Assembly: GCA_037893245.1 (NCBI GenBank) | Contig: JBAIAA010000538.1 | Location: forward strand, 1-64,000 | From: Crossaster papposus | Lineage: Eukaryota; Echinodermata; Asteroidea; Velatida; Solasteridae | Length of the DNA stretch: 64,000 nucleotides | Reading direction: 5' to 3' | Shown here: positions 1-64,000 of the stretch, piece after piece | Numbering within the stretch: the stretch's first letter is position 1 | How the letters are laid out: every line of letters starts with the position of its first letter | Translations under genes and position numbers: made by a program | Notes under the pieces: generated by a model | The model's database searches: none | Told to the model about the DNA's origin: nothing | Seen by the model: only the letters and a program-made list of their open reading frames with translations

Positions 1-531
1 ATGGAGGATTTGTACACCTTCTGACTTAGGACATTCTTGTAGGAGAAAGTCCAAGAGTTGTGGTGAGCGGGTGAAGTAGGATTACTCGTGGGTTCGTTAC
101 GGGGAGTAATCCTCGAGGAAAGGGAAAGGGGTAACTTTTCTCGGTACATAGGGTTTATGCACAAGACTTAGTCTCTAGACTAGATGAGAACCTACACACA
201 GTTCTATGGAGTAAACTCTTGCGTGGGAGGGTAACTTGACCTCTGGTGTACCGTGACAGTACAGTGTGGTTTAGCGGCCCCTTCTCCCAGTCGCTATGTA
301 TAGGGTCAGATACACGGGAAGGTTTAGCGGTCCACACTCGCTAATGTGAAGGGTCAGTTTGGGTCGAATACAGGGTAAGGTATATGAGGGGAATTCACAT
401 CGACTCCGGGGAAAGTATGAGGGGAAAACGACTAAGTCATAACTCGCTGTGAACGAGGTCACAGCACACAGTACATGCTGGATGCATTGCGCGCTATACA
501 ATAGCGTACCGTACCATGTGCTGTACACGCG
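1..531 (-). mobile_element. Gypsy 3' LTR, left part (interrupted)
   Basis: This stretch is collinear with 37431-37962, the U3 side of the complete LTR at 37062-38072, with only small indels. It belongs to a minus-strand gypsy element and begins outside the window. The LTR breaks off after the 11-mer CTGTACACGCG (521-531) and resumes at 2750 with the same 11-mer, so one LTR has been split by an insertion. LTRs carry promoter and polyadenylation signals; the TATA-like and AATAAA signals of this family are seen in the complete copy. No coding capacity. Confidence 0.8.
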
Positions 532-1260
532 CGGGGGGGGGGGGGGGGGGGGCGGAGGGGGGGGCCCTTCGAGACTGTGATTGCGCAACGCTGACGTATC
601 GTCCATTCTCAAAATAGGGGGAACAATTTTCTCACGCGAAAAATAAAGAGTTTTTTGGCATCCAATCTTAACATCTTGTCTTTTGTAGTTGTAAAAGGTT
701 GTTATGTACCTTATTGTTATCATCCAATGACAAAATTGTATTGAAAATAAAAAAAAGCAGTCGAAAAAATTAAGCGTTGACGTACCGTTGATGCACGTAG
801 AGATTGTGCACAAATACTAAAACGACGTTGACAAATACCTCCCCTAAAAGGGCAATAATAATCGATAAATTGTGAAAAATCGTGCTTCGAACCCACTCAC
901 TTTTTTTCCATGGATACGTTTAAAAAGGATGTAGCAGTGATATACTGAATTTTAAAAAAAATCTGCCTGTGAACCCCTTGCGTTTTATCGTGTTGTTTTC
1001 GAACGAAAATGGCAGAAAATGACATCGCCCCAAAACAAATTCGTGTAGATCGTGCCTGTGTACCTGGCTTTGCGGACGTTATATGAATCACTGAATTCGG
1101 AGAAGGCGAGCGCGGAGCAAATTTGTACGTGTTTCAACGGTGCGCTTCGCGGTAGCGATCTATACGTATTTACTGTGTGAGATGTGTGGCTCATGAGCGT
1201 GGAAGAACGAATGAGATACATTTCAACGTTGGTGGCGCACTTTGTTGGGCTCCCCCTCCG

Positions 1261-1299
<39 letters not shown>

Positions 1300-2749
1300 T
1301 AGCCTTTTGACAAGGCCTCGTGACTCTGGCTAAGCGGCTGAGATGAGTCTAGATACCCGGGGTGAACGCGCGACCGAGTGACGAATGTCACGAGGCCTTT
1401 TGAAATGTAGGTTTCACTGCTTCGCTATGAATTTATTCATAGATACATATTAGTATGCCAATACGCCTACTTTTGATTTATTGGCTTCGTTCGTGATTCG
1501 TTCAATATCAAAGCATGTAAGAAAAGGTAAAAAAACGTATATAAATTTTGCTTCTGAGTTGAATATATGAATGATAAATACAAGATATCACATTTAAATC
1601 TATTTTACATGCAAAATTCGCAATAAATTAGGAAGCAACTAATGATTTGAGCTAAATATTGTAAGTGACATGATTGGATATTCCCTGTTTGTAAAATGAA
1701 CTAGTCCAACTCATTTTCACGCGGAGATACGTTCGCTGATTGGACGCTACCATTTCGGTTAGCGATTCCAGTCGGAAACAAAGGTTAACATAAGAAATCC
1801 AAACCAGATTGATAATAGCCTTTAGTCAAGGCCCCGCGTGGCTACCCGGACGCGTGACGTGCCCCGGTTTGCTGGTACGAAGAAAAGAAAAACGCCTGCA
1901 GCGCGACTACGGCGAGTGGCGAAGCCACGAGGGCCTTTACTACCTCGCAAAGAACGCTTATGTTTTCTTTACATTTGTCTACCGATTTGGGTAGAGAAAT
2001 TCTCATGCATAATGCATTACATGTTGTGAGTATTGACCAATGAAAATGGTAGAATTATTGATCAGATGTTTAGTCAGTGTGACGTCACACGCGCTCACGA
2101 TTTAATAAGCAAAGCGCAAGATGGCGACTTCCTGTGACACCGCTGGTAGGCCTATCGATGACTTCTTAATGTATACATAGGTGATACCAGGGTAAATAAA
2201 TGCCGTTATTGTTATTTTTCTGTAATGAATTTTTTTTAATTGCACTTTTTTTTTTTAATTTCATGTCTAAAATCTAAGAGATATCTGAATACACTATGTT
2301 CAACAGTTTTAATTGTTCCCTTTACTAACGCATCATATTAAAAACCGATTGTTAAAATTTACCCACTCAAAAAATAGAAGAGTCTAAAGTGTTGTTCGTC
2401 GTGATTGGTTAAAAAATATCTGCATATATGCATGATTTCCATTATTTGAACACATGAATAAGTGATTAGCTCACGAGGTAGTAAAGGCCCTCGTGGCTTC
2501 GCCACTCGCGTAGTCGCGCTGCAGGCGTTTTCTTTTCTTCGTACCAGCAACCGGGGCACGTCACAGCGTCCGGGTAGCCACGCGGGCCTTGACTAAAGGC
2601 TAGATTGATAAAGGCCACTTGTCTGGGCAATTCGCACTGGCGTTCACTCAGGTTTTCGCGATTAGTCTCTTTTTAGGTCGCTCGGCGTCTATCAGACATG
2701 TGGCCTTGTTTAAAGGCTACCCCCCCCCCCCCCCCCCCCCCCCCCCCCA
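532..2749. mobile_element. 2.2 kb insertion in the LTR with 11-bp target duplication
   Basis: The insertion is bounded by direct repeats of CTGTACACGCG at 521-531 and 2750-2760, which are adjacent in the uninterrupted LTR near 37951. Its left end is a run of about 20 G (533-552) and its right end a run of about 29 C (2720-2748). A 39-nt C tract lies at 1261-1299. I recognise no gene in it; apparent proline- or glycine-rich frames are homopolymer artefacts. A smaller element is nested at 1817-2601. The 9-11 bp duplication would fit a Mutator-like or other DNA element, but no transposase is visible and the family is unknown. Confidence 0.6.
1817..2601. mobile_element. MITE-like element with about 130-bp TIRs
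   Basis: A 785-bp non-coding element. It starts AGCCTTTAGTCAAGGCC and ends with the reverse complement GGCCTTGACTAAAGGCT. The inverted repeats run about 130 bp (1817-1949 and 2470-2601) with a few single-base differences. AGATTGATA occurs just left (1806-1814) and immediately right (2602-2610), a likely 9-bp target duplication with two extra bases on the left. Long TIRs and a 9-bp duplication fit Mutator-like MITEs; this family call is an inference. Confidence 0.65.
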
Positions 2750-2879
2750 CTGTACACGCGTACCAGTATTGGTGCGTGATAACTTCGCGCTGTGTGAGGG
2801 CACACATATATCGCTGCAAGAACGCTGCGCGTTGGTTGGGAAAGAAATAAAGACCGCTCGCTGTATGCGTGAACGCACA
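2750..2879 (-). mobile_element. Gypsy 3' LTR, right part (U3 end)
   Basis: This continues the split LTR and matches 37951-38072. On the minus strand it would begin at about 2879 (one A is missing compared with the complete copy). It is followed on the plus strand by CTATCTCC and a short C run, the complement of the polypurine tract that primes plus-strand DNA synthesis. Confidence 0.75.
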
Positions 2880-3543
2880 CTATCTCCCCCCCAGTTTTTA
2901 CAACGTCCTCGTTGTAACGTAGGGAATAACATACGGTAAACAAAATAATAGAAAAGCGAAAATTGAACTAAAGCAACTGAATACATCAAAGTTAAACGGA
3001 GCGCTAGAATAAGAGGTTAACTCAAAAAGAAAATCAAAAGAATACAATCCTTAACATAAGAATAATGAGAGCGAAAACAGAAGAATAAATATCCATCTAA
3101 AACGACGAAAGTAAAAGTTCAGTGTCCATTGAGATGGTAGTGAAATCACTATAAGTTCACAATTGACGTAGTTTGTCCCTAATTGTCAATGCGTTAATTG
3201 GATCACACGGGACCAGGTGACACGACTGGGCTGATCGAGCGACTTCCTTAACCTTGCCTTGACGGGCGTGTTCCATCCCGTCAAGACGCTTGTTGAGGAT
3301 CCGATGCATCCATCACGTCTGTGAGCGTGATCGGCGGTACCGGAGAGGACTGGGGACTGGGGGCGTCCGGGAATACTTGTCGATGTATGGCGACCCACCC
3401 ATCAGACGGAGACTTGAGGGAGCCAGGACGGGCTCACTGGTTGGAGATTCGAGGATATGCGACGGGCATATCGTGTCTGGACGGGGGGACCGGGAATGAT
3501 GCTCATGGTGGTGGTGGCATCGGGGCTCTGGTTAGGGTCGGGG

Positions 3544-3581
<38 letters not shown>
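2880..3581 (-). mobile_element. Gypsy 3' untranslated region and polypurine tract
   Basis: Inverted copy of 32318-33006, lying between integrase stop and LTR. The polypurine tract is at 2880-2892. A G/C homopolymer next to the stop codon differs strongly in length between copies: about 35 here (3547-3581) against about 16 at 32318-32333. No long open frame is supported. Confidence 0.75.
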
Positions 3582-3742
3582 CTACAAGAAAATCCTGCAT
3601 CTCGCTGCCTTTTCTTAGTACGTGCCTTCTCCTCTCTGACAAGGGCGACGTTCCTGACGGTAGATGGCGCTACAGTTGGTTTGGTGGGGAACCATGTACT
3701 GTTAGCAGGCGGGGCTGACGAGGGAGTGCCAGTGGTCCTGTC
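3582..3742 (-). pseudogene. Gypsy integrase C-terminal fragment
   Basis: Reverse-complement homologue of about 32157-32317, the last 50-odd codons of the integrase frame, including the stop. Compared with that copy it has small insertions that shift the frame. It ends abruptly at about 3742, where sequence shared with 27858-27930 begins. It is therefore a truncated, non-functional relic. Confidence 0.7.
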
Positions 3743-3813
3743 ATCTAGCAGAGGATAATGTGGCTAAAACTGATCCCCAGATGCGTGTCTTACGGGAAAA
3801 AAGAGGAAAAAAA
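3743..3813. repeat. Short segment shared with 27858-27930
   Basis: About 70 bp is repeated in the same orientation at 27858-27930, beginning CTGTCATCTAGCAGAG and running into an A-rich stretch. It marks a junction between the gypsy fragment and the inverted-repeat block. No function recognised. Confidence 0.65.
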
Positions 3814-5753
3814 AGCGTTACGATGAATGTGCAAATGTACTATAATGAGACAAAAAATCAGGATGCTAAATGTTATTCACTACCTCATTCGGAAGGCCTC
3901 GTATCATATGCAGCTCTTTGGGGCTTTTATAATAACAAATGTGTTTTGTGCTACGTACTGTTTAAATATAAATTTTCCCATTTTTACAAAATAAATATTA
4001 AAGTTTATCGTTTGTCAAAAAAACCTGACTTGTCTGTGTCATTTATATTATATATTTTTCTTGCGTGTTGTTATAAACTTGAAAAGTGTGCTGCACTAAT
4101 TCTGTGCATGATTGGAAAACCTGGGTGCCCCTAAATTTATAACCTTCTACCCCATAATCTGCAATGGACGGGTCCAACACAAGCCACGTTCCCTTCGCGG
4201 CCTGTGTTGTGTGTGGTATGCTAATTGTAGGGTCAATTTGCAACAACTTCCGTGGCACACACACACACGGACCTTATGCCCGTTTAGGGGCCAACAGTTT
4301 TCATTATTGAGTTAGCATAAAATGTGCGCTATGCAATTAAGCAGCATTGCGAACTATATCCACGTTTTTGTCACGTAAATGTTGTTATATTGTTTGTCTA
4401 TCGATGTTTTGTTACGTAAATTTTGTTCTATTTTTCGGCCTGCATTTTTAGCGGCACTTGCACAACACCAGCCATCTTGTTTTTACAAATGTACCATTTT
4501 GGTGAGAGCAGCTCCGAACTCCGTAAGGAACGGATCTCTACACAAATAAAACTGGCAATTTTACAGTTTACTTATTTGCCGTGATTAGTCACACTTGTTG
4601 TGAACTGTATTTACCGTTGATATTCACACTCGTGAGCTCCGCTTTGGTGCGAGATTTGGTGGCACGGATCGTGGAAGGCTGCGTGTTAAGGCATCATCAA
4701 TACACATGTACCTTCTATCATCTTTGGACTGGAACTAGGTTCTCGAGGTCACTCACTGTTGGTTATCACCACCATTGACTGTCGTTTAAGTTGCATTTAA
4801 ATTACGTTCAATTCCATTAAGTTTCCGTACCTTAACTGTACAAAACCCGTACATAAATTACCTTTTGTATAATTGGACACAACATATATATATACTCTTT
4901 TGAAATATTTGTTTGATAATAAAACTTCTTTATCCAATTCCGGTTGCTCTGGGTCTCCCTAGTTCTGTGGCGCTGTTTCCTATTATTATACATTTTATTA
5001 TAATACTACTTGGTTACACTATGGTATCCCTAAGTGGGGCATATGACCCATACTGTTTTCTTCGTTAGGTGATAGTCAAGGGGTAAGAGATATAATTACA
5101 AGAACATGTGTCGTGGATTCCGAGCTCCAACTTTCTTTCTTTTTGTTGGGGGGGGGGGGGGGGGGGAATAGTGTCGTAATCAAAAGGAATGAAATAATAA
5201 AGCAATCTCTAAAGAATAAAATATATAATAATTTGTTTTTAAGAGTAGGGGTGGTATACACCATTTGCAAGTATCGAAAATATTTACTACCGTGTATAAT
5301 AATTAAGAAATATCCCACTCATCCGAAAGTAAATGTTGATTCTGGGCATCCAGCAAAATGATTGCGCTAGACATCCTGTAATTATTCCGAAAAATATAAT
5401 TTTATAATGAAAAATTCGCGATCGCCGGACGGCGATCGCGAAAGAACAAAGATAACATAAGAATAACTGCTCGACGCCGGTTGAAAAAACTCGCTGTTTT
5501 TGTGCTTTTCTCAGCATCCATGATTCTAAAACTTCGGACAGCTCAGTTAAACGATATTTACTATAGATACAACCCCCCAAAAACTACTCATTCATGATAA
5601 TTCAAGCAATGACCAATGGTGTATACTACCTTTAAGAGATATCCTTTGAAGAAGGATAAAATGGGGGTTTGTGCACGTGTCGGTTGCACCACAATTAACC
5701 CCGTATTTATTTTGTTTTTTGTTTGCTTTGTTTTTAATGGGGGAGGTTCTGCT
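3814..5753 (+). repeat. Left arm of a 1.94 kb inverted repeat
   Basis: The arm begins AAGCGTTACGATG and ends GGGGGAGGTTCTGCT. It is nearly identical in reverse complement to 6899-8838, differing by a few bases and in homopolymer lengths (G tract 5148-5166 here, C tract 7486-7502 in the partner). I recognise no domain in any frame. The element has no short TIRs of its own, so the pair may be two copies of one unknown repeat or a fold-back structure. The sequences flanking the two copies do not match, so no target duplication is visible. Confidence 0.85.
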
Positions 5754-6898
5754 GAAAAGGGCGCCTTATTAGGATTCCTGATTAAACGTGTGCAACAAGG
5801 GTGCCGCCTTTTTAAGATTGTTTTTGTTTTTTTAAATTTGTTTTACAGAAAATTAATTGTTTGTTAAGTAAAGCTGTTGAAAAATAAAACCTTGGTTTTT
5901 TTAGTTAAAGTTGAATTGTGTTTCGAGATGTGTGGAGTGAGGAATAGCTATATTCGTTTCTTGTGAGTTTAGGGAATAGGGTTACACCAAATTGTTTACT
6001 GTTTTTGTCAAGGAAAGGAAAATGAAAAGAAAAGAAGGTAACATATTGGCTGTCCATTCTTATCGCTAGGAGATATGGGAATGGAGCTCAAATGCTAGGG
6101 CTACCGTACTTATACTTGTTTCTGTCAAGTGTTTCTCGCCCCTGGTCAGGGATTAGCACACATGTGTAAAATAGTCTACGATAAGCACAGAGCATTTGGC
6201 TCGGTTCTTGGTACCACAGTGTGCACGGTCAGGGAGTTTTATCACTTTGATTGGTCCAGAAATCCACATGTGACTCGATGACGCGTTATTGTGTGTGAGC
6301 TTAACATGGATCATTTGGAGCCAATGTTCAACTCCAAAGATACAAATGCACGCCCCTTCGACCGCCGGCCGGGTGGTCGGGGTAGGGTATCATCGTGTTT
6401 ATTGGGAAGTAGCGTAATCATACATGTCAGTCACGTTTTTTTTTTATTTTTGGAGCGATTCTCGGTCACCTGGGAAGGACATTAACGTGAAGGACGTGTA
6501 ATACTGGGTTTTGTGGAATTTTCTTTCTTTTTCTGTGAGGCTATTATAATCCTAATGAAGTGCTTTTGCAAGAAGGTATAGCACAGAGAGACCGGTTTAT
6601 GCAGGCATACTTCAAGGAATGATCAATAAAAAAATTTTTGTTTTTTTTGATCAATTCTAGAGTAAGCTGCAGTGAATCAGAACTCATTCTATGTGGGAAG
6701 GGGAGGGTGTTTATGGGAGTTTTCACAAGTCAGAACTTTTTCTCATCCTTTTCGTTATTTTTTTTGGAGATGTTGAAGCAGTTCTGCTGCGTAGAGTATC
6801 ATTGGATTTTAGGTAGTGGCTGGTCTACAGAGATAAATCTGCATAATTTATGATGTGCTGGTATGCCAGCAGTGTGGTTGCGTAACTATCCCGCCCAG
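5754..6898. other. Spacer between the inverted arms, no gene seen
   Basis: A/T-rich non-coding DNA. Its right part (6388-6898) is present again in reverse orientation at 28254-28647 plus 30108-30205, where it is interrupted by a CACTA-like element. This copy is the empty allele of that insertion. I see nothing recognisable in 5754-6387. Confidence 0.6.
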
Positions 6899-8838
6899 AG
6901 CAGAACCTCCCCCATTAAAAACAAAGCAAACAAAAAACAAAATAAATACGGGGTTAATTGTGGTGCAACCGACACGTGCACAAACCCCCATTTTATCCTT
7001 CTTCAAAGGATATCTCTTAAAGGTAGTATACACCATTGGTCATTGCTTGAATTATCATGAATGAGTAGTTTTTGGGGGGTTGTATCTATAGTAAATATCG
7101 TTTAACTGAGCTGTCCGAAGTTTTAGAATCATGGATGCTGAGAAAAGCACAAAAACAGCGAGTTTTTTCAACCGGCGTCGAGCAGTTATTCTTATGTTAT
7201 CTTTGTTCTTTCGCGATCGCCGTCCGGCGATCGCGAATTTTTCATTATAAAATTATATTTTTCGGAATAATTACAGGATGTCTAGCGCAATCATTTTGCT
7301 GGATGCCCAGAATCAACATTTACTTTCGGATGAGTGGGATATTTCTTAATTATTATACACGGTAGTAAATATTTTCGATACTTGCAAATGGTGTATACCA
7401 CCCCTACTCTTAAAAACAAATTATTATATATTTTATTCTTTAGAGATTGCTTTATTATTTCATTCCTTTTGATTACGACACTATTCCCCCCCCCCCCCCC
7501 CCAAAAAAAAGAAAGAAAGTTGGAGCTCGGAATCCACGACACATGTTCTTGTAATTATATCTCTTACCCCTTGACTATCACCTAACGAAGAAAACAGTAT
7601 GGGTCATATGCCCCACTTAGGGATACCATAGTGTAACCAAGTAGTATTATAATAAAATGTATAATAATAGGAAACAGCGCCACAGAACTAGGGAGACCCA
7701 GAGCAACCGGAATTGGATAAAGAAGTTTTATTATCAAACAAATATTTCAAAAGAGTATATATATATGTTGTGTCCAATTATACAAAAGGTAATTTATGTA
7801 CGGGTTTTGTACAGTTAAGGTACGGAAACTTAATGGAATTGAACGTAATTTAAATGCAACTTAAACGACAGTCAATGGTGGTGATAACCAACAGTGAGTG
7901 ACCTCGAGAACCTAGTTCCAGTCCAAAGATGATAGAAGGTACATGTGTATTGATGATGCCTTAACACGCAGCCTTCCACGATCCGTGCCACCAAATCTCG
8001 CACCAAAGCGGAGCTCACGAGTGTGAATATCAACGGTAAATACAGTTCACAACAAGTGTGACTAATCACGGCAAATAAGTAAACTGTAAAATTGCCAGTT
8101 TTATTTGTGTAGAGATCCGTTCCTTACGGAGTTCGGAGCTGCTCTCACCAAAATGGTACATTTGTAAAAACAAGATGGCTGGTGTTGTGCAAGTGCCGCT
8201 AAAAATGCAGGCCGAAAAATAGAACAAAATTTACGTAACAAAACATCGATAGACAAACAATATAACAACATTTACGTGACAAAAACGTGGATATAGTTCG
8301 CAATGCTGCTTAATTGCATAGCGCACATTTTATGCTAACTCAATAATGAAAACTTTTGGCCCTAAACGGGCATAAGGTCCGTGTGTGTGTGTGCCACGGA
8401 AGTTGTTGCAAATTGACCCTACAATTAGCATACCACACACAACACAGGCCGCGAAGGGAACGTGGCTTGTGTTGGACCCGTCCATTGCAGATTATGGGGT
8501 AGAAGGTTATAAATTTAGGGGCACCCAGGTTTTCCAATCATGCACAGAATTAGTGCAGCACACTTTTCAAGTTTATAACAACACGCAAGAAAAATATATA
8601 ATATAAATGACACAGACAAGTCAGGTTTTTTTGACAAACGATAAACTTTAATATTTATTTTGTAAAAATGGGAAAATTTATATTTAAACAGTACGTAGCA
8701 CAAAACACATTTGTTATTATAAAAGCCCCAAAGAGCTGCAATGATACGAGGCTTCCGAATGGAGGTAGTGAATAACATTTAGCATCCTGATTTTTTGTCT
8801 CATTATAGTACATTTGCACATTCATCGTAACGCTTGTC
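6899..8838 (-). repeat. Right arm of the 1.94 kb inverted repeat
   Basis: Reverse complement of 3814-5753. Its inner edge coincides with the point where homology to 28254-28647 stops (after CCCGCCCAGAGC), so the arm is an insertion relative to that copy. The outer end is CATCGTAACGCTT at about 8838. Non-coding; the few open frames are mirror images of those in the left arm. Confidence 0.85.
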
Positions 8839-9026
8839 CCAGCCAATGTAATGAACTAAGCCATACACGGTGTCATGTTCGGTTTTGAAATCCAAAATGT
8901 TCAGAGGGTACAGCTTGCTGGTTGACCAGTTTGTGGCCGTTTGACGCTCTCGGTGGAAATGCTGGTCCCTATGCTAATGCCTTGTAGTCAACTCTACGTT
9001 GGCACCTTTTTGGCCGGTCTGCCATA
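8839..9026. other. Short flank before the Polinton, no gene seen
   Basis: Non-repetitive-looking sequence of about 190 bp. It ends in the hexamer CAAGTC (9027-9032), the left copy of the Polinton target-site duplication. Confidence 0.5.
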
Positions 9027-9032
9027 CAAGTC

Positions 9033-9361
9033 AGTAGTAGGGATAGGCCGTATCTAAACCAAATCTTAAAAACTCAATTTTGTCTAAGATTTTTTTTAAA
9101 TCTTAAAAACTCAATTTGAACCAAATCTTAAAAACTCAATTTGAACCAAATCTTAAAAACTCAATTTGAACCAAATCTTAAAAACTCAATTTGAACCAAA
9201 TCTTAAAAACTCAATTTTGGTGTGACAAAAAAAAAAACACTTGCGAGCGCCCTCTATGGGTTAACAAAAATAGCGCCATCAACAGAGGGTGCTATTTTAT
9301 TACAGTTTTTTTAAAACGACTCTAAAGGAGGCGCCGACGGGTAAGGAGGGGGTTGATCGAA
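9033..9361 (+). repeat. Polinton left terminal inverted repeat
   Basis: About 329 bp matching the right end in reverse. It contains six copies of a 20-mer AAATCTTAAAAACTCAATTT, most in a 25-bp tandem array with the linker GAACC. After these come a mirrored sequence around GCGCCATC and the conserved inner edge GGTTGATCGA. The right TIR has only four copies, which explains the length difference. Confidence 0.9.
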
Positions 9362-9477
9362 GCTGTAAGTTTTTCGATAAGACCTTTTTTTCTTTTGACA
9401 CCAACTCTTTTACTTAATATGGTTTACTCTCAATAAAAATTAAATAAAAAAAATATTATAATACTATATTGTAAAGT

Positions 9478-12400
9478 ATGATGAAGAAACCAACACCAAT
9501 AGGATATGGACGCTGGTCTAAATCAACCTTGCAACAATATGTTCAACGAAATAATATCACGATCTCAGGACGGAGCATACGTCGGAACTATATCGACGCC
9601 ATTAGAATAGAGGAGAATCAATATAAAAACTTGAATCGCAAGAGACTAGATGATCTCAAACAAATCGTAGACGACCAAAAGTTAGAATTTACACCAACTG
9701 GTAAATTAGGTCGATTTTTACGAAAGGATTTAATTTTAGCGATTAAATCGTATAAGAACCCCGATAGCTTTAGAGAGGCAGATTTTCAAGTACATAGAGC
9801 TTTTAGTAATAGTTATAGAAACTGGGAGCTGGCACCTAGGTTATTTAACAACGACGTAGAGCAATTCTTTAATACACACATGAAGCAGATTGAAAAAATT
9901 GTTACGTCGGAGCTGAGAGATCTATCATCTATAAAAGTTCAATTAGGATTTAAAGCGAAATACGATAAAACAAATCAAGATAGCTTAGTAGAAACCAGCG
10001 CTTTTACCTTTTTTGGTAAAAAACGAGTTGTTTTAAACGAGAGTCAGATAAAACAAATAGTAAAAGATCAAATCTTTAAAATAAAAGAAAAACACGCTAA
10101 AAATACCACTCAAGGATCGGGTTGGAACCTCGTTGAAATACTCGCGTTTTATATTAACATCGACCAATATAACCCTATGAGAGGCAGTTCTTATATAAAA
10201 TTACCGCAGTTTTTAGTAAACAAAAAGGCTTTCATTAACGTCAGAAACAAAGACAACGAATGTTTTCTGTGGTGTTTGAGAGCTGCTCTCGGTAAGTATA
10301 CCGACAAAATAAAACAACGAGTAAAAGACAAACCCGATTTTAAAATCCACGAAGACAGGACGTCAATTTACGATAAAAACGATGGATTAAATTTTAAAGA
10401 CATAGACTTCCCCGTTCAAATCAATCAAATAGAAAAGATAGAGAGACAAAACAATCTGAGTATAAATGTGTTTGCGCACGAAGAAAAGTCTACAGAAGTA
10501 CGACCGTTATATTCATCTAAAAACGCCAACGACCCCAATACCATAAATCTGTTGTTGTTTTCCTCAGGCAAAACGAATCACTATTGTTGGATAAAACATA
10601 TATCTAGAATATTTTTTAACCAAACGAAACACAAACATAAAACATACGTCTGTCTCAGATGTTTGGCGCACTACAACACACAAGACAAGTTGGACAGACA
10701 TACGCAAGATTGCGAGGGAACAGATATGCCACCATCTGAGGTCGTCTTTCCAAAAGGTTTTAACGACGACCCTCCGATATTAAAATTTAAAAATCAAAGG
10801 TTTGCGCAAGACGCGCCTTTTGTCATTTACGCCGACTTTGAATCGGTATTAAAAAAATTAAAGCCCCAAGAGGCAAACACGCAGGAGACTCAAGTTCACA
10901 AAGCTTGCGGTTATTCGTTGATCGCTTTAAGGTACGACGGTAAAGTTAAATTTAAAGAGACCTACAGAGGAACAAATGCCGTAACCAAATTCTTAGACTC
11001 GACGTTATATTTAAGAGACAAAGTAAACGAAGTTTTTTCAAACCCCAAACCCATAGACTTTACAACAAGAGACAACATAGACCACCAAAACGCAGACACG
11101 TGTTGGATTTGCGAAAAACAAATATATCCCAACTACTCTTCAAACTGTCAGTGCCCTATACCGAAAGAACCTCGCACTGACGAAGAAAAAGAAGAATATT
11201 GTTACGTAAACAAAAAAGGATTTAAAGAGTCAGAGTGTATCGAGTGTAAAAAACGTATCAACAAATTTAGAAAGGTGAGAGATCACTGTCACATCACGGG
11301 TAAATACAGAGGAGCCGCTCACGCTTTTTGTAATCTAAAACTGCAGGTGGTGCCGAACAGAACCACTATACCCGTCATCTTTCACAATTTACAAAATTAC
11401 GACGCTCATTTAATCATGCAAGGTTTGTCTAACATCAAAGAAGAAATCGATTTTATTCCTAGCAACTCGGAAAAATACATTTCGTTTTCGATCGGTCAAC
11501 TGAGATTTATAGACTCGTTTAAATTTATGGCAACGTCATTGGATAGACTAGTCAACTCGTGCCCCAAAGAGGCGTTTACTCTACTCAGAGAACGATATAA
11601 AGACCAGCATCCTAAGAGTGTCGACCTACTCTTACAAAAAGGTGTTTATCCGTACGAGTATATGGACTCATTCGATAAGTTTGAAGAGACGAGCTTACCA
11701 CCCATCGAAAACTTTTATAGCAGCCTCAAAGACTCGAATATCTCGCAAGACGATTATTCTAAAGCTCAACAAGTGTGGAACGAATTTAACGTCAAAAACT
11801 TGGGTGAATATCACGACTTATACGTGACCACCGACGTATTACTTTTAGCAGGTGTGTTTGAAAATTTTAGAAAAATGTGTAAAAAGAACTATAAGTTAGA
11901 TCCCGCTAACTATTATACCTCTCCTGGGTTATCGTGGGACGCACTATTAAAACACTCGGGAGTCGAGCTCGAGTTATTGACCGATGTGGACAAACACCTG
12001 TTTTTTGAAAAAGCAAAAAGAGGAGGACTATCGAGCGTGGGTGGCGCTAGGCACTATAAAGCAAACAATAAATATCTACCCGATTATAATCCAGACGAGC
12101 CATCATCTTACATCATGTATCTCGACGCCAACAATTTATATGGTTGGGCCATGAGTCAGTATTTACCTTACGCCGATTTTAAATGGGCTAAAGCCAAAAA
12201 CTTCACGACGGAACTCATTATGTCAATCTCAGAAACGTCCGATATAGGGTGTCTGTTGGAGGTAGACTTAGATTATCCCAACGCTTTGCACGATTGGCAC
12301 AATGATTTTCCGCTAGCCCCCGAAAATATCAAAGTACCCAATGAGTGGTTATCTGAGTATCAACTGGGGTTAACCACAACCGGGTTAACCAATCTGAACG

Positions 12401-13401
12401 AATCTAAATTAATAGCCACTCTATATAACAGACGTAAATATGTCTTGCACTATAGATCGTTACAACAGTATCTAAATCTTGGTATGCAACTCAAAAAATT
12501 AAAATTTAAGCAAGCGCCTTGGATGAAATCTTACATAGACAAAAACACTCAACTAAGAGCTAAAGCAACGTCTGACTTTGAAAAGGACTTTTTTAAGCTC
12601 ATGAACAACAGTGTTTTTGGAAAGACGATGGAAAACGTGAGAAATAGAACGGACGCGTTTTTGCTCAGAGACGACCAAGTTTCCAAATATCAAAAGTTGA
12701 CACGTAAACCGAGCTATAAACACACGACGGTTTTTACCGATTGCAATCTATCGTTTATCGAAATGTATAAGACCAAGACGGTATTAAACAAACCTATTTA
12801 TGCGGGAGTGAGTATTTTAGACCTCTCAAAAACTCTCATGTACGACTTTTATTATAACCACCTCAAAGAGACCTATAGAGACCGAGTAGGGTTACTTTAT
12901 ACCGATACGGACAGTCTACTCTTGAGCGTTGAGACGGACGACGCCTACGAAGATATACAAAAAGACCCGCAGTTGTACGACCTGTCAAACTATCCCACCG
13001 ATCACCCCTTGTACGACTCTAAAAACAAAAAGGTTATCGGTAAATTTAAAGACGAGTTTGGTGGAAAACCAGTCAGCGAATGCGTTTGCTTAAGACCAAA
13101 GATGTACTCGATTTTAACATCTGACTCTAACCTTAAAAAAGCCAAAGGGGTCACAAAGTCGGTCACCGATAAAAAATTAAGTCACGATCGTTATCTCGAC
13201 TGCCTCAAAAAAAAAGATTCTCAGCTAGACACGATGACGTACATCAGATCGAAAAATCACATCTTGCACACCATAACTCAAAACAAACTGTCGTTGAGTC
13301 CGTTAGACACAAAGCGATATATACTCCCGAACGGTTCTACTACTCTAGCTTTTGGTCACTATAAACTAGGAGGTAACTCGGTGTCCGGAGGCACAACCTG
13401 A
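9478..13401 (+). CDS. Protein-primed family B DNA polymerase (Polinton POLB)
   Basis: A 1307-residue polymerase expected to replicate the element from a terminal protein. Exonuclease motifs: YADFES (D453, E455), HNLQNYD (N637, D642) and YVTTD (D786). Polymerase motifs: A, YLDANNLYG (D883); B, NNSVFGK (1043-1049); C, YTDTDS (D1143, D1145). The long N-terminus has SAP-like helices (about 10-100), a region with conserved Cys262 in DNECFLW and His368 in NHYCWIK that resembles a cysteine-protease fold, and a zinc finger (C392, C395, H408, C412). Between exo I and II sits a recombination-endonuclease-VII-like zinc module (C542, C545, C587, C590, and DHCHITGKYRG at 602-612). The C-terminus has the usual TLAFGHYKL ending, so the gene is full length. 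Its 3' end overlaps the convergent integrase by 43 bp. The domain calls in the N-terminal third are family-based inference. Confidence 0.97.
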   Translation: MMKKPTPIGYGRWSKSTLQQYVQRNNITISGRSIRRNYIDAIRIEENQYKNLNRKRLDDLKQIVDDQKLEFTPTGKLGRFLRKDLILAIKSYKNPDSFREADFQVHRAFSNSYRNWELAPRLFNNDVEQFFNTHMKQIEKIVTSELRDLSSIKVQLGFKAKYDKTNQDSLVETSAFTFFGKKRVVLNESQIKQIVKDQIFKIKEKHAKNTTQGSGWNLVEILAFYINIDQYNPMRGSSYIKLPQFLVNKKAFINVRNKDNECFLWCLRAALGKYTDKIKQRVKDKPDFKIHEDRTSIYDKNDGLNFKDIDFPVQINQIEKIERQNNLSINVFAHEEKSTEVRPLYSSKNANDPNTINLLLFSSGKTNHYCWIKHISRIFFNQTKHKHKTYVCLRCLAHYNTQDKLDRHTQDCEGTDMPPSEVVFPKGFNDDPPILKFKNQRFAQDAPFVIYADFESVLKKLKPQEANTQETQVHKACGYSLIALRYDGKVKFKETYRGTNAVTKFLDSTLYLRDKVNEVFSNPKPIDFTTRDNIDHQNADTCWICEKQIYPNYSSNCQCPIPKEPRTDEEKEEYCYVNKKGFKESECIECKKRINKFRKVRDHCHITGKYRGAAHAFCNLKLQVVPNRTTIPVIFHNLQNYDAHLIMQGLSNIKEEIDFIPSNSEKYISFSIGQLRFIDSFKFMATSLDRLVNSCPKEAFTLLRERYKDQHPKSVDLLLQKGVYPYEYMDSFDKFEETSLPPIENFYSSLKDSNISQDDYSKAQQVWNEFNVKNLGEYHDLYVTTDVLLLAGVFENFRKMCKKNYKLDPANYYTSPGLSWDALLKHSGVELELLTDVDKHLFFEKAKRGGLSSVGGARHYKANNKYLPDYNPDEPSSYIMYLDANNLYGWAMSQYLPYADFKWAKAKNFTTELIMSISETSDIGCLLEVDLDYPNALHDWHNDFPLAPENIKVPNEWLSEYQLGLTTTGLTNLNESKLIATLYNRRKYVLHYRSLQQYLNLGMQLKKLKFKQAPWMKSYIDKNTQLRAKATSDFEKDFFKLMNNSVFGKTMENVRNRTDAFLLRDDQVSKYQKLTRKPSYKHTTVFTDCNLSFIEMYKTKTVLNKPIYAGVSILDLSKTLMYDFYYNHLKETYRDRVGLLYTDTDSLLLSVETDDAYEDIQKDPQLYDLSNYPTDHPLYDSKNKKVIGKFKDEFGGKPVSECVCLRPKMYSILTSDSNLKKAKGVTKSVTDKKLSHDRYLDCLKKKDSQLDTMTYIRSKNHILHTITQNKLSLSPLDTKRYILPNGSTTLAFGHYKLGGNSVSGGTT

Positions 13402-14357
13402 AGCTCTTGACTAACGAAACTTCGATTGGGACCTTTCTTGAGATAGTAAATAGTGGGCTGGTTGTCTACTTTGATCGCGCGGTCTAGACTAAACACCTCG
13501 AGACTCCAAATAGGGTCGGTCGCTCGCCTGCGTTCTCCTCCCTCTAACTCACCAGGTGCGTAAAGATATCTAAACAAATCACCTTTTCTCAACAACTCTT
13601 TTTCTACCTCCGAGGGAGAAGAACTGATTTGACGAACTTGCGTTTCTTGCATCGCTAGCTTGGGAGTGAGTGGCTCGTAGTCTTCCGTCGTTATCAGTCT
13701 GGTGGTTTCGTCGTTTAACGCATTAATCACATCGGGCAATCTTTTAACCCAGAGTCGCGATCTCTCTGTCGGATTAACGATTTCTTGGGCGTATTGATGA
13801 CCAAACAATCTCTCCGCTAAAGTCTTGTTAAATCTTTCTACTATTGCCTGCGCTCTGTGGTTGCCCGGTTCTCCCACTTGTATCGCGACTTTTTTTTCTT
13901 TCAGTTGTTTTTTAAATTCACCTTGAAATTCTTTACCCGCGTCTACTTTTAACAGTTTAGGCCAAGTCAAAGGTGACCTAACGTAAACTCGACTCAAAGC
14001 GTCTGCCACTTGGGTACTCGTCTTGTTGGTCAAAGGTTCGGCCTCTTTAAAACGTGTGGCTACGTCTATAACCGTCATCGCGTATTTGTATTCTCTTTTA
14101 CCGACTTTATCGTAAGGTAAAAATAACAAGTCTATCTGATGCATTTCGTTTGGCACAGCCATGGACTTGTTCAAACTCGTAGGCCTGCTTATATACGTAG
14201 GAGGTGGTAAATAAATTTGCCACAACGCTTGTTTTTTTAACCAATTTCTAGCTTCTTCTTTGGACGCGCCCGTTTTTTTAGCTAATTTTATAACCGCGCC
14301 TTCACCCTTCCAATAACCAGCGGGGCTGTAATATACTTTTTTAAACTTTGTTTCCAT
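13359..14357 (-). CDS. Polinton DDE integrase (retroviral-type)
   Basis: A 332-residue integrase that would insert the linear element and create the 6-bp duplication. The N-terminal helical region (about 8-50) replaces a classical HHCC finger. The catalytic core carries D76 (HQIDLLFLP), D139 (KVDAGKEF) and E174 (AIVERFNKTL), a D,D-35-E-type spacing. The C-terminal part (about 255-325) is a small beta-rich domain that Polinton integrases use for DNA or chromatin contact; no clear chromodomain aromatic cage is visible. It lies tail to tail with the polymerase, overlapping by 43 bp, and 61 bp after the end of the next minus-strand gene. The frame is intact. Confidence 0.95.
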   Translation of the reverse strand: METKFKKVYYSPAGYWKGEGAVIKLAKKTGASKEEARNWLKKQALWQIYLPPPTYISRPTSLNKSMAVPNEMHQIDLLFLPYDKVGKREYKYAMTVIDVATRFKEAEPLTNKTSTQVADALSRVYVRSPLTWPKLLKVDAGKEFQGEFKKQLKEKKVAIQVGEPGNHRAQAIVERFNKTLAERLFGHQYAQEIVNPTERSRLWVKRLPDVINALNDETTRLITTEDYEPLTPKLAMQETQVRQISSSPSEVEKELLRKGDLFRYLYAPGELEGGERRRATDPIWSLEVFSLDRAIKVDNQPTIYYLKKGPNRSFVSQELQVVPPDTELPPSL

Positions 14358-14418
14358 TTAACTTAACTAAACAAACTAAACAAACTAAAAAAACCTTCTA
14401 ATAACCGGCGGAGTTAAA

Positions 14419-14844
14419 CTACACAAACTTATAAACTAAAAAACCTACCAACGCAGTTCCTCCTAAAACAAACGCTAACTCGCCGGTCTTTTGATCTTCG
14501 CTCGGTGCGTAAAAATCAGCTAGAGTGGGCTCATGCCGCAGGCCCACGGGTAATTGTGCGTCTGAGCGAGTAACCGAGTTGTATTCCCTAAGAGCCTCGT
14601 CTATACTTTCAAAAGTCCTTTGGGCCTTCGCTTGTTTTTTGAGTCGATCGTTTAGCCAATCGAGATACTTTGTCCTCGCTCTTTCCCAATTGTTTTTCGC
14701 CGTTGCCAGTTTTTCTAAAGCCAAATCGTGTCTCTTGCGCTCTTCATCTTGTTGTTGTTTCATGCTCGAAAATAAAAAGTTTGACCCCGTAAAAGCTAAG
14801 GCGTTAACTATTGCGCCTCCTATCATCATAGCGATGCTAGCCAT
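14419..14844 (-). CDS. Small Polinton membrane/coiled-coil protein
   Basis: A 141-residue protein with a hydrophobic N-terminus (MASIAMMIGGAIVNALAF), a charged helical stretch rich in Lys, Arg and Glu (about 28-90) that looks like a coiled coil, and a C-terminal membrane segment (GELAFVLGGTALVGFLVY). Proteins with this layout are common in animal Polintons, but their function is not established. A virion membrane or core role is only a guess. It is transcribed divergently from the 462-residue protein across 37 A/T-rich bases. Confidence 0.8.
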   Translation of the reverse strand: MASIAMMIGGAIVNALAFTGSNFLFSSMKQQQDEERKRHDLALEKLATAKNNWERARTKYLDWLNDRLKKQAKAQRTFESIDEALREYNSVTRSDAQLPVGLRHEPTLADFYAPSEDQKTGELAFVLGGTALVGFLVYKFV

Positions 14845-14881
14845 ATTTTAAAATAAGTAATATAAAAAATACCTATAAAAA

Positions 14882-16270
14882 ATGATTAGCGACATAAACA
14901 ACACGGCGAGACTGAAAGAACAAGCTAAAAATTACTCTAGACTGATCGAAAAAGATAAAAATATATCGAGAATGAAAGAACGAGCTAACAAGCCAGACTT
15001 AGATTTCAAGAGTCTAGAAGTAGTAGTTAACGCGGTCGACCGCGGTTCTTTTATGGCTACTTTTCCAGATCTATTTAGCGATTATAAGTTACCCGTCGTT
15101 AAAACGGACGAGGTAATAAACAGATGGAAAACTGATCCGTTGACGTTTTATCAAAATCAACTTAATTTTGCCATCTGGTGTAGTACCACCGGAGTGGGTT
15201 TGGGGTGGGATCTACTTTATTCAGCGGATCCTCTAACGCGCGCTGTATACAGATTTCACGTTTATTTTACCGTTAGAAAAATATTAGAGTTTCTTAAATG
15301 CCCCACTCCGAACGATACTATATTTAATGCCGTAAACAACAACATAGATCGCGGGTCTTATATCGACGCGTGTAGATTTTATTCTACGGATCCTAAAAAT
15401 ACTTGGATACAGACGGTAGATCTCTACTCGGGTGGATTGGGACAGGCTTATGCTTGGGGTAAACCTCTGGGAGATTACGATACCACTGACTTGGGTATTG
15501 GTTACGGTAAATACGCGGGGGGAACTAAAATGGGGTTTGGTCCCTCGGATCCTCCTGGAGGATCTGGACGTTACAGCTCTTTTACGGTTACTAATTTAAC
15601 GCAAGACGACGCCGTTGGCTCGGCGTGGAAACGTTTTATAAGCCCCGCCACTCACTTTACCGACGTCGGAATAGAAAAAATAAACGAATCTATCAGGGTG
15701 TATGTTTACGCTCTGCTGGGAGCCCAGGCTCAAACAAAAACTAGTATCATGACGCCGGGTACGGGGCTCGATGCCCAAACCCAGTTTGTTAATATCGTCG
15801 AAGGTTTGATATCGTCTCCGACCGATCTGGAAGAATCTATAACCCAATTTCAAGATTCGCTGCAATACGCCAGGAGTTCGTTAAACTTTGTGTTGGCAAA
15901 AGGATTATATCTCGTGCCTTCGAACATGCAATTGAGGGTCGGAACCCACGAAGGATATAACAACAATATACAGATTGCGACCGCTGAGCTGGCGTTGGGA
16001 TTAAACTCAAAGATAAACTCGAGCGTACCCGCGTCTCTAACCGTTGACCCGCCCGCGCCCACGCCCACACCACCACCCACACCCTCACCAACACCCACGC
16101 CTCAAACTGTTGACCCACCCGCACCCACGCCAACACCAACGCCACCACCCGAGCCTTCTTTTCCCGAAGAAAACGTTCAGAGAGATCCTCACGAGTACGA
16201 AAAAACTTCGCTGATTGTCGGTACTTTAGCCATAGCGGGTATAGGATACCTGCTTTTAGACTTGTGGTAA
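14882..16270 (+). CDS. Conserved Polinton structural-type protein with C-terminal membrane anchor
   Basis: A 462-residue protein of a family I recognise from animal Polintons by the central FAIWCSTTGVGLGWD and YRFHVYFTVRKIL blocks (about 97-140), the SIRVYVYALLGAQ block (about 270-285), and the LQYARSSLNFVLAKGLYL and LRVGTHEGYNN blocks (about 325-365). Its biochemical role is not established. After about residue 385 comes a linker built of Pro-Thr repeats, then a single C-terminal hydrophobic helix (about 442-462). That layout suggests a membrane-anchored or virion-surface protein. It faces the next gene convergently, separated only by a perfect hairpin (16269-16313). Confidence 0.85.
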   Translation: MISDINNTARLKEQAKNYSRLIEKDKNISRMKERANKPDLDFKSLEVVVNAVDRGSFMATFPDLFSDYKLPVVKTDEVINRWKTDPLTFYQNQLNFAIWCSTTGVGLGWDLLYSADPLTRAVYRFHVYFTVRKILEFLKCPTPNDTIFNAVNNNIDRGSYIDACRFYSTDPKNTWIQTVDLYSGGLGQAYAWGKPLGDYDTTDLGIGYGKYAGGTKMGFGPSDPPGGSGRYSSFTVTNLTQDDAVGSAWKRFISPATHFTDVGIEKINESIRVYVYALLGAQAQTKTSIMTPGTGLDAQTQFVNIVEGLISSPTDLEESITQFQDSLQYARSSLNFVLAKGLYLVPSNMQLRVGTHEGYNNNIQIATAELALGLNSKINSSVPASLTVDPPAPTPTPPPTPSPTPTPQTVDPPAPTPTPTPPPEPSFPEENVQRDPHEYEKTSLIVGTLAIAGIGYLLLDLW

Positions 16271-16313
16271 AAAAAAAAAGCCTTCTGAAACCAACAGAAG
16301 GCTTTTTTTTTTT
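16269..16313. terminator. Symmetrical hairpin with A-tract and T-tract between convergent genes
   Basis: The order is 11 A (16269-16279), stem GCCTTCTG (16280-16287), loop AAACCAA, stem CAGAAGGC (16295-16302), 11 T (16303-16313). Read from either strand it is a stem followed by a U run. The stop codon of the upstream plus-strand gene overlaps the A run, and the minus-strand gene ends 4 bp beyond. A bidirectional terminator or 3'-end-forming role is inferred from position and symmetry. Confidence 0.7.
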
Positions 16314-16316
16314 CTC

Positions 16317-17588
16317 TTAGAGGCGCTTTTGTAAATAAACAAAAATTAAAGTTCCGACTCCCACTATAAAGGCCCACACGTGTTCTCCCAACCATCCGGC
16401 GGTTTTACTCAATACGTTAAATATCCAACTCGCTATACCGCCTAAAATTCCGGGCAAGGCGCCGAGCAGCTTAGAGCCTAGTTTAGCGAGCACGTTTGAC
16501 AAGTGTTTTAATTGCGACTGTATCCATTCTTTTACGTTAGCCGCGTTAGACGGTGGAGCGGGTGTGGGTGAGGGTGCTGGAGTAGGGAAGGGTGTGAGCG
16601 CCGGCGCACCTACAGATAAAACACTCTTTACTATCAAACCAATAGCCAAACTAAACGCCGTCAAAATGCTCGCGACGGTCACACCTTGTTCTCTAAACAA
16701 CGTTCTAATTTTTTTTCCTAAGGTCTCGTCACTATATAACATCCGCGTAATCGTTTCTTTGATTCTGTTCATCTGACTTCTGAGTTTGTTTGCGTCGTCA
16801 GACGCTAGTTCTAATCTAGTCGATCTTTCAATCTTTAAGTTTTCTAATTTCTCTCTCATTTCTGCCGTGGAACCGTCGCTCACTGATTCGGCTAATGCTC
16901 CTTCGACCTGGGCTATCTCATCGTCGAGTTCCCTGAGACGCGCTAAATTTAGTTCGAAGTTGCCTCTCACCGTTTGAAGAGCTTTGTTTAAACCTACGAT
17001 TTCTCTGACGGTTAAACCAGTTTTTTGGTTTTTCGTAAAACTGGTTTCTTGTTCTTGTTCTTGGTCAAAAGTTTCGAGAATTTCGCTTATAGCGTCGGCC
17101 GCTTCTGGAAGATCTTGCATCGCGATATCCTCTGGTTCAATCTGTTGGACTCGTTGTTGTTGTTTTATAGTAAATGGGTTTTGTTTATAATCTTTAAAAC
17201 CTAATTCATTTCTAATAAAATCTAAACCACCCTTCTTAATTTTTTTTTCGATGTAACTTAATGCTAAAGGTGTATTGGTTCTGCCTTTGCGCGATAATTG
17301 TACTTTTCTGTCATCGGTTACAAAAAATAACGTGTTATTTTCTATTACGAATCTTTCCCATTGCGGAATTATTTCATATTGTTTTTGCCCAAAACTTTTA
17401 TAGAAATGTTCGATTATTGGATTATTAATAAACAAACGTCTCCCTCGTTCTATGGTATTTTCACGGGCTTGAACAACGTCTGGATCTAACGCAGTTGTGT
17501 TGTCGAGAGAGACATCTAGATTTTCTCTTAACGGATCCTCTTCTTCCTCGTAGTCGTCTACCGGTTCAAAATCTCCACCTTCAGCCAT
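16317..17588 (-). CDS. Conserved Polinton membrane protein
   Basis: A 423-residue protein of a family recurrent in animal Polintons, recognisable from the IRTLFREQGVTVASILTA block (about 300-317) and the hydrophobic C-terminus. The N-terminal 45 residues are acidic. A middle region (about 205-290) is predicted coiled coil. A membrane segment (about 306-328) is followed by a Pro-Thr-rich linker, an amphipathic stretch (VKEWIQSQLKHLSNVLAKLG), a glycine-rich hydrophobic segment (LGALPGILGGIASWIFNVL) and a final helix (HVWAFIVGVGTLIFVYL). The several C-terminal hydrophobic segments could act on membranes, possibly in entry or virion assembly. The function is not established. Confidence 0.85.
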   Translation of the reverse strand: MAEGGDFEPVDDYEEEEDPLRENLDVSLDNTTALDPDVVQARENTIERGRRLFINNPIIEHFYKSFGQKQYEIIPQWERFVIENNTLFFVTDDRKVQLSRKGRTNTPLALSYIEKKIKKGGLDFIRNELGFKDYKQNPFTIKQQQRVQQIEPEDIAMQDLPEAADAISEILETFDQEQEQETSFTKNQKTGLTVREIVGLNKALQTVRGNFELNLARLRELDDEIAQVEGALAESVSDGSTAEMREKLENLKIERSTRLELASDDANKLRSQMNRIKETITRMLYSDETLGKKIRTLFREQGVTVASILTAFSLAIGLIVKSVLSVGAPALTPFPTPAPSPTPAPPSNAANVKEWIQSQLKHLSNVLAKLGSKLLGALPGILGGIASWIFNVLSKTAGWLGEHVWAFIVGVGTLIFVYLQKRL

Positions 17589-17611
17589 TTTATTATAAAC
17601 AAATTAAAGTT

Positions 17612-17845
17612 TTACGTTGAATTTAATATATTTGGTGGGAGTATATTTTGCGATACCAGCCATGTTTTTACATACATCGATCCGCTTATCGTAGCCGTTA
17701 GCTTCGCTACATCTTCTACGCTCAACTTGTCGAGATCGGCCGGTTTGATCTTCAACAGTTTTTTACTAAACATGGTAAATCCTACGCTTAACATAGAGAT
17801 GATAGCGGCGTGATAGAGATTGTTGACGATGCTATTAGTATCCAT
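17612..17845 (-). CDS. Small conserved Polinton protein
   Basis: 77 residues starting MDTNSIVNNLYHAAIISML. This N-terminal pattern (IVNNLYHAAIIS) recurs in small proteins of animal Polintons. It has a hydrophobic N-terminal helix (about 10-27), a mid part with a predicted DKLSVEDVAKL helix, and a C-terminus ending near an ILPPNI motif. Function unknown; its place within the minus-strand cluster suggests late, virion-related expression. Confidence 0.75.
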   Translation of the reverse strand: MDTNSIVNNLYHAAIISMLSVGFTMFSKKLLKIKPADLDKLSVEDVAKLTATISGSMYVKTWLVSQNILPPNILNST

Positions 17846-17885
17846 TTATTAAACGTACTTATTTTGTGATATTGTTTTTATTTTT

Positions 17886-18266
17886 TTATTCCATTTCTAC
17901 CCACGAAGGTGGTTGGGTTAGAGTCTTCTTTGGACTCTTGACCGTTGGCGGGACTGGCTGTGTTAGAGGTTGTGGTGGTGTGGGGCTTTTTTGGCTCAAT
18001 ATATAGAGTCCTCCTAAAACTACAACAACCACCAGCGACGTCCAAAAGCATGGTCCAACTGTCGCGTATGAAGAAAGAGGAGTAGTAGGAGTAGTACTCA
18101 CGTCTATATTTTGCATCTTGGCAATTTGTTCTTTTCTCTTTTTGTTGTGTTCCGCTAATGCCTTGCCTTGTTTTACTCTATCAGGATTTTTAGTTTTAGT
18201 CGTCACCGTCTGTACCTTTGGAGCTTTTAGAGTCTCCGGCTGAAGAGGGCTCTCTGGTTGACTCAT
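17886..18266 (-). CDS. Polinton single-pass membrane protein
   Basis: 126 residues. A basic N-terminal half contains NPDRVKQGKALAEHNKKRKE (about 28-47), a pattern I associate with a Polinton small-protein family. One membrane helix follows (about 72-90, FWTSLVVVVVLGGLYIL), then a proline-rich tail. The start overlaps the 3' end of the upstream minus-strand gene by 71 bp in another frame, indicating tight packing. Function unknown. Confidence 0.75.
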   Translation of the reverse strand: MSQPESPLQPETLKAPKVQTVTTKTKNPDRVKQGKALAEHNKKRKEQIAKMQNIDVSTTPTTPLSSYATVGPCFWTSLVVVVVLGGLYILSQKSPTPPQPLTQPVPPTVKSPKKTLTQPPSWVEME

Positions 18267-18846
18267 CTTTTATTATAGGTAGAGAATTATTTTTGTTAAT
18301 AACTAAATGTTTAGATGTTATCAAGAAACCTACTAACGGTGACAACAACATTCCGTAGTTATAATAAACTTCGCAGAGTAGGCTGGCTATCGAGCTAGAT
18401 ATAACTGGATCTTCCTCTAGATCTTTGGTGAGTGCGTCTTCCGAGTCTACTCGTAGACTGACGCCTAGGGGTTTGATCATAGGTAGACTCGCGCCTAAAA
18501 CTCTCGAGTAAATCCCCAACACGCAGTTACCCAAACTAGTAATCATTTCTTTGCCCAGTCGAGCCTCGTAATGGTTGTACATTTTTTCTTGTTTGCTCGC
18601 GTCTAGGTTTTCTATGTCGACCTGACTAAATTCTTTACCTAAATACTTTTTAGAATCACCGGCTGATACTACACCCAACAGTCTAGTTTTATGTTTTTCC
18701 GTTTCCGGCGCGCTAGAGTCTAAAGTAGACAGCTCCATTTTTATAAGACGATATAATTTATTTTTTAGAGAAAAATATTCGTAAGATAAAATACACAAGG
18801 TCGACGCTATAATAAATTTGAGTGAAAGATCGATCACCACAAACAT
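18196..18846 (-). CDS. Conserved Polinton protein of unknown function
   Basis: 216 residues as drawn. An internal Met (MELSTLDSS, start at about 18738) is the more likely start if the hydrophobic leader (1-36) is not used; with the leader it would carry an N-terminal membrane segment. The conserved core is YNHYEARLGKEM (about 90-102), then DALTKDLEEDP (about 138-148) and LCEVYYNYGMLLSPLVGFLITSKH (about 157-180), which I recognise from other animal Polintons. The tail is Ser/Asp-rich. The region upstream of its start is the AACTAGCT repeat block, which may contain its promoter. Confidence 0.75.
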   Translation of the reverse strand: MFVVIDLSLKFIIASTLCILSYEYFSLKNKLYRLIKMELSTLDSSAPETEKHKTRLLGVVSAGDSKKYLGKEFSQVDIENLDASKQEKMYNHYEARLGKEMITSLGNCVLGIYSRVLGASLPMIKPLGVSLRVDSEDALTKDLEEDPVISSSIASLLCEVYYNYGMLLSPLVGFLITSKHLVINKNNSLPIIKDESTREPSSAGDSKSSKGTDGDD

Positions 18847-18862
18847 TTATTATAGCGAGATA

Positions 18863-19142
18863 AACTAGCTGCAACTAGCTGTTCAACAAAACACAACTAG
18901 CTATGCAAGTACTTAACAACTAGCTGTTTAACAAAACCTCAACAAAACCCAACTAGCTGTTCAACAAAACCTCAACAAAACACAACTAGCTATGCAAGTA
19001 CTTAACAACTAGCTGTTTAACAAAACTTCAACAAAACCCAACTAGCTGTTCAACAAAACCTCAACAAAACACAACTAGCTGTTCAACAAAACTTCAACAA
19101 AACCTCAACAAAACTCAACTAGCTGTAACTAGTTTAACTAGC
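18863..19142. repeat. AACTAGCT repeat block inside the Polinton
   Basis: About 280 bp contains eleven AACTAGCT words, most followed by GTT and separated by CAACAAAAC-type spacers. Two nearly identical 89-bp copies lie in tandem (18893-18981 and 18982-19070), followed by a partial third. It sits between the packaging ATPase gene and the start of the 216-residue gene and is the only long intergenic gap in the element besides the ends. It could be a promoter/enhancer or replication/packaging signal; no function is shown by sequence alone. Confidence 0.85.
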
Positions 19143-19758
19143 TACCCAAGCACCATTTAGCCGGAGGATCCGTATATAAAATCAATTTACTATAGGGAGT
19201 GTCTTTGAGATATTGTTTTATGTCTCGCCTTTTATTACCCGGCACCACATCATTTTCGTCGAGACAATTATCAAAACTTTTTTTGTCTTTGCAATAAAAA
19301 ATAGCCACCCATTGAGTCTGTTCGCGATAATCTTTTAAAACGGTGTTATATTTTTGAGTCAATAACCAACAGCTGTGGTTATCGTGTCTACCGCTAAAGG
19401 CTAATTTAGATAACATGCAGCACCCTCTAGAACCCTTTCGATATTTCATAGCTTGATAAGGGCTGCAGTCGTCGATTAAAAACAAAGTGTGCAATCCTTT
19501 AAGCCTATTTCTGTAAAAGTCTATGGCTTCGTTCATGCTCATATTTTCGACGTCGGGGTCGCACGCGTAAACGTTGCGGTCGTTAAAAAACCAAGGTCTC
19601 TCGTGGTACGTTTTATTGTTTGACAGAGTCGGACATATGATCACCAAGTATTCAAATTTGTTGGCGTATTCGTTTTCTAGCAAGTCTAACGCAAACTTTG
19701 TTTTGCCAGAGTTTGTCCTTCCACATATTAAAGCGCAGTGCGGCGTCAACTTACTCAT
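19138..19758 (-). CDS. Genome-packaging ATPase (A32/FtsK-HerA type)
   Basis: 206 residues. The Walker A motif GRTNSGKT is at 13-20 and Walker B TLFLIDDC at 91-98 (D96, D97). A LLTQKY sensor-like motif (132-137) follows at the expected place. Size and motif order match the ATPase that pumps DNA into Polinton, adeno-like and NCLDV capsids. It lies 23 bp downstream of the major capsid gene on the same strand, so the two are probably co-expressed. The last codons run into the AACTAGCT repeat block. Confidence 0.95.
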   Translation of the reverse strand: MSKLTPHCALICGRTNSGKTKFALDLLENEYANKFEYLVIICPTLSNNKTYHERPWFFNDRNVYACDPDVENMSMNEAIDFYRNRLKGLHTLFLIDDCSPYQAMKYRKGSRGCCMLSKLAFSGRHDNHSCWLLTQKYNTVLKDYREQTQWVAIFYCKDKKSFDNCLDENDVVPGNKRRDIKQYLKDTPYSKLILYTDPPAKWCLGS

Positions 19759-19781
19759 GTCTTTTATATAGGCGTTTATTT

Positions 19782-21050
19782 TTAAAAGTTAACGCTACTC
19801 AAGCGACCTCCTTGCATGTTAAGTTGCGCGTCCATCACCAAAAAGACGTAACATTTTAGAGCGCCCGCGGTTTGAGCTTCGCGTTCCATCAATATAGAGA
19901 TTCCTCCGCTTATATCTCCAATTTGTTTACCCGATCCGTGATTTTTGTTGTCGTCCGTCGATCTCATATCCAACCAAAGTCCGTATCTTCTTAAAAAATA
20001 ATCACCGATATCTATCCCCGTTAACCCTAAATCTTTACATATACCGAGTCCTAGCTCGGTAGATGAGTCCCCAAAGAACTTGTTGATTTCCCCCCAGTGT
20101 TGATAGCTTTTGAGACCCGAACTATAGAGTTGATTAGGTTTTCCTTCTATCGTCACGCTAACTTTGTCTATCTTAGGGTTATAAAATAGTTCGGGGGTTT
20201 TCGTAGTCGCTTCTTTAAACAAAAACAGTATACCCTTGAGACTTTTAACCGCCACGTTTAAATTAAAGTTCCAGGTGGTGCCTGATTTATCGATAGATCT
20301 TACTTCGTGTCTCTGAATCCTTTCAAACAAAAACTGCGTCTTGTCGAGACATTTTTGAGCTAAGATTTGAGCCAAGTGCTTGTTAGAAACGATCTCGTAT
20401 TCTAGCGCCAAGTTAGAGATGCTATAACTCGCTTCAGAGTCGGTAGAATTTACGACTTTGGCGTAATCGTTAAAAGTAAGTTCGTAAGACAGTTGGTCGT
20501 TCAGAGTGGATGGATAAAACGGTTGATGATCCGTGAGCATTTCAAAGTCTAGAGGTATACAAAATCTGTTTCCAAAGGCATCCGCTGTTGCTTTGTCTTT
20601 TCCAGTGTTGGCACCGGCAACCGCGTTACCGGTACCTACGCGCAGGCTCGATATGTTGGCAATCTCGTTTCCGGCATAGTGATCTACGGTACCTGCGGGT
20701 AACCAAAGATCTTTAAAAATGTTATAAACGTCGGCGTCAGTCAAGTTTACGATCTCCCGACCACCGATACATATTCTTATTTGTTTTACGAGATTTCGTC
20801 CTAGATTTTTAAACAGACTTCGATCGGCATCGTCGTCCGAGGTTAGATCGATATTAAAAGCTAGTTTTGCCGAACCGGGGACTATCACGTCGTCGGAGCT
20901 TAACGACGGAAACTTTACTACTAATTTGTCATTCGCGTCGATCGTGCTAGGATTGTGAGTTACGACGACAGTCTGACGGTTGCCTTTTATACCCCGAGGA
21001 TTTTTAAGGCGTCTGTGTGGATTTAGTTTGTTTCCATAAGTCGCGTTCAT
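19782..21050 (-). CDS. Major capsid protein, double jelly-roll
   Basis: 422 residues. The N-terminal VVVTHNPSTIDANDKLVVKFP (about 28-48) and VIVPGSAKLAFNIDL (about 55-69) blocks, followed by RNLVKQIRICIGGREI (about 84-99), are typical of the Polinton major capsid protein. The length is lower than in some relatives but the frame is complete. The fold is expected to be two eight-stranded jelly rolls forming pseudo-hexameric capsomers. It is divergently transcribed from the first penton-like gene across 43 A/T-rich bases, so both may share a promoter region. Confidence 0.9.
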   Translation of the reverse strand: MNATYGNKLNPHRRLKNPRGIKGNRQTVVVTHNPSTIDANDKLVVKFPSLSSDDVIVPGSAKLAFNIDLTSDDDADRSLFKNLGRNLVKQIRICIGGREIVNLTDADVYNIFKDLWLPAGTVDHYAGNEIANISSLRVGTGNAVAGANTGKDKATADAFGNRFCIPLDFEMLTDHQPFYPSTLNDQLSYELTFNDYAKVVNSTDSEASYSISNLALEYEIVSNKHLAQILAQKCLDKTQFLFERIQRHEVRSIDKSGTTWNFNLNVAVKSLKGILFLFKEATTKTPELFYNPKIDKVSVTIEGKPNQLYSSGLKSYQHWGEINKFFGDSSTELGLGICKDLGLTGIDIGDYFLRRYGLWLDMRSTDDNKNHGSGKQIGDISGGISILMEREAQTAGALKCYVFLVMDAQLNMQGGRLSSVNF

Positions 21051-21093
21051 TTTTATAGTAACGTTTTATTTTTTATTTTATTTACTTTTAAAA

Positions 21094-21789
21094 ATGCAGT
21101 CGCACACTTTTGTCATGACCAAAAAAGAGCAGACTTTTGAGCTACCTCGGCCCATAGATAACGTCGAGGGAAACCGTCGCATTAAGTTAAGCAGCGTTAT
21201 TTTAGATGTGGGTTTTTATAATGTTGAGAAAGCAGAAAAGATGTCATATGCTATAATTACTCGTCTTAATATTAACGAAAGTGTTATCGATATCACACCC
21301 GGTCGATGGAATCTGTATTCTTTCAAAGATCGGTTAAAAGATATTAAATCTATGACCATGACTCTAAAAAACGATAAAACATTTTATTTATCATGGGGTG
21401 GGGTCTTAGGGATTTTAGAAAAAATAAAACTATCGAATAATCTATCTAAACTTTTAGGTTTACCCAGGGGTTGGCTTCAGGAAGGTTGGTATTTTGGAAA
21501 ATTTAACATAAATCTATATAGTGCGGTCTTTTTACATTGTGAAGAACTGTCTACGCATTCAAATTTTGTTAACGGAAAACAAACTAACCTGTTGGAGAGT
21601 ATACCCGTACATGGTGAGGCTGCTCGTTCAAACAATCCCCAAGAACCAATTTATATCAAATACAACAATTCTCCAAAAGAGTTAGTAACCGATAAAATAA
21701 ACAGCCTCACGTTTTCGTTAAAAAACGGTCTTGGTGAGGTGTTAGATAACAGAGGTAAAGATATCATTTTAAACATACAAATATTTTAG
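21094..21789 (+). CDS. Penton-like minor capsid protein, copy 1
   Basis: 231 residues. The layout matches Polinton minor capsid (penton-like) proteins: an N-terminal MQSHTFVMT strand, the TPGRWNLYSF segment that corresponds to the family's P-G-x-Y block (about 68-78), a LLGLPRGW turn (about 119-127), the VFLHCEELSTHSN strand (about 144-157) and a C-terminal LKNGLGEVLDNRGKDI strand pair (about 207-223). The expected role is the pentameric vertex of the virion, as a single jelly roll. It is followed after 13 bp by a paralogue. The penton assignment rests on layout and position, not on an alignment. Confidence 0.65.
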   Translation: MQSHTFVMTKKEQTFELPRPIDNVEGNRRIKLSSVILDVGFYNVEKAEKMSYAIITRLNINESVIDITPGRWNLYSFKDRLKDIKSMTMTLKNDKTFYLSWGGVLGILEKIKLSNNLSKLLGLPRGWLQEGWYFGKFNINLYSAVFLHCEELSTHSNFVNGKQTNLLESIPVHGEAARSNNPQEPIYIKYNNSPKELVTDKINSLTFSLKNGLGEVLDNRGKDIILNIQIF

Positions 21790-21805
21790 TTACTTTTGTA
21801 AAATG
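21781..21805 (+). promoter_or_regulatory. Gene-junction motif before penton-like copy 2
   Basis: After the stop of copy 1 come TTACTTTTGTAAA and the ATG. The same ATATTTTAG-TTACTTTTGTAAA-ATG layout recurs at 22512-22536 before the 203-residue gene, and a shorter form (TTTACTTTTAAAA) precedes copy 1. It is a candidate late-promoter element, or the footprint of the gene duplication. Confidence 0.45.
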
Positions 21806-22489
21806 CAGTCTCATACGTTTGTCATGACAGATAATGAGCAGACCTTTGAACTATCGCGACCTATAGATAACGTCAGAGGCGACCGGCGCATGAAGTTAAA
21901 CAACTTTGCGTTAGACTTGGGTTTTTATAATCTTGAAAAAAAAGCGTCGATAATTTTAGAGACTTTTACGGGTGATATCGCTGATCCGGAGTCAATTCAA
22001 ATTGACATTCATAGAAAAATTGATCTTTCACCAGATAGGTGGAATCTTTATTCTTTTGAAAAAAATATAAAAAATCATCTAAGACGTACAACAAATATAT
22101 CTATAGAGACTTTAACCGATGAACTATTTTATATATTAATCCCTGAACAAAATCGTATGAAACTATCGAGTAATCTATCTCAACTTTTAGGTTTACCCAG
22201 GGGTTGGCTTTATGATGGGGGTTATTATGGAAAATTTAACCTAAATCTATATAGCGCGGTCTTTTTACATTGTGAAGAACTGTCTACGCATTCAAATTTT
22301 GTTAACGGAAAACAAACTAACCTGTTGGAGAGTATACCTGTGCATGGTGATGCCGCTCATTCAAACAATCCTCAAGAACCAATTTATATCAAATATAACA
22401 AGTGTTCAAAAGAGTTAGTAGTCGGTAAAATAAACAGCCTCACATTTTCGTTAAAAAACGGTCTTGGTGAGGTGATAGATAATAGGTAA
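21803..22489 (+). CDS. Penton-like minor capsid protein, copy 2 (3'-frameshifted)
   Basis: 228 residues, a tandem paralogue of the preceding gene. The N-termini share MQSHTFVMT and the FELxRPIDNV pattern, the middle (about 50-115) is strongly diverged, and the 3' half is almost the same DNA: 83 nt at 22256-22338 equal 21523-21605. Near the end two bases are missing relative to copy 1 (at about 22485), which creates a TAA; the remaining C-terminal codons of copy 1 are still readable in another frame up to 22520. So the last dozen residues are lost. The protein may still fold, or the copy may be decaying. Confidence 0.65.
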   Translation: MQSHTFVMTDNEQTFELSRPIDNVRGDRRMKLNNFALDLGFYNLEKKASIILETFTGDIADPESIQIDIHRKIDLSPDRWNLYSFEKNIKNHLRRTTNISIETLTDELFYILIPEQNRMKLSSNLSQLLGLPRGWLYDGGYYGKFNLNLYSAVFLHCEELSTHSNFVNGKQTNLLESIPVHGDAAHSNNPQEPIYIKYNKCSKELVVGKINSLTFSLKNGLGEVIDNR

Positions 22490-22511
22490 AGAGATAATTT
22501 TTAACGTAGAA

Positions 22512-22536
22512 ATATTTTAGTTACTTTTGTAAAATG
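22512..22536 (+). promoter_or_regulatory. Gene-junction motif before the 203-residue gene
   Basis: Exact recurrence of the ATATTTTAG-TTACTTTTGTAAA-ATG junction found at 21781-21805, although the downstream genes are unrelated. This argues that the T-rich motif serves expression rather than coding. Confidence 0.45.
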
Positions 22537-23145
22537 ACGACTAGTATTTATCCTGATCTAAAAATCGATGAAACGAGGGTGTTTCGATTGCAAAAGATCG
22601 AAGAAGTTCAAAAAGATATATTAACGCAACGAGAACAGCGAAGCGCGTTGTGTAAAAAATACGGTAAGTTAATTACGGGGTTGTCTACTATAGAAACGCT
22701 AGCTGAGATGAGTGGTGTGGCTTGTGGGGGTTTGGGAATCGCGGCTATAAGCAGCATAATTGCGTCACCCGTTGGTATAGCGTTAGAGGTAGTAGCCATT
22801 AGTTTTGGTGGAGCCGCGCTCTTGCTAAAATATTTTAGCAAACGATTTAGGCATAAAGTTAAAAAACACGACGAGATTAGAGTCTTGGCCGAGGCTAAAC
22901 TCAACAGCGTAAGAGATCTTATTTCTCAAGCTATAGATGACGGTGATATATCCCACGAAGAATACGCTTTGGTGTTAAAGGAATTGAGGCAATTTAACGA
23001 TATGAAAGAGACTATTAGATCCGGCAGCAAGCTGTCAGAAAAGAAAGGCGAGAGTGATATGGAATCCGAGATAAAAAGACGCGTAGAAGAGTTGGTGGCG
23101 AAAGAAAAAAAAGGTCTTATCGAAAAACTTACAGCTTCGCAATAA
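22534..23145 (+). CDS. Conserved Polinton protein with hydrophobic hairpin
   Basis: 203 residues, family recognisable from other animal Polintons by the alanine- and glycine-rich hydrophobic segment (GVACGGLGIAAISSIIASPVG and onward, about 61-95) followed by KHDEIRVLAEAKLNSVRDLIS (about 112-132) and a charged coiled-coil tail. It may be a membrane-inserting virion protein; the activity is not known. The start is preceded by TTAGTTACTTTTGTAAA, identical to the sequence before penton-like copy 2. It ends 11 bp before the right TIR. Confidence 0.8.
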   Translation: MTTSIYPDLKIDETRVFRLQKIEEVQKDILTQREQRSALCKKYGKLITGLSTIETLAEMSGVACGGLGIAAISSIIASPVGIALEVVAISFGGAALLLKYFSKRFRHKVKKHDEIRVLAEAKLNSVRDLISQAIDDGDISHEEYALVLKELRQFNDMKETIRSGSKLSEKKGESDMESEIKRRVEELVAKEKKGLIEKLTASQ

Positions 23146-23156
23146 ATAAAAATTAT

Positions 23157-23437
23157 TTCGATCAACCTCCTCCTCCTCCTTACGCGACGGCGCCACCTTT
23201 AGAGTCGTTTTAAAAAAACTGTAATAAAATAGCGCCCTCTGTTGATGGCGCTATTTTTATTAACCCATAGAGGGCGCTCGCAAGTGTTTTTTTTTGTCAC
23301 ACCAAAATTGAGTTTTTAAGATTTGGTTCAAATTGAGTTTTTAAGATTTGGCTCAAATTGAGTTTTTAAGATTTAAAAAATATTAGACAAAATTGAGTTT
23401 TTAAGATTTGGTTTAGATACGGCTTATCCCTACTACT
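23157..23437 (-). repeat. Polinton right terminal inverted repeat
   Basis: About 281 bp, the reverse complement of the left TIR from TCGATCAACC inward to the element end. It holds four copies of the A/T-rich 20-mer instead of six. The stem AAAATAGCGCC (23226-23236) pairs with GGCGCTATTTT (23247-23257) around a 10-nt loop, a perfect hairpin in the TIR. Confidence 0.9.
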
Positions 23438-25149
23438 CAAGTCACCTTGAACAAAAAAAACAAAAAATGGGGAAAATCATTACACCCGTGTAGGAAATTT
23501 ATCAGTGTTGTTGACTCAAATTGGCGACTAGACTAAATTAATCTTGAATCCGATTTTATTGAAATCGATTTCGACTTGTCTTGACTTGCATGGACTTGTA
23601 TGGAAATGAAGACTTGGGTCACTCGACTCGACTCAGTAAAACAAAATGTTGGTTACACTAAAATTATTTTAATAATTTTCTTTGTTTAGGCCCAGAACGC
23701 CTAAACTAAAACTAAAGTTGGAAAAAATGTGGAAATAAAATCTGGAAAACACCGCCATTATGCAAAGATGCATGTACTAAATCACATCAACACAGTTCTG
23801 CAAACATGACTTCAACTTTGAACAAGAAATTACTTAGGTCCTAATTCAACATTTGTACAGGGCTTTTCAGTTGACTGTATGTAAATTAAAACGCCATGGT
23901 TTTTTAATATCCGAGCTCATTTTGACAACAAGAACCTGAATTCTATGCATGCACATTCTCATGCATTGGCAGTACAGTCAGCATTGGCATACACATACCC
24001 GGTTGCTAGTGGAACAGTCCAAAATCGCACGATGTCTCAGAATTCAGGCGATGACGATCTAAGAAACTCTCTCAAATAGATTCTTCTCCTTTGTTAAAAT
24101 CACTCTGGTCACGTTTACATTATTCCAAATGAACACAATATACCAGAGCAGCAATCACAGTCGATATGGTGGTAAAACGAAGGTTCAAATCAGCAGATAA
24201 TGCTCAGCTTGGACAGCGCAACATTCACCAGCAAGCAGAATAAGGTCAATTGTTGCGCAACACAACGCGGGCTTTAGGTCACGTGGCCACATACCGGTCG
24301 ACCTTTGTAACAATTCTGTTTATTGGAAGAAAACTTAGAAGAAAAAATGATCACTGGATTTCTGACCAATCACCATGGATCTTATATGAGTGGACGGGGA
24401 ATTTCATCTACTTTCCAAAACCGTTCACCCCTTTGCGACATGACGTCGATTTATCCGGTCACGTCCGGATAAACAACGCGGGTAGCAAATTTAGGGTCAA
24501 ATTTCTGTTCTCTCCATAGACAATTGCATCGAATGCCCAAGTTTGAAAGAAAAATGATCACTGGTTTTGTGACTTTACTTAGTAAAACATACATGATCAT
24601 AAAGCTAGAATAATGAACTTTAAGAATCTGTTCACCCCTTTTTGCGGCGATTACCCGTTCTAAAGATACATGTGTTTTAGTCGAAAAAAACGTGCTAAAA
24701 ACTTGATGATTTACGTGTTAAAGCCTCTGTGGACGTTTCCGGGCGAGCAGATGCGCGCTAGTTTTCATTATAGTTGCATAGCGCCGCAAGGAATTTATTT
24801 ACAAAGAACACTATCGCCTGGGAGCGCACGAATTACAAAGTTAAGTAAGTTACAAAAAAAAAGAACAATTAATCGGTATCGGAAATATGTGTTCAAGTAA
24901 GTGCGAATAAGGAAGTTTAGATTGAGGGACCGGTTGACCGTAAGAAAAGTAGGTCGACTGGTCACAATAGGGTGTACCCAACATACACTCATCAATCAGC
25001 GAACACTATGCAGCCACCATATACCCCCGCCCCTCTGTCTATCTCCCCGAGGGCTGTCCGTGACCGTATGCGCATGCGCTTTGTGATAAAACAACAGGCT
25101 TGCATCTCGGCATAAATAGGCAATCAGCGCACATTCTACCCTAACAAAT
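23438..25149. other. Polinton target duplication and non-coding flank
   Basis: CAAGTC at 23438-23443 is the right target duplication. The rest is A/T-rich and without a supported gene. Around 24330-24440 and 24540-24650 a segment containing ATGATCACTGG and GTTCACCCCTTT is present twice in diverged form. I recognise no other structure. Confidence 0.5.
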
Positions 25150-25507
25150 ATTTTCCCCGTTCTCCTGCACACCTCACTGAACAAAAACCTGACCGAAAGA
25201 AAACATTGAGTGTGCTTGGGAATGGCAAGGAGAATCAACAAAAGCCAAAAAAATCACAAAACTAAAAACAATTTCCCCGTTCTCCTGCACACCTCACTGA
25301 ACAAAAACCTGACCGAAAGAAAACATTGAGTGTGCTTGAGAATGGCAAGGAGAATCAACAAAAGCAAAAAAAAATCACAAAACTAAAAATATTTTCCCCG
25401 TTCTCCTGCACACCTCACTGAACAAAAACCTGACCGAAAGAAAACATTGAGTGTGCTTGAGAATGGCAAGGAGAATCAACAAAAGCCAAAAAAATCACAA
25501 AACTAAA
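25150..25507 (+). repeat. Three tandem copies, about 120 bp each, at the 5' side of the Penelope-like element
   Basis: The unit begins near TTTTCCCCGTTCTCCTGC and ends near AATCACAAAACTAAAAA. It is present three times (about 25150-25270, 25271-25388, 25389-25507) with very few differences. Each copy holds the ATG GCA AGG AGA ATC start region; the third runs into the long coding frame. Penelope-like elements are known for partial tandem duplications of their ends (pseudo-LTRs). Confidence 0.8.
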
Positions 25508-27468
25508 AAAGCAAGAGAAAGATCGTTCGAGTCTCGCAAAATAAGTAAAACGCAAAACAAACAGACGAGAACGATCACTCTCGAAATGAGGGCCAAGAAA
25601 AGTATGCCTTATGTGAAAAATCTATCAGACGCTCAACTCTCCAACATTGAACTGGTAGCATTGGGCAGGGGCCTTAACTTCATTCCGACCCCCCAAAAAC
25701 CAAAAAGGTCGACCATCCTTCGCCATTCCCGATCCTTCTTCAGAAAGATGAGATTACGGTTAAGAATGGCAGGGAGAGTCAGACCTATAAGCTCACACCC
25801 GTTCAAACTACCTTCAACTTGGACTCCCCAACCTACCTTCAATCTAAACCTAGAGTCATATATTGAAGGCACTCTAGAGGAACTATCCAGACTGAAAATT
25901 CAAAATGTCAAACTAAATATAACAAAAGCAGAACGTGTTGCGCTATCTGGCCTTAAGAAAAGACAGGATATTATCATCAAACAATTCGATAAAGGCCGCG
26001 GTGTGTGCGTCCTTAACAAACAAGACTACATACGTGAAGGGACACGACAATTAACAGGCCCCCACTATGAAGAAATTAACAGGGACTTGACCGATGAAAC
26101 CGCGGAATTAGTCTCTCAAGCCATACGCCAACTCTACGTGGACAGACTCATATCGAAAGACATATCGGAGTTTCTTAACCCCCGCAACCACGACATTAAA
26201 ACACCTTGCCTTTACCTCCTACCGAAAGTTCACAAAAAAGTACCAGAAGGAACACGGTTCGGGGGGAGGACCGACTCAATCCATATCCAAATACATAGAC
26301 TATTTCTTGCTCCCAATTGTCAAACAGCAAAGCACATACACACGCGATTCTGGGCATGTGCTTGAAAAACTAAATAACCTGACATTGGAGCAAGATAACT
26401 TATTGATAACACTGGATATAGTATCCATGTACACTAACTGCCCACAAGATGAGGCAATTGAATCAGTTTGTGACGCACTTGCAATGGCCGATGACAGACT
26501 ATAACGCAATACCCAAGCCCACGACAGACCACGCGCGACGTCTCCTTGAACTCATTATGCGTCGAAACACGTTTGAATTTAATGGCAAGTTTTTCAGACA
26601 AAAAATTGGCGTGGCCATGGGCAGCGAATGCAGCCCGGAGATTTGTGACATAACTCTATTCAAATACGAACAAGACAAAATCCTCCCTCACAATCCCTCA
26701 ATTGTGAGCTACATGAGATATAGAGACGATGTTCTTATAATCTTTAACGGAAATGAAAAGCAGGCTGCTGACCTAGTGCAATCACTTAATAAAATTCACC
26801 CTACGCTGAAGTTCACGTCTGAGATCTCGCACCGCCAAGTCACTTTTCTCGACCTTATTATCTACAAAGGCGAACGATTCATACATGAAGGGATATTGGA
26901 TACTCGAGTCGCTACCAAAAAAACTGATACATTTCAGTACCTAGCTCGCGATTCAGCACACCCTAAGTCGGTATTTGGCGGATTAATCAAGGGCGAAGTG
27001 ACCAGATACAGACGCATATGTACCCATTCAAAAGACTTTGAGGAGAGGGTTGAATTCTTCAAAGACAAACTTCAAAAGCGCGGATACACAAACGAAGACC
27101 TAGCTCTCCTTTCTCAAAGGGGAAAGACTCCCGCGGACCCTAAGCGTGAAAAAAACAAAAACAATATCCCACTGGTGTTCGTCCTACCATACTACCCACA
27201 TGTCGCGCACCCAGCCCTGAAACGGGCTATCCTCAAACACTGGCCCTTGATTAGCGAAAACGAATATCTGAATAGGCTATTTGATACCCAACCCATCCTG
27301 GCATACAAACGGCACAAAAACATAAAAGATGAACTTGTTCGATCTAGGACTAAAGCGTCTCCACAATCCAACCAAGAGGAACAAAACCTTGATGAGGAGA
27401 ATCTGCAAATTCTATTGGAACTATTGAAAGAACAAAACAATGATCAAAGAAATGGATCTCAAGACTAA
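25451..27468 (+). pseudogene. Penelope-like reverse transcriptase (two frameshifts)
   Basis: The first frame (to about 26280) carries the N-terminal LSNIELVALGRGLNFIPTP block and the RT fingers region FDKGRGVCVLNKQDY, ending at LYLLPKVHK. The frame then shifts at about 26265, where a short stretch seems to be missing. A second frame (26307-26504) carries LITLDIVSMYTNCPQ (motif A, with D). A third (from about 26500 to 27468) carries IGVAMGSECSP, the catalytic YMRYRDDVLIIF (RDD) and the HPKSVFGGLIKGEVTRYRR thumb. This is the RT of a Penelope-like element. No GIY-YIG endonuclease is visible at either end, so it resembles the endonuclease-lacking class or is truncated. Two frameshifts make it inactive as read. 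Confidence 0.85.
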
Positions 27469-27583
27469 AACAAAATAAATAAGTCAAACCCCACCACCCC
27501 CCCCCCCCCCCCTTGTCCTTGCCATGCGTCATATAAACCGACACACAAATAAAAACAAGGAAGGCAAAATGAACTATAGAAGA

Positions 27584-27676
27584 GGTTGACTGATGAAGTG
27601 CATGATATAGCACAGAAAATATGCCCTGCTCCCCTTCCAAAAAAGGGAAAAAAAGAGGGAACGGCATATTATCACC
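27584..27676 (+). ncRNA. Hammerhead ribozyme fold, type I topology
   Basis: The core CTGATGA is at 27590-27596 and GAAA at 27615-27618. Stem II pairs GTGC (27598-27601) with GCAC (27610-27613). Stem III pairs AATATGCC (27618-27625) with GGCATATT (27663-27670), 8 bp, closing a 37-nt loop. The next base A (27671) is the cleavage-site H17. Stem I can pair TGA (27587-27589) with TCA (27672-27674), then GG with CC past a one-base bulge. Hammerheads are known in Penelope-like elements, and this one lies 120 bp after the RT frame. The weak points are stem I and an A-A apposition at the base of stem II. Confidence 0.7.
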
Positions 27677-28253
27677 GGTAATAATCAATCACTGTGTGAA
27701 CTAAAAACAAAGGGACCACTGTTGCAATACACAAACCAGTCATCGCATCGCCAAAACCAGAGACAGGGTTTGAAACTCCCGCTTTTAGGGAATGTCTAAC
27801 CCAATTGGCCTGCAGACGTTTGATGTATTTGCCCGTCCACGAACTCCAACCACGGACTGTCATCTAGCAGAGATAATGTGGCTAAAACTGATCCCCAGAT
27901 GCGTGTCTTACGGGAAAAAAGAGAAAAAAAGAGTTAAAAATCACGCTCTGGAAAGACCAGTTAAACAGCCACTTTCTAGCATACCCACTAGTTAACGTAC
28001 AATTACAGATTTATCTTCGGCAGAACAGTCACAAATACAATCCATATGATACTTGTCAGCAAAACCTTTTCCGCGTCTCAAAAAATTAACGAAAAGCACA
28101 GAGGGGTTCTGTTGAAACTTGTACACGAAACCCCCCCCCCCCCCCCCCCCCCCCCATTCCTACAGACTGCAATCTCGCAGAAAAAAGTGGCCTGAACAGA
28201 CCTCCCATGAAGCGTATATCACTAGGAATAAAACTTAAATTAGGAATTACGCT
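27677..28253. other. Non-coding junction region, no gene seen
   Basis: It includes 27858-27930, shared with 3743-3813, and a C tract of 25 (28131-28155). It ends at GCTCTGGGCGG, where homology to the left-hand spacer starts. No supported coding sequence. Confidence 0.5.
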
Positions 28254-28647
28254 CTGGGCGGGATAGTTACGCAACCACACTGCTGGCATACCAGCACATC
28301 ATAAATTATGCAGATTATCTCTGTAGACCAGCCACTACCTAAAATCCAATGATACTCTACGCAGCAGAACTGCTTCAACATCTCCAAAAAAAATAACGAA
28401 AAGGATGAGAAAAAGTTCTGACTTGTGAAAACTCCCATAAACACCCTCCCCTTCCCACATAGAATGAGTTCTGATTCACTGCAGCTTACTCTAGAATTGA
28501 TCAAAAAAAACAAAAAAAAAATTAACTGATCATTCCTTGAAGTATGCCTGCATAAACCGGTCTCTCTGTGCTATACCTTCTTGCAAAAGCACTTCATTAG
28601 GATTATAATAGCCTCACAGAAAAAGAAAGAAAATTCCACAAAACCCA
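28254..28647 (-). repeat. Inverted copy of the 6500-6899 spacer segment
   Basis: Reverse-complement homologue of about 6500-6899, interrupted after CCACAAAACCCA by the insertion at 28648-30107 and resuming at 30108-30205. High identity, with small indels in A/T runs. Confidence 0.8.
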
Positions 28648-30107
28648 CACTCTAAAAACTGAAGTGTTAAAACCTAGCACTATCCAAGTGCTACATAAAT
28701 TCAGCACTTTAAGTTTTAAGATAGTGCTATAATAACACTTGGAGGCGTTCATTTCCAACACCATAATTGGTGCTATTTATAGTGCTATAATAACACTTGG
28801 AGGCGTTCATTTCCAACACCATAATTGGTGCTATTCTAGCACTTCAAAGTGCTTTAATACACAAACATCTAAAACATCTAAAACATCTAAAACATAGGAT
28901 ATTTGTTTGGTTTTACCTCGATAAACGTATTGTTTTGTCTAAACTTTTGACATGGTTGTTGCTTCGAGGGATCAAGTAAAAAATAAAGGCTAATTTGAAG
29001 AGACATCCTTTTGAATTTGTCATTTCTCTGTTCAATAAAGTAAGTCTGCACAAGGACCTAACTATCTTAAATTTGTTCAAAAATTGGTCCTTGTGTCAAC
29101 TAACTTCATGAAAAATCACTGCCCCCAACCACCCCGCCCTGCCCCCACTGCCCCGCCCATTTAAAAGTAACGCCTAGGAAGGACTTATAATAGCACTTCA
29201 TTGGTGCTGTATCGATTAGGAAATTTACCTACAGCAACTGACCAATCAGAAGGGAGGAAATGTGTGTTCACAATAGTCGATGTTAAATTGTGGTATTTAG
29301 TACAACAATTCACTTTTTTGACCATGATATGTAATTATTCAAACGATTCCTCGATTGAATTTTGATTTTTGGGCAAATAGTGAGACAAAAATCGCATTAC
29401 ATTTTATTCGTATTCAAATGTTGACATTATTCATAAAAATTTGCTGTGACTTTTTCGTGGACAAAAAAGCGAACTATAAAACTAACAACGGCAATAGCTA
29501 AGTTTGTAGTAACTGTTCAGTAGGTAATATCTAATAGGAATAGGTTATTATTGTATGTATGTATGTGTAATTGCAATGTGTAATAAGTTAATGTAGTATT
29601 ACGTAATCTGTACACGCAGTGAATATGTACATGTACATAATTAGAGTGTTCAACAGTAGATTTGTGTATCTTGCCAATGTGCATTGAATGTTGTACGAAT
29701 GTTATTTCACAACGTTTCTTTGTAACGTTCAAAGGACGTCAAGAGAACTTCACACATTTACGTTCCCGCAACGTTTTTTCCAAACGTTCCGGAAACATTA
29801 CCGTAACGTTGTAAGAACGTTCATGGAACGTTTTTTGGTTAGCTGGGATGCTGACACTTCATCAAGTGCTGTATGGATTGCACCTTGGGGTGCTGGATGT
29901 ACACCAAGATGGTGCTACAAAGGACTTAAATCAACACTATATTAGTGCTGTATTGGTAGCACTTTCACAGCACTTAGATAGTGCTGCAATGCTGACACTT
30001 CATCAAGTGCTGAAATGGCACTTGAGGTGCAGTCCCTCAGGAAGCACCTGGATAGTGCTAAATCTAACACTTAGGGATTTATTTATAACACTTCAGTTTT
30101 TAGAGTG
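28648..30107. mobile_element. CACTA-like non-autonomous DNA transposon, 1460 bp
   Basis: The ends are CACTCTAAAAACTGAAGTG and its inverse CACTTCAGTTTTTAGAGTG. The target dinucleotide CA is duplicated (28646-28647 and 30108-30109). The homologous site at about 6492-6515 has a single CA and no insert, so the boundaries are exact. CACT ends with a 2-bp duplication fit EnSpm/CACTA elements. Internal repeats containing GTGCTATAATAACACTTGG (28723 and about 28782) and many GTGCT/AGCAC words form the usual subterminal binding-site pattern. No transposase. Confidence 0.8.
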
Positions 30108-30205
30108 CAGTATTACACGTCCTTCGCGTTAATGTCCTTCCCAGGTGACCGAGAATCGCTCCAAAAATTAAAAAAAACCGTGACTGACATGTATGATTAC
30201 GCTAC
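30108..30205 (-). repeat. Remainder of the inverted spacer copy
   Basis: Reverse-complement homologue of about 6388-6495. It ends at CCCAATAAAC, immediately before the gypsy integrase segment, so this edge is a rearrangement breakpoint. Confidence 0.7.
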
Positions 30206-32317
30206 TTCCCAATAAACCCGTTGAAGTTCAATCTCCGCCGAGAACTTCGCCTGACGATCAGCCCTCGAGCAATGACGTCAACCCTAAGGCCATGCCCGCA
30301 TCCCCGCGGACTGATGGCAATTATAGTAACACTCCTACTGGTTCCTGTGTGCAGCATTGGTAAACTTATTTGGCGCTCGTGCAGTGAGTTTACCGGCGAC
30401 CTTGACGATGGACAGTTCAACGGTCATTTTTTGCGCACAACCACGCCTCCTGGAGAAACTACCGGGCAAGCCCAATTGCCCACTGCCATTCGGGTAGTAC
30501 GGCCGCCCAACCGAACTAAACCTGCTACAGGATCCTCTGATTCAGCTGGAGGAGAGTCGAACTGCAACGCGCCCTGCATCCCTCGTAAGGATGCCGACGC
30601 CGGTTCAAGTGCCGGGCAGCAACTTGCAGAACAATCGAATCCAACTGAACAGCAAGACGACCAAGATAGTGAGGACACGAGTGAGCGTGTCCCTTCGAGT
30701 GCCCCCGCCGGTCCCAGCGCCGGACGAGCCACATCTTGGGTCGGTGGCTATACGACAGAGGAAATAGCTGAACTGCAGAGAGCAGATCCAGACCTGAGAA
30801 TCATCATGGAATTGATGATCAAATCTCCCGACAGACCAAGCAGAGACCAGATAGCACGAGAGAGTCCCGCCTCAAGGAACTTGTGGTTGCTATGGCAACA
30901 GCTGGTGCTAAAAGACGGTGTTCTTTTCAAAAGATGGGTGACCCCTGATCAAACCCAGTCTTACCTACAACTTGTTGTTCCACAAGAACTACAGGGTGCC
31001 GTTCTTAAAGCTACACACGACGCCGTGATCTCTGCTCATCTCGGGGTGAAGAAAACTTCTCAGAAAGTCAAACGCCAGTTTTACTGGTACCGACTGAAGG
31101 AAACCGTTCGTGAATGGGTCCGGAAGTGTGCGAAGTGTGGTGCACGGAAAAGGCCACACACAACCCCCAGAGCACATCTCAAGGATTATCGAGTCGGCGC
31201 GCCGCTAGACAGACTGGTCACGGATATCCTTGGTCCGTTTCCTGTCAGTGACAATGGCAACAGATACATTCTCCTAGTCGGTGACCAATTCACAAAGTGG
31301 ATGGAGGCTTACCCCATTCCCAACCAGAAGGCAGAGACGGTAGCTCATAAAATCGTCTACGAGTATATTTCCCGTTTTGGCCCACCCCTTGACATTCACT
31401 CCGATCAGGGTCGAACGTACGAGTCTCATCTCATGCAAGAAGTCTGTAAACTGTTGGAAATCCACAAAACTCGAACTTCTCCATACCATCCATCCGCCAA
31501 TGGACAGGCGGAGAGATTTAATCAAGTTTTAGTCGACATGATCGCAGCGTATGTTGACGGTGACCAACGCAATTGGGATACCCACCTCCCACTTCTAACT
31601 TCAGCGTACAGAAGTTGTCAGCATGAAGCTACACGTTACTCACCCAACATGTTGATGTTAGGTCGAGAAACACACTTGCCGATTGCGTTTGTACTCGGTG
31701 GCCCCGCCACAGAGGACCCACCTCAAAATGAATGCGAGTATGTTGCATCATTAAGGAAGAGGATGGAAACCGTCTATCATCTAGTTCGCAAACATCTTGG
31801 TAAATCCGCTGAACGACAGAGGAAAGACCACGATCCCCGAGTTTCCCAAAGAAACTATCAAATTGGTGACCTGGTGTACATGCGCGATAGCACCAGAACA
31901 CCTGGTTTATCTCCTAAGCTAAAACAAGCTAAATGGGTAGGCCCCTGCATCATTCTCCGAACAATGAGTGATCTCCTGTTTGAGATACGGGTCAAGCAAA
32001 GAGGAAAAACAAAAATTCTTCATCACGACCGGCTTAAACATTATTTCAGCAATGAAGTCCCTTCATGGATGGTGGACATCCGTAAGACGTTACTTGCGAA
32101 AAGTTCTCCTTCAACGGATGATGCCGTCCTCCGCAGTAACACCAGAAAAACACCTGTCACCAGGACCACTGGCACTCCCTCGTCAGCCCCGCCTGCTACA
32201 GTACATGGTTCCCCCAAACCAACTGTAGCGCCATCTACGTCAGGAACGTCGCCCTTGTCAGAGAGGAGAAGTGCACGTACTAAGAAAAGGCCAGCGAGAC
32301 TGCAGGATTTCTTGTAG
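30206..32317 (+). pseudogene. Ty3/gypsy pol 3' half: integrase
   Basis: Open from 30221 (698 residues), but the true pol sequence enters at the breakpoint near 30206 in another frame, so the Met at 30221 is unlikely to be a natural start. The first ~170 residues are low complexity (connector). The integrase zinc finger is H266, H273, C303, C306. The catalytic triad is D335 (LVTDILGPF), D395 (IHSDQGRTY) and E431 (ANGQAERFN), an exact D,D-35-E. A C-terminal GPY/F-like module follows (WVGPCIILRTM), then a Ser/Pro tail. Joined to the RNase H end at 33257 on the other strand, it would complete one gypsy pol. It is cut off from its own RT. Confidence 0.9.
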
Positions 32318-33006
32318 CCCCCCCCCCCCCCCCGACCCTTACCAGAGCCCCGATGCCACACCACCCATAATGGAGCATCATTCCCGGTCCCCCGTCCAGC
32401 ACGATATGCCGTCGCATATCCTCGAATCTCCAACCAGTGAGCCCGTCCCTGGCTCCTCAAGTCTCCCGTCTGATGGGTGGGTCGCCCAGACATCGGACAA
32501 GTATTCCCGGACGCCCCAGTCCCAGTCCTCTCCGGTACCGCCGATCACGCTCACAGACGTGATGGATGCCATCGGGATCCTCAACAAGCGTCTTGACGGG
32601 ATGGAACACGCCGTCAAGGCCAAGGTTAAGGAAGTCGCTCAGGCCCAGTCGTGTCACCTGGTCCGTGTGATCCAACGCATTGACAATTAGGGACAAACTG
32701 CGTCAATTGTGAACTTATAGTGATTTCACTACCATCTCAATGGACACTGAACTTTTACTTTCGTCGTTTTAGATGGATATTTATTCTTCTGTTTTCGCTC
32801 TCATTATTCTTATGTTAAAGGATTGTATTCTTTTGATTTTCTTTTTGAGTTAACCTCTATTCTAGCGCTCCGTTTAACTTTGATGTTTTCAGTTGCTTTA
32901 GTTCAATTTTCGCTTTTCTATTATTTTGTTTACCGTATGTTATTCCCTACGTTACAACGAGGACGTTGTAAAAACTGGGGGGGGGGGGGGGGGGGGGAGG
33001 AGATAG
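32318..33006 (+). mobile_element. Gypsy 3' UTR and polypurine tract
   Basis: Non-coding region after the integrase stop, an inverted copy of 2880-3581. A C tract lies directly after the stop codon. At its end a G tract (32977-32997) plus AGGAGATAG forms the polypurine tract right before the LTR start TGTTGCG. Confidence 0.8.
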
Positions 33007-33256
33007 TGTTGCGTTCACGCATACAGCGAGCGGTCTTTATTTCTTTCCCAACCAACGCGCAGCGTTCTTGCAGCGATATATGTGTGCCCTCACACAGAGC
33101 GAAGTTATCACGCACTAATACTGGTACGCGTGTACAGCACATGGTACGGTACGCTATTGTATAGCGCGCAATGCATCCAGCATGTACTGTGTGCTGTGAC
33201 CTCGTTCACAGCGAGTTATGACTTAGTCGTTTTCCCTCATACTTTCCCCGGAGTCG
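33007..33256 (+). mobile_element. Gypsy 3' LTR fragment, 250 bp, plus orientation
   Basis: Matches the first 250 bp of the LTR (reverse complement of about 37823-38072), starting TGTTGCGTTCACGC. It ends at GAGTCGATGTGAA and changes directly into minus-strand pol sequence, so this is an inversion breakpoint. Confidence 0.85.
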
Positions 33257-35799
33257 ATGTGAACGGTGGTAGCGTTTACTCGTTTGGTCGAAAGGGGGAC
33301 CACGTCGTCGATTTTGACAAAATCGGACCACATCTCGCTTTTGGCTTTGCACTTCCCGCATCCGCCGCAAGGGAGATCAGTGAGTATGGTCGTGCCGTCG
33401 TAGCACAGGCAGTCGTCAGGGTCACATGGCACCCTAGAGAGGGCATCTGCGTTGCCATGTTTTCTCCCTGGTCGATGCTCGATTTTGAAGTCGAACTGGG
33501 ACAAGATTTGAAGCCATCTTGCCATCTGGTCGACAGGCTCACGAAAGGACATGACCCATCGAAGAGCGCTGTGATCAGTTCTGACGAGGAACTGTTTTCC
33601 CAGTAGGTAGTGCCGGAAGTACTGGAGGAAGGTGACGATAGCAAGGAGTTCTCTCCTCGTAGTGCAGTAGCGGCGCTGCGGCTTTGTCATCGACCGACTG
33701 GCGTATGCTATCGGTCGTTCCTCCTCCCTCTGGGTCCGATCACACCACTGGAGTTGCGATAGAGTTGCACCAATGCCAGTATCTGAGGCATCGGTATCAA
33801 TGATGAACAACCCATCATCATTTGGATACGACATGACTTCGTTGCCGGTGAGGGCGGCCTTTAATTTCTCAAAAGCCGCTAGGCAGTCAGGCGTCCACTT
33901 AAACGTCTGTCCGGCCTCTAACAGACGATGTAAGGGGCTGGCCATCGTGGCGAATTGGGCTATGAATCTACGGTAGTAGGAACAGAGTCCAAGGAAAGAG
34001 CGTACTTCAGTAATGTTCTTGGGAGTCGGCCTCTTCTGCACGGCAGAAACTTTACTAGGGTCGGGTTTGACACCATCTGGTGTGATGATGTGGCCGAGAA
34101 ACAGAACTTCCGTCTGGAAAAGTTCACACTTGCTCGGCTTCAGCTTCAGTCCAGCGGTCCCTAGTCGGCGTAGGACTTCATCAAGACGCTCAATATGCTC
34201 TGAAAATGTTGATGACTGGATGATGATATCGTCTAGATATATCAGAAGAGTTCGCCATTGCAGACCCTTGAGTACTTGTTCCATACAGCGCTCAAAGGTG
34301 CTGGGTGCGTTACATAACCCAAAAGGCATGGTCACGTACTCGTACAGTCCACTTCGGGTTACAAACGCGGTCTTGTGACGATCTTCCTCTTTCACCTCAA
34401 TCTGCCAGTAGCCCGACTGCAGATCAAGTGTACTGAAGATTTTTGCCCCACTCAGGCAATCTAGACAGTCGTCAACACGGGGTAGGGGGTACGCGTCACG
34501 GCGCGTAACATCGTTCAGTTTCCGATAGTCGACACAGGGACGAGTTGTGCCGTCCTTTTTTCTGACAAAAACCATTGGCGATGCCCAAGGGGATGTAGAC
34601 TCGCGGATTACACCCGCCTTGAGTTGGCTCTCGAGCACTTTCTCCTCCTCGCCTTGGAATGCCTTGGGGGGACGGCGGGGAGGTTGTCGTATAGGACGTG
34701 CGTCGCCGGTGTCGATAGTGTGCTGCACTATTGAAGCTCTTCCCAAATCCTCCGCGGATTTGGCGAAAGTGTTCTCGTGGTTAGCCAAAAGTTCACACAA
34801 TGATTTCTGTTGGTACGGGGACAAGTTTTCACAGCTCCTCTCGTACAGTTTCTGAAGATTTTCTGACCACTTGTCAGAAGGATTCTTGGGGTTGGGGGCG
34901 GCGGGGCTGACTGGGTTGACTGCATATGATGCTGGGCGGGCATGCTCTCTGCACACACGTGTTACTCGATAAAGGTGATCGATTTCACCGTTTTCTTGTT
35001 CGGCTATGAGTTCCACTGCATCAACTTCATGCAGGTAACCAAGTGTTATACCCGCCTGAAGTTCAATGTTCTCGGGTGATGTGTTCATAACTCTGACGGG
35101 TATGCCGATGTCCTCTCGGTAGGGATCAGTTAGTGAACTTCCGATTACGAGATTGTGACGATGGTTTACAGGCTCAACGACTGCAAACTCTGAGTTGAGT
35201 TTGTAATGATCGGCTACACCCTCTGCAATCCACTCGCTGCATGCTGGAATTGTAATGTTCTGCTTCAGTGCAATCTTAATTGCATGGGGAGGGGCTCCTT
35301 TGACTGTCCATTGAACCCAGTCACCGGCAATTCGCATGCCGTGTCGTGCCTCCAATACGCAATCATAGTGGTACAGAAAGTCATAGCCAAGGATTCCTTC
35401 ATCGCTGACGGGGGCGACAAATGCATCCCATTGAAAGTGCCGTTCACCAATCATCATGTCTATTGTGGCAACACCTTCAATGTCAATTAGTTCCTTGTTT
35501 GCCGTTTCTAGTTTTGTGCTTTTGCAGGGGGGTTTGAGTTCAGGGCGTTTTTCAGCGGGGATCTGGCTGAAAAGTGCTGAAGAAATGATGGTCACCGCCG
35601 CTCCGGTGTCGACTAAAAGTTCGCTATCTTTGCCGCACATCTGCACTTGCAAAAATGCAGACATGCCTTGAAATGTCTGTCTACCCAATCGGATAGTGTT
35701 CTGTTCATTTGGACGGATCGTTGCCAGGCCGGACGGCACGGTCCGCGTTAGTTTTCCGACTGTATGACGACGACCTCCTTGGCCGCTCTGTCGGGGCAC
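33223..35799 (-). CDS. Ty3/gypsy pol 5' half: protease, reverse transcriptase, RNase H (truncated)
   Basis: 858 residues. The aspartic protease has LLVDTGAAVTIIS (D64-T-G). The RT has VDYRKLND, LDLQSGYWQIEV, TMPFGLCNAPSTF and the catalytic YLDD (521-524). RNase H begins FIIDTDASDTGIGA (D668, D670), with the RRELLAIV and RTDHSALRWV blocks following. The frame then reaches the connector (CGGCGKCKAKSEMW) and stops being pol at about 33257. The last ~11 codons come from the LTR fragment read in reverse. Integrase is therefore missing in cis. The start overlaps gag by 52 bp in the -1 frame, so a gag-pol frameshift is expected. All enzyme motifs are intact up to the breakpoint. Confidence 0.92.
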   Translation of the reverse strand: MPRQSGQGGRRHTVGKLTRTVPSGLATIRPNEQNTIRLGRQTFQGMSAFLQVQMCGKDSELLVDTGAAVTIISSALFSQIPAEKRPELKPPCKSTKLETANKELIDIEGVATIDMMIGERHFQWDAFVAPVSDEGILGYDFLYHYDCVLEARHGMRIAGDWVQWTVKGAPPHAIKIALKQNITIPACSEWIAEGVADHYKLNSEFAVVEPVNHRHNLVIGSSLTDPYREDIGIPVRVMNTSPENIELQAGITLGYLHEVDAVELIAEQENGEIDHLYRVTRVCREHARPASYAVNPVSPAAPNPKNPSDKWSENLQKLYERSCENLSPYQQKSLCELLANHENTFAKSAEDLGRASIVQHTIDTGDARPIRQPPRRPPKAFQGEEEKVLESQLKAGVIRESTSPWASPMVFVRKKDGTTRPCVDYRKLNDVTRRDAYPLPRVDDCLDCLSGAKIFSTLDLQSGYWQIEVKEEDRHKTAFVTRSGLYEYVTMPFGLCNAPSTFERCMEQVLKGLQWRTLLIYLDDIIIQSSTFSEHIERLDEVLRRLGTAGLKLKPSKCELFQTEVLFLGHIITPDGVKPDPSKVSAVQKRPTPKNITEVRSFLGLCSYYRRFIAQFATMASPLHRLLEAGQTFKWTPDCLAAFEKLKAALTGNEVMSYPNDDGLFIIDTDASDTGIGATLSQLQWCDRTQREEERPIAYASRSMTKPQRRYCTTRRELLAIVTFLQYFRHYLLGKQFLVRTDHSALRWVMSFREPVDQMARWLQILSQFDFKIEHRPGRKHGNADALSRVPCDPDDCLCYDGTTILTDLPCGGCGKCKAKSEMWSDFVKIDDVVPLSTKRVNATTVHIDSGESMREND

Positions 35800-36923
35800 T
35801 TGTTTGCAAAGTGGCCGGGCTTACCACATTTGAAACAAGTCACATCGTCAGCTCTCCTCTGCCTCTTGGCTTCAGCGGACGTGGACAATCTCTGTTTGTT
35901 GGCGTTGTGGGCGGGCGTATCTTTGATCAGCTTGACGATTCCATTCAACCGCCGGTCGAGGTTGTCCTGAAACTGCTTGAGCTGTTTTTGGGTGACAAAC
36001 CCCGGCTCCGCCTCGGGTGGTGCCTGCACGGTGTTCACTCGATGTGCCTTTCCTGGGCTTGTAGTATCACGGAGGCTCAGGAAGTTTTCCACCGCTGTAG
36101 TGGCCTCCTCAAGGGACTTGGGATTTGTCATCCCAACAGAAACTGCCATCTGCTGATCAGAGAGACCCTTCAGAAGGTGGCGAAGGGCGATGCTTCCCCT
36201 TGTAACTGGGTCAGCCGTTGGGTAGCCACGAAAGACGAGGCGGCGAATGTCAGCTACAAACTCCGCCAGCTTCTCCGCCGGCTGATGTCTCCTCGCTTCT
36301 AGCTGAGCGATGTAGTAGTTTGGCAACTGTCGCTCGCCAAATCGCTTGTCGAGCTCTTTTATCAAAGTGTCTGACGGCTTGATTGCCTCAGGTTCCATTT
36401 GTTTAAACACGTACTCAGCCGCCTTCCCTCGTAAGCTGCTTACAAGTCGAAAGCGTTTTTCTTCTTCAGTCCAGCCGCAAGCCTCGGCGAGACCCATCAA
36501 AGGACGGACAAAGCCTTCCCATGACTTCGTGCCGTCAAATTCTCCTTGGCGAGGGAGAGGAACATCCAGCTTATGACTCGGCTGTGTTCTGGAAAGACGG
36601 GACTCTGCTGCTGTTGGCCTGGGGACAGTAGAAGGGTTGGTACTGGTGGTTGACATCACTGGCTGTGATTCCTGGGGCGAATTCGCTGAAACATCTGCTC
36701 CTGTCTGCTCAGCCGTTGGTGGACTGTGAAACGCAGCAGTTGCACGGAGCTGTTTCAGCTCTTTCTCCGCCTCCACTGAACAAAGCTTCAAGAGTTCGAA
36801 TTCTTGCTTGAGTTGTTGAAGTTCTGAACTTTCTGCCTGTAGACTTGAAAACGACATGTCGCTGTCATCACCCTCATACAATGACTGCAACCTGCGAGAT
36901 TTTCGCCTTTGCTTGGTAGGCAT
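35748..36923 (-). CDS. Ty3/gypsy Gag
   Basis: 391 residues. A basic N-terminus (MPTKQRRKSRRLQS) precedes a coiled-coil-like segment (about 25-65) and a retrotransposon capsid-like core (about 120-290, with WEGFVRPLMGLAEACGW and LRGKAAEYVF). A zinc knuckle CX2CX4HX4C follows at 363-376 (CFKCGKPGHFANKC). The product assembles the particle and binds the RNA. The frame is intact, and the pol frame overlaps its last codons at -1. Confidence 0.92.
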   Translation of the reverse strand: MPTKQRRKSRRLQSLYEGDDSDMSFSSLQAESSELQQLKQEFELLKLCSVEAEKELKQLRATAAFHSPPTAEQTGADVSANSPQESQPVMSTTSTNPSTVPRPTAAESRLSRTQPSHKLDVPLPRQGEFDGTKSWEGFVRPLMGLAEACGWTEEEKRFRLVSSLRGKAAEYVFKQMEPEAIKPSDTLIKELDKRFGERQLPNYYIAQLEARRHQPAEKLAEFVADIRRLVFRGYPTADPVTRGSIALRHLLKGLSDQQMAVSVGMTNPKSLEEATTAVENFLSLRDTTSPGKAHRVNTVQAPPEAEPGFVTQKQLKQFQDNLDRRLNGIVKLIKDTPAHNANKQRLSTSAEAKRQRRADDVTCFKCGKPGHFANKCPDRAAKEVVVIQSEN

Positions 36924-37036
36924 GGTAGCGTTCGAGTTTGACGGGCTGAAAACCAGAGTTCAAAGCTAGCAGATCCGCTCAGTGGAGGGGCATGCGATGT
37001 GACTTAATTAAAAGTCATGATTGAGTTCGATGTAAG

Positions 37037-37060
37037 TTCATATCCCACCGCTTGCCACCA
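37037..37060 (-). promoter_or_regulatory. Primer-binding site, leucine-tRNA-like
   Basis: On the plus strand the sequence ending ATCCCACCGCTTGCCACCA directly abuts the LTR. It resembles a tRNA-Leu 3' end (ATCCCACCGCTGCCACCA) with one extra base. Reverse transcription of the minus-strand element would start here. Confidence 0.65.
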
Positions 37061-37061
37061 G

Positions 37062-38072
37062 TGTAACGTCTCACTTGGGTAGAGGCGTTATCAAAATAAG
37101 AGTCAAGATACAGCATCTTACACACACTATACTACTGGTTTATTCAGAAGTATTTACATCACAATAGAGGGCGCACTATATACAAGATCTAGTTTGTGCC
37201 TTACATGTTATCTGAGTATTGAGAGAGTGAAGCTCTGTGGCTAGAGCATACAGTACAGCTCATGCTGGGAACGAAGCTCTGTGCATGAGCTCAGCTCGGA
37301 TAATAATCTACTCCGCCATTTCCATGCCATTTATATAGGCTTTTGGGTGCGCGTCTTAGCCAATGAGAGCATTGGATTCTGGTAGTTATGAATAATGCAT
37401 ACGTGTACAAAGTCAATGGGGATGTTCCTATGGAGGATTTGTACACCTTCTGACTTAGACATTCTTGTAGGAGAAAGTCCAAGAGTTGTGGTGAGCGGGT
37501 GAAGTAGGATTACTCGTGGGTGCGTTACGGGGAGTAATCCTCGAGGAAAGGGAAAGGGGTAACTTTCTCGGTACATAGGGTTATGCACAAGACTTAGTCT
37601 CTAGACTAGATGAGAACCTACACACAGTTCTATGGAGTAAACTCTTGCGTGGGGAGGGTAACTTGACCTCTGGTGTACCGTGACAGTACAGTGTGGTTTA
37701 GCGGCTCCCAGTCGCTATGTATAGGGTCAGATACACGGGAAGGTTTAGCGGTCCACACTCGCTAATGTGAAGGGTCAGTTTGGGTCGAATACAGGGGTAA
37801 GGTATATGAGGGGAATTCACATCGACTCCGGGGAAAGTATGAGGGAAAACGACTAAGTCATAACTCGCTGTGAACGAGGTCACAGCACACAGTACATGCT
37901 GGATGCATTGCGCGCTATACAATAGCGTACCGTACCATGTGCTGTACACGCGTACCAGTATTGGTGCGTGATAACTTCGCGCTGTGTGAGGGCACACATA
38001 TATCGCTGCAAGAACGCTGCGCGTTGGTTGGGAAAGAAATAAAGACCGCTCGCTGTATGCGTGAACGCAACA
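37062..38072 (-). mobile_element. Complete gypsy 5' LTR, 1011 bp
   Basis: On the minus strand it begins TGTTGCG and ends CGTTACA, with TG...CA termini. A TATA-like TATATAAAT is visible on the minus strand at about 37329-37337, and AATAAA at about 37138-37143 in the position of a polyadenylation signal. CTACC at 38073-38077 is the flanking pentamer; the matching copy at the other end is not identifiable because that end is rearranged. Partial homologues lie at 1-531/2750-2879 and 33007-33256. Confidence 0.85.
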
Positions 38073-38394
38073 CTACCATTGAAATTCCCGCCACGTACGT
38101 ATCCCATTGTACCTAGCCTTGTAACAATAGAAGCAGGGATCAGTCCTTGCAAACGCCATTGTCCATGTACATATCTGGTGTGTCGGTCACGCGACCAGCG
38201 GGGGGAGGGTGTGTCTACTAATGATTATAATAATCATGTAGATCGTGTACGTGCCAGACCTTATTATGAATAACAATAAGCTACGGTACAGTCCCAATAG
38301 TTCATTGGATGGAACGCAAGCACCGCTGACCTCACGAACACTCGCATGTGCTGATTGGCTAGTCTTGCGTACAACGGTAATTTACGGTCTAAAA
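38073..38394. other. Non-coding flank, nothing recognised
   Basis: A/T-balanced sequence between the gypsy LTR and the Harbinger-like TIR. No supported gene or repeat. Confidence 0.4.
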
Positions 38395-38928
38395 AGGGAG
38401 ATTGCAAAACTACTACGGACGGATACGTAGGTTACGTACCCGATAAGGTATCACAATGTGCATGCTGATTGGATGGCGCTTACCGGGCTCTAACAAAGGG
38501 TTTATATACGTGGGTGCGTTTGTTTTTGATTGAAATAGGGGACGTATGACAAAGGGAACAATGGGGTCCCCTATTCCGCAAAGGTCCCCGATTCAGACTC
38601 GTGTGCAAATCCTATGGCGATCATCCGAAAACGTTAGAGTACAAACAAAAGAGGGAAGACGGTCGGACAATGCCCCGTCCCCTATTGACGGCATTTACCC
38701 ACTTGTGTGCGTGTGTGGGTGTGTCTTACTTGTTTAACGCCCTTTCCGTTTCACAGCATTACAGACAACGTCCTCCGACAATTAACCACTGCTGTTGACT
38801 GCATTTGTTGCAAAATGGACATGCTGCAAAAAGTTGCTGCTGTTTGTACGGCCGAAATGAGTACTTTGCCGCCGCATCTGCTCACTGTGATTCCACCGCA
38901 TCCGACTTTTTTTTTCATTGTATTTTAA

Positions 38929-39354
38929 ATAAATGGTGCTCCTTTACAGTCTGGCTTCCTCGGACACACCAACGATGCCACCCAGTTTCGCCTGCTACCG
39001 GATATTGGACACCAGAGGACGCTCCATCTTCCCCGAGGCGCCTACCTCCTGGCTGATGGAATCTATCCACACGAAGATCCACTGCTGACTCCTTGGAAGG
39101 CACACCAACTTCGTGGAGATGAAGATGAGAGGGGCAGACGGATGGTTTTTAATAAGGAACATGCATCTTATCGAGTTTCCATCGAGCACACTATCCGGCA
39201 CCTGAAGACTTACAGAATTTGGCAAGGGAGGTACAGAAACAGTCGGGATATGTTTTCCTTAATTGCTGATGTGTGCGTTTGTCTGGCTCAGCGCCATATT
39301 ACATTTTACAGCCAACTTCGTTACGATGGTAAAGCCTCTTTTAAGGCCAGGTAG
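38929..39354 (+). pseudogene. Harbinger transposase C-terminal fragment
   Basis: Open frame of about 141 codons without its own start; an intron acceptor-like TTTACAG lies just before the homology. It contains HTNDATQFRLLP, LLADGIYPHEDPLLTP (the second catalytic Asp region) and NKEHASYRVSIEHTIRHLKTYRI (the catalytic Glu region), the order of PIF/Harbinger DDE nucleases. The first catalytic Asp region (normally DGTHI) was not found upstream, so the gene appears truncated. It ends in TAG at 39352-39354. Confidence 0.7.
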
Positions 39355-39853
39355 CTTAATGGATACAGTATTGCTAAGATTAATTTGTGTTTATTAATGA
39401 CAAATTGCCCTCTTGTTTTTTACGGTGTTTCACATTAGCCATTGTACTTTTAATTTCAAAACCTAGGCGGCTGGTTATCTGGATAAATTATTCTAAAGAA
39501 TTACAAGGGTTGTCTACTTGTCTATGAAAAATGTAACGGAATAAAGAGATTCAGTGGATTTGTATACAAACCAGACCTTTATTGCTTTCTCCTGATCTTG
39601 AAAATATGATAAGAATTTCGCAACAACATACATGGTTAATATTATTTATAGCACCTTGGCCAAGATCGGTCAGGGATTTGTCCTAGTTGTGTTCGAAAAA
39701 CGTTTGACAATAAAACAGGATAATGCTGTACGAAGCTGGAAAGTAAAAAAAAAAAAAAACAGTAACCATGTTCGTTTTTTCTTCTTTAAAATCAGCACGG
39801 CTGAAAATAAAAACAAACAACATATGCATATCCAACGATATACTTTTAAAACC

Positions 39854-40321
39854 CTATAAAGCATGCTCAATTGCATCAAGGATGCGCTCCACCCTTTCCA
39901 TACGCCTTTCATGTGCGTCCAACAAGTCTGCGTAGCGCTCCTGATTTCGCCTTGCTAGTTGCCATAGAGGTATCCGCCTTCGGACACCTACTTCTGCATC
40001 ACCGTCAGTGTCAACTTGAGGTTCCTCGGGCAGACTAAAGAGGGATGGGTGGAGCGACCAATAACTCATTCTCAAGAGGTGGTGAGGGCGGTCTAGGAGC
40101 CGGTAAATTGTCCGGTGGATCTTCTACTTGTTCTTCCGGTGGTGGGGCGGGATTAAGTTCGTCGTCCAGGGGTGGGGCAGCATTTGGTGTGGTATGTGCT
40201 CCCTAACATAAGCCAACAAGCGGACATAGTTATTTCTGTGTACCAGCCATCCTCTACGAATTACTCTCTTTTCTTGATCACTCATTACAAAGCGACCCCT
40301 CGCAACTGCTCTGTCTGCCAT
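39854..40321 (-). pseudogene. Possible second Harbinger protein, broken
   Basis: Two minus-strand open pieces (40124-40321 and 39854-40075) lie inside the same TIR pair. The first begins MADRAVARGRFVMSDQEKRV; the second ends in an arginine/leucine-rich helix (RRNQERYADLLDAHERRMER). Harbinger elements usually carry a DNA-binding helper gene with such a helical C-terminus. The assignment is by position and composition only; no SANT/Myb motif is clear. Confidence 0.35.
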
Positions 40322-40709
40322 CGTGGCGATACAGTCAAAGTTTACTGTACTTGGCGATACTCAATCACATCTGGCTTGTAAAAGATTAAAAGGAATAGAC
40401 GCGGTGAAAACCATTTCCAGCTATAACAATGATGAAGCTATTCTACCGTACACTATCACAAGAGTATTATTATGGAAATGTCCAGGTGGCTATAGCGAGA
40501 GTTGGGGGCCTCTCTATCTTTATTTTCTGTTGTCTTATTATGGTAATTGCCAAGCGCTCCTACTTGTCAAAAGCTGGACCATCACTGGCCAATTACATAC
40601 TCGGATACGCTACCGATAGCCAATAATTATTCATTACAGTGATTTTGGGAGGATACGTAGTTCTGTAGGTCATTTACGTATCCGTCCGTAATAGTTTTGC
40701 AATCGCCCT

Positions 40710-42242
40710 AGTAGTGTTCCTTCGTTTTGAACGTACGTACGACCGTACACCGTCAAGACCTCGCCATTGCCCAATGAGAAGCTCTGCACAACGGGCTCCG
40801 CCCAATTCAGAATGTTGTATTGACTGAACATCATAAATATTCATGTTATACAGAAGAGCTTTTTCAAGAAAGGCAGTGCACACAGAAAATCCCGTATTGT
40901 ACTTGTACATGTACATGTACAGTATATATAATGGCACATGTATTATGCTAAGTTGTATTACTTTTCGGGGTGAACAAATAGATCGATGGGGCGAAGCTTG
41001 GACATGCGACTGCCGGGCCGGCGCTCCGCCGGCTGAGCTGTTTTGCCCTGTGTGGGTGGTCTGCCAGGTTGTCAGTGTCTTGTTCTGGGGTGCTGGTCGG
41101 GAGTCAAGTACAAGAAAAATGTACACCGGAGTGCTGGTAGCCGGAGATCACGCCCGAATTGTGATACAGCAAGTTTGTAGGGCGCCGGTCCGGTTTTCCG
41201 GGGGTCGCGGTTTCGGGTTCCGCCTTACCGATTTCTTTGTTCACCTTGAAATTTATGCCAATTTATCTAGTTAGTCTCTCTTGTGGTTTATTTGTGTATG
41301 AATGTAAAATAATGTATACACAATTTATAAGATAACAAGTCGTATCCTCATTGAGTTATTGTTCATCCCATTTCTTTTTGAGCCACTCAGTTTTGGGATT
41401 CGGCTTTTTTGAATGTATCCTGTCCACTAGTTAATTGTTTGTTTGACAGTTTGTTTGTTTGTTGGGGTGTTGGGGCGTTTGTTGGGGCGTTGGGGTGTTG
41501 TTTGTTTGTTAATTTTGTATTTTATTTTTTGACTTGCTTGCCATCTTGTTCTTACATGTATGTAAATAACAGATTATTTATATCAAATGTATTGTATTTA
41601 ATTTTAATTTATTTTTATTTGATGTATAGTAATTGTATGTAGACATTTCAAGGTTGGGTAGGCAGGCTTTAGGGCTACAGTGTTTTAGTACACTTTTGCC
41701 TACCCTGGCCAGCCTTGAATGTTTTTTTTTTTGTCTTTGTGTAGATCCAACCCTCAATCTTTTATCATTTGTCTAACCTCCCCCCCCCCCCCGAAATACA
41801 CCACATTCTCACTCCCTATTTTCCTTCCTTTCCCTCTGTAAACCCACAACCACTCGTCACTCGCCTACCCCACACACTCACAACTCCCCCTCCCCCCTAC
41901 TTGACCACTCCCCTACTTGACCACTCACCTCCTCACCCCTCCCCTCTTCACCCCTCCCCTCCTCACCCCTCCCCTCCTCCCCTCCTCCACCCCTCCCCTT
42001 GCATACCGGTACTTTACTTCTCATTTTCCTTCGTTTCCCTCCGATAACCCCATCCCCCACTAACCCCAGCTCTCTAATCCTCCTTACCTCTTGAATAATT
42101 CAGTTTTGCTATTCAAACTTATTGTTTCTGTTATTTTGATTGCATTGTTACTTTATACTTGCAATGACTTCATGTACAGCTGTATAACTTTGTCAATGTA
42201 CTGTTTTTGATTTCTTGGCCGAATAAATAATAATAATAATAA
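40710..42242. other. Non-coding spacer with low-complexity tracts
   Basis: It contains a G/T-rich stretch (41440-41520) and a pyrimidine-rich block of CCCCTCCTCA-type units (41780-42010). An ATA microsatellite (42226-42241) follows GGCCGAATAAATA, like the 3' tail of a LINE. No coding sequence supported. Confidence 0.5.
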
Positions 42243-43606
42243 CTAGACATGTGTTTGTGGACAAACACAGAGCTGTTTCGGGTTTCGAAAATGACTTTTA
42301 ATATGTGGGTGGTGGTCTTAGTGCTTGTTAAGTCTGAAGTCGATTAGATTTACCCCAGTGCCAAAGATATATTGGTTGAAAAAACCGTGTACGAATCCTA
42401 TGGGGAAAACTACACCTTTAATGTGACGTTACATGACCCACGATGACGTCATCCCGACATCATCCTAATTTTCGCCTATAACACATCCTGGAATACATGA
42501 ATACCAAGTTTGACCCCAATCGGACCTGTACTTCTAGAGATAAAGGGCCCTAACAATTGCACCTTTAATGTGACGTCACATGACCCCGGATGACGTAATC
42601 ATGACGATTTTCCTCTTGGCCCTCCTGAGGATAGTGGTTGAGGTTTGTATTAAGTCTAAAGTCGGTCGGATGTACCAAAGTGTCAAAGTCAATAGTCTGA
42701 AGGAAAACGTGTACAAAACCTATGGGACAAAATTGCACCTTTAAAGTGACGTCACATGACCCACGATGACGTCATCATGACGTCACTTCAATTTATACCT
42801 GTAACACATCCCCTAATACTTGCATACCACGTTTGACCCCAATCGGACTTGTACTTCAAGAGAAAGAGGGTCTTTTAAAATCACCTTTAATGTGACGTCA
42901 CATGACCTACATGACGTCATCCTGACGAAGTTCATCGTGGCCCTCCTGGGGACGGTGATTGAGGTGTGTGCTAAGTCTCAAGTCGATCAAATTTACGAAA
43001 GTGTCAAAGTCAATAGTCTAAAGAAAAAAGTGTACAAAACCTATGGGGGAACATTTTCACCTTTATCGTGAAGTCACGTGACCTTGAATGACGTAATCGT
43101 GCCGAATTTCTTCTAGGGCCGTCTGTGGATGGTGGTCTAAGTGTGTGCCAAGTCTCAAGTCGATCGGATTTACTAAAGTGTCAAAGTCAATAGTCTAAAG
43201 AAAAACGTGTACAAAACCAATGGGAGAAAAATGTGAACCTTTAATGTGACGTCACGTGACCTTGAATGACGCAATCGTGCCGAAGTTCTTTCAGAAACAT
43301 TTGGGGATGGTGTTCTAAGTGTATGCCAAGTTTCAAGTCGGTCGGATTTACCGAAGTGCCAAAGTCAATAGTCTGAAGAAAAACGTGTACAAAACCTATG
43401 GGGAAAAATTGCACCTTTAACATGACGTCACGTGACCATGAATGACGTAATCATTACGAATTTCTTCTAGGACCATCTGTGGGTGGTGATCTAAGAGTAT
43501 GCCAAGTCTCAAGTCGATCGGATTTATTAAAGTGTCAAAGTGTATTGGCAGAACAAACGTGTACAAATCCTATGGGGAAAATGACAAATAAGAAAAAAAA
43601 GAAAAA
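42243..43606 (+). repeat. Array unit 1, type I
   Basis: The start stem is at 42251-42268. Seven subrepeats carrying TGACGTCA or a near version follow at spacings of about 145 and 178 bp (near 42425, 42570, 42748, 42893, 43065, 43244, 43422). It ends A-rich, without a 3' hairpin. Confidence 0.7.
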
Positions 43607-46135
43607 CTAGAGATATGTCTGTTCAAGGAACAGAGCATATGGCTTTTTCGCATTTTTTTGTTGTATTGTTCATTACATTTATGATTTCATTTAATAAATT
43701 TCTTTACTTTAATTTTTTCAAAACTGCAAATTTTAAATTATTAATTGGATTATATCTCTCGCGGTTAATTTTCAGAAATGTTTAAAGGTTTTTTAATTGT
43801 AATTTCCGGTCTAGTGACGTCATATTATCGTGACGTAATTAACAAAAAGCTCGAGAGCTGTCTTAACTTTGCTATTTAAAGCAAAAATCTGGATTATATC
43901 TATCGCGGTTGATTTTTAAGCGACGTTTTAAGGTTTTAAGGTCTTTTCATTGTAACTTCCGGTTTGGTGACGTCATCAATAAATCTCTTTCTCAATATGT
44001 TGTTAGCACGAAGCTGATTATATACACCGGTTATAAAGTGATTTCAGCAAACTTCGCCACACACATCAACAGATTATTCATTTTAACAATTTTTCAACCT
44101 GCCGCTAGAGGGCGCTATAACGTGTTATGACGTCGCCGGTAATTATTTTGAAAAGTTTATTCTAGCCAGACACTAACATCGTTGAAAGTAAGTTCATATC
44201 ATTTTTCACTTTCAAATTATGAGGCACTTCCGGTTTGGACCGGAAGGAAGGGTCACGTGATTTTAAGCACACGAGATAAAATGAAGATTCTGGATTATTA
44301 TATCTATTGCCACAAAAATCAAGTTTCGGTCTTTTGTGGTTGATTTGTTATTTATTTTTAAAGATTAAATCAATTACACCTTTAAAATGACGTCACGTGA
44401 CCCCTGACGACGTAACCATGACGTATGTCTGCGAGACACGAGTTTACTATAGGGTCTTCATCTGGGTTAAGTTTTATGGAAATACGACTTTGTTTTTCGT
44501 TAAAAGTGCTTGGAATTGTGCAAACAACGTTCACAAAGTCTATGGGATTGGATTCTGCGTAGCCGAGAGCCTGTTTACCTACCTGTCGCACACGGCGCCC
44601 TTCCCCATAGGCAATTTGATGACGTCATCCTGTTTCGCTTGTTGGCGGCTAGTGTCCTCTTGGGTGAGCGTACATTTGCATGCACGTACGATGTCAGTGG
44701 TGATACATTCGCTCAATGCATAGTACACTATCAGTGTATACGTACGTACATATACAAGCATGTACACCCCTATTATACGTGTGCCAGGCACATATAAGGG
44801 GTCAATGCTTTATGCGCCTAGGCCAAAACGATTACATTTCAAGGGTGCCGCAGGGTATGTTCAAGTTCGTTTTTTGCCCCAAAACACAGGGAAGTTCGAG
44901 AACTACTTTTACATTAACCTTTAGAACAAAAATAAAGATTGTATCTGTCAGGTTTAATTTTTTAGGAATTTTCAAAGGAAAAGGAGTCTTTTCATTCTAA
45001 CTTCCGGTCTGGTGACGTCATAATTTTTTCTTCCCGTCAACTTGTTCCTAGCATGAAGCTGATTAAATACACCGGTTATAAAGTGATTTCAGCAAACTTC
45101 GCCACACACATCAACAGATTATTCATTTTAACAATTTTTCAACCTGCCGCTAGAGGGCGCTATAACGTGTTATGACGTCGCCGGTAATTATTTTGAAAAG
45201 TTTATTCTAGCCAGACACTAACATCGTTGACAGTAAGTTCATATCATTTTTCAGTTTTAAATTATAAGGCACTTCCGGTTTGGACCGGAAGGAAGGGTCA
45301 CGTGATTTCACGCACATGAGTTGAAATGAAGATCTTTAATTATTCTATCTATCGAGAGCTGTCTTAACTTTGCTATTTCAAGCAAAAATCTGGATTATAT
45401 CTATCGCGGTTGATTTTTAAGCGACGTTTTAAGGTTTTAAGGTCTTTTCATTGTAACTTCCGGTTTGGTGACGTCATCAATAAATATCTTTCTCAATATG
45501 TTCTTAGCACGAAGCTGATTATATACACCGGTTATAAAGTGATTTCAGCAAACTTCGCTACACACATTAACAGATTATTCATTTTAACAATTTTTCAACC
45601 TGCCGCTAGAGGGCGCTATAACGTGTTATGACGTCGCCGGTAATTATTTTGAAAAGTTTATTCTAGCCAGACACTAACATCGTTGAAAGTAAGTTCATAT
45701 CATTTTTCACTTTCAAATTATGAGGCACTTCCGGTTTAGACCGGAAGGAAGGGTCACGTGATTTCACGCACACGAGATAAAATTAAGATCCTGGATTATT
45801 CTATCTATTGCCACAAAAATTAAGTTTCGGTCTTTTGCGGTTGATTTGTTATTGAATTTCAAAGATTAAATCAATAACACCTTTAAGATGACGTCACGTG
45901 ACCCCTGATGACGTCACCATGACGTATTTCTGCGAGACACGAGTTCACTATGGGGTCTTCACCTGGGTTAAGTTTTATGTAAATACGACTTTGTTTTCGA
46001 TTAAAAGTGACGGGCAGAAAAAACGTGTACAAAGTCTATGGGGTTTAGGTTACTAAAAGAAAAGAAGAAAAAAAGAAGAAAAAAAAAAATCAGAACAAAA
46101 ACAAAGGCTTTTTCGCAAAATTGCGAAAAAGCCAA
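43607..46135 (+). repeat. Array unit 2, type III
   Basis: Holds CTCF-like words at 44102, 45147 and 45603 and the paired CTTCCGGT/ACCGGAAG palindrome at about 44227, 45272 and 45728. Terminal hairpin 46106-46133 with stem GGCTTTTTCGC. Confidence 0.7.
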
Positions 46136-48619
46136 CTAGAACTACGTCTGTTCGAGGAACAGAACATAGGGCTTTTTCGCATTCGCAATTTTTTTGATTA
46201 AATTTTTCAAAAATTGACTTTTTATACCATCAAAACAATTTAAAATCATTGAAAACGAATTTAAGTTAATTTAAACAGATTACAATTATTTCAAACTGAT
46301 TAAAACGATGACGTCACACGTTTGTGAACTTTGTTTGCAACTATCTATCACCTAACAATACAAAAAGATGTGTTATGTTAGCACGTTCCGTTGCTGATAT
46401 GGCTTAAAGGTCTAAAAACGTAATAATTCAAATATAATCGTAATATGACGTAACATTTGTCAACATGCCGCTAGAGGGCGCTATAACATTTTATAAAGTC
46501 ACCGTTAACTTGTTTGTTACTTACAACCTAGCCAGCGCCTAACATCGTTTAAAGTAAGTTTACATCGTTTCCCACTTTTAAATTATAAGGCACTTCCGGT
46601 TTGGACCGGAAGGAAGGGTCAGGTCTTTTTGCATGTATTACAAATTATGAAGACCATGGATTAATCTATCAATTCCCTTAAAAATCTAAATCGGATCTCT
46701 TACAGTTGATTTTATAAGGATTTTCAAAGATTAAATTTAGAAATATTTGGTTGCTTGTAATCTGACACTTGATGACGTCATTGTGACGTAATTAACAGAA
46801 ACTCGAGATCAGTCTTAACTTTGCTATTTGAAGCAAAAATCTGGATATATCTATAGCGGTTGATTTTTAAGCGACTTTTTACAGTTTAAAGGATTTTTTA
46901 TTGTAACTTCCGGTTTGGTGACGTCATAAATATTTCTCCTTCCCAATATGGTCTAAGCATGAAGCTGATTATATACACCAGTTATAAAGTTATTTCAGCA
47001 AACTTCGCAACACACATCAACAGATTAATCATTTTAACCATTTTCAACCTGCCGCTAGAGGGCGCTATAACATGTTATGACGTCGCCGGAATTTTTTTGA
47101 ATAGTTTATTCTAGCCAGACAATAACATCGTTAAAAGTAAGTTCATATCATTTTTCACTTTCAAATTATAAGGCACTTCCGGTTTTGACCGGAAGGAAGG
47201 GTCACGTGATTTCACGCACACGAGATAAAATGAAGATCCTGGATTATTCTATTAATTGCCACAAAATTCAAGTTTCGGTCAATTGCGGTTGATGTTTTAT
47301 TGATTTTCAAAGATAAAATCAATTGAACCTTTAAGATGACGTCACGTGACTCCTGATGACGTCATTATGACGTCTGTCTGCGAGACACCAGTTCACTATT
47401 GGGTCTTCACCTGGGTCAAGTTTATGGGAATACGACTTTGTTTTTCCGTTAAAAGTGCTTTGAATTGTGCAAGCAACGTTTACAAAGTCTACGGGGTTGG
47501 ATTCTGCGTAGCCGAAAGCGTGTTTACCTACCTGTCGTACGCGGCGCCCTTCCCCATGGGCAATTTGATGACGTCATCCTGTTTCACAGGTTGGCGGCTA
47601 GTGTCCTCTTGGGTGAGCGTACATGTGCTTGCACCAACGATGTCAGTGGTGATACATTCGCTCAATACATAATACACTATCAGTGTATACGTACATGTAC
47701 TATCATGTATATTATACGGGTGCCATGCACACGTAAGGGGTCAATGCTTTTTGCACCTAGGCCAAAACGATTACATTTCAAGGGTGCCGCAGGGTATGTT
47801 CAAGTTCGTTTTTTGCCCCAAAACACAGGGAAGTTCGAGAACTACTTTTACATTAACCTTTAGAGCAAAAATCAAGATTGTATCTGTCAGGTTTAATTTT
47901 TTAGGAATTTTCAAAGGAAAACGAGTCTTTTCATTCTAACTTCCGGTCTGGTGACGTCATAATTTTTTCTTCCCGTCAACTTGTTCCTAGCATGAAGCTG
48001 ATTAAATACACCGGTTATAAAGTGATTTCAGCAAACTTCGCCACACACATCAACAGATTATTCATTTTAACAATTTTTCAAACTGCCGCTAGAGGGCGCT
48101 ATAACATGTTATGACGTCACCAATATTTTTTTTGAAAAATACATTGTAGCCAGACACTAACATCGTTGAAAGTAAGTTCATATCATTTTTCACTTTCAAA
48201 TTATGAGGCACTTCCGGTTTAGACCGGAAGGAAGGGTCACGTGATTTCACGCACACGAGATAAAATTAAGATCCTGGATTATTCTATCTATTGCCACAAA
48301 AATTTAGTTTCGGTCTTTTGGGGTTGATTTGTTATTGAATTTCAAAGATTAAATCAATTACACCTTTAAGATGACGTCACGTGACCCCTGATGACGTCAC
48401 CATGACGTATTTCTGCGAGACACGAGTTCACTATAGGGTCTTCACCTGGGTTAAGTTTTATGGAAATACGACTTTGTTTTCTGGTAAAAGTACTTGTGCA
48501 AAAAAACGTGCACAAAGTCTATGGGGTTTAGGTTACTAAAAGAAAAAAAAAAGAAGAAGAAGAAAAAAAAAAATCAGAACAAAAACAAAGGCTTTTTCGC
48601 AAATTTGCGAAAAAGCCAA
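46136..48619 (+). repeat. Array unit 3, type II
   Basis: CTCF-like words at 46468, 47052 and 48086. Palindromes at about 46592, 47175 and 48209, the last two repeating the roughly 1035-bp spacing of unit 2. Terminal hairpin 48590-48617. Confidence 0.7.
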
Positions 48620-50023
48620 CTAGAAATATGTCTGTTCTATGAACAGAGCATATGGCTTTTCCGCAATTTTTGTCATTGTTCATTACATTTATGATTTTAT
48701 TTGTTAAATTTCCTTAGCATTCTATTTTTAAAAATGAAAATTGAAAAACATTAATTGGATTAAATCTCGCGGTTTATTTTAGGCAATGTTTAAACCTTTA
48801 AAGGTCTTTTCATTGTAACTTCCGGTCTAGTGACGTCATATTTGTTTCTCATTGCCAACTTGTTCCTAACAAGATGCTGATTATAAATACCAGTTATAAA
48901 GCGATTTGAGCAAACTTCGCCATACACATCAACTGATTATTCATTTTAAACATTTTTCAAACTGCCACTAGAGGGCGCCATAACAATTGATGACGTCGCC
49001 GGTAACTTTTGTGTAGAGAGCAGCCTAGCCATAGACTATCATCGTTGAAAGTAAGTTCATATCATTTTCAACTTTCAAATGATAAGGCACTTCCGGTTTG
49101 GACCGGAAGGAAGGGTCAAGTCATTTTGCATGTAATACGAAATATGAAGACCCTGGATTATTCTATCAATTCCCGTTAAAATCTAAATCAGATCTCTTAC
49201 AGTTGATTTTATATTGATTTTTAAAGATTAAATCTAGAAATTATTAGTTGCTTGTCATCTGATCCTTGATGACGTCATCATGACGTCATTAACATAAAGC
49301 TCGAGAGCTGTCTGAACTTGTCTATTTAAAGAAAAAAAAAAGAATTATATCTATCGCGGTTGAATTTTCAGCAATTATTTAAGGTTTAAAGTTCTTTTCA
49401 TTGTAACTTCCGGTCTAGTGACGTCATATTTGTTTCTCTCCGCCAACTTGTTCTTAACATGAAGCTGATTATATTCACCAGATATAAAGTGATTTGGGCA
49501 AACTTCGCCACACACATCAACTGATTATTCATTTTTAACAGTTTTCAACCTGCCGCTAGAGGGCGCCATAACAATTTATGACGTCGCCGGTAACTTTTGT
49601 GTAGAGAGCAGCCTAGCCAGAGACTATCATCGTTGAAAGTAAGTTCATATCATTTATCACTTTCAAATTATAAGCCACTTCCGGTTTGGACCGGAAGGAA
49701 GGGTCACGTGATTGTACGCACACGAGATAAAATGAAGATCCTTAATTATTCTATCGATTCCCACAAACTTCAAGTTACGGTCTTTTGCGGTTGATTTTGT
49801 ATTGATTTTCAAAGATTAAATTATTAAAACTTTAAGATGACGTCACGTGTCACGTTATGACGTCATGATGACATCCGAGTTTTAGGCACTAGCTCAGTAC
49901 GAGTTCTGAGTATGTGCAAAGTTTCAATGAAATTGAAGTATGTTTAATGACAAAAGTGACCTCCAGAAGAAACGTGTACAAAGTCTATGCGATTTATGGG
50001 ACAAGAACAAGAAGAAGAAAAAA
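48620..50023 (+). repeat. Array unit 4, type III
   Basis: The start stem has a changed loop (TAT) but intact CTGTTC/GAACAG arms. CTCF-like words at 48965 (full consensus match) and 49553. The end is A-rich without hairpin. Confidence 0.65.
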
Positions 50024-51376
50024 CTAGACATGTGTTTGTGGACAAACACAGAGCTGTTTCGGATGTCTAAGATAACTTTCATTATGTGTGTGCCAAGTCT
50101 GAAATCGATTGGATTTGTCAATTTTCCCAAGATATATAAGTTGAAAATACGTGTACAAATCCTATGGGAAAAACTGCACCTTTAAAGTGACGTCACATGA
50201 CACCCGATGATGTCATCATGATGTCATCTTAATTTTCGTCTATTACACATTCTGGAATACTTGCATACCAAGTTTGGCCCCAATCAGACATGTACTTCCA
50301 GAGATAGAGGGTCCTAAAATCTGCCCCTTTAATGTGACGTCATATGACCCACGATGACGTCATCCTGACGATTTCCCCCTTGGCCCTCCTGGGTATGGTG
50401 GTCGAGGTGTGTGCCAAGTCCGAAGTCGATCGGATTTACCAAATTGTCAAATTCAATAGTCTAAAGAAAAACGTGTACAAAACCTATGGAGAAAATTGAA
50501 CCTTTAATGTGACGTCACATGACACCCGATGATGTCATAATTACGTCATCCTATTTTTTTGTCTATAACACATCCTCGAATACTTGCAAACCAAGTTTGA
50601 CCCCAACCGGACTTGTACTTTCAGAGTTAGACGGTCTTAAAAACTACACCTTTAATGTGACGTCACATTACCCCCGATGACGTCATCTTGATTATTTTGT
50701 TCTTGACCCTCCTAAGGATGGTGGTCGAGGTCTGTGCTAAGTCTCAAGTCGATCGAATTGACAGAAGTGTCAAATTCAATATTTTGAAGAAAAACGTGTA
50801 CAAAACCTATGGAGAAAATTGAACCTTTAATGTGACGTCACATGACCCACGATGACGTCATCATGACAATTTTTCTCCTGGACCTCCTGGGGATGGTGGT
50901 CGAGGTGTGTGCTAAGTTTCAAGTCAATCGGATTCACCAAACTGTCAAATTAAATAGTCTGAAGAAAAACGTGTACAAAACCTATGGGGGAATAATTTGC
51001 ACATTTAACGTGACGTCACGTGACCTTGAAAGACGCAATCGTGCCGAATTTCTTCCAATATCATTTGTGGGTGGTGTTCTAAGTGTATGCCAAGTTTCAA
51101 GTCGGTCGGATTTATCGAAGTGCCAAAGTCAATAGTCTGAAGAAAAACGTGTACAAAACCTATGGGGAAAATTTCACCTTTAAAGTGACGTCACGTGACC
51201 TTGAATCACGCAATCGAGCCAAATTTCTTCTAGGACCATCTGTGGGTGGAGGTCTAAGTGTACACCAAGTCTCAAGTCAATTGTAATCACCAAAGTGCCA
51301 AAGTGTATTGGCAGAACAAACGTGTGTAAATCCTATGGGTAAAAACACTGAAAGTGGAAAAAAAAAAAAGGAAAAA
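50024..51376 (+). repeat. Array unit 5, type I
   Basis: TGACGTCA-bearing subrepeats like those of unit 1. It ends in a 10-nt A run before GGAAAAA and the next CTAG. Confidence 0.65.
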
Positions 51377-52459
51377 CTAGACATGTGTTTGTGGACAAAC
51401 ACAGAGCTGTTTCGAGTGTCTTTCAATATGTGTGTGATGATCTTTTGTGTGTGCCAAGTCTTAAGTCGATCAGATTTACTAAAGTGTCAAAGTCAATAGT
51501 CTAAAGAAAAACGTGTACAAAACCTATGGTGGAAAATTGAACCTTTAACATGACGCCCCGTGACCTTGAATGACGTAATTGTGCCGAATTTCCTCTAGGA
51601 CCGTCTGTGGATGGTGATCTAAGTGTGTGCCAAGTCTCAAGTCGATCGGATTTACTAAAGTGTCAAAGTCAATAGTCTAAAGAAAAACGTGTACAAAACC
51701 TATGGGGGAAAAATTGAACCTTTAACGTGCCGTCACGTGACCTTGAATGACGCAATCGTGCCGAATTTCTTCCAGAACCATATATGAGTGATGTTCTAAG
51801 GGTATGCCAAGTTTCAAGTCGGTCGGATTTACTAAAGTGTCAAAGTCAATAGTCTGAAGATAAACGTGTACAAAACCTATGGGAAAAAAATAGAAACTTT
51901 AACGTGACGCCCCGTGACCTTGAATGACGTAATCGTGCTGAATTTTTCTAGGGCCGTCCGTGGATGGTGGTCTAAGTGTGTGCCAAGTCTTAAGTCGATC
52001 GGATTTACTAAAGTGTCAAAGTCAATAGTCTAAAGAAAAACGTGTACAAAACCAATGGGAGAAAAATGTGAACCTTTAATGTGACGTCACGTGATCTTGA
52101 ATGATGCAATCGTGCCGACTTTCTTTCAGAAACATCTGGGGGTGGTGTTCTAAGTGTATGCTAAGTTTCAAGTCGGTCGGATTTACCGAAGTGCCAAAGT
52201 CAATAGTCTAAAGAAAAACGTGTACAAACCCTATGGGGAAAATTAAACCTTTAACGTGACGTCACGTGACCTTGAATGACGCAATCGAGCCAAATTTCTT
52301 CTAGGACCATCTGTGGGTGGAGGTCTAAGTGTATACCAAGTCTCAAGTCGATTGGATATACCAAAGTGCCAAAGTGTATTGGCAGAACAAACGTGTGTAA
52401 ATCCTATGGGTAAAAACACTGAAAGTGGAAAAAAAAAAAAGGAAAAAAAAAAAAAAAAA
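51377..52459 (+). repeat. Array unit 6, type I
   Basis: A shorter copy. Several subrepeats have lost the TGACGTCA palindrome (TGACGCCCCGTGACC). Ends in A runs. Confidence 0.65.
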
Positions 52460-53167
52460 CTAGACATGTGTTTGTGGACAAACACAGAGCTGTTTCGAGT
52501 GTCTTACATTACTTTCAATATGTGTGTGGTGGTCTTTTGTGTGTGCCAAGTCTCAAGTCGATCAGATTTACTAAACTGTCAAAGGCAATAGTCTAAAGAA
52601 AAACGTGTACAAAACCTATGGGAAAAAAATAGAAACTTTAACGTGACGCCCCGTGACCTTAAATGACGTAATCGTGCCGAATTTCTTCTAGGGCCGTCTG
52701 TGGATGGTGGTCTAAGTGTGTGCCAAGTCTCAAGTCGATCGGATTTACTAAAGTGTCAAAGTCAATAGTCTAAAGAAAAACGTGTACAAAACAATGGGAG
52801 AAAAATGTGAACCTTTAATGTGTCGTCATGTGACCTTGAATGACGCAATCGTGCCGAATTTCTTTCAGAAACATCTGGGGATGGTGTTCTAAGTGTATGC
52901 CAAGTTTCAAGTAGGTCGGATTTACCGAAGTGCCAAAGTCAATAGTCTGAAGAAAAACGTGTACAAAACCTATGGGAAAAATTTCACCTTTAACGTGACG
53001 TCACGTGACCTTGAATGACGCAATCGAGCCAAATTTCTTCTAGGACCATCTGTGGGTGGAGGTCTAAGTGTACACCAAGTCTCAAGTCGATTGGAATCAC
53101 CAAAGTGCCAAAGTGTATTGGCAGAACAAACGTGTGTAAATCCTATGGGTAAAAACACTGAAAGTGG

Positions 53168-53221
<54 letters not shown>

Positions 53222-53382
53222 TTAACGAAAACAAAAGCTGTTTCGGTGAAAAACCGAAACAGCTAAAAAGAAAAAAAAAAACTTTAACGAAAACAAAAGC
53301 TGTTTCGGTGAAAAACCGAAACAGCTAAAAAAACAAACAGAAGAAAAACAAAGGCTTTTTCGCTTTTTAGCGAAAAAGCCAA
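52460..53382 (+). repeat. Array unit 7, type I with three terminal hairpins
   Basis: Contains a 52-nt A tract (53168-53219). Then come two identical hairpins with stem GCTGTTTCGG/CCGAAACAGC (53237-53263, 53299-53325), the type I partner, and one with stem GGCTTTTTCGC (53353-53380), the type II partner. Confidence 0.7.
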
Positions 53383-55190
53383 CTAGAACTACGTCTGTTC
53401 AAGGAACAGAACATAGGGCTTTTTCGCTTTCGTATTTTTTTAGAGTATTTGTTTTCAAAAAACCCGAATTTAAGTTAATTTAAACAGATTAAAATAAATT
53501 CAAACTGATTAAAACGATGACGTCACACGTTTCTGAACTTTTTGTGCAACTATCTATCACCTAACAACACAAAATGAGGTGTTATGTTAACACGATCCTT
53601 TGCTGAGATATGCCTTCAACGTCTAAAAACGTAATAATTCAAATATAATCGTAATATGACGTAACATTTGTCAACATGACGCTAGAGGGCGCTTTAACAT
53701 TTTATGAAGTCACTGTTAACATTTGTGTTACTTACAATCTAGCCAGCTCCTAACATCGTTGAAAGTAAGTTCACATCGTTTTTTACTTTTAAATTATAAG
53801 AAACTTCCGGTTTGGACCGGATGGAAGTGTCAGGTCTTTTTGCATTTAATACAAATTATGAAGACCATGGATTAATCTATCAATCCCCCTAAAAATCTAA
53901 ATCAGATCTCTTACAGTTGATTTTATATTGATTTTCAAAGATTAAATTTATAAATATTTGGTTGCTTGTAATCTGACACTTGATGACGTCATCTTGACGT
54001 AATTAACAGAAAGCTCGAGAGCTGTCTTAACTTTGCTATTTAAAGCAAAAATCTGGATTATATCTATCGCGGTTGATTTTTAAGCGACGTTTTAAGGTTT
54101 TAAGGTCTTTTCATTGTAACTTCCGGTTTGGTGACGTCATCAATAAATCTCTTTCTCAATATGTTGTTAGCACGAAGCTGATTATATACACCGGTTATAA
54201 AGTGATTTCAGCAAACTTCGCCACACACATCAACAGATTATTCATTTTAACCATTTTTCAACCTGCCGCTAGAGGGCGCTGTAACGTGTTATGACGTCGC
54301 CGGTAATTATTTTGAAAAGTTTATTCTAGCCAGACACTAACATCGTTGAAAGTAAGTTCATATCATTTTTCAGTTTTAAATTATAAGGCACTTCCGGTTT
54401 GGACCGGAAGGAAGGGTCACGTGATTTCACGCACATGAGTTGAAATGAAGATCTTTAATTATTCTATCTATCGAGAGCTGTCTTAACTTTGCTATTTCAA
54501 GCAAAAATCTGGATTATATTTATCGCGGTTGATTTTTAAGCGACGTTTTAAGGTTTTAAGGTCTTTTCATTGTAACTTCCGGTTTGGTGACGTCATCAAT
54601 CAATCTCTTTCTCAATATGTTCTTAGCACGAAGCTGATTATATACACCGGTTATAAAGTGATTTCAGCAAACTTCGCTACACACATCAACAGATTATTCA
54701 TTTTAACAATTTTTCAACCTGCCGCTAGAGGGCGCTATAACGTGTTATGACGTCGCCGGTAATTATTTTGAAAATTTTATTCTAGCCAGACACTAACATC
54801 GTTGAAAGTAAGTTCATATCATTTTTCAGTTTTAAATTATAAGGCACTTCCGGTTTGGACCGGAAGGAAGGGTCACGTGATTTCACGCACGCGAGATAAA
54901 ATTAAGATCATGGATTATCCTATCTATTGCCACAAAAATTAAGTTTCGGTCTTTTGCGGTTGATTTGTTATTGATTTTCAAAGATTAAATCAATTGCACC
55001 TTTAAGATGACGTCACGTGATCCCTGATGACGTCACCATGACGTATTTCTGCGAGACACGAGTTCACTATAGGGTCTTCACCTGGGTTAAGTTTTATGTA
55101 AATACGACTTTGTTTTCTATTAAAAGTGACGGGCAGAAAAAACGTGTACAAAGTCTATGGGGTTTAGGTTACTAAAAGAAAAAAAGAAAA
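53383..55190 (+). repeat. Array unit 8, type II
   Basis: CTCF-like words at 54266 and 54722; palindromes near 54391 and 54847 (456 bp apart, as in unit 2). No 3' hairpin. Confidence 0.65.
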
Positions 55191-58054
55191 CTAGAACTAC
55201 GTCTGTTCGAGGAACAGAACATAGGGCTTTTTCGCATGTACATTTTGTTTAGATTTAGTTTTCAAGAAATTAAACTATTATACCTTAAAAAACATTCAAA
55301 ACGAATTTAACTGAATTGAAACAGATTAAAATGAATTTAAACAGATTAAATCAAATTTAAATGATTTTGAACGAATTTAAACTATTAAAAACATTTTTAA
55401 AGAATTGAAAATAAAATAAAACGAATATAAACGCATGTAAACAAAATCAAAGTTCATGACGTCACATGCCCCCTGATGACGTCACCACGACAATACGTGT
55501 CAATTCACATATTGTCACTATGATATTGGTCTGTGCCAAGTCTGCAGTCAATCTGATCAAAGGAAGTGTGAATTTTTTAAGTGGAATAAAATTAGAAAGA
55601 AAGAAAAATTCATTAAAAATGAATTGATAACGTCAGTAATACGTCACTTCGGTTTTGCGTACCAATGATCGTATCTAACTTCTCAAGTTTCATGACGATC
55701 GGACCTATTCTTTTGTTTATTTTTTAAAGTTATGTTTTTGATGACGTCATTACGAAGTCACACACGTCCAAGGATCAAATAAAGGATACAAATAGGCGTA
55801 CAGCTCAAAAACTTATTGGAAATAAATTGGAATTTTTTTGAAATAAATTGTTTTAATGAAAGTATATGATTGACACCCCTTGGTATATAGCTGTAGTGGT
55901 GGCGTAACTACGGAGGACGTCCTTCCTTCCCGTTGGAGATATATGTGCGCCCCTGGGTACTACCCCGACCCCCATTTGAAATGTATAATTACTACACACA
56001 AGTTCCTGTATTCAGTACGTGCTCCTCTGGAAAATTGGTGCACGGCTTTAAGATATTCAGCTCTAGGCCGCTGCTTGTTGTATTGCACTTCCGGTTTGGA
56101 CCGGAAGGAAGGGCCAAGTGATTTTACGCCCGGGCGATAAAATAAAGATCCTGAATTATTCTATCAATCGCCACAAACTTCAAGTTCAGGGCATTTGCTG
56201 TTGATTTATTGATTTTCAAAAATTAAATCTATTGCACCTTTAAGATGACGTCACGTGACCCCTGATGACGTCATAATGGCGTCCTTCTGCGAGACATGAG
56301 TTCATAAATATGAAGGCGCTCGATTATGCTATAAAATCGCGTAAAATTCGAACTCAGATCTTTCATAGTTGATTTTATAAAGATTTTAAAAGATTAAATA
56401 TAGAAATCAATTTCAACCTGCCGCTAGAGGGCGCTATAACATGTTATGACGTCGCCGGAATTTTTTGGAAAAGTTTATTCTAGCCAGACAATAACATCGT
56501 TGAAAGTAAGTTCATATCATTTTTCACTTTCAAATTATGAGGCACTTCCGGTTTAGACCGGAAGGAAGGGTCACGTGATTTCACGCACACGAGATAAAAT
56601 GAAGATCCTGGATTTTGTTCTATTAATTGCCACAAAATTCAAGTTTCGGTCTTTTGCGGTTGATGTTTTATTGATTTTCAAAGATTAAATCAATTGCACC
56701 TTTAAGATAAGGTCACGTGGCCCTGATGACGTCTTTCTCGTGGTGTCTGTCGGCGAGACTGGAGTTCACTATTGGGTCTTCACCTGGGTCAAGTTTATGG
56801 GAATACGACTTTGTTTTTCCGTTAAAAGTGCTTTGAATTGTGCAATCAACGTTTACAAAGTCTACGGGGTTGGATTCTGCGTAGCCGAAAGCGTGTTTAC
56901 CTACCTGTCGTACGCGGCGCCCTTCCCCATGGGCAATTTGATGACGTCATCTTGTTTCACAGGTTGGCGGCTAGTGTCCGCTTGGGTGAGCGTACATGTG
57001 CTTGCACGAACGATGTCAGTGGTGATACATTCGCTCAATGCATAATACACTATCAGTGTATACGTACATGTACTAGCATGTATATTATACGTGTGCCATG
57101 CACACGTAAGGGGTCAATGCTTTTTGCACCTAGGCCAAAACGATTACATTTCAAGGGTGCCGCAGGGTATGTTCAAGTTCGTTTTTTGCCCCAAAATACA
57201 GGGAAGTTCGAGAACTACTTTTACATTAACCTTTAGAACAAAAATCAAGATTGTATCTGTCAGGTTTAATTTTTTTGGAATTTTCAAAGGAAAAGGAGTC
57301 TTTTCATTCTAACTTCCGGTCTGGTGACGTCATAATTTTTTCTTCCCGTCACCTTGTTCCTAGCATGAAGCTGATTAAATACACCGGTTATAAAGTGATT
57401 TCAGCAAACTTCGCCACACACATCAACAGATTATTCATTTTAACAATTTTTCAAACTGCCGCTAGAGGGCGCTATAACATGTTATGACGTCACCAATATT
57501 TTTTTTGAAAAATACATTGTAGCCAGACACTAACATCGTTGAAAGTAAGTTCATATCATTTTTCACTTTCAAATTATGAGGCACTTCCGGTTTAGACCGG
57601 AAGGAAGGGTCACGTGATTTCACGCACACGAGATAAAATTAAGATCCTGGATTATTCTATCTATTGCCACTAAAATTTAGTTTCGGTCTTTTGCGGTTGA
57701 TTTGTTATTGAATTTCAAAGATTAAATCAATAACACCTTTAAGATGACGTCACGTGACCCCTGATGACGTCACCATGACGTATTTCTGCGAGACACGAGT
57801 TCACTATGGGGTCTTCACCTGGGTTAAGTTTTATGTAAATACGACTTTGTTTTCGATTAAAAGTGACGGGCAGAAAAAACGTGTACAAAGTCTATGGGGT
57901 TTAGGTTACTAAAAGAAAAGAAAAAAAAAAAAAAGAAGAAGAAGAAAAAAAAAAATCAGAACAAAAACAAAGGCTTTTTCGCAAAATTGCGAAAAAGCCA
58001 AAAAAAAATCAGAACAAAAACAAAGACTTTTTCGCAAAATTGCGAAAAAGCCAA
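55191..58054 (+). repeat. Array unit 9, type II with doubled terminal hairpin
   Basis: The longest unit. CTCF-like words at 56421 and 57459. The hairpin is present twice (57972-57999 and 58025-58052); the second has one stem mismatch. Confidence 0.7.
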
Positions 58055-60890
58055 CTAGAACTACGTCTGTTCGAGGAACAGAACATAGGGCTTTTTCGCA
58101 TTCGCAATTTTTTAGATTACATTTTTCAAAAATTGAACTTTTATACCATCAAAACAATTTAAAATCATTGAAAACAAATTTAAGTTAATTTAAACAGATT
58201 AAAATGAATTCAAACAGATTAAAACGATGACGTCACACGTTTGTGAACTATTTGTGCAACTATCCATCACCTAACAATACAAACAGATGTGTTATGTTAG
58301 CACGTTCCGTTGCTGAGATATGGCTTAAAGGTCTTAAAACGTAATAATTTAAATATAATCGTAATATGATGTAACATTTGTCAACATGCCGATAGAGGAC
58401 GCTATCACATTTAATGAAGTCACCGTTGACTTTGTTGTTATTTACAACCTAGCCAGCGCCTAACATCGTTGAAAGTAAGTTCACATCGTTTTCCATTTTT
58501 AAATTATAAGGCACTTCCGGTTTGGACCGGAAGGAAGGGTCGGGTCTTTTTGCATCCAATACAAATTATGAAGACCATGGATTAGTCTATCAATTCCCCT
58601 AAAATTCTAAATCAGATCTCTTACAGTTGATTTTATATTGATTTTCAAAGATTATATCTATAAATATTTGGTTGATTGTAATTTGACACTTGATGACGTC
58701 ATCGTGACGTAATTAACAGAAAGCTCGAGAGCTGTCTTAACTTTGCTATTTGAAGCAAAAATCTGGATTATATCTATCCCGGTTGATTTTTAAGCGATTT
58801 TTAAAGGTTTAAAGGATTTTTCATTGTAACTTCCTGTTTGGTGACGTCATAAATATTTCCCCTTCCCAATATGGTCTTAGCATGAAGCTGATTATATACA
58901 CCGGTTATAAAGTGGTTTCAGCAAACTTCGACACAAACATCAACAGATTATTCATTTAAAACAATTTTCCAACCTGCCGCTAGATGGCGCTATAACGTGT
59001 TCTGATGTCGCCGGTGTTTTTTTTTTTAAATGCATTCTAGCCAGACACTAACATCGTTAACAGTAAGTTCATATCATTTTTCACTTTTAAATTATAAGGC
59101 ACTTCCGGTTTGGACCAGAAGGAAGGGTCACGTGATTTCACGCACACGAGATAAAATGAAGATCCTGGATTATTCTATACATTGCCACAAAATTCAAGTT
59201 TCGGTCTTTTGCGGTTGATATTTTATTGATTTTCAAAGATTAAATCAATTACACCTTTAATTATTTTTATTTTATGACGTCACGTGACCCCGATGAAGTC
59301 TTCATTATGGCGTCTATCGGCGAGACTGGAGTTCACTATAGGGTCTCCACCTGGGTCAAGTTTAATGGGAATACGACTTTGTTTTCCGTTAAAAGTGCTT
59401 GGAATTGTGCAAGCAACGTTTACAAAGTCTAAGGCACTTCCGGTTTTGACCGGAAGGAAAGGTCACGTGATTTCACGCACACGAGATAAAATGATGATCC
59501 TAGATTATTCTATCTATTGCCACAAAATTAGAGTTCAGGGTTTTTGTGGTTGATCTGTTATTGATTTTTAAAGATTAAATCTATTGCGCCTTTAAGATAA
59601 CGTCACGTGACCCTAATGACGTCTTCATCATGGCGTCTGTCGGCGAGACTGGAGTTCACTATAGGGTCTTCACCTGGGTCAAGTTTTATGGCAATACGAC
59701 TTTGTTTTCCGTTAAAATTGCTTGGAATTCAGAATTGTGCAAACAACGTTTACAAAGTCTATGGGATATTGGATTCTGCGTAGCCGAAAGCGTGTGTACG
59801 GTACCTACCTGTCGTACGCGGCGCCCTTCCCCATGGGCAATTTGATGACGTCATCCTGTTTCACAGGTTGGCGGCTAGTGTCCTCTTGGGTGAGCGTACA
59901 TGTGCTTGCACGAACGATGTCAGTGGTGATACATTCGCTCAATACATAATATACACTATCAGTGTATACGTACATGTACTAGCATGTATATTATACGTGT
60001 GCCATGCACACGTAAGGGGTCAATGCTTTTTGCACCTAGGCCAAAACGATTACATTTCAAGGGTGCCGCAGGGTATGTTCAAGTTCGTGTTTTGCCCCAA
60101 AACACAGGGAAGTTCGAGAACTACTTTTACATTAACCTTTAGAGCAAAAATCAAGATTGTATCTGTCAGGTTTAATTTTTTAGGAATTTTCAAAGGAAAA
60201 GGAGTCTTTTCATTCCAACTTCCGGTCTGGTGACGTCATAATTTTTTCTTCTCGTCTACTTGTTCCTAGCATGAAGCTGATTAAATACACTGGTTATCAC
60301 GTGATTTCCGCAAACTTCGCCACACACATCAACAGATTATTCATTTTAACCATTTTTCAACTTGCCGCTAGAGGGCGCTATAACATGTTATGGCGTCGCC
60401 GATATTTGTTTTGTTAAATACAATCTAGCCAGACACTAACATCGTTGAAAGTAAGTTCATATCATTTTTCACTTTTAAATTATAAGGCACTTCCGGTTTG
60501 GACCGGAAGGAAGGGTCACGTGATTTCACGCACACGAGATAAAATGAAGATTCTTAATTATTTTATCTATTGCCACAAAAATCAAGTTTCGGTCTTTTGC
60601 GGTTGATTTGTTATTGATTTTCAAAGATTAAATCAATTGCACCTTTAAGATGACGTCACGTGACCCCTGATGACGTCACCATGACGTATGTCTGTTAGGA
60701 CCGAGCTCACTATAGGGTCTTCACTTGGGTTAAGTTTTATGGAAATACGACTTTGTTTTCTACTAAAAGTGACGTGCAGGAAAAACGTGTACAAAGTCTA
60801 TGGGGTTTAGGTTACTAAAAAAAAAAAAAAAAGAAAAAAAAAATCAGAACAAAAACAAAGGCTTTTTCGCAAAATTTGCGAAAAAGCCAA
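58055..60890 (+). repeat. Array unit 10, type II
   Basis: CTCF-like words at 58977 (with T in the K position) and 60365, plus a degenerate one near 58388. Terminal hairpin 60860-60888. Confidence 0.7.
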
Positions 60891-61756
60891 CTAGACATGT
60901 GTTTGTGGACAAACACAGAGCTGTTTCGATTGTCTAACGTTACTTTCAATATGTATGTGTGGTGGTCTATATGTGTGCCAAGTCTGAAGTCGATTGGATT
61001 TACACAATTGTCAAAGATTATTAGTTGAAAAAAACGTGTACAAATCCTATGGGGAAAATTGAACCTTTAATGTGACGTCACATGACACCCGATGATGTCA
61101 TCATGATGTCATCTTAATTTTCGTCTGTAACACATCCTGGAATACTTGCATACCAAGCTTGACCCCAATCGGGCCTGTATTTCCAAAGATAGAGGGTCCC
61201 TAAAACTGCACCTTTAATGTGACGTCACATGACCCACGATGACGTCATTATGACGATTTTTCGCTTGACCCTCCTGGGGATAGTGGTCGAGATGTGTGCT
61301 AAGTCTCGAGTCGATCAAATGTACGAAAGTGTCAAAGTCAATAGTCTGAACACAAACGTGTACAAACCCTATGGGGAAAAAAATTACACCTTTAACGTCA
61401 CGACACGTGACCTTGAATGACGCAATCGTGCCGAATTTCGTCCAGGACTATCTGTGAGTGGTGTTCTAAGTGTATGCTAAGTCTCAAGTCGATCGCATTT
61501 ATTAAAGTGTCAAATTCAACAGTTTGAATAAAAACGTGTACAAAACCTATGGGGAAAATGTTACCTTTAACATGACGTCACGTGACCTTGAATGACGGAA
61601 TCGCGACGAATTTCTTCTAGGACCGTCCTTGGGTGGTTGTCTAAATGTATGCCAAGTCTCAGGTCGATCGGATAGACCAAAGTGTCAAAGTGTATTTGCA
61701 GAAAAAACGTGTACAAATCCTATGGGGAAAATGACAAAAAAGAAAAAAAAGAAAAA
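60891..61756 (+). repeat. Array unit 11, type I
   Basis: The shortest complete unit, with TGACGTCA subrepeats and an A-rich end directly followed by the next CTAG. Confidence 0.65.
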
Positions 61757-63241
61757 CTAGAGATATGTCTGTTCAAGGAACAGAGCATATGGCTTTTTCG
61801 CATTTTTTTTCATTGTTCATTACATTTATGATTTTATTTGTAAAATTTCCTTAGCATTCAATTTTTAAAAATGAAAATTGAAAAACATTAATTGGATTAT
61901 ATCTCACGCGGTTTATTTTAAGCAATGTTTAAATGTTTAAAGGTCTTTGCATTGTAACTTCCGGTCTAGTGACGTCATATTTGTTTCTCTTCGCCAACTT
62001 GTTCCTGACAAGATGCTGATTATAAATACCAGTTACAAAGCGATTTGAGCAAACTCCGCCACACACATCAACTGATTATTCATTTTAAACATTTTTCAAC
62101 CTTCCACTAGAGGGCGCCGTGACAATTTATGACGTCACCGGTAACTTTTGTGTAGAGTGTAGCTAGACAGAGACTATCATAGTTGAAAGTAAGTTCATAT
62201 CATTTTCAACTTTTAAATTATAAGGCACTTCCGGTTTGGACCGGAAGGAAGGGTCAAGTCATTTTGCATGTAATACGAAATATGAAGACCCTGGATTATT
62301 CTATCAATTCCCGTTAAAATCTAAATCAGATCTCTTACAGTTGATTTTATATTGATTTTTAAAGATTAAATCTAGAAATCATTAGTTGCTTGTTATCTGA
62401 TACTTGATGACGTCATCGTGACGTCATTAACATAAAGCTCGAGAGCTGTCTGAACTTGTCTATTTAAAGCAAAAAAAAAGAATTATATCTATCGCGGTTG
62501 ATTTTTCAGCGATTATTTAAGGTTTAAAGGTCTTTTCATTGTAACTTCCGGTCTAGTGACGTCATATTTTTTTCTCTCCGCCAACTTGTTCCTAACATGA
62601 AGTTGATTATATACACCAGATATAAAGTGATTTGGGCAAACTTCGCCACACACATCAACTGATTATTCATTTTTAACAGTTTTCAACCTGCCGCTAGAGG
62701 GCGCTGTAACATGTTATGACGTCACCGGTATTTTTTTTGAGAAGCACGATCTAACCAGAGACTAACATCGTTGAAAGTAAGTTCGCATCATTTTCCACTT
62801 TCAAATTATGAGGCACTTCCGGTTTAGACCGGAAGGAAGGGTCACGTGATTTCACGCACACGAGATAAAATTAAGATCCTGAATTATTCTATCTATTGCC
62901 ACAAAAATTTAGTTTCGGTCTTTTGCGGTTGATTTGTTATTGAATTTCAAAGATTAAATCAATTACACCTTTAAGATGACGTCACGTGACCCCTGATGAC
63001 GTCAACATGACGTATTTCTGCGAGACACGAGTTCACTATAGGGTCTTCACCTGGGTTAAGTTTTATGAAAATACGACTTTGTTTTCGATTAAAAGTGACG
63101 GGCAGAAAAAACGTGTACAAAGTCTATGGGGTTTAGGTTACTAAAAGAAAAGAAAAAAGAAGAAGAAGAAGAAGAAAAAAAAAAATCAGAACAGAAACAA
63201 AGGCTTTTTCGCAAAATTTGCGAAAAAGCCAAAAAGAAAAA
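61757..63241 (+). repeat. Array unit 12, type III
   Basis: CTCF-like words at 62104 (full consensus match) and 62691. Terminal hairpin 63202-63230, then a short A-rich spacer. Confidence 0.7.
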
Positions 63242-64000
63242 CTAGACATGTGTTTGTGGACAAACACAGAGCTGTTTCGGATGTCTAAAATGTCTTTTAT
63301 TATGTGTGTGTGGTGGTCTAAGTGTGTGCCAAGTCTAAAGTCGATCGGATTTACCAAAGTGCCAAAGATATATTGGTTGAACAAAAACGTGTACAAATCC
63401 TATGGGAAAAACTGAACCTTTAATGTGATGTAACATGACACCCGGCGATGTCATCATGACGTCATCTTAATTTTCGTCTATAACACATCCTCGAATACTG
63501 GCAAACCAAGTTTGACCCCAACCGGACTTGTACTTTCAGAGTTAGAGGGTCTTAAAAACTACACCTCTAATGTGACGTCACATGACCCGCGATGACGTCA
63601 TCTTGATTATTTTTTTCTTGGCCCTTCTAAGGATGGTGGTCGAGGTCTGTGCTAAGTCTCAAGTCGATCGAATTTACAGAAGTGTCAAATTCAATATTTT
63701 GAAGAAAAACGTGTACAAAACCTATGGAGAAAATTGTACCTTTAATGTGACGTCACATGACACCCGGTGATGTCATAATTACGTCATCTTAATTTTCGTC
63801 TATAACACACCCTCGAATACTTGCAAACCAAGTTTGACCCCAACCGGACTTGTACTTTCAGAGTTAGAGGGTCTTAAAAACTACACCTTTAATGTGACGT
63901 CACATGACCCGCGATGACGTCATCTTGATTATTTTTTTCTTGGCCCTTCTAAGGATGGTGGTCGAGGTCTGTGCTAAGTCTCAAGTCGATCGAATTTACA
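63242..64000 (+). repeat. Array unit 13, type I (cut by window end)
   Basis: The start stem is intact. Two adjacent subrepeats of about 340 bp (near 63420-63760 and from 63760 on) are almost identical, suggesting recent local duplication. Continues beyond the window. Confidence 0.6.

Follow-up and report, generated by a model that had tools for sequence, protein, structure and literature searches.

How did an array of units, each opening with CTAG and a stem-loop, come to occupy positions 42243..64000 of a contig of the sea star Crossaster papposus? The window analysed here is a stretch of 64,000 nucleotides (contig JBAIAA010000538.1). We consider it highly probable that the array is a minus-strand stack of non-autonomous Helentron-type elements (HINEs) that grew by nested self-insertion, and not a rolling-circle concatemer as a preliminary description of the locus had suggested.

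Termini and anatomy of the elements

We observed 13 starts of CTAG plus stem-loop in the window (42243, 43607, 46136, 48620, 50024, 51377, 52460, 53383, 55191, 58055, 60891, 61757 and 63242). At all 13 a motif sets in at base 30 (type I) or base 35 (types II/III), and it reads exactly GCTGTTTCGG or GGCTTTTTCGC in nine, GCTGTTTCGA in three and GGCTTTTCCGC in one (48620). The stem-loop, with a stem of 7-8 bp, lies 7 nt (type I) or 11 nt (types II/III) from the terminus, CTAG included, at every one of these ends. The preliminary description had held that the start motif of a unit matches its own 3' hairpin. The sharing was confirmed, while the orientation turned out to be the reverse: the sense of the elements is the minus strand, with the hairpin as the 5' terminus and CTAG as the 3' terminus.

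Read in this direction, each element begins with TT and a palindromic subterminal repeat (beginning AGCTGTTTCGG in type I and GGCTTTTTCGC in types II/III), followed by a T-rich tract, and closes with an inverted repeat, then a stem-loop, then CTAG. Within a type, the 3' repeat matches the hairpin, which bears out the earlier suggestion of Helitron2/Helentron-like asymmetric ends; asymmetric terminal inverted repeats together with hairpins at both ends are the mark of Helitron2. Co-evolved end recognition would be compatible with this pattern, as seen in two sequence types. Perfect hairpins with 10-nt stems begin at 43 positions of the 26.3-kb array, whereas 10 dinucleotide shuffles gave 0-4. 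Several type I bodies contain repeats of ~175 bp.

The boundary at CTAG also held outside the array, and a candidate partner exists (see below), so that the grounds named in advance for dismissing the preliminary description do not apply. The single-copy insertion L004 terminates at CTAG|T, as do 8,163 of the 8,184 exact type I ends in the host genome, and for the target site we observed TT directly after CTAG at 15/15 array ends. When the joined 80-nt flanks of the outermost insertion were searched for a paralogous empty site, two of the 40 scored matches (both on contig C113) spanned the joint, the left side being only 17 nt of an (AAT)n run.

Judged on these termini and on the Rep/PIF1 partner described below, the anatomy of the elements is that of Helentrons and HINEs. 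A canonical Helitron, which starts with TC, ends in CTRR, lacks paired inverted repeats and enters between A and T, was also considered. CTAG does fit CTRR, but the 5' end is TT plus a palindrome, the repeats are paired and the targets are runs of T.

Layout of the array and the order of its ends

The array had been described for 42243..64000; it runs on to 68574 of the same contig, where the outermost hairpin lies inside an (AAT)n run resembling that at 42242. Its parts are as follows.

42243..64000, continuing to 68574 on the same contig, minus strand: array of HINE/Helentron elements, read as nested; 15 hairpins and 15 CTAG ends in 42243-68574
42243..42281, minus strand: outermost type I 3' end (CTAG), adjoining the (AAT)n host run
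43607..46133, minus strand: complete type II element; 5' hairpin 46106-46133, CTAG end 43607
46136..48617, minus strand: complete type III element; 5' hairpin 48590-48617, CTAG end 46136
48620..50023, minus strand: more diverged type II body and 3' end (motif GGCTTTTCCGC), divided by later insertions; own hairpin ambiguous
50024..51376, minus strand: type I part with 3' end and no adjacent hairpin; paired in the stack with 53353, a hairpin of another type
51377..52459, minus strand: type I part with 3' end; stack partner is hairpin 53299
52460..53263, minus strand: innermost type I element of its stack; hairpin 53237-53263, CTAG end 52460
53299..53380, minus strand: piled 5' hairpins, type I (53299-53325) and type II (53353-53380)
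53383..55190, minus strand: outer type III element; stack partner is hairpin 58027, past the inner element
55191..57999, minus strand: inner type III element, hairpin 57972-57999, within the T-tract of outer element 53383
58027..58054, minus strand: 5' hairpin, altered in one arm; attributed to 53383, the outer type III element
58055..60888, minus strand: complete type III element; hairpin 60860-60888
60891..61756, minus strand: outer type I part; stack partner is hairpin 67601, beyond the window
61757..63230, minus strand: complete type II element; hairpin 63202-63230
63242..64000, minus strand: type I 3' end; stack partner is hairpin 67537, beyond the window

A unit running from CTAG to CTAG, the earlier definition, had to be given up. 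Six of the 12 complete stretches of this kind in the window (those starting at 42243, 48620, 50024, 51377, 53383 and 60891) lack a hairpin on the right, and the stretch starting at 52460 contains two type I hairpins and one type II hairpin.

We read the array 5' to 3' as a string of brackets, with a hairpin as the opening and a CTAG end as the closing, and scored the pairs for agreement in type. The 15 hairpins and 15 CTAG ends of 42243-68574 form a valid bracket string in which 13/15 pairs agree in type and two do not (permutation P=0.009). The window alone is unbalanced, and the missing hairpins that the brackets predict were found beyond 64000. An independent array on contig C5 nests in the order I I II×5 | II×5 I I, and in this mixed array 10/10 pairs agree.

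On contigs C1, C3, C5 and C7, for which the exact-match listings were complete, 59 pairs were formed, 51 of them type-consistent and eight mismatched. Seven of the eight mismatches fall in one repeated block (C3:1907-1926 kb), where 5/12 pairs agree. The within-contig P of 5e-05 overstates the agreement, single-type clusters being uninformative on type; in the three mixed clusters 19/27 pairs agree. In this test 10/69 closing ends and 11 opening hairpins were left without a partner; the 70 hairpin assignments came from 81 listed hairpins, at least 11 of which lie over 12 kb away from every cluster and were unused. The listing carries no strand for hairpins, and some of those in a minus-strand cluster (C3:1761 kb) are plus-strand by their T-tracts, the hairpin pile at C3:1759-1761 kb mixing strands. 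Elsewhere, L051 and L061 have the order II hairpin, T-tract, I hairpin ... I CTAG, T-tract, II/III body. Among 19 type-I-to-II/III junctions examined, 13 have no hairpin within 1.6 kb and are hence uninformative on nesting.

Similarity to the Rep-bearing element gave a mixed picture of age within a nested pair. Its 5' body is matched at 94.5% by inner element 55191 and at 89.8% by outer element 53383, and its 3' end at 78.0 and 85.6%, respectively. The 5' bodies agree with the age order expected of a nested pair and the 3' ends do not, so that subfamily differences dominate.

Genome-wide, exact hairpins and exact ends are near 1:1 by type: 9,307 against 8,184 for type I and 2,720 against 2,658 for types II/III, counts of exact matches to which variant ends seen in the genome, such as CACATTTCTAG, do not contribute. 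We noted mirrored match spacings on different contigs. These suggest that the assembly holds duplicated haplotypes, and genome counts may therefore be inflated. Among the first 100 type I ends listed, 93 have another within 5 kb, and the 76 neighbouring ends at this distance are all on the same strand. A type I repeat arm is followed at 15-45 nt by a type I hairpin arm at 4,751 places; of the 50 listed, 45 run from hairpin to hairpin and five from a CTAG end to a hairpin.

A candidate Rep/helicase partner and known relatives

An autonomous Rep/helicase element with the same ends had been proposed, and candidates were found. PF14214 and PF05970 occur in one uninterrupted frame of 3,132-3,142 aa on contigs C215, C694, C388 and C531. 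In the copies on C694, C531 and C388, 24.95-24.96 kb separate CTAG from an identical innermost hairpin, spanning the Rep/PIF1 frame; these copies are known from both ends and the Rep/PIF1 part, with lengths by coordinate arithmetic. All three carry a type III end and a type II hairpin, and each is bordered, outside its CTAG, by a further II/III element, represented by T-tract and body. In strict Helentrons an endonuclease is fused to Rep/helicase; Helentron-like is meant here in a wider sense. The Rep frame is antisense to the termini. Element 46136..48617 of the array is 94% identical to the ends of the Rep-bearing element over the 3' 700 nt and 96% over the 5' body. A partner with matching ends was found for II/III ends only; on C1094, type I hairpins (of the GCTGTTTCGG family) lie ~9.5 kb from a Rep frame of ~3,470 aa, seen on the 5' side only. 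These ~25-kb Helentron-like elements most likely mobilise the array units. The sequence itself shows the anatomy and termini, the Rep/helicase copies with matching II/III ends, the bracket order and the shared orientation. We infer that replication is by rolling circle, that the units are moved by these Rep proteins and that Rep recognises the paired repeats.

The following comparisons hold for the available portions of the papers cited. HINEs/DINE-1 and Helentrons share with the Crossaster elements a 5' palindrome whose inverted copy stands, with a stem-loop, close to the 3' terminus, tandem repeats in the middle of some copies, a T-rich target (in the published elements one without clear duplication) and a same-ended Rep/helicase partner (PMC4067079). 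In mite HINEs the palindromic repeat is set 2-4 nt in from the 5' terminus, as it is behind TT(A) in Crossaster, and the 3' repeat lies 38-60 nt from the end (Thomas and Pritham 2014, PMC4067079); the Crossaster 3' repeat, at 30 or 35 nt, is slightly nearer. Also unlike the HINEs and Helentrons of that paper are the CTAG terminus, the antisense Rep frame and the mass self-nesting. The Proto-Helentron of Phytophthora infestans has 5' TT, 3' CTAG and a Helentron-like Rep, but its insertion site lies between A and T, and it is otherwise described there as Helitron-like (PMC4067079). By features, not sequence, we also liken our elements to DINE-1 of Drosophila (subterminal inverted repeats, 3' hairpin, TT insertion; PMC2374699) and to Cg_HINE of Crassostrea gigas, a non-autonomous Helentron-type element whose satellite-like central repeats of 140-180 bp recall those in the type I bodies (PMC7492417); the word 'nested' appears in the text of neither paper. 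FoHeli of Fusarium oxysporum, of Helitron2 type, has asymmetric inverted ends, hairpins and, in some copies, a reversed Rep (PMC5148889). Among open PubMed Central papers, as far as their available text goes, this one is the closest precedent for self-nesting: it describes self-insertion and multiple 5' ends, as single examples and 'a number' of multiple ends, whereas Crossaster has thousands of adjacent hairpin arms and a 15-end array.

Proposed growth of the array by self-insertion

The proposed mechanism is as follows. Insertion is precise, with CTAG|T at the 3' end and TT ahead of the 5' palindrome, and is directed at runs of T. A suitable target comes with every element, namely the T-rich tract that follows the 5' palindrome directly on its inner side, and new copies would enter the T-tract or terminal Ts of a resident in the same orientation. 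Each insertion would shift the resident's 5' hairpin outward and leave its body behind the new CTAG, so that hairpins accumulate at one flank of the stack and CTAG ends at the opposite flank, as nested brackets. Nested insertion would explain the mixed-type junctions, the ends in cut T-tracts and the stretches without hairpins. Certain double 5' ends within the piles probably moved as a single composite element. An element accumulating by insertion into its own copies is known from the Zepp LINE clusters of Chlorella; Zepp is a retrotransposon, and its mechanism is unrelated to Helentron nesting.

Head-to-tail copying, by bypass of the 3' terminator or by repeated copying of a circle, would also place units side by side, as the preliminary description proposed. 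Bypass is the published account of tandem Helitrons in bat and silkworm (PMC4067079), joined-end molecules were amplified for a Fusarium Helitron (PMC5148889), and CTAG is joined directly to a TT-hairpin at 5/15 array ends. However, four of these five junctions unite different types (II and III counted apart), and at 7/15 ends CTAG is followed by an interrupted T-tract and then the body of a different element. At 1,802 places genome-wide no more than 30 nt separate CTAG|T from the arm of a type I hairpin, with T-spacers of varying length among the matches listed, as compared with 8,163 CTAG|T ends, for which the search pattern was longer. The mixed-type junctions largely refute concatemers, which we regard as very improbable.

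Tandem duplication by unequal exchange or slippage, amplifying hairpin piles and CTAG-to-CTAG stretches separately as in a satellite, has left traces: 13 of the 76 neighbouring ends (first 100 listed) are 719-723 bp apart, which suggests some tandem duplication, three successive spacings are exactly 3,452 bp, and C3:1914-1926 kb contains a repeated block. As the main source of the array it is very improbable given the near 1:1 counts, the nesting of order and type in both the window array and the C5 array, and neighbouring hairpins that are often unlike in loop and spacer; it is likely a secondary process. Little probability likewise goes to composite transposition as the main source of piles, by which multi-hairpin 5' ends arose once and spread with one 3' end, as proposed for Fusarium from self-insertion (PMC5148889). 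Two II-I spacers each recur identically at 11 of 64 loci, some perhaps duplicated haplotypes. One of them is that of pile 53299..53380 (own locus counted), which is likely a composite double 5' end; at the 50024/48620 crossing, too, the probable reading is a composite II-I 5' end, and it leaves 48620 without its hairpin. Against a general role stand 22 distinct T-spacers at 30 junctions of the other spacer class, and a hairpin excess over exact ends of just 14% (I) and 2% (II/III), variant ends being outside the count. Composite transposition is compatible with nesting, which must make the first pile.

With nested self-insertion, tandem arrays of rolling-circle transposons can be explained by a mechanism that does not involve rolling-circle concatemers, and the lack of one end in half of the apparent units here would be accounted for. 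The succession of hairpins and CTAG ends could be read as a nested insertion record that gives relative ages, and the thousands of precisely delimited insertions would form a natural set for studying Helentron target choice. Nesting also suggests how elements that were once dispersed could end up in satellite-like blocks. More tentatively, as a reading somewhat less likely than not, the T-rich tract inside the 5' palindrome may be a built-in landing pad: selection may have favoured insertion of these Helentrons chiefly into their own copies, which would spare host genes and build nested, satellite-like blocks whose bracket order records the insertions.

Element ends and their targets

Taken on the minus strand, the array pieces can be read from their sequence as Helentron/HINE elements. 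In this sense, the 5′ end is TT(A) and a palindrome (GCTGTTTCGG...CCGAAACAGC in type I, GGCTTTTTCGC...GCGAAAAAGCC in types II/III), followed by a T-rich tract and then a body with tandem repeats, the period being ~175 or 323 bp for type I and 456 bp for II/III stretches. At the 3′ end come the inverted repeat, a stem-loop with a 7-8 bp stem, and CTAG. Mite HINEs, according to Thomas and Pritham (PMC4067079), carry palindromic subterminal repeats at distances of 2-4 nt from the 5′ and 38-60 nt from the 3′ terminus; they also have a palindrome at the 3′ end and insert into T-rich targets. In the array elements, the 3′ copy starts at 30 or 35 nt from that terminus.

All 13 CTAG-stem-loop starts of the preliminary description were found. 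The start motif that it placed near CTAG was at base 30 in type I starts and at base 35 in II/III starts without exception (13/13), with a single-base change in 4, and hairpins with the same stems occurred at 43 start positions, far above chance (0-4 in ten dinucleotide shuffles). Its CTAG-to-CTAG unit did not hold as the biological unit, since 6 of the 12 complete stretches in the window lacked the right-end hairpin. One complete stretch contained hairpins of both types.

We observed TT directly after CTAG at 15/15 array ends. Across the genome, T came next at 8,163 of the 8,184 exact type I ends (CACAAACACATGTCTAG), and one single-copy insertion (L004) was flanked by ATTATTATT(A) and TTATTTATTTC. 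In 11 of the 14 stretches scanned, T-rich 20-mers (at least 16 T) fell exclusively within 150 nt of the start, as read in element sense. The exceptions were the 48620 stretch, with one at 676, and the 52460 and 64439 stretches, where they reached 202 and 265, respectively, and which each contain several piled hairpins.

The window also holds these elements:

9478-23145: Polinton/Maverick-like element; long frame of 1307 aa, rve integrase, Pox_A32-like ATPase, further frames
30221-36923, minus and plus strands: retrotransposon parts; protease, reverse transcriptase, RNase H, integrase
25451-27468: reverse-transcriptase frames; RVT_1 at 26449-27468, below the curated cut-off

The first encodes a retroviral-type integrase (rve) and a Pox_A32-like ATPase. 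Its 1307 aa frame matched only Endonuclease_7, below cut-off; further frames may be capsid genes, and frame 19782-21050 had no Pfam match. The retrotransposon parts are Ty3/Gypsy-like, with protease, reverse transcriptase and RNase H at 33223-35799 on the minus strand and an integrase frame at 30221-32317 on the plus strand. The reverse-transcriptase frames are possibly Penelope-like.

Nesting order of the arrays

We read the array in element orientation as brackets, with a hairpin opening and a CTAG end closing. In the window by itself, type I ends remained without a partner; the contig's next 40 kb contained further hairpins, at 67483-68574. With these, the array comprises 15 opening and 15 closing marks, on each side eight of type I and seven of type II/III. 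It forms a valid bracket string, for which the probability in random order is 1/16. Same-type pairs numbered 13/15 (permutation P=0.009); 3 of the 30 marks (58027, 53383, 48620) were missed by the hairpin and end patterns and were added from other sequence scans of the array. (AAT)n adjoins both the outermost hairpin and the outermost CTAG.

Both mismatched pairs are one crossing that involves hairpin 53353. As its II-I spacer is present at 11/64 genomic II-I junctions, this is probably a composite 5′ end, mobilised as one unit, and element 48620 would then lack its hairpin. Such movement of composite 5′ ends was proposed for Fusarium (PMC5148889).

We also paired ends on contigs C1, C3, C5 and C7, those with complete exact-match listings, and types agreed in 51 of 59 pairs. 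The clearest case, C5:3665-3683 kb, reads I I II II II II II / II II II II II I I, then a second type I stack, with agreement in 10/10 pairs and 4 closes without a partner. The repeated block at C3:1907-1926 kb counts against nesting, since only 5/12 pairs agree; on C7, 4/5 agreed, and the three mixed clusters combined gave 19/27. Over all clusters, 10/69 closes and 11/70 assigned opens were unpaired, in a listing that gives hairpins without strand.

All 19 sites at which a type I end continues into a II/III body were fetched (1.6 kb each). At 13 of them there was no hairpin inside the fetched 1.6 kb. Two (L051 and L061) directly displayed the predicted order of II hairpin, T-tract, I hairpin, I end, T-tract and II/III body. 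L065 had a II-like T-tract ahead of the innermost hairpin and no II hairpin, in L052 and L053 a I hairpin immediately follows a type III end, and in L055 there were two each of I hairpins and I ends.

Rep-bearing elements

The PF14214 profile gave 150 scored matches. Copies on contigs C694, C388 and C531 carry a Rep frame of 3,132-3,142 aa, which also includes PIF1 and, N-terminally, OTU, PHD, DUF6570 and one Herpes_teg_N match; the Rep part matched the Helraiser structure 7lcc (E 8.5e-09). This frame has on its 5′ side an exact type III CTAG end and on the other a type II hairpin, identical in its loop; the frame is antisense to the termini. The CTAG-to-hairpin distance is 24.95-24.96 kb in all three (by arithmetic, the copies being read at their ends and parts of the frame). 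These copies are nested too, because their CTAG is followed by the T-tract of another II/III element and by that element's body. Long flanking alignments between Rep-bearing copies were 98.6-99.0% identical, suggesting recent movement; one that included hairpin piles was 93.8% identical. On C215, the region beyond the Rep frame had 95.5% identity to the body of type III unit 46136 in the window.

At the C531 copy (L047 3645-4246), at least 8 exact 5′ hairpins of both types are piled, its own included. Beside the C215 Rep element (L039 1-1240) is a coding-like tandem repeat with several frames open.

Genome-wide scale and array formation

Exact matches in the genome numbered 9,307 hairpins versus 8,184 ends for type I, and 2,720 type II hairpins versus 2,658 II/III ends. 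At 4,751 places, a type I repeat arm had a type I hairpin arm 15-45 nt after it; among 50 of these listed, 45 linked one hairpin to another and 5 linked a CTAG end to a hairpin. Among the first 100 type I ends listed (contigs C1-C18, a non-random sample), 93 had another within 5 kb, and strands agreed for 76/76 neighbours within 5 kb versus 5/13 more than 20 kb apart. As a T-tract is strand-specific, insertion into it would account for neighbours sharing a strand. Hit spacings were mirrored on different contigs, suggesting that the assembly contains some duplicated haplotypes. At C18:1826573-1836929, type I ends lie exactly 3,452 bp apart three times running, marking a segment of an array that was duplicated in tandem.

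Earlier papers (PMC4067079, PMC2374699, PMC5148889) already describe the Helentron anatomy, T-rich targets, the reversed orientation of Rep, self-insertion and multiple 5′ ends. Within the portions of open-access papers searched, we found neither nested-bracket arrays nor self-nesting as a predominant mode described. At the sequence level, we established precise ends, T targets, nesting, co-orientation and Rep-bearing copies with II/III ends. By analogy with the family, we infer that the array elements would replicate by rolling circle and that Rep would recognise both repeat copies as a pair. A plain T preference, together with the T-tract carried by every element, would be enough to make arrays, and the T-tract may have been selected as a landing pad.
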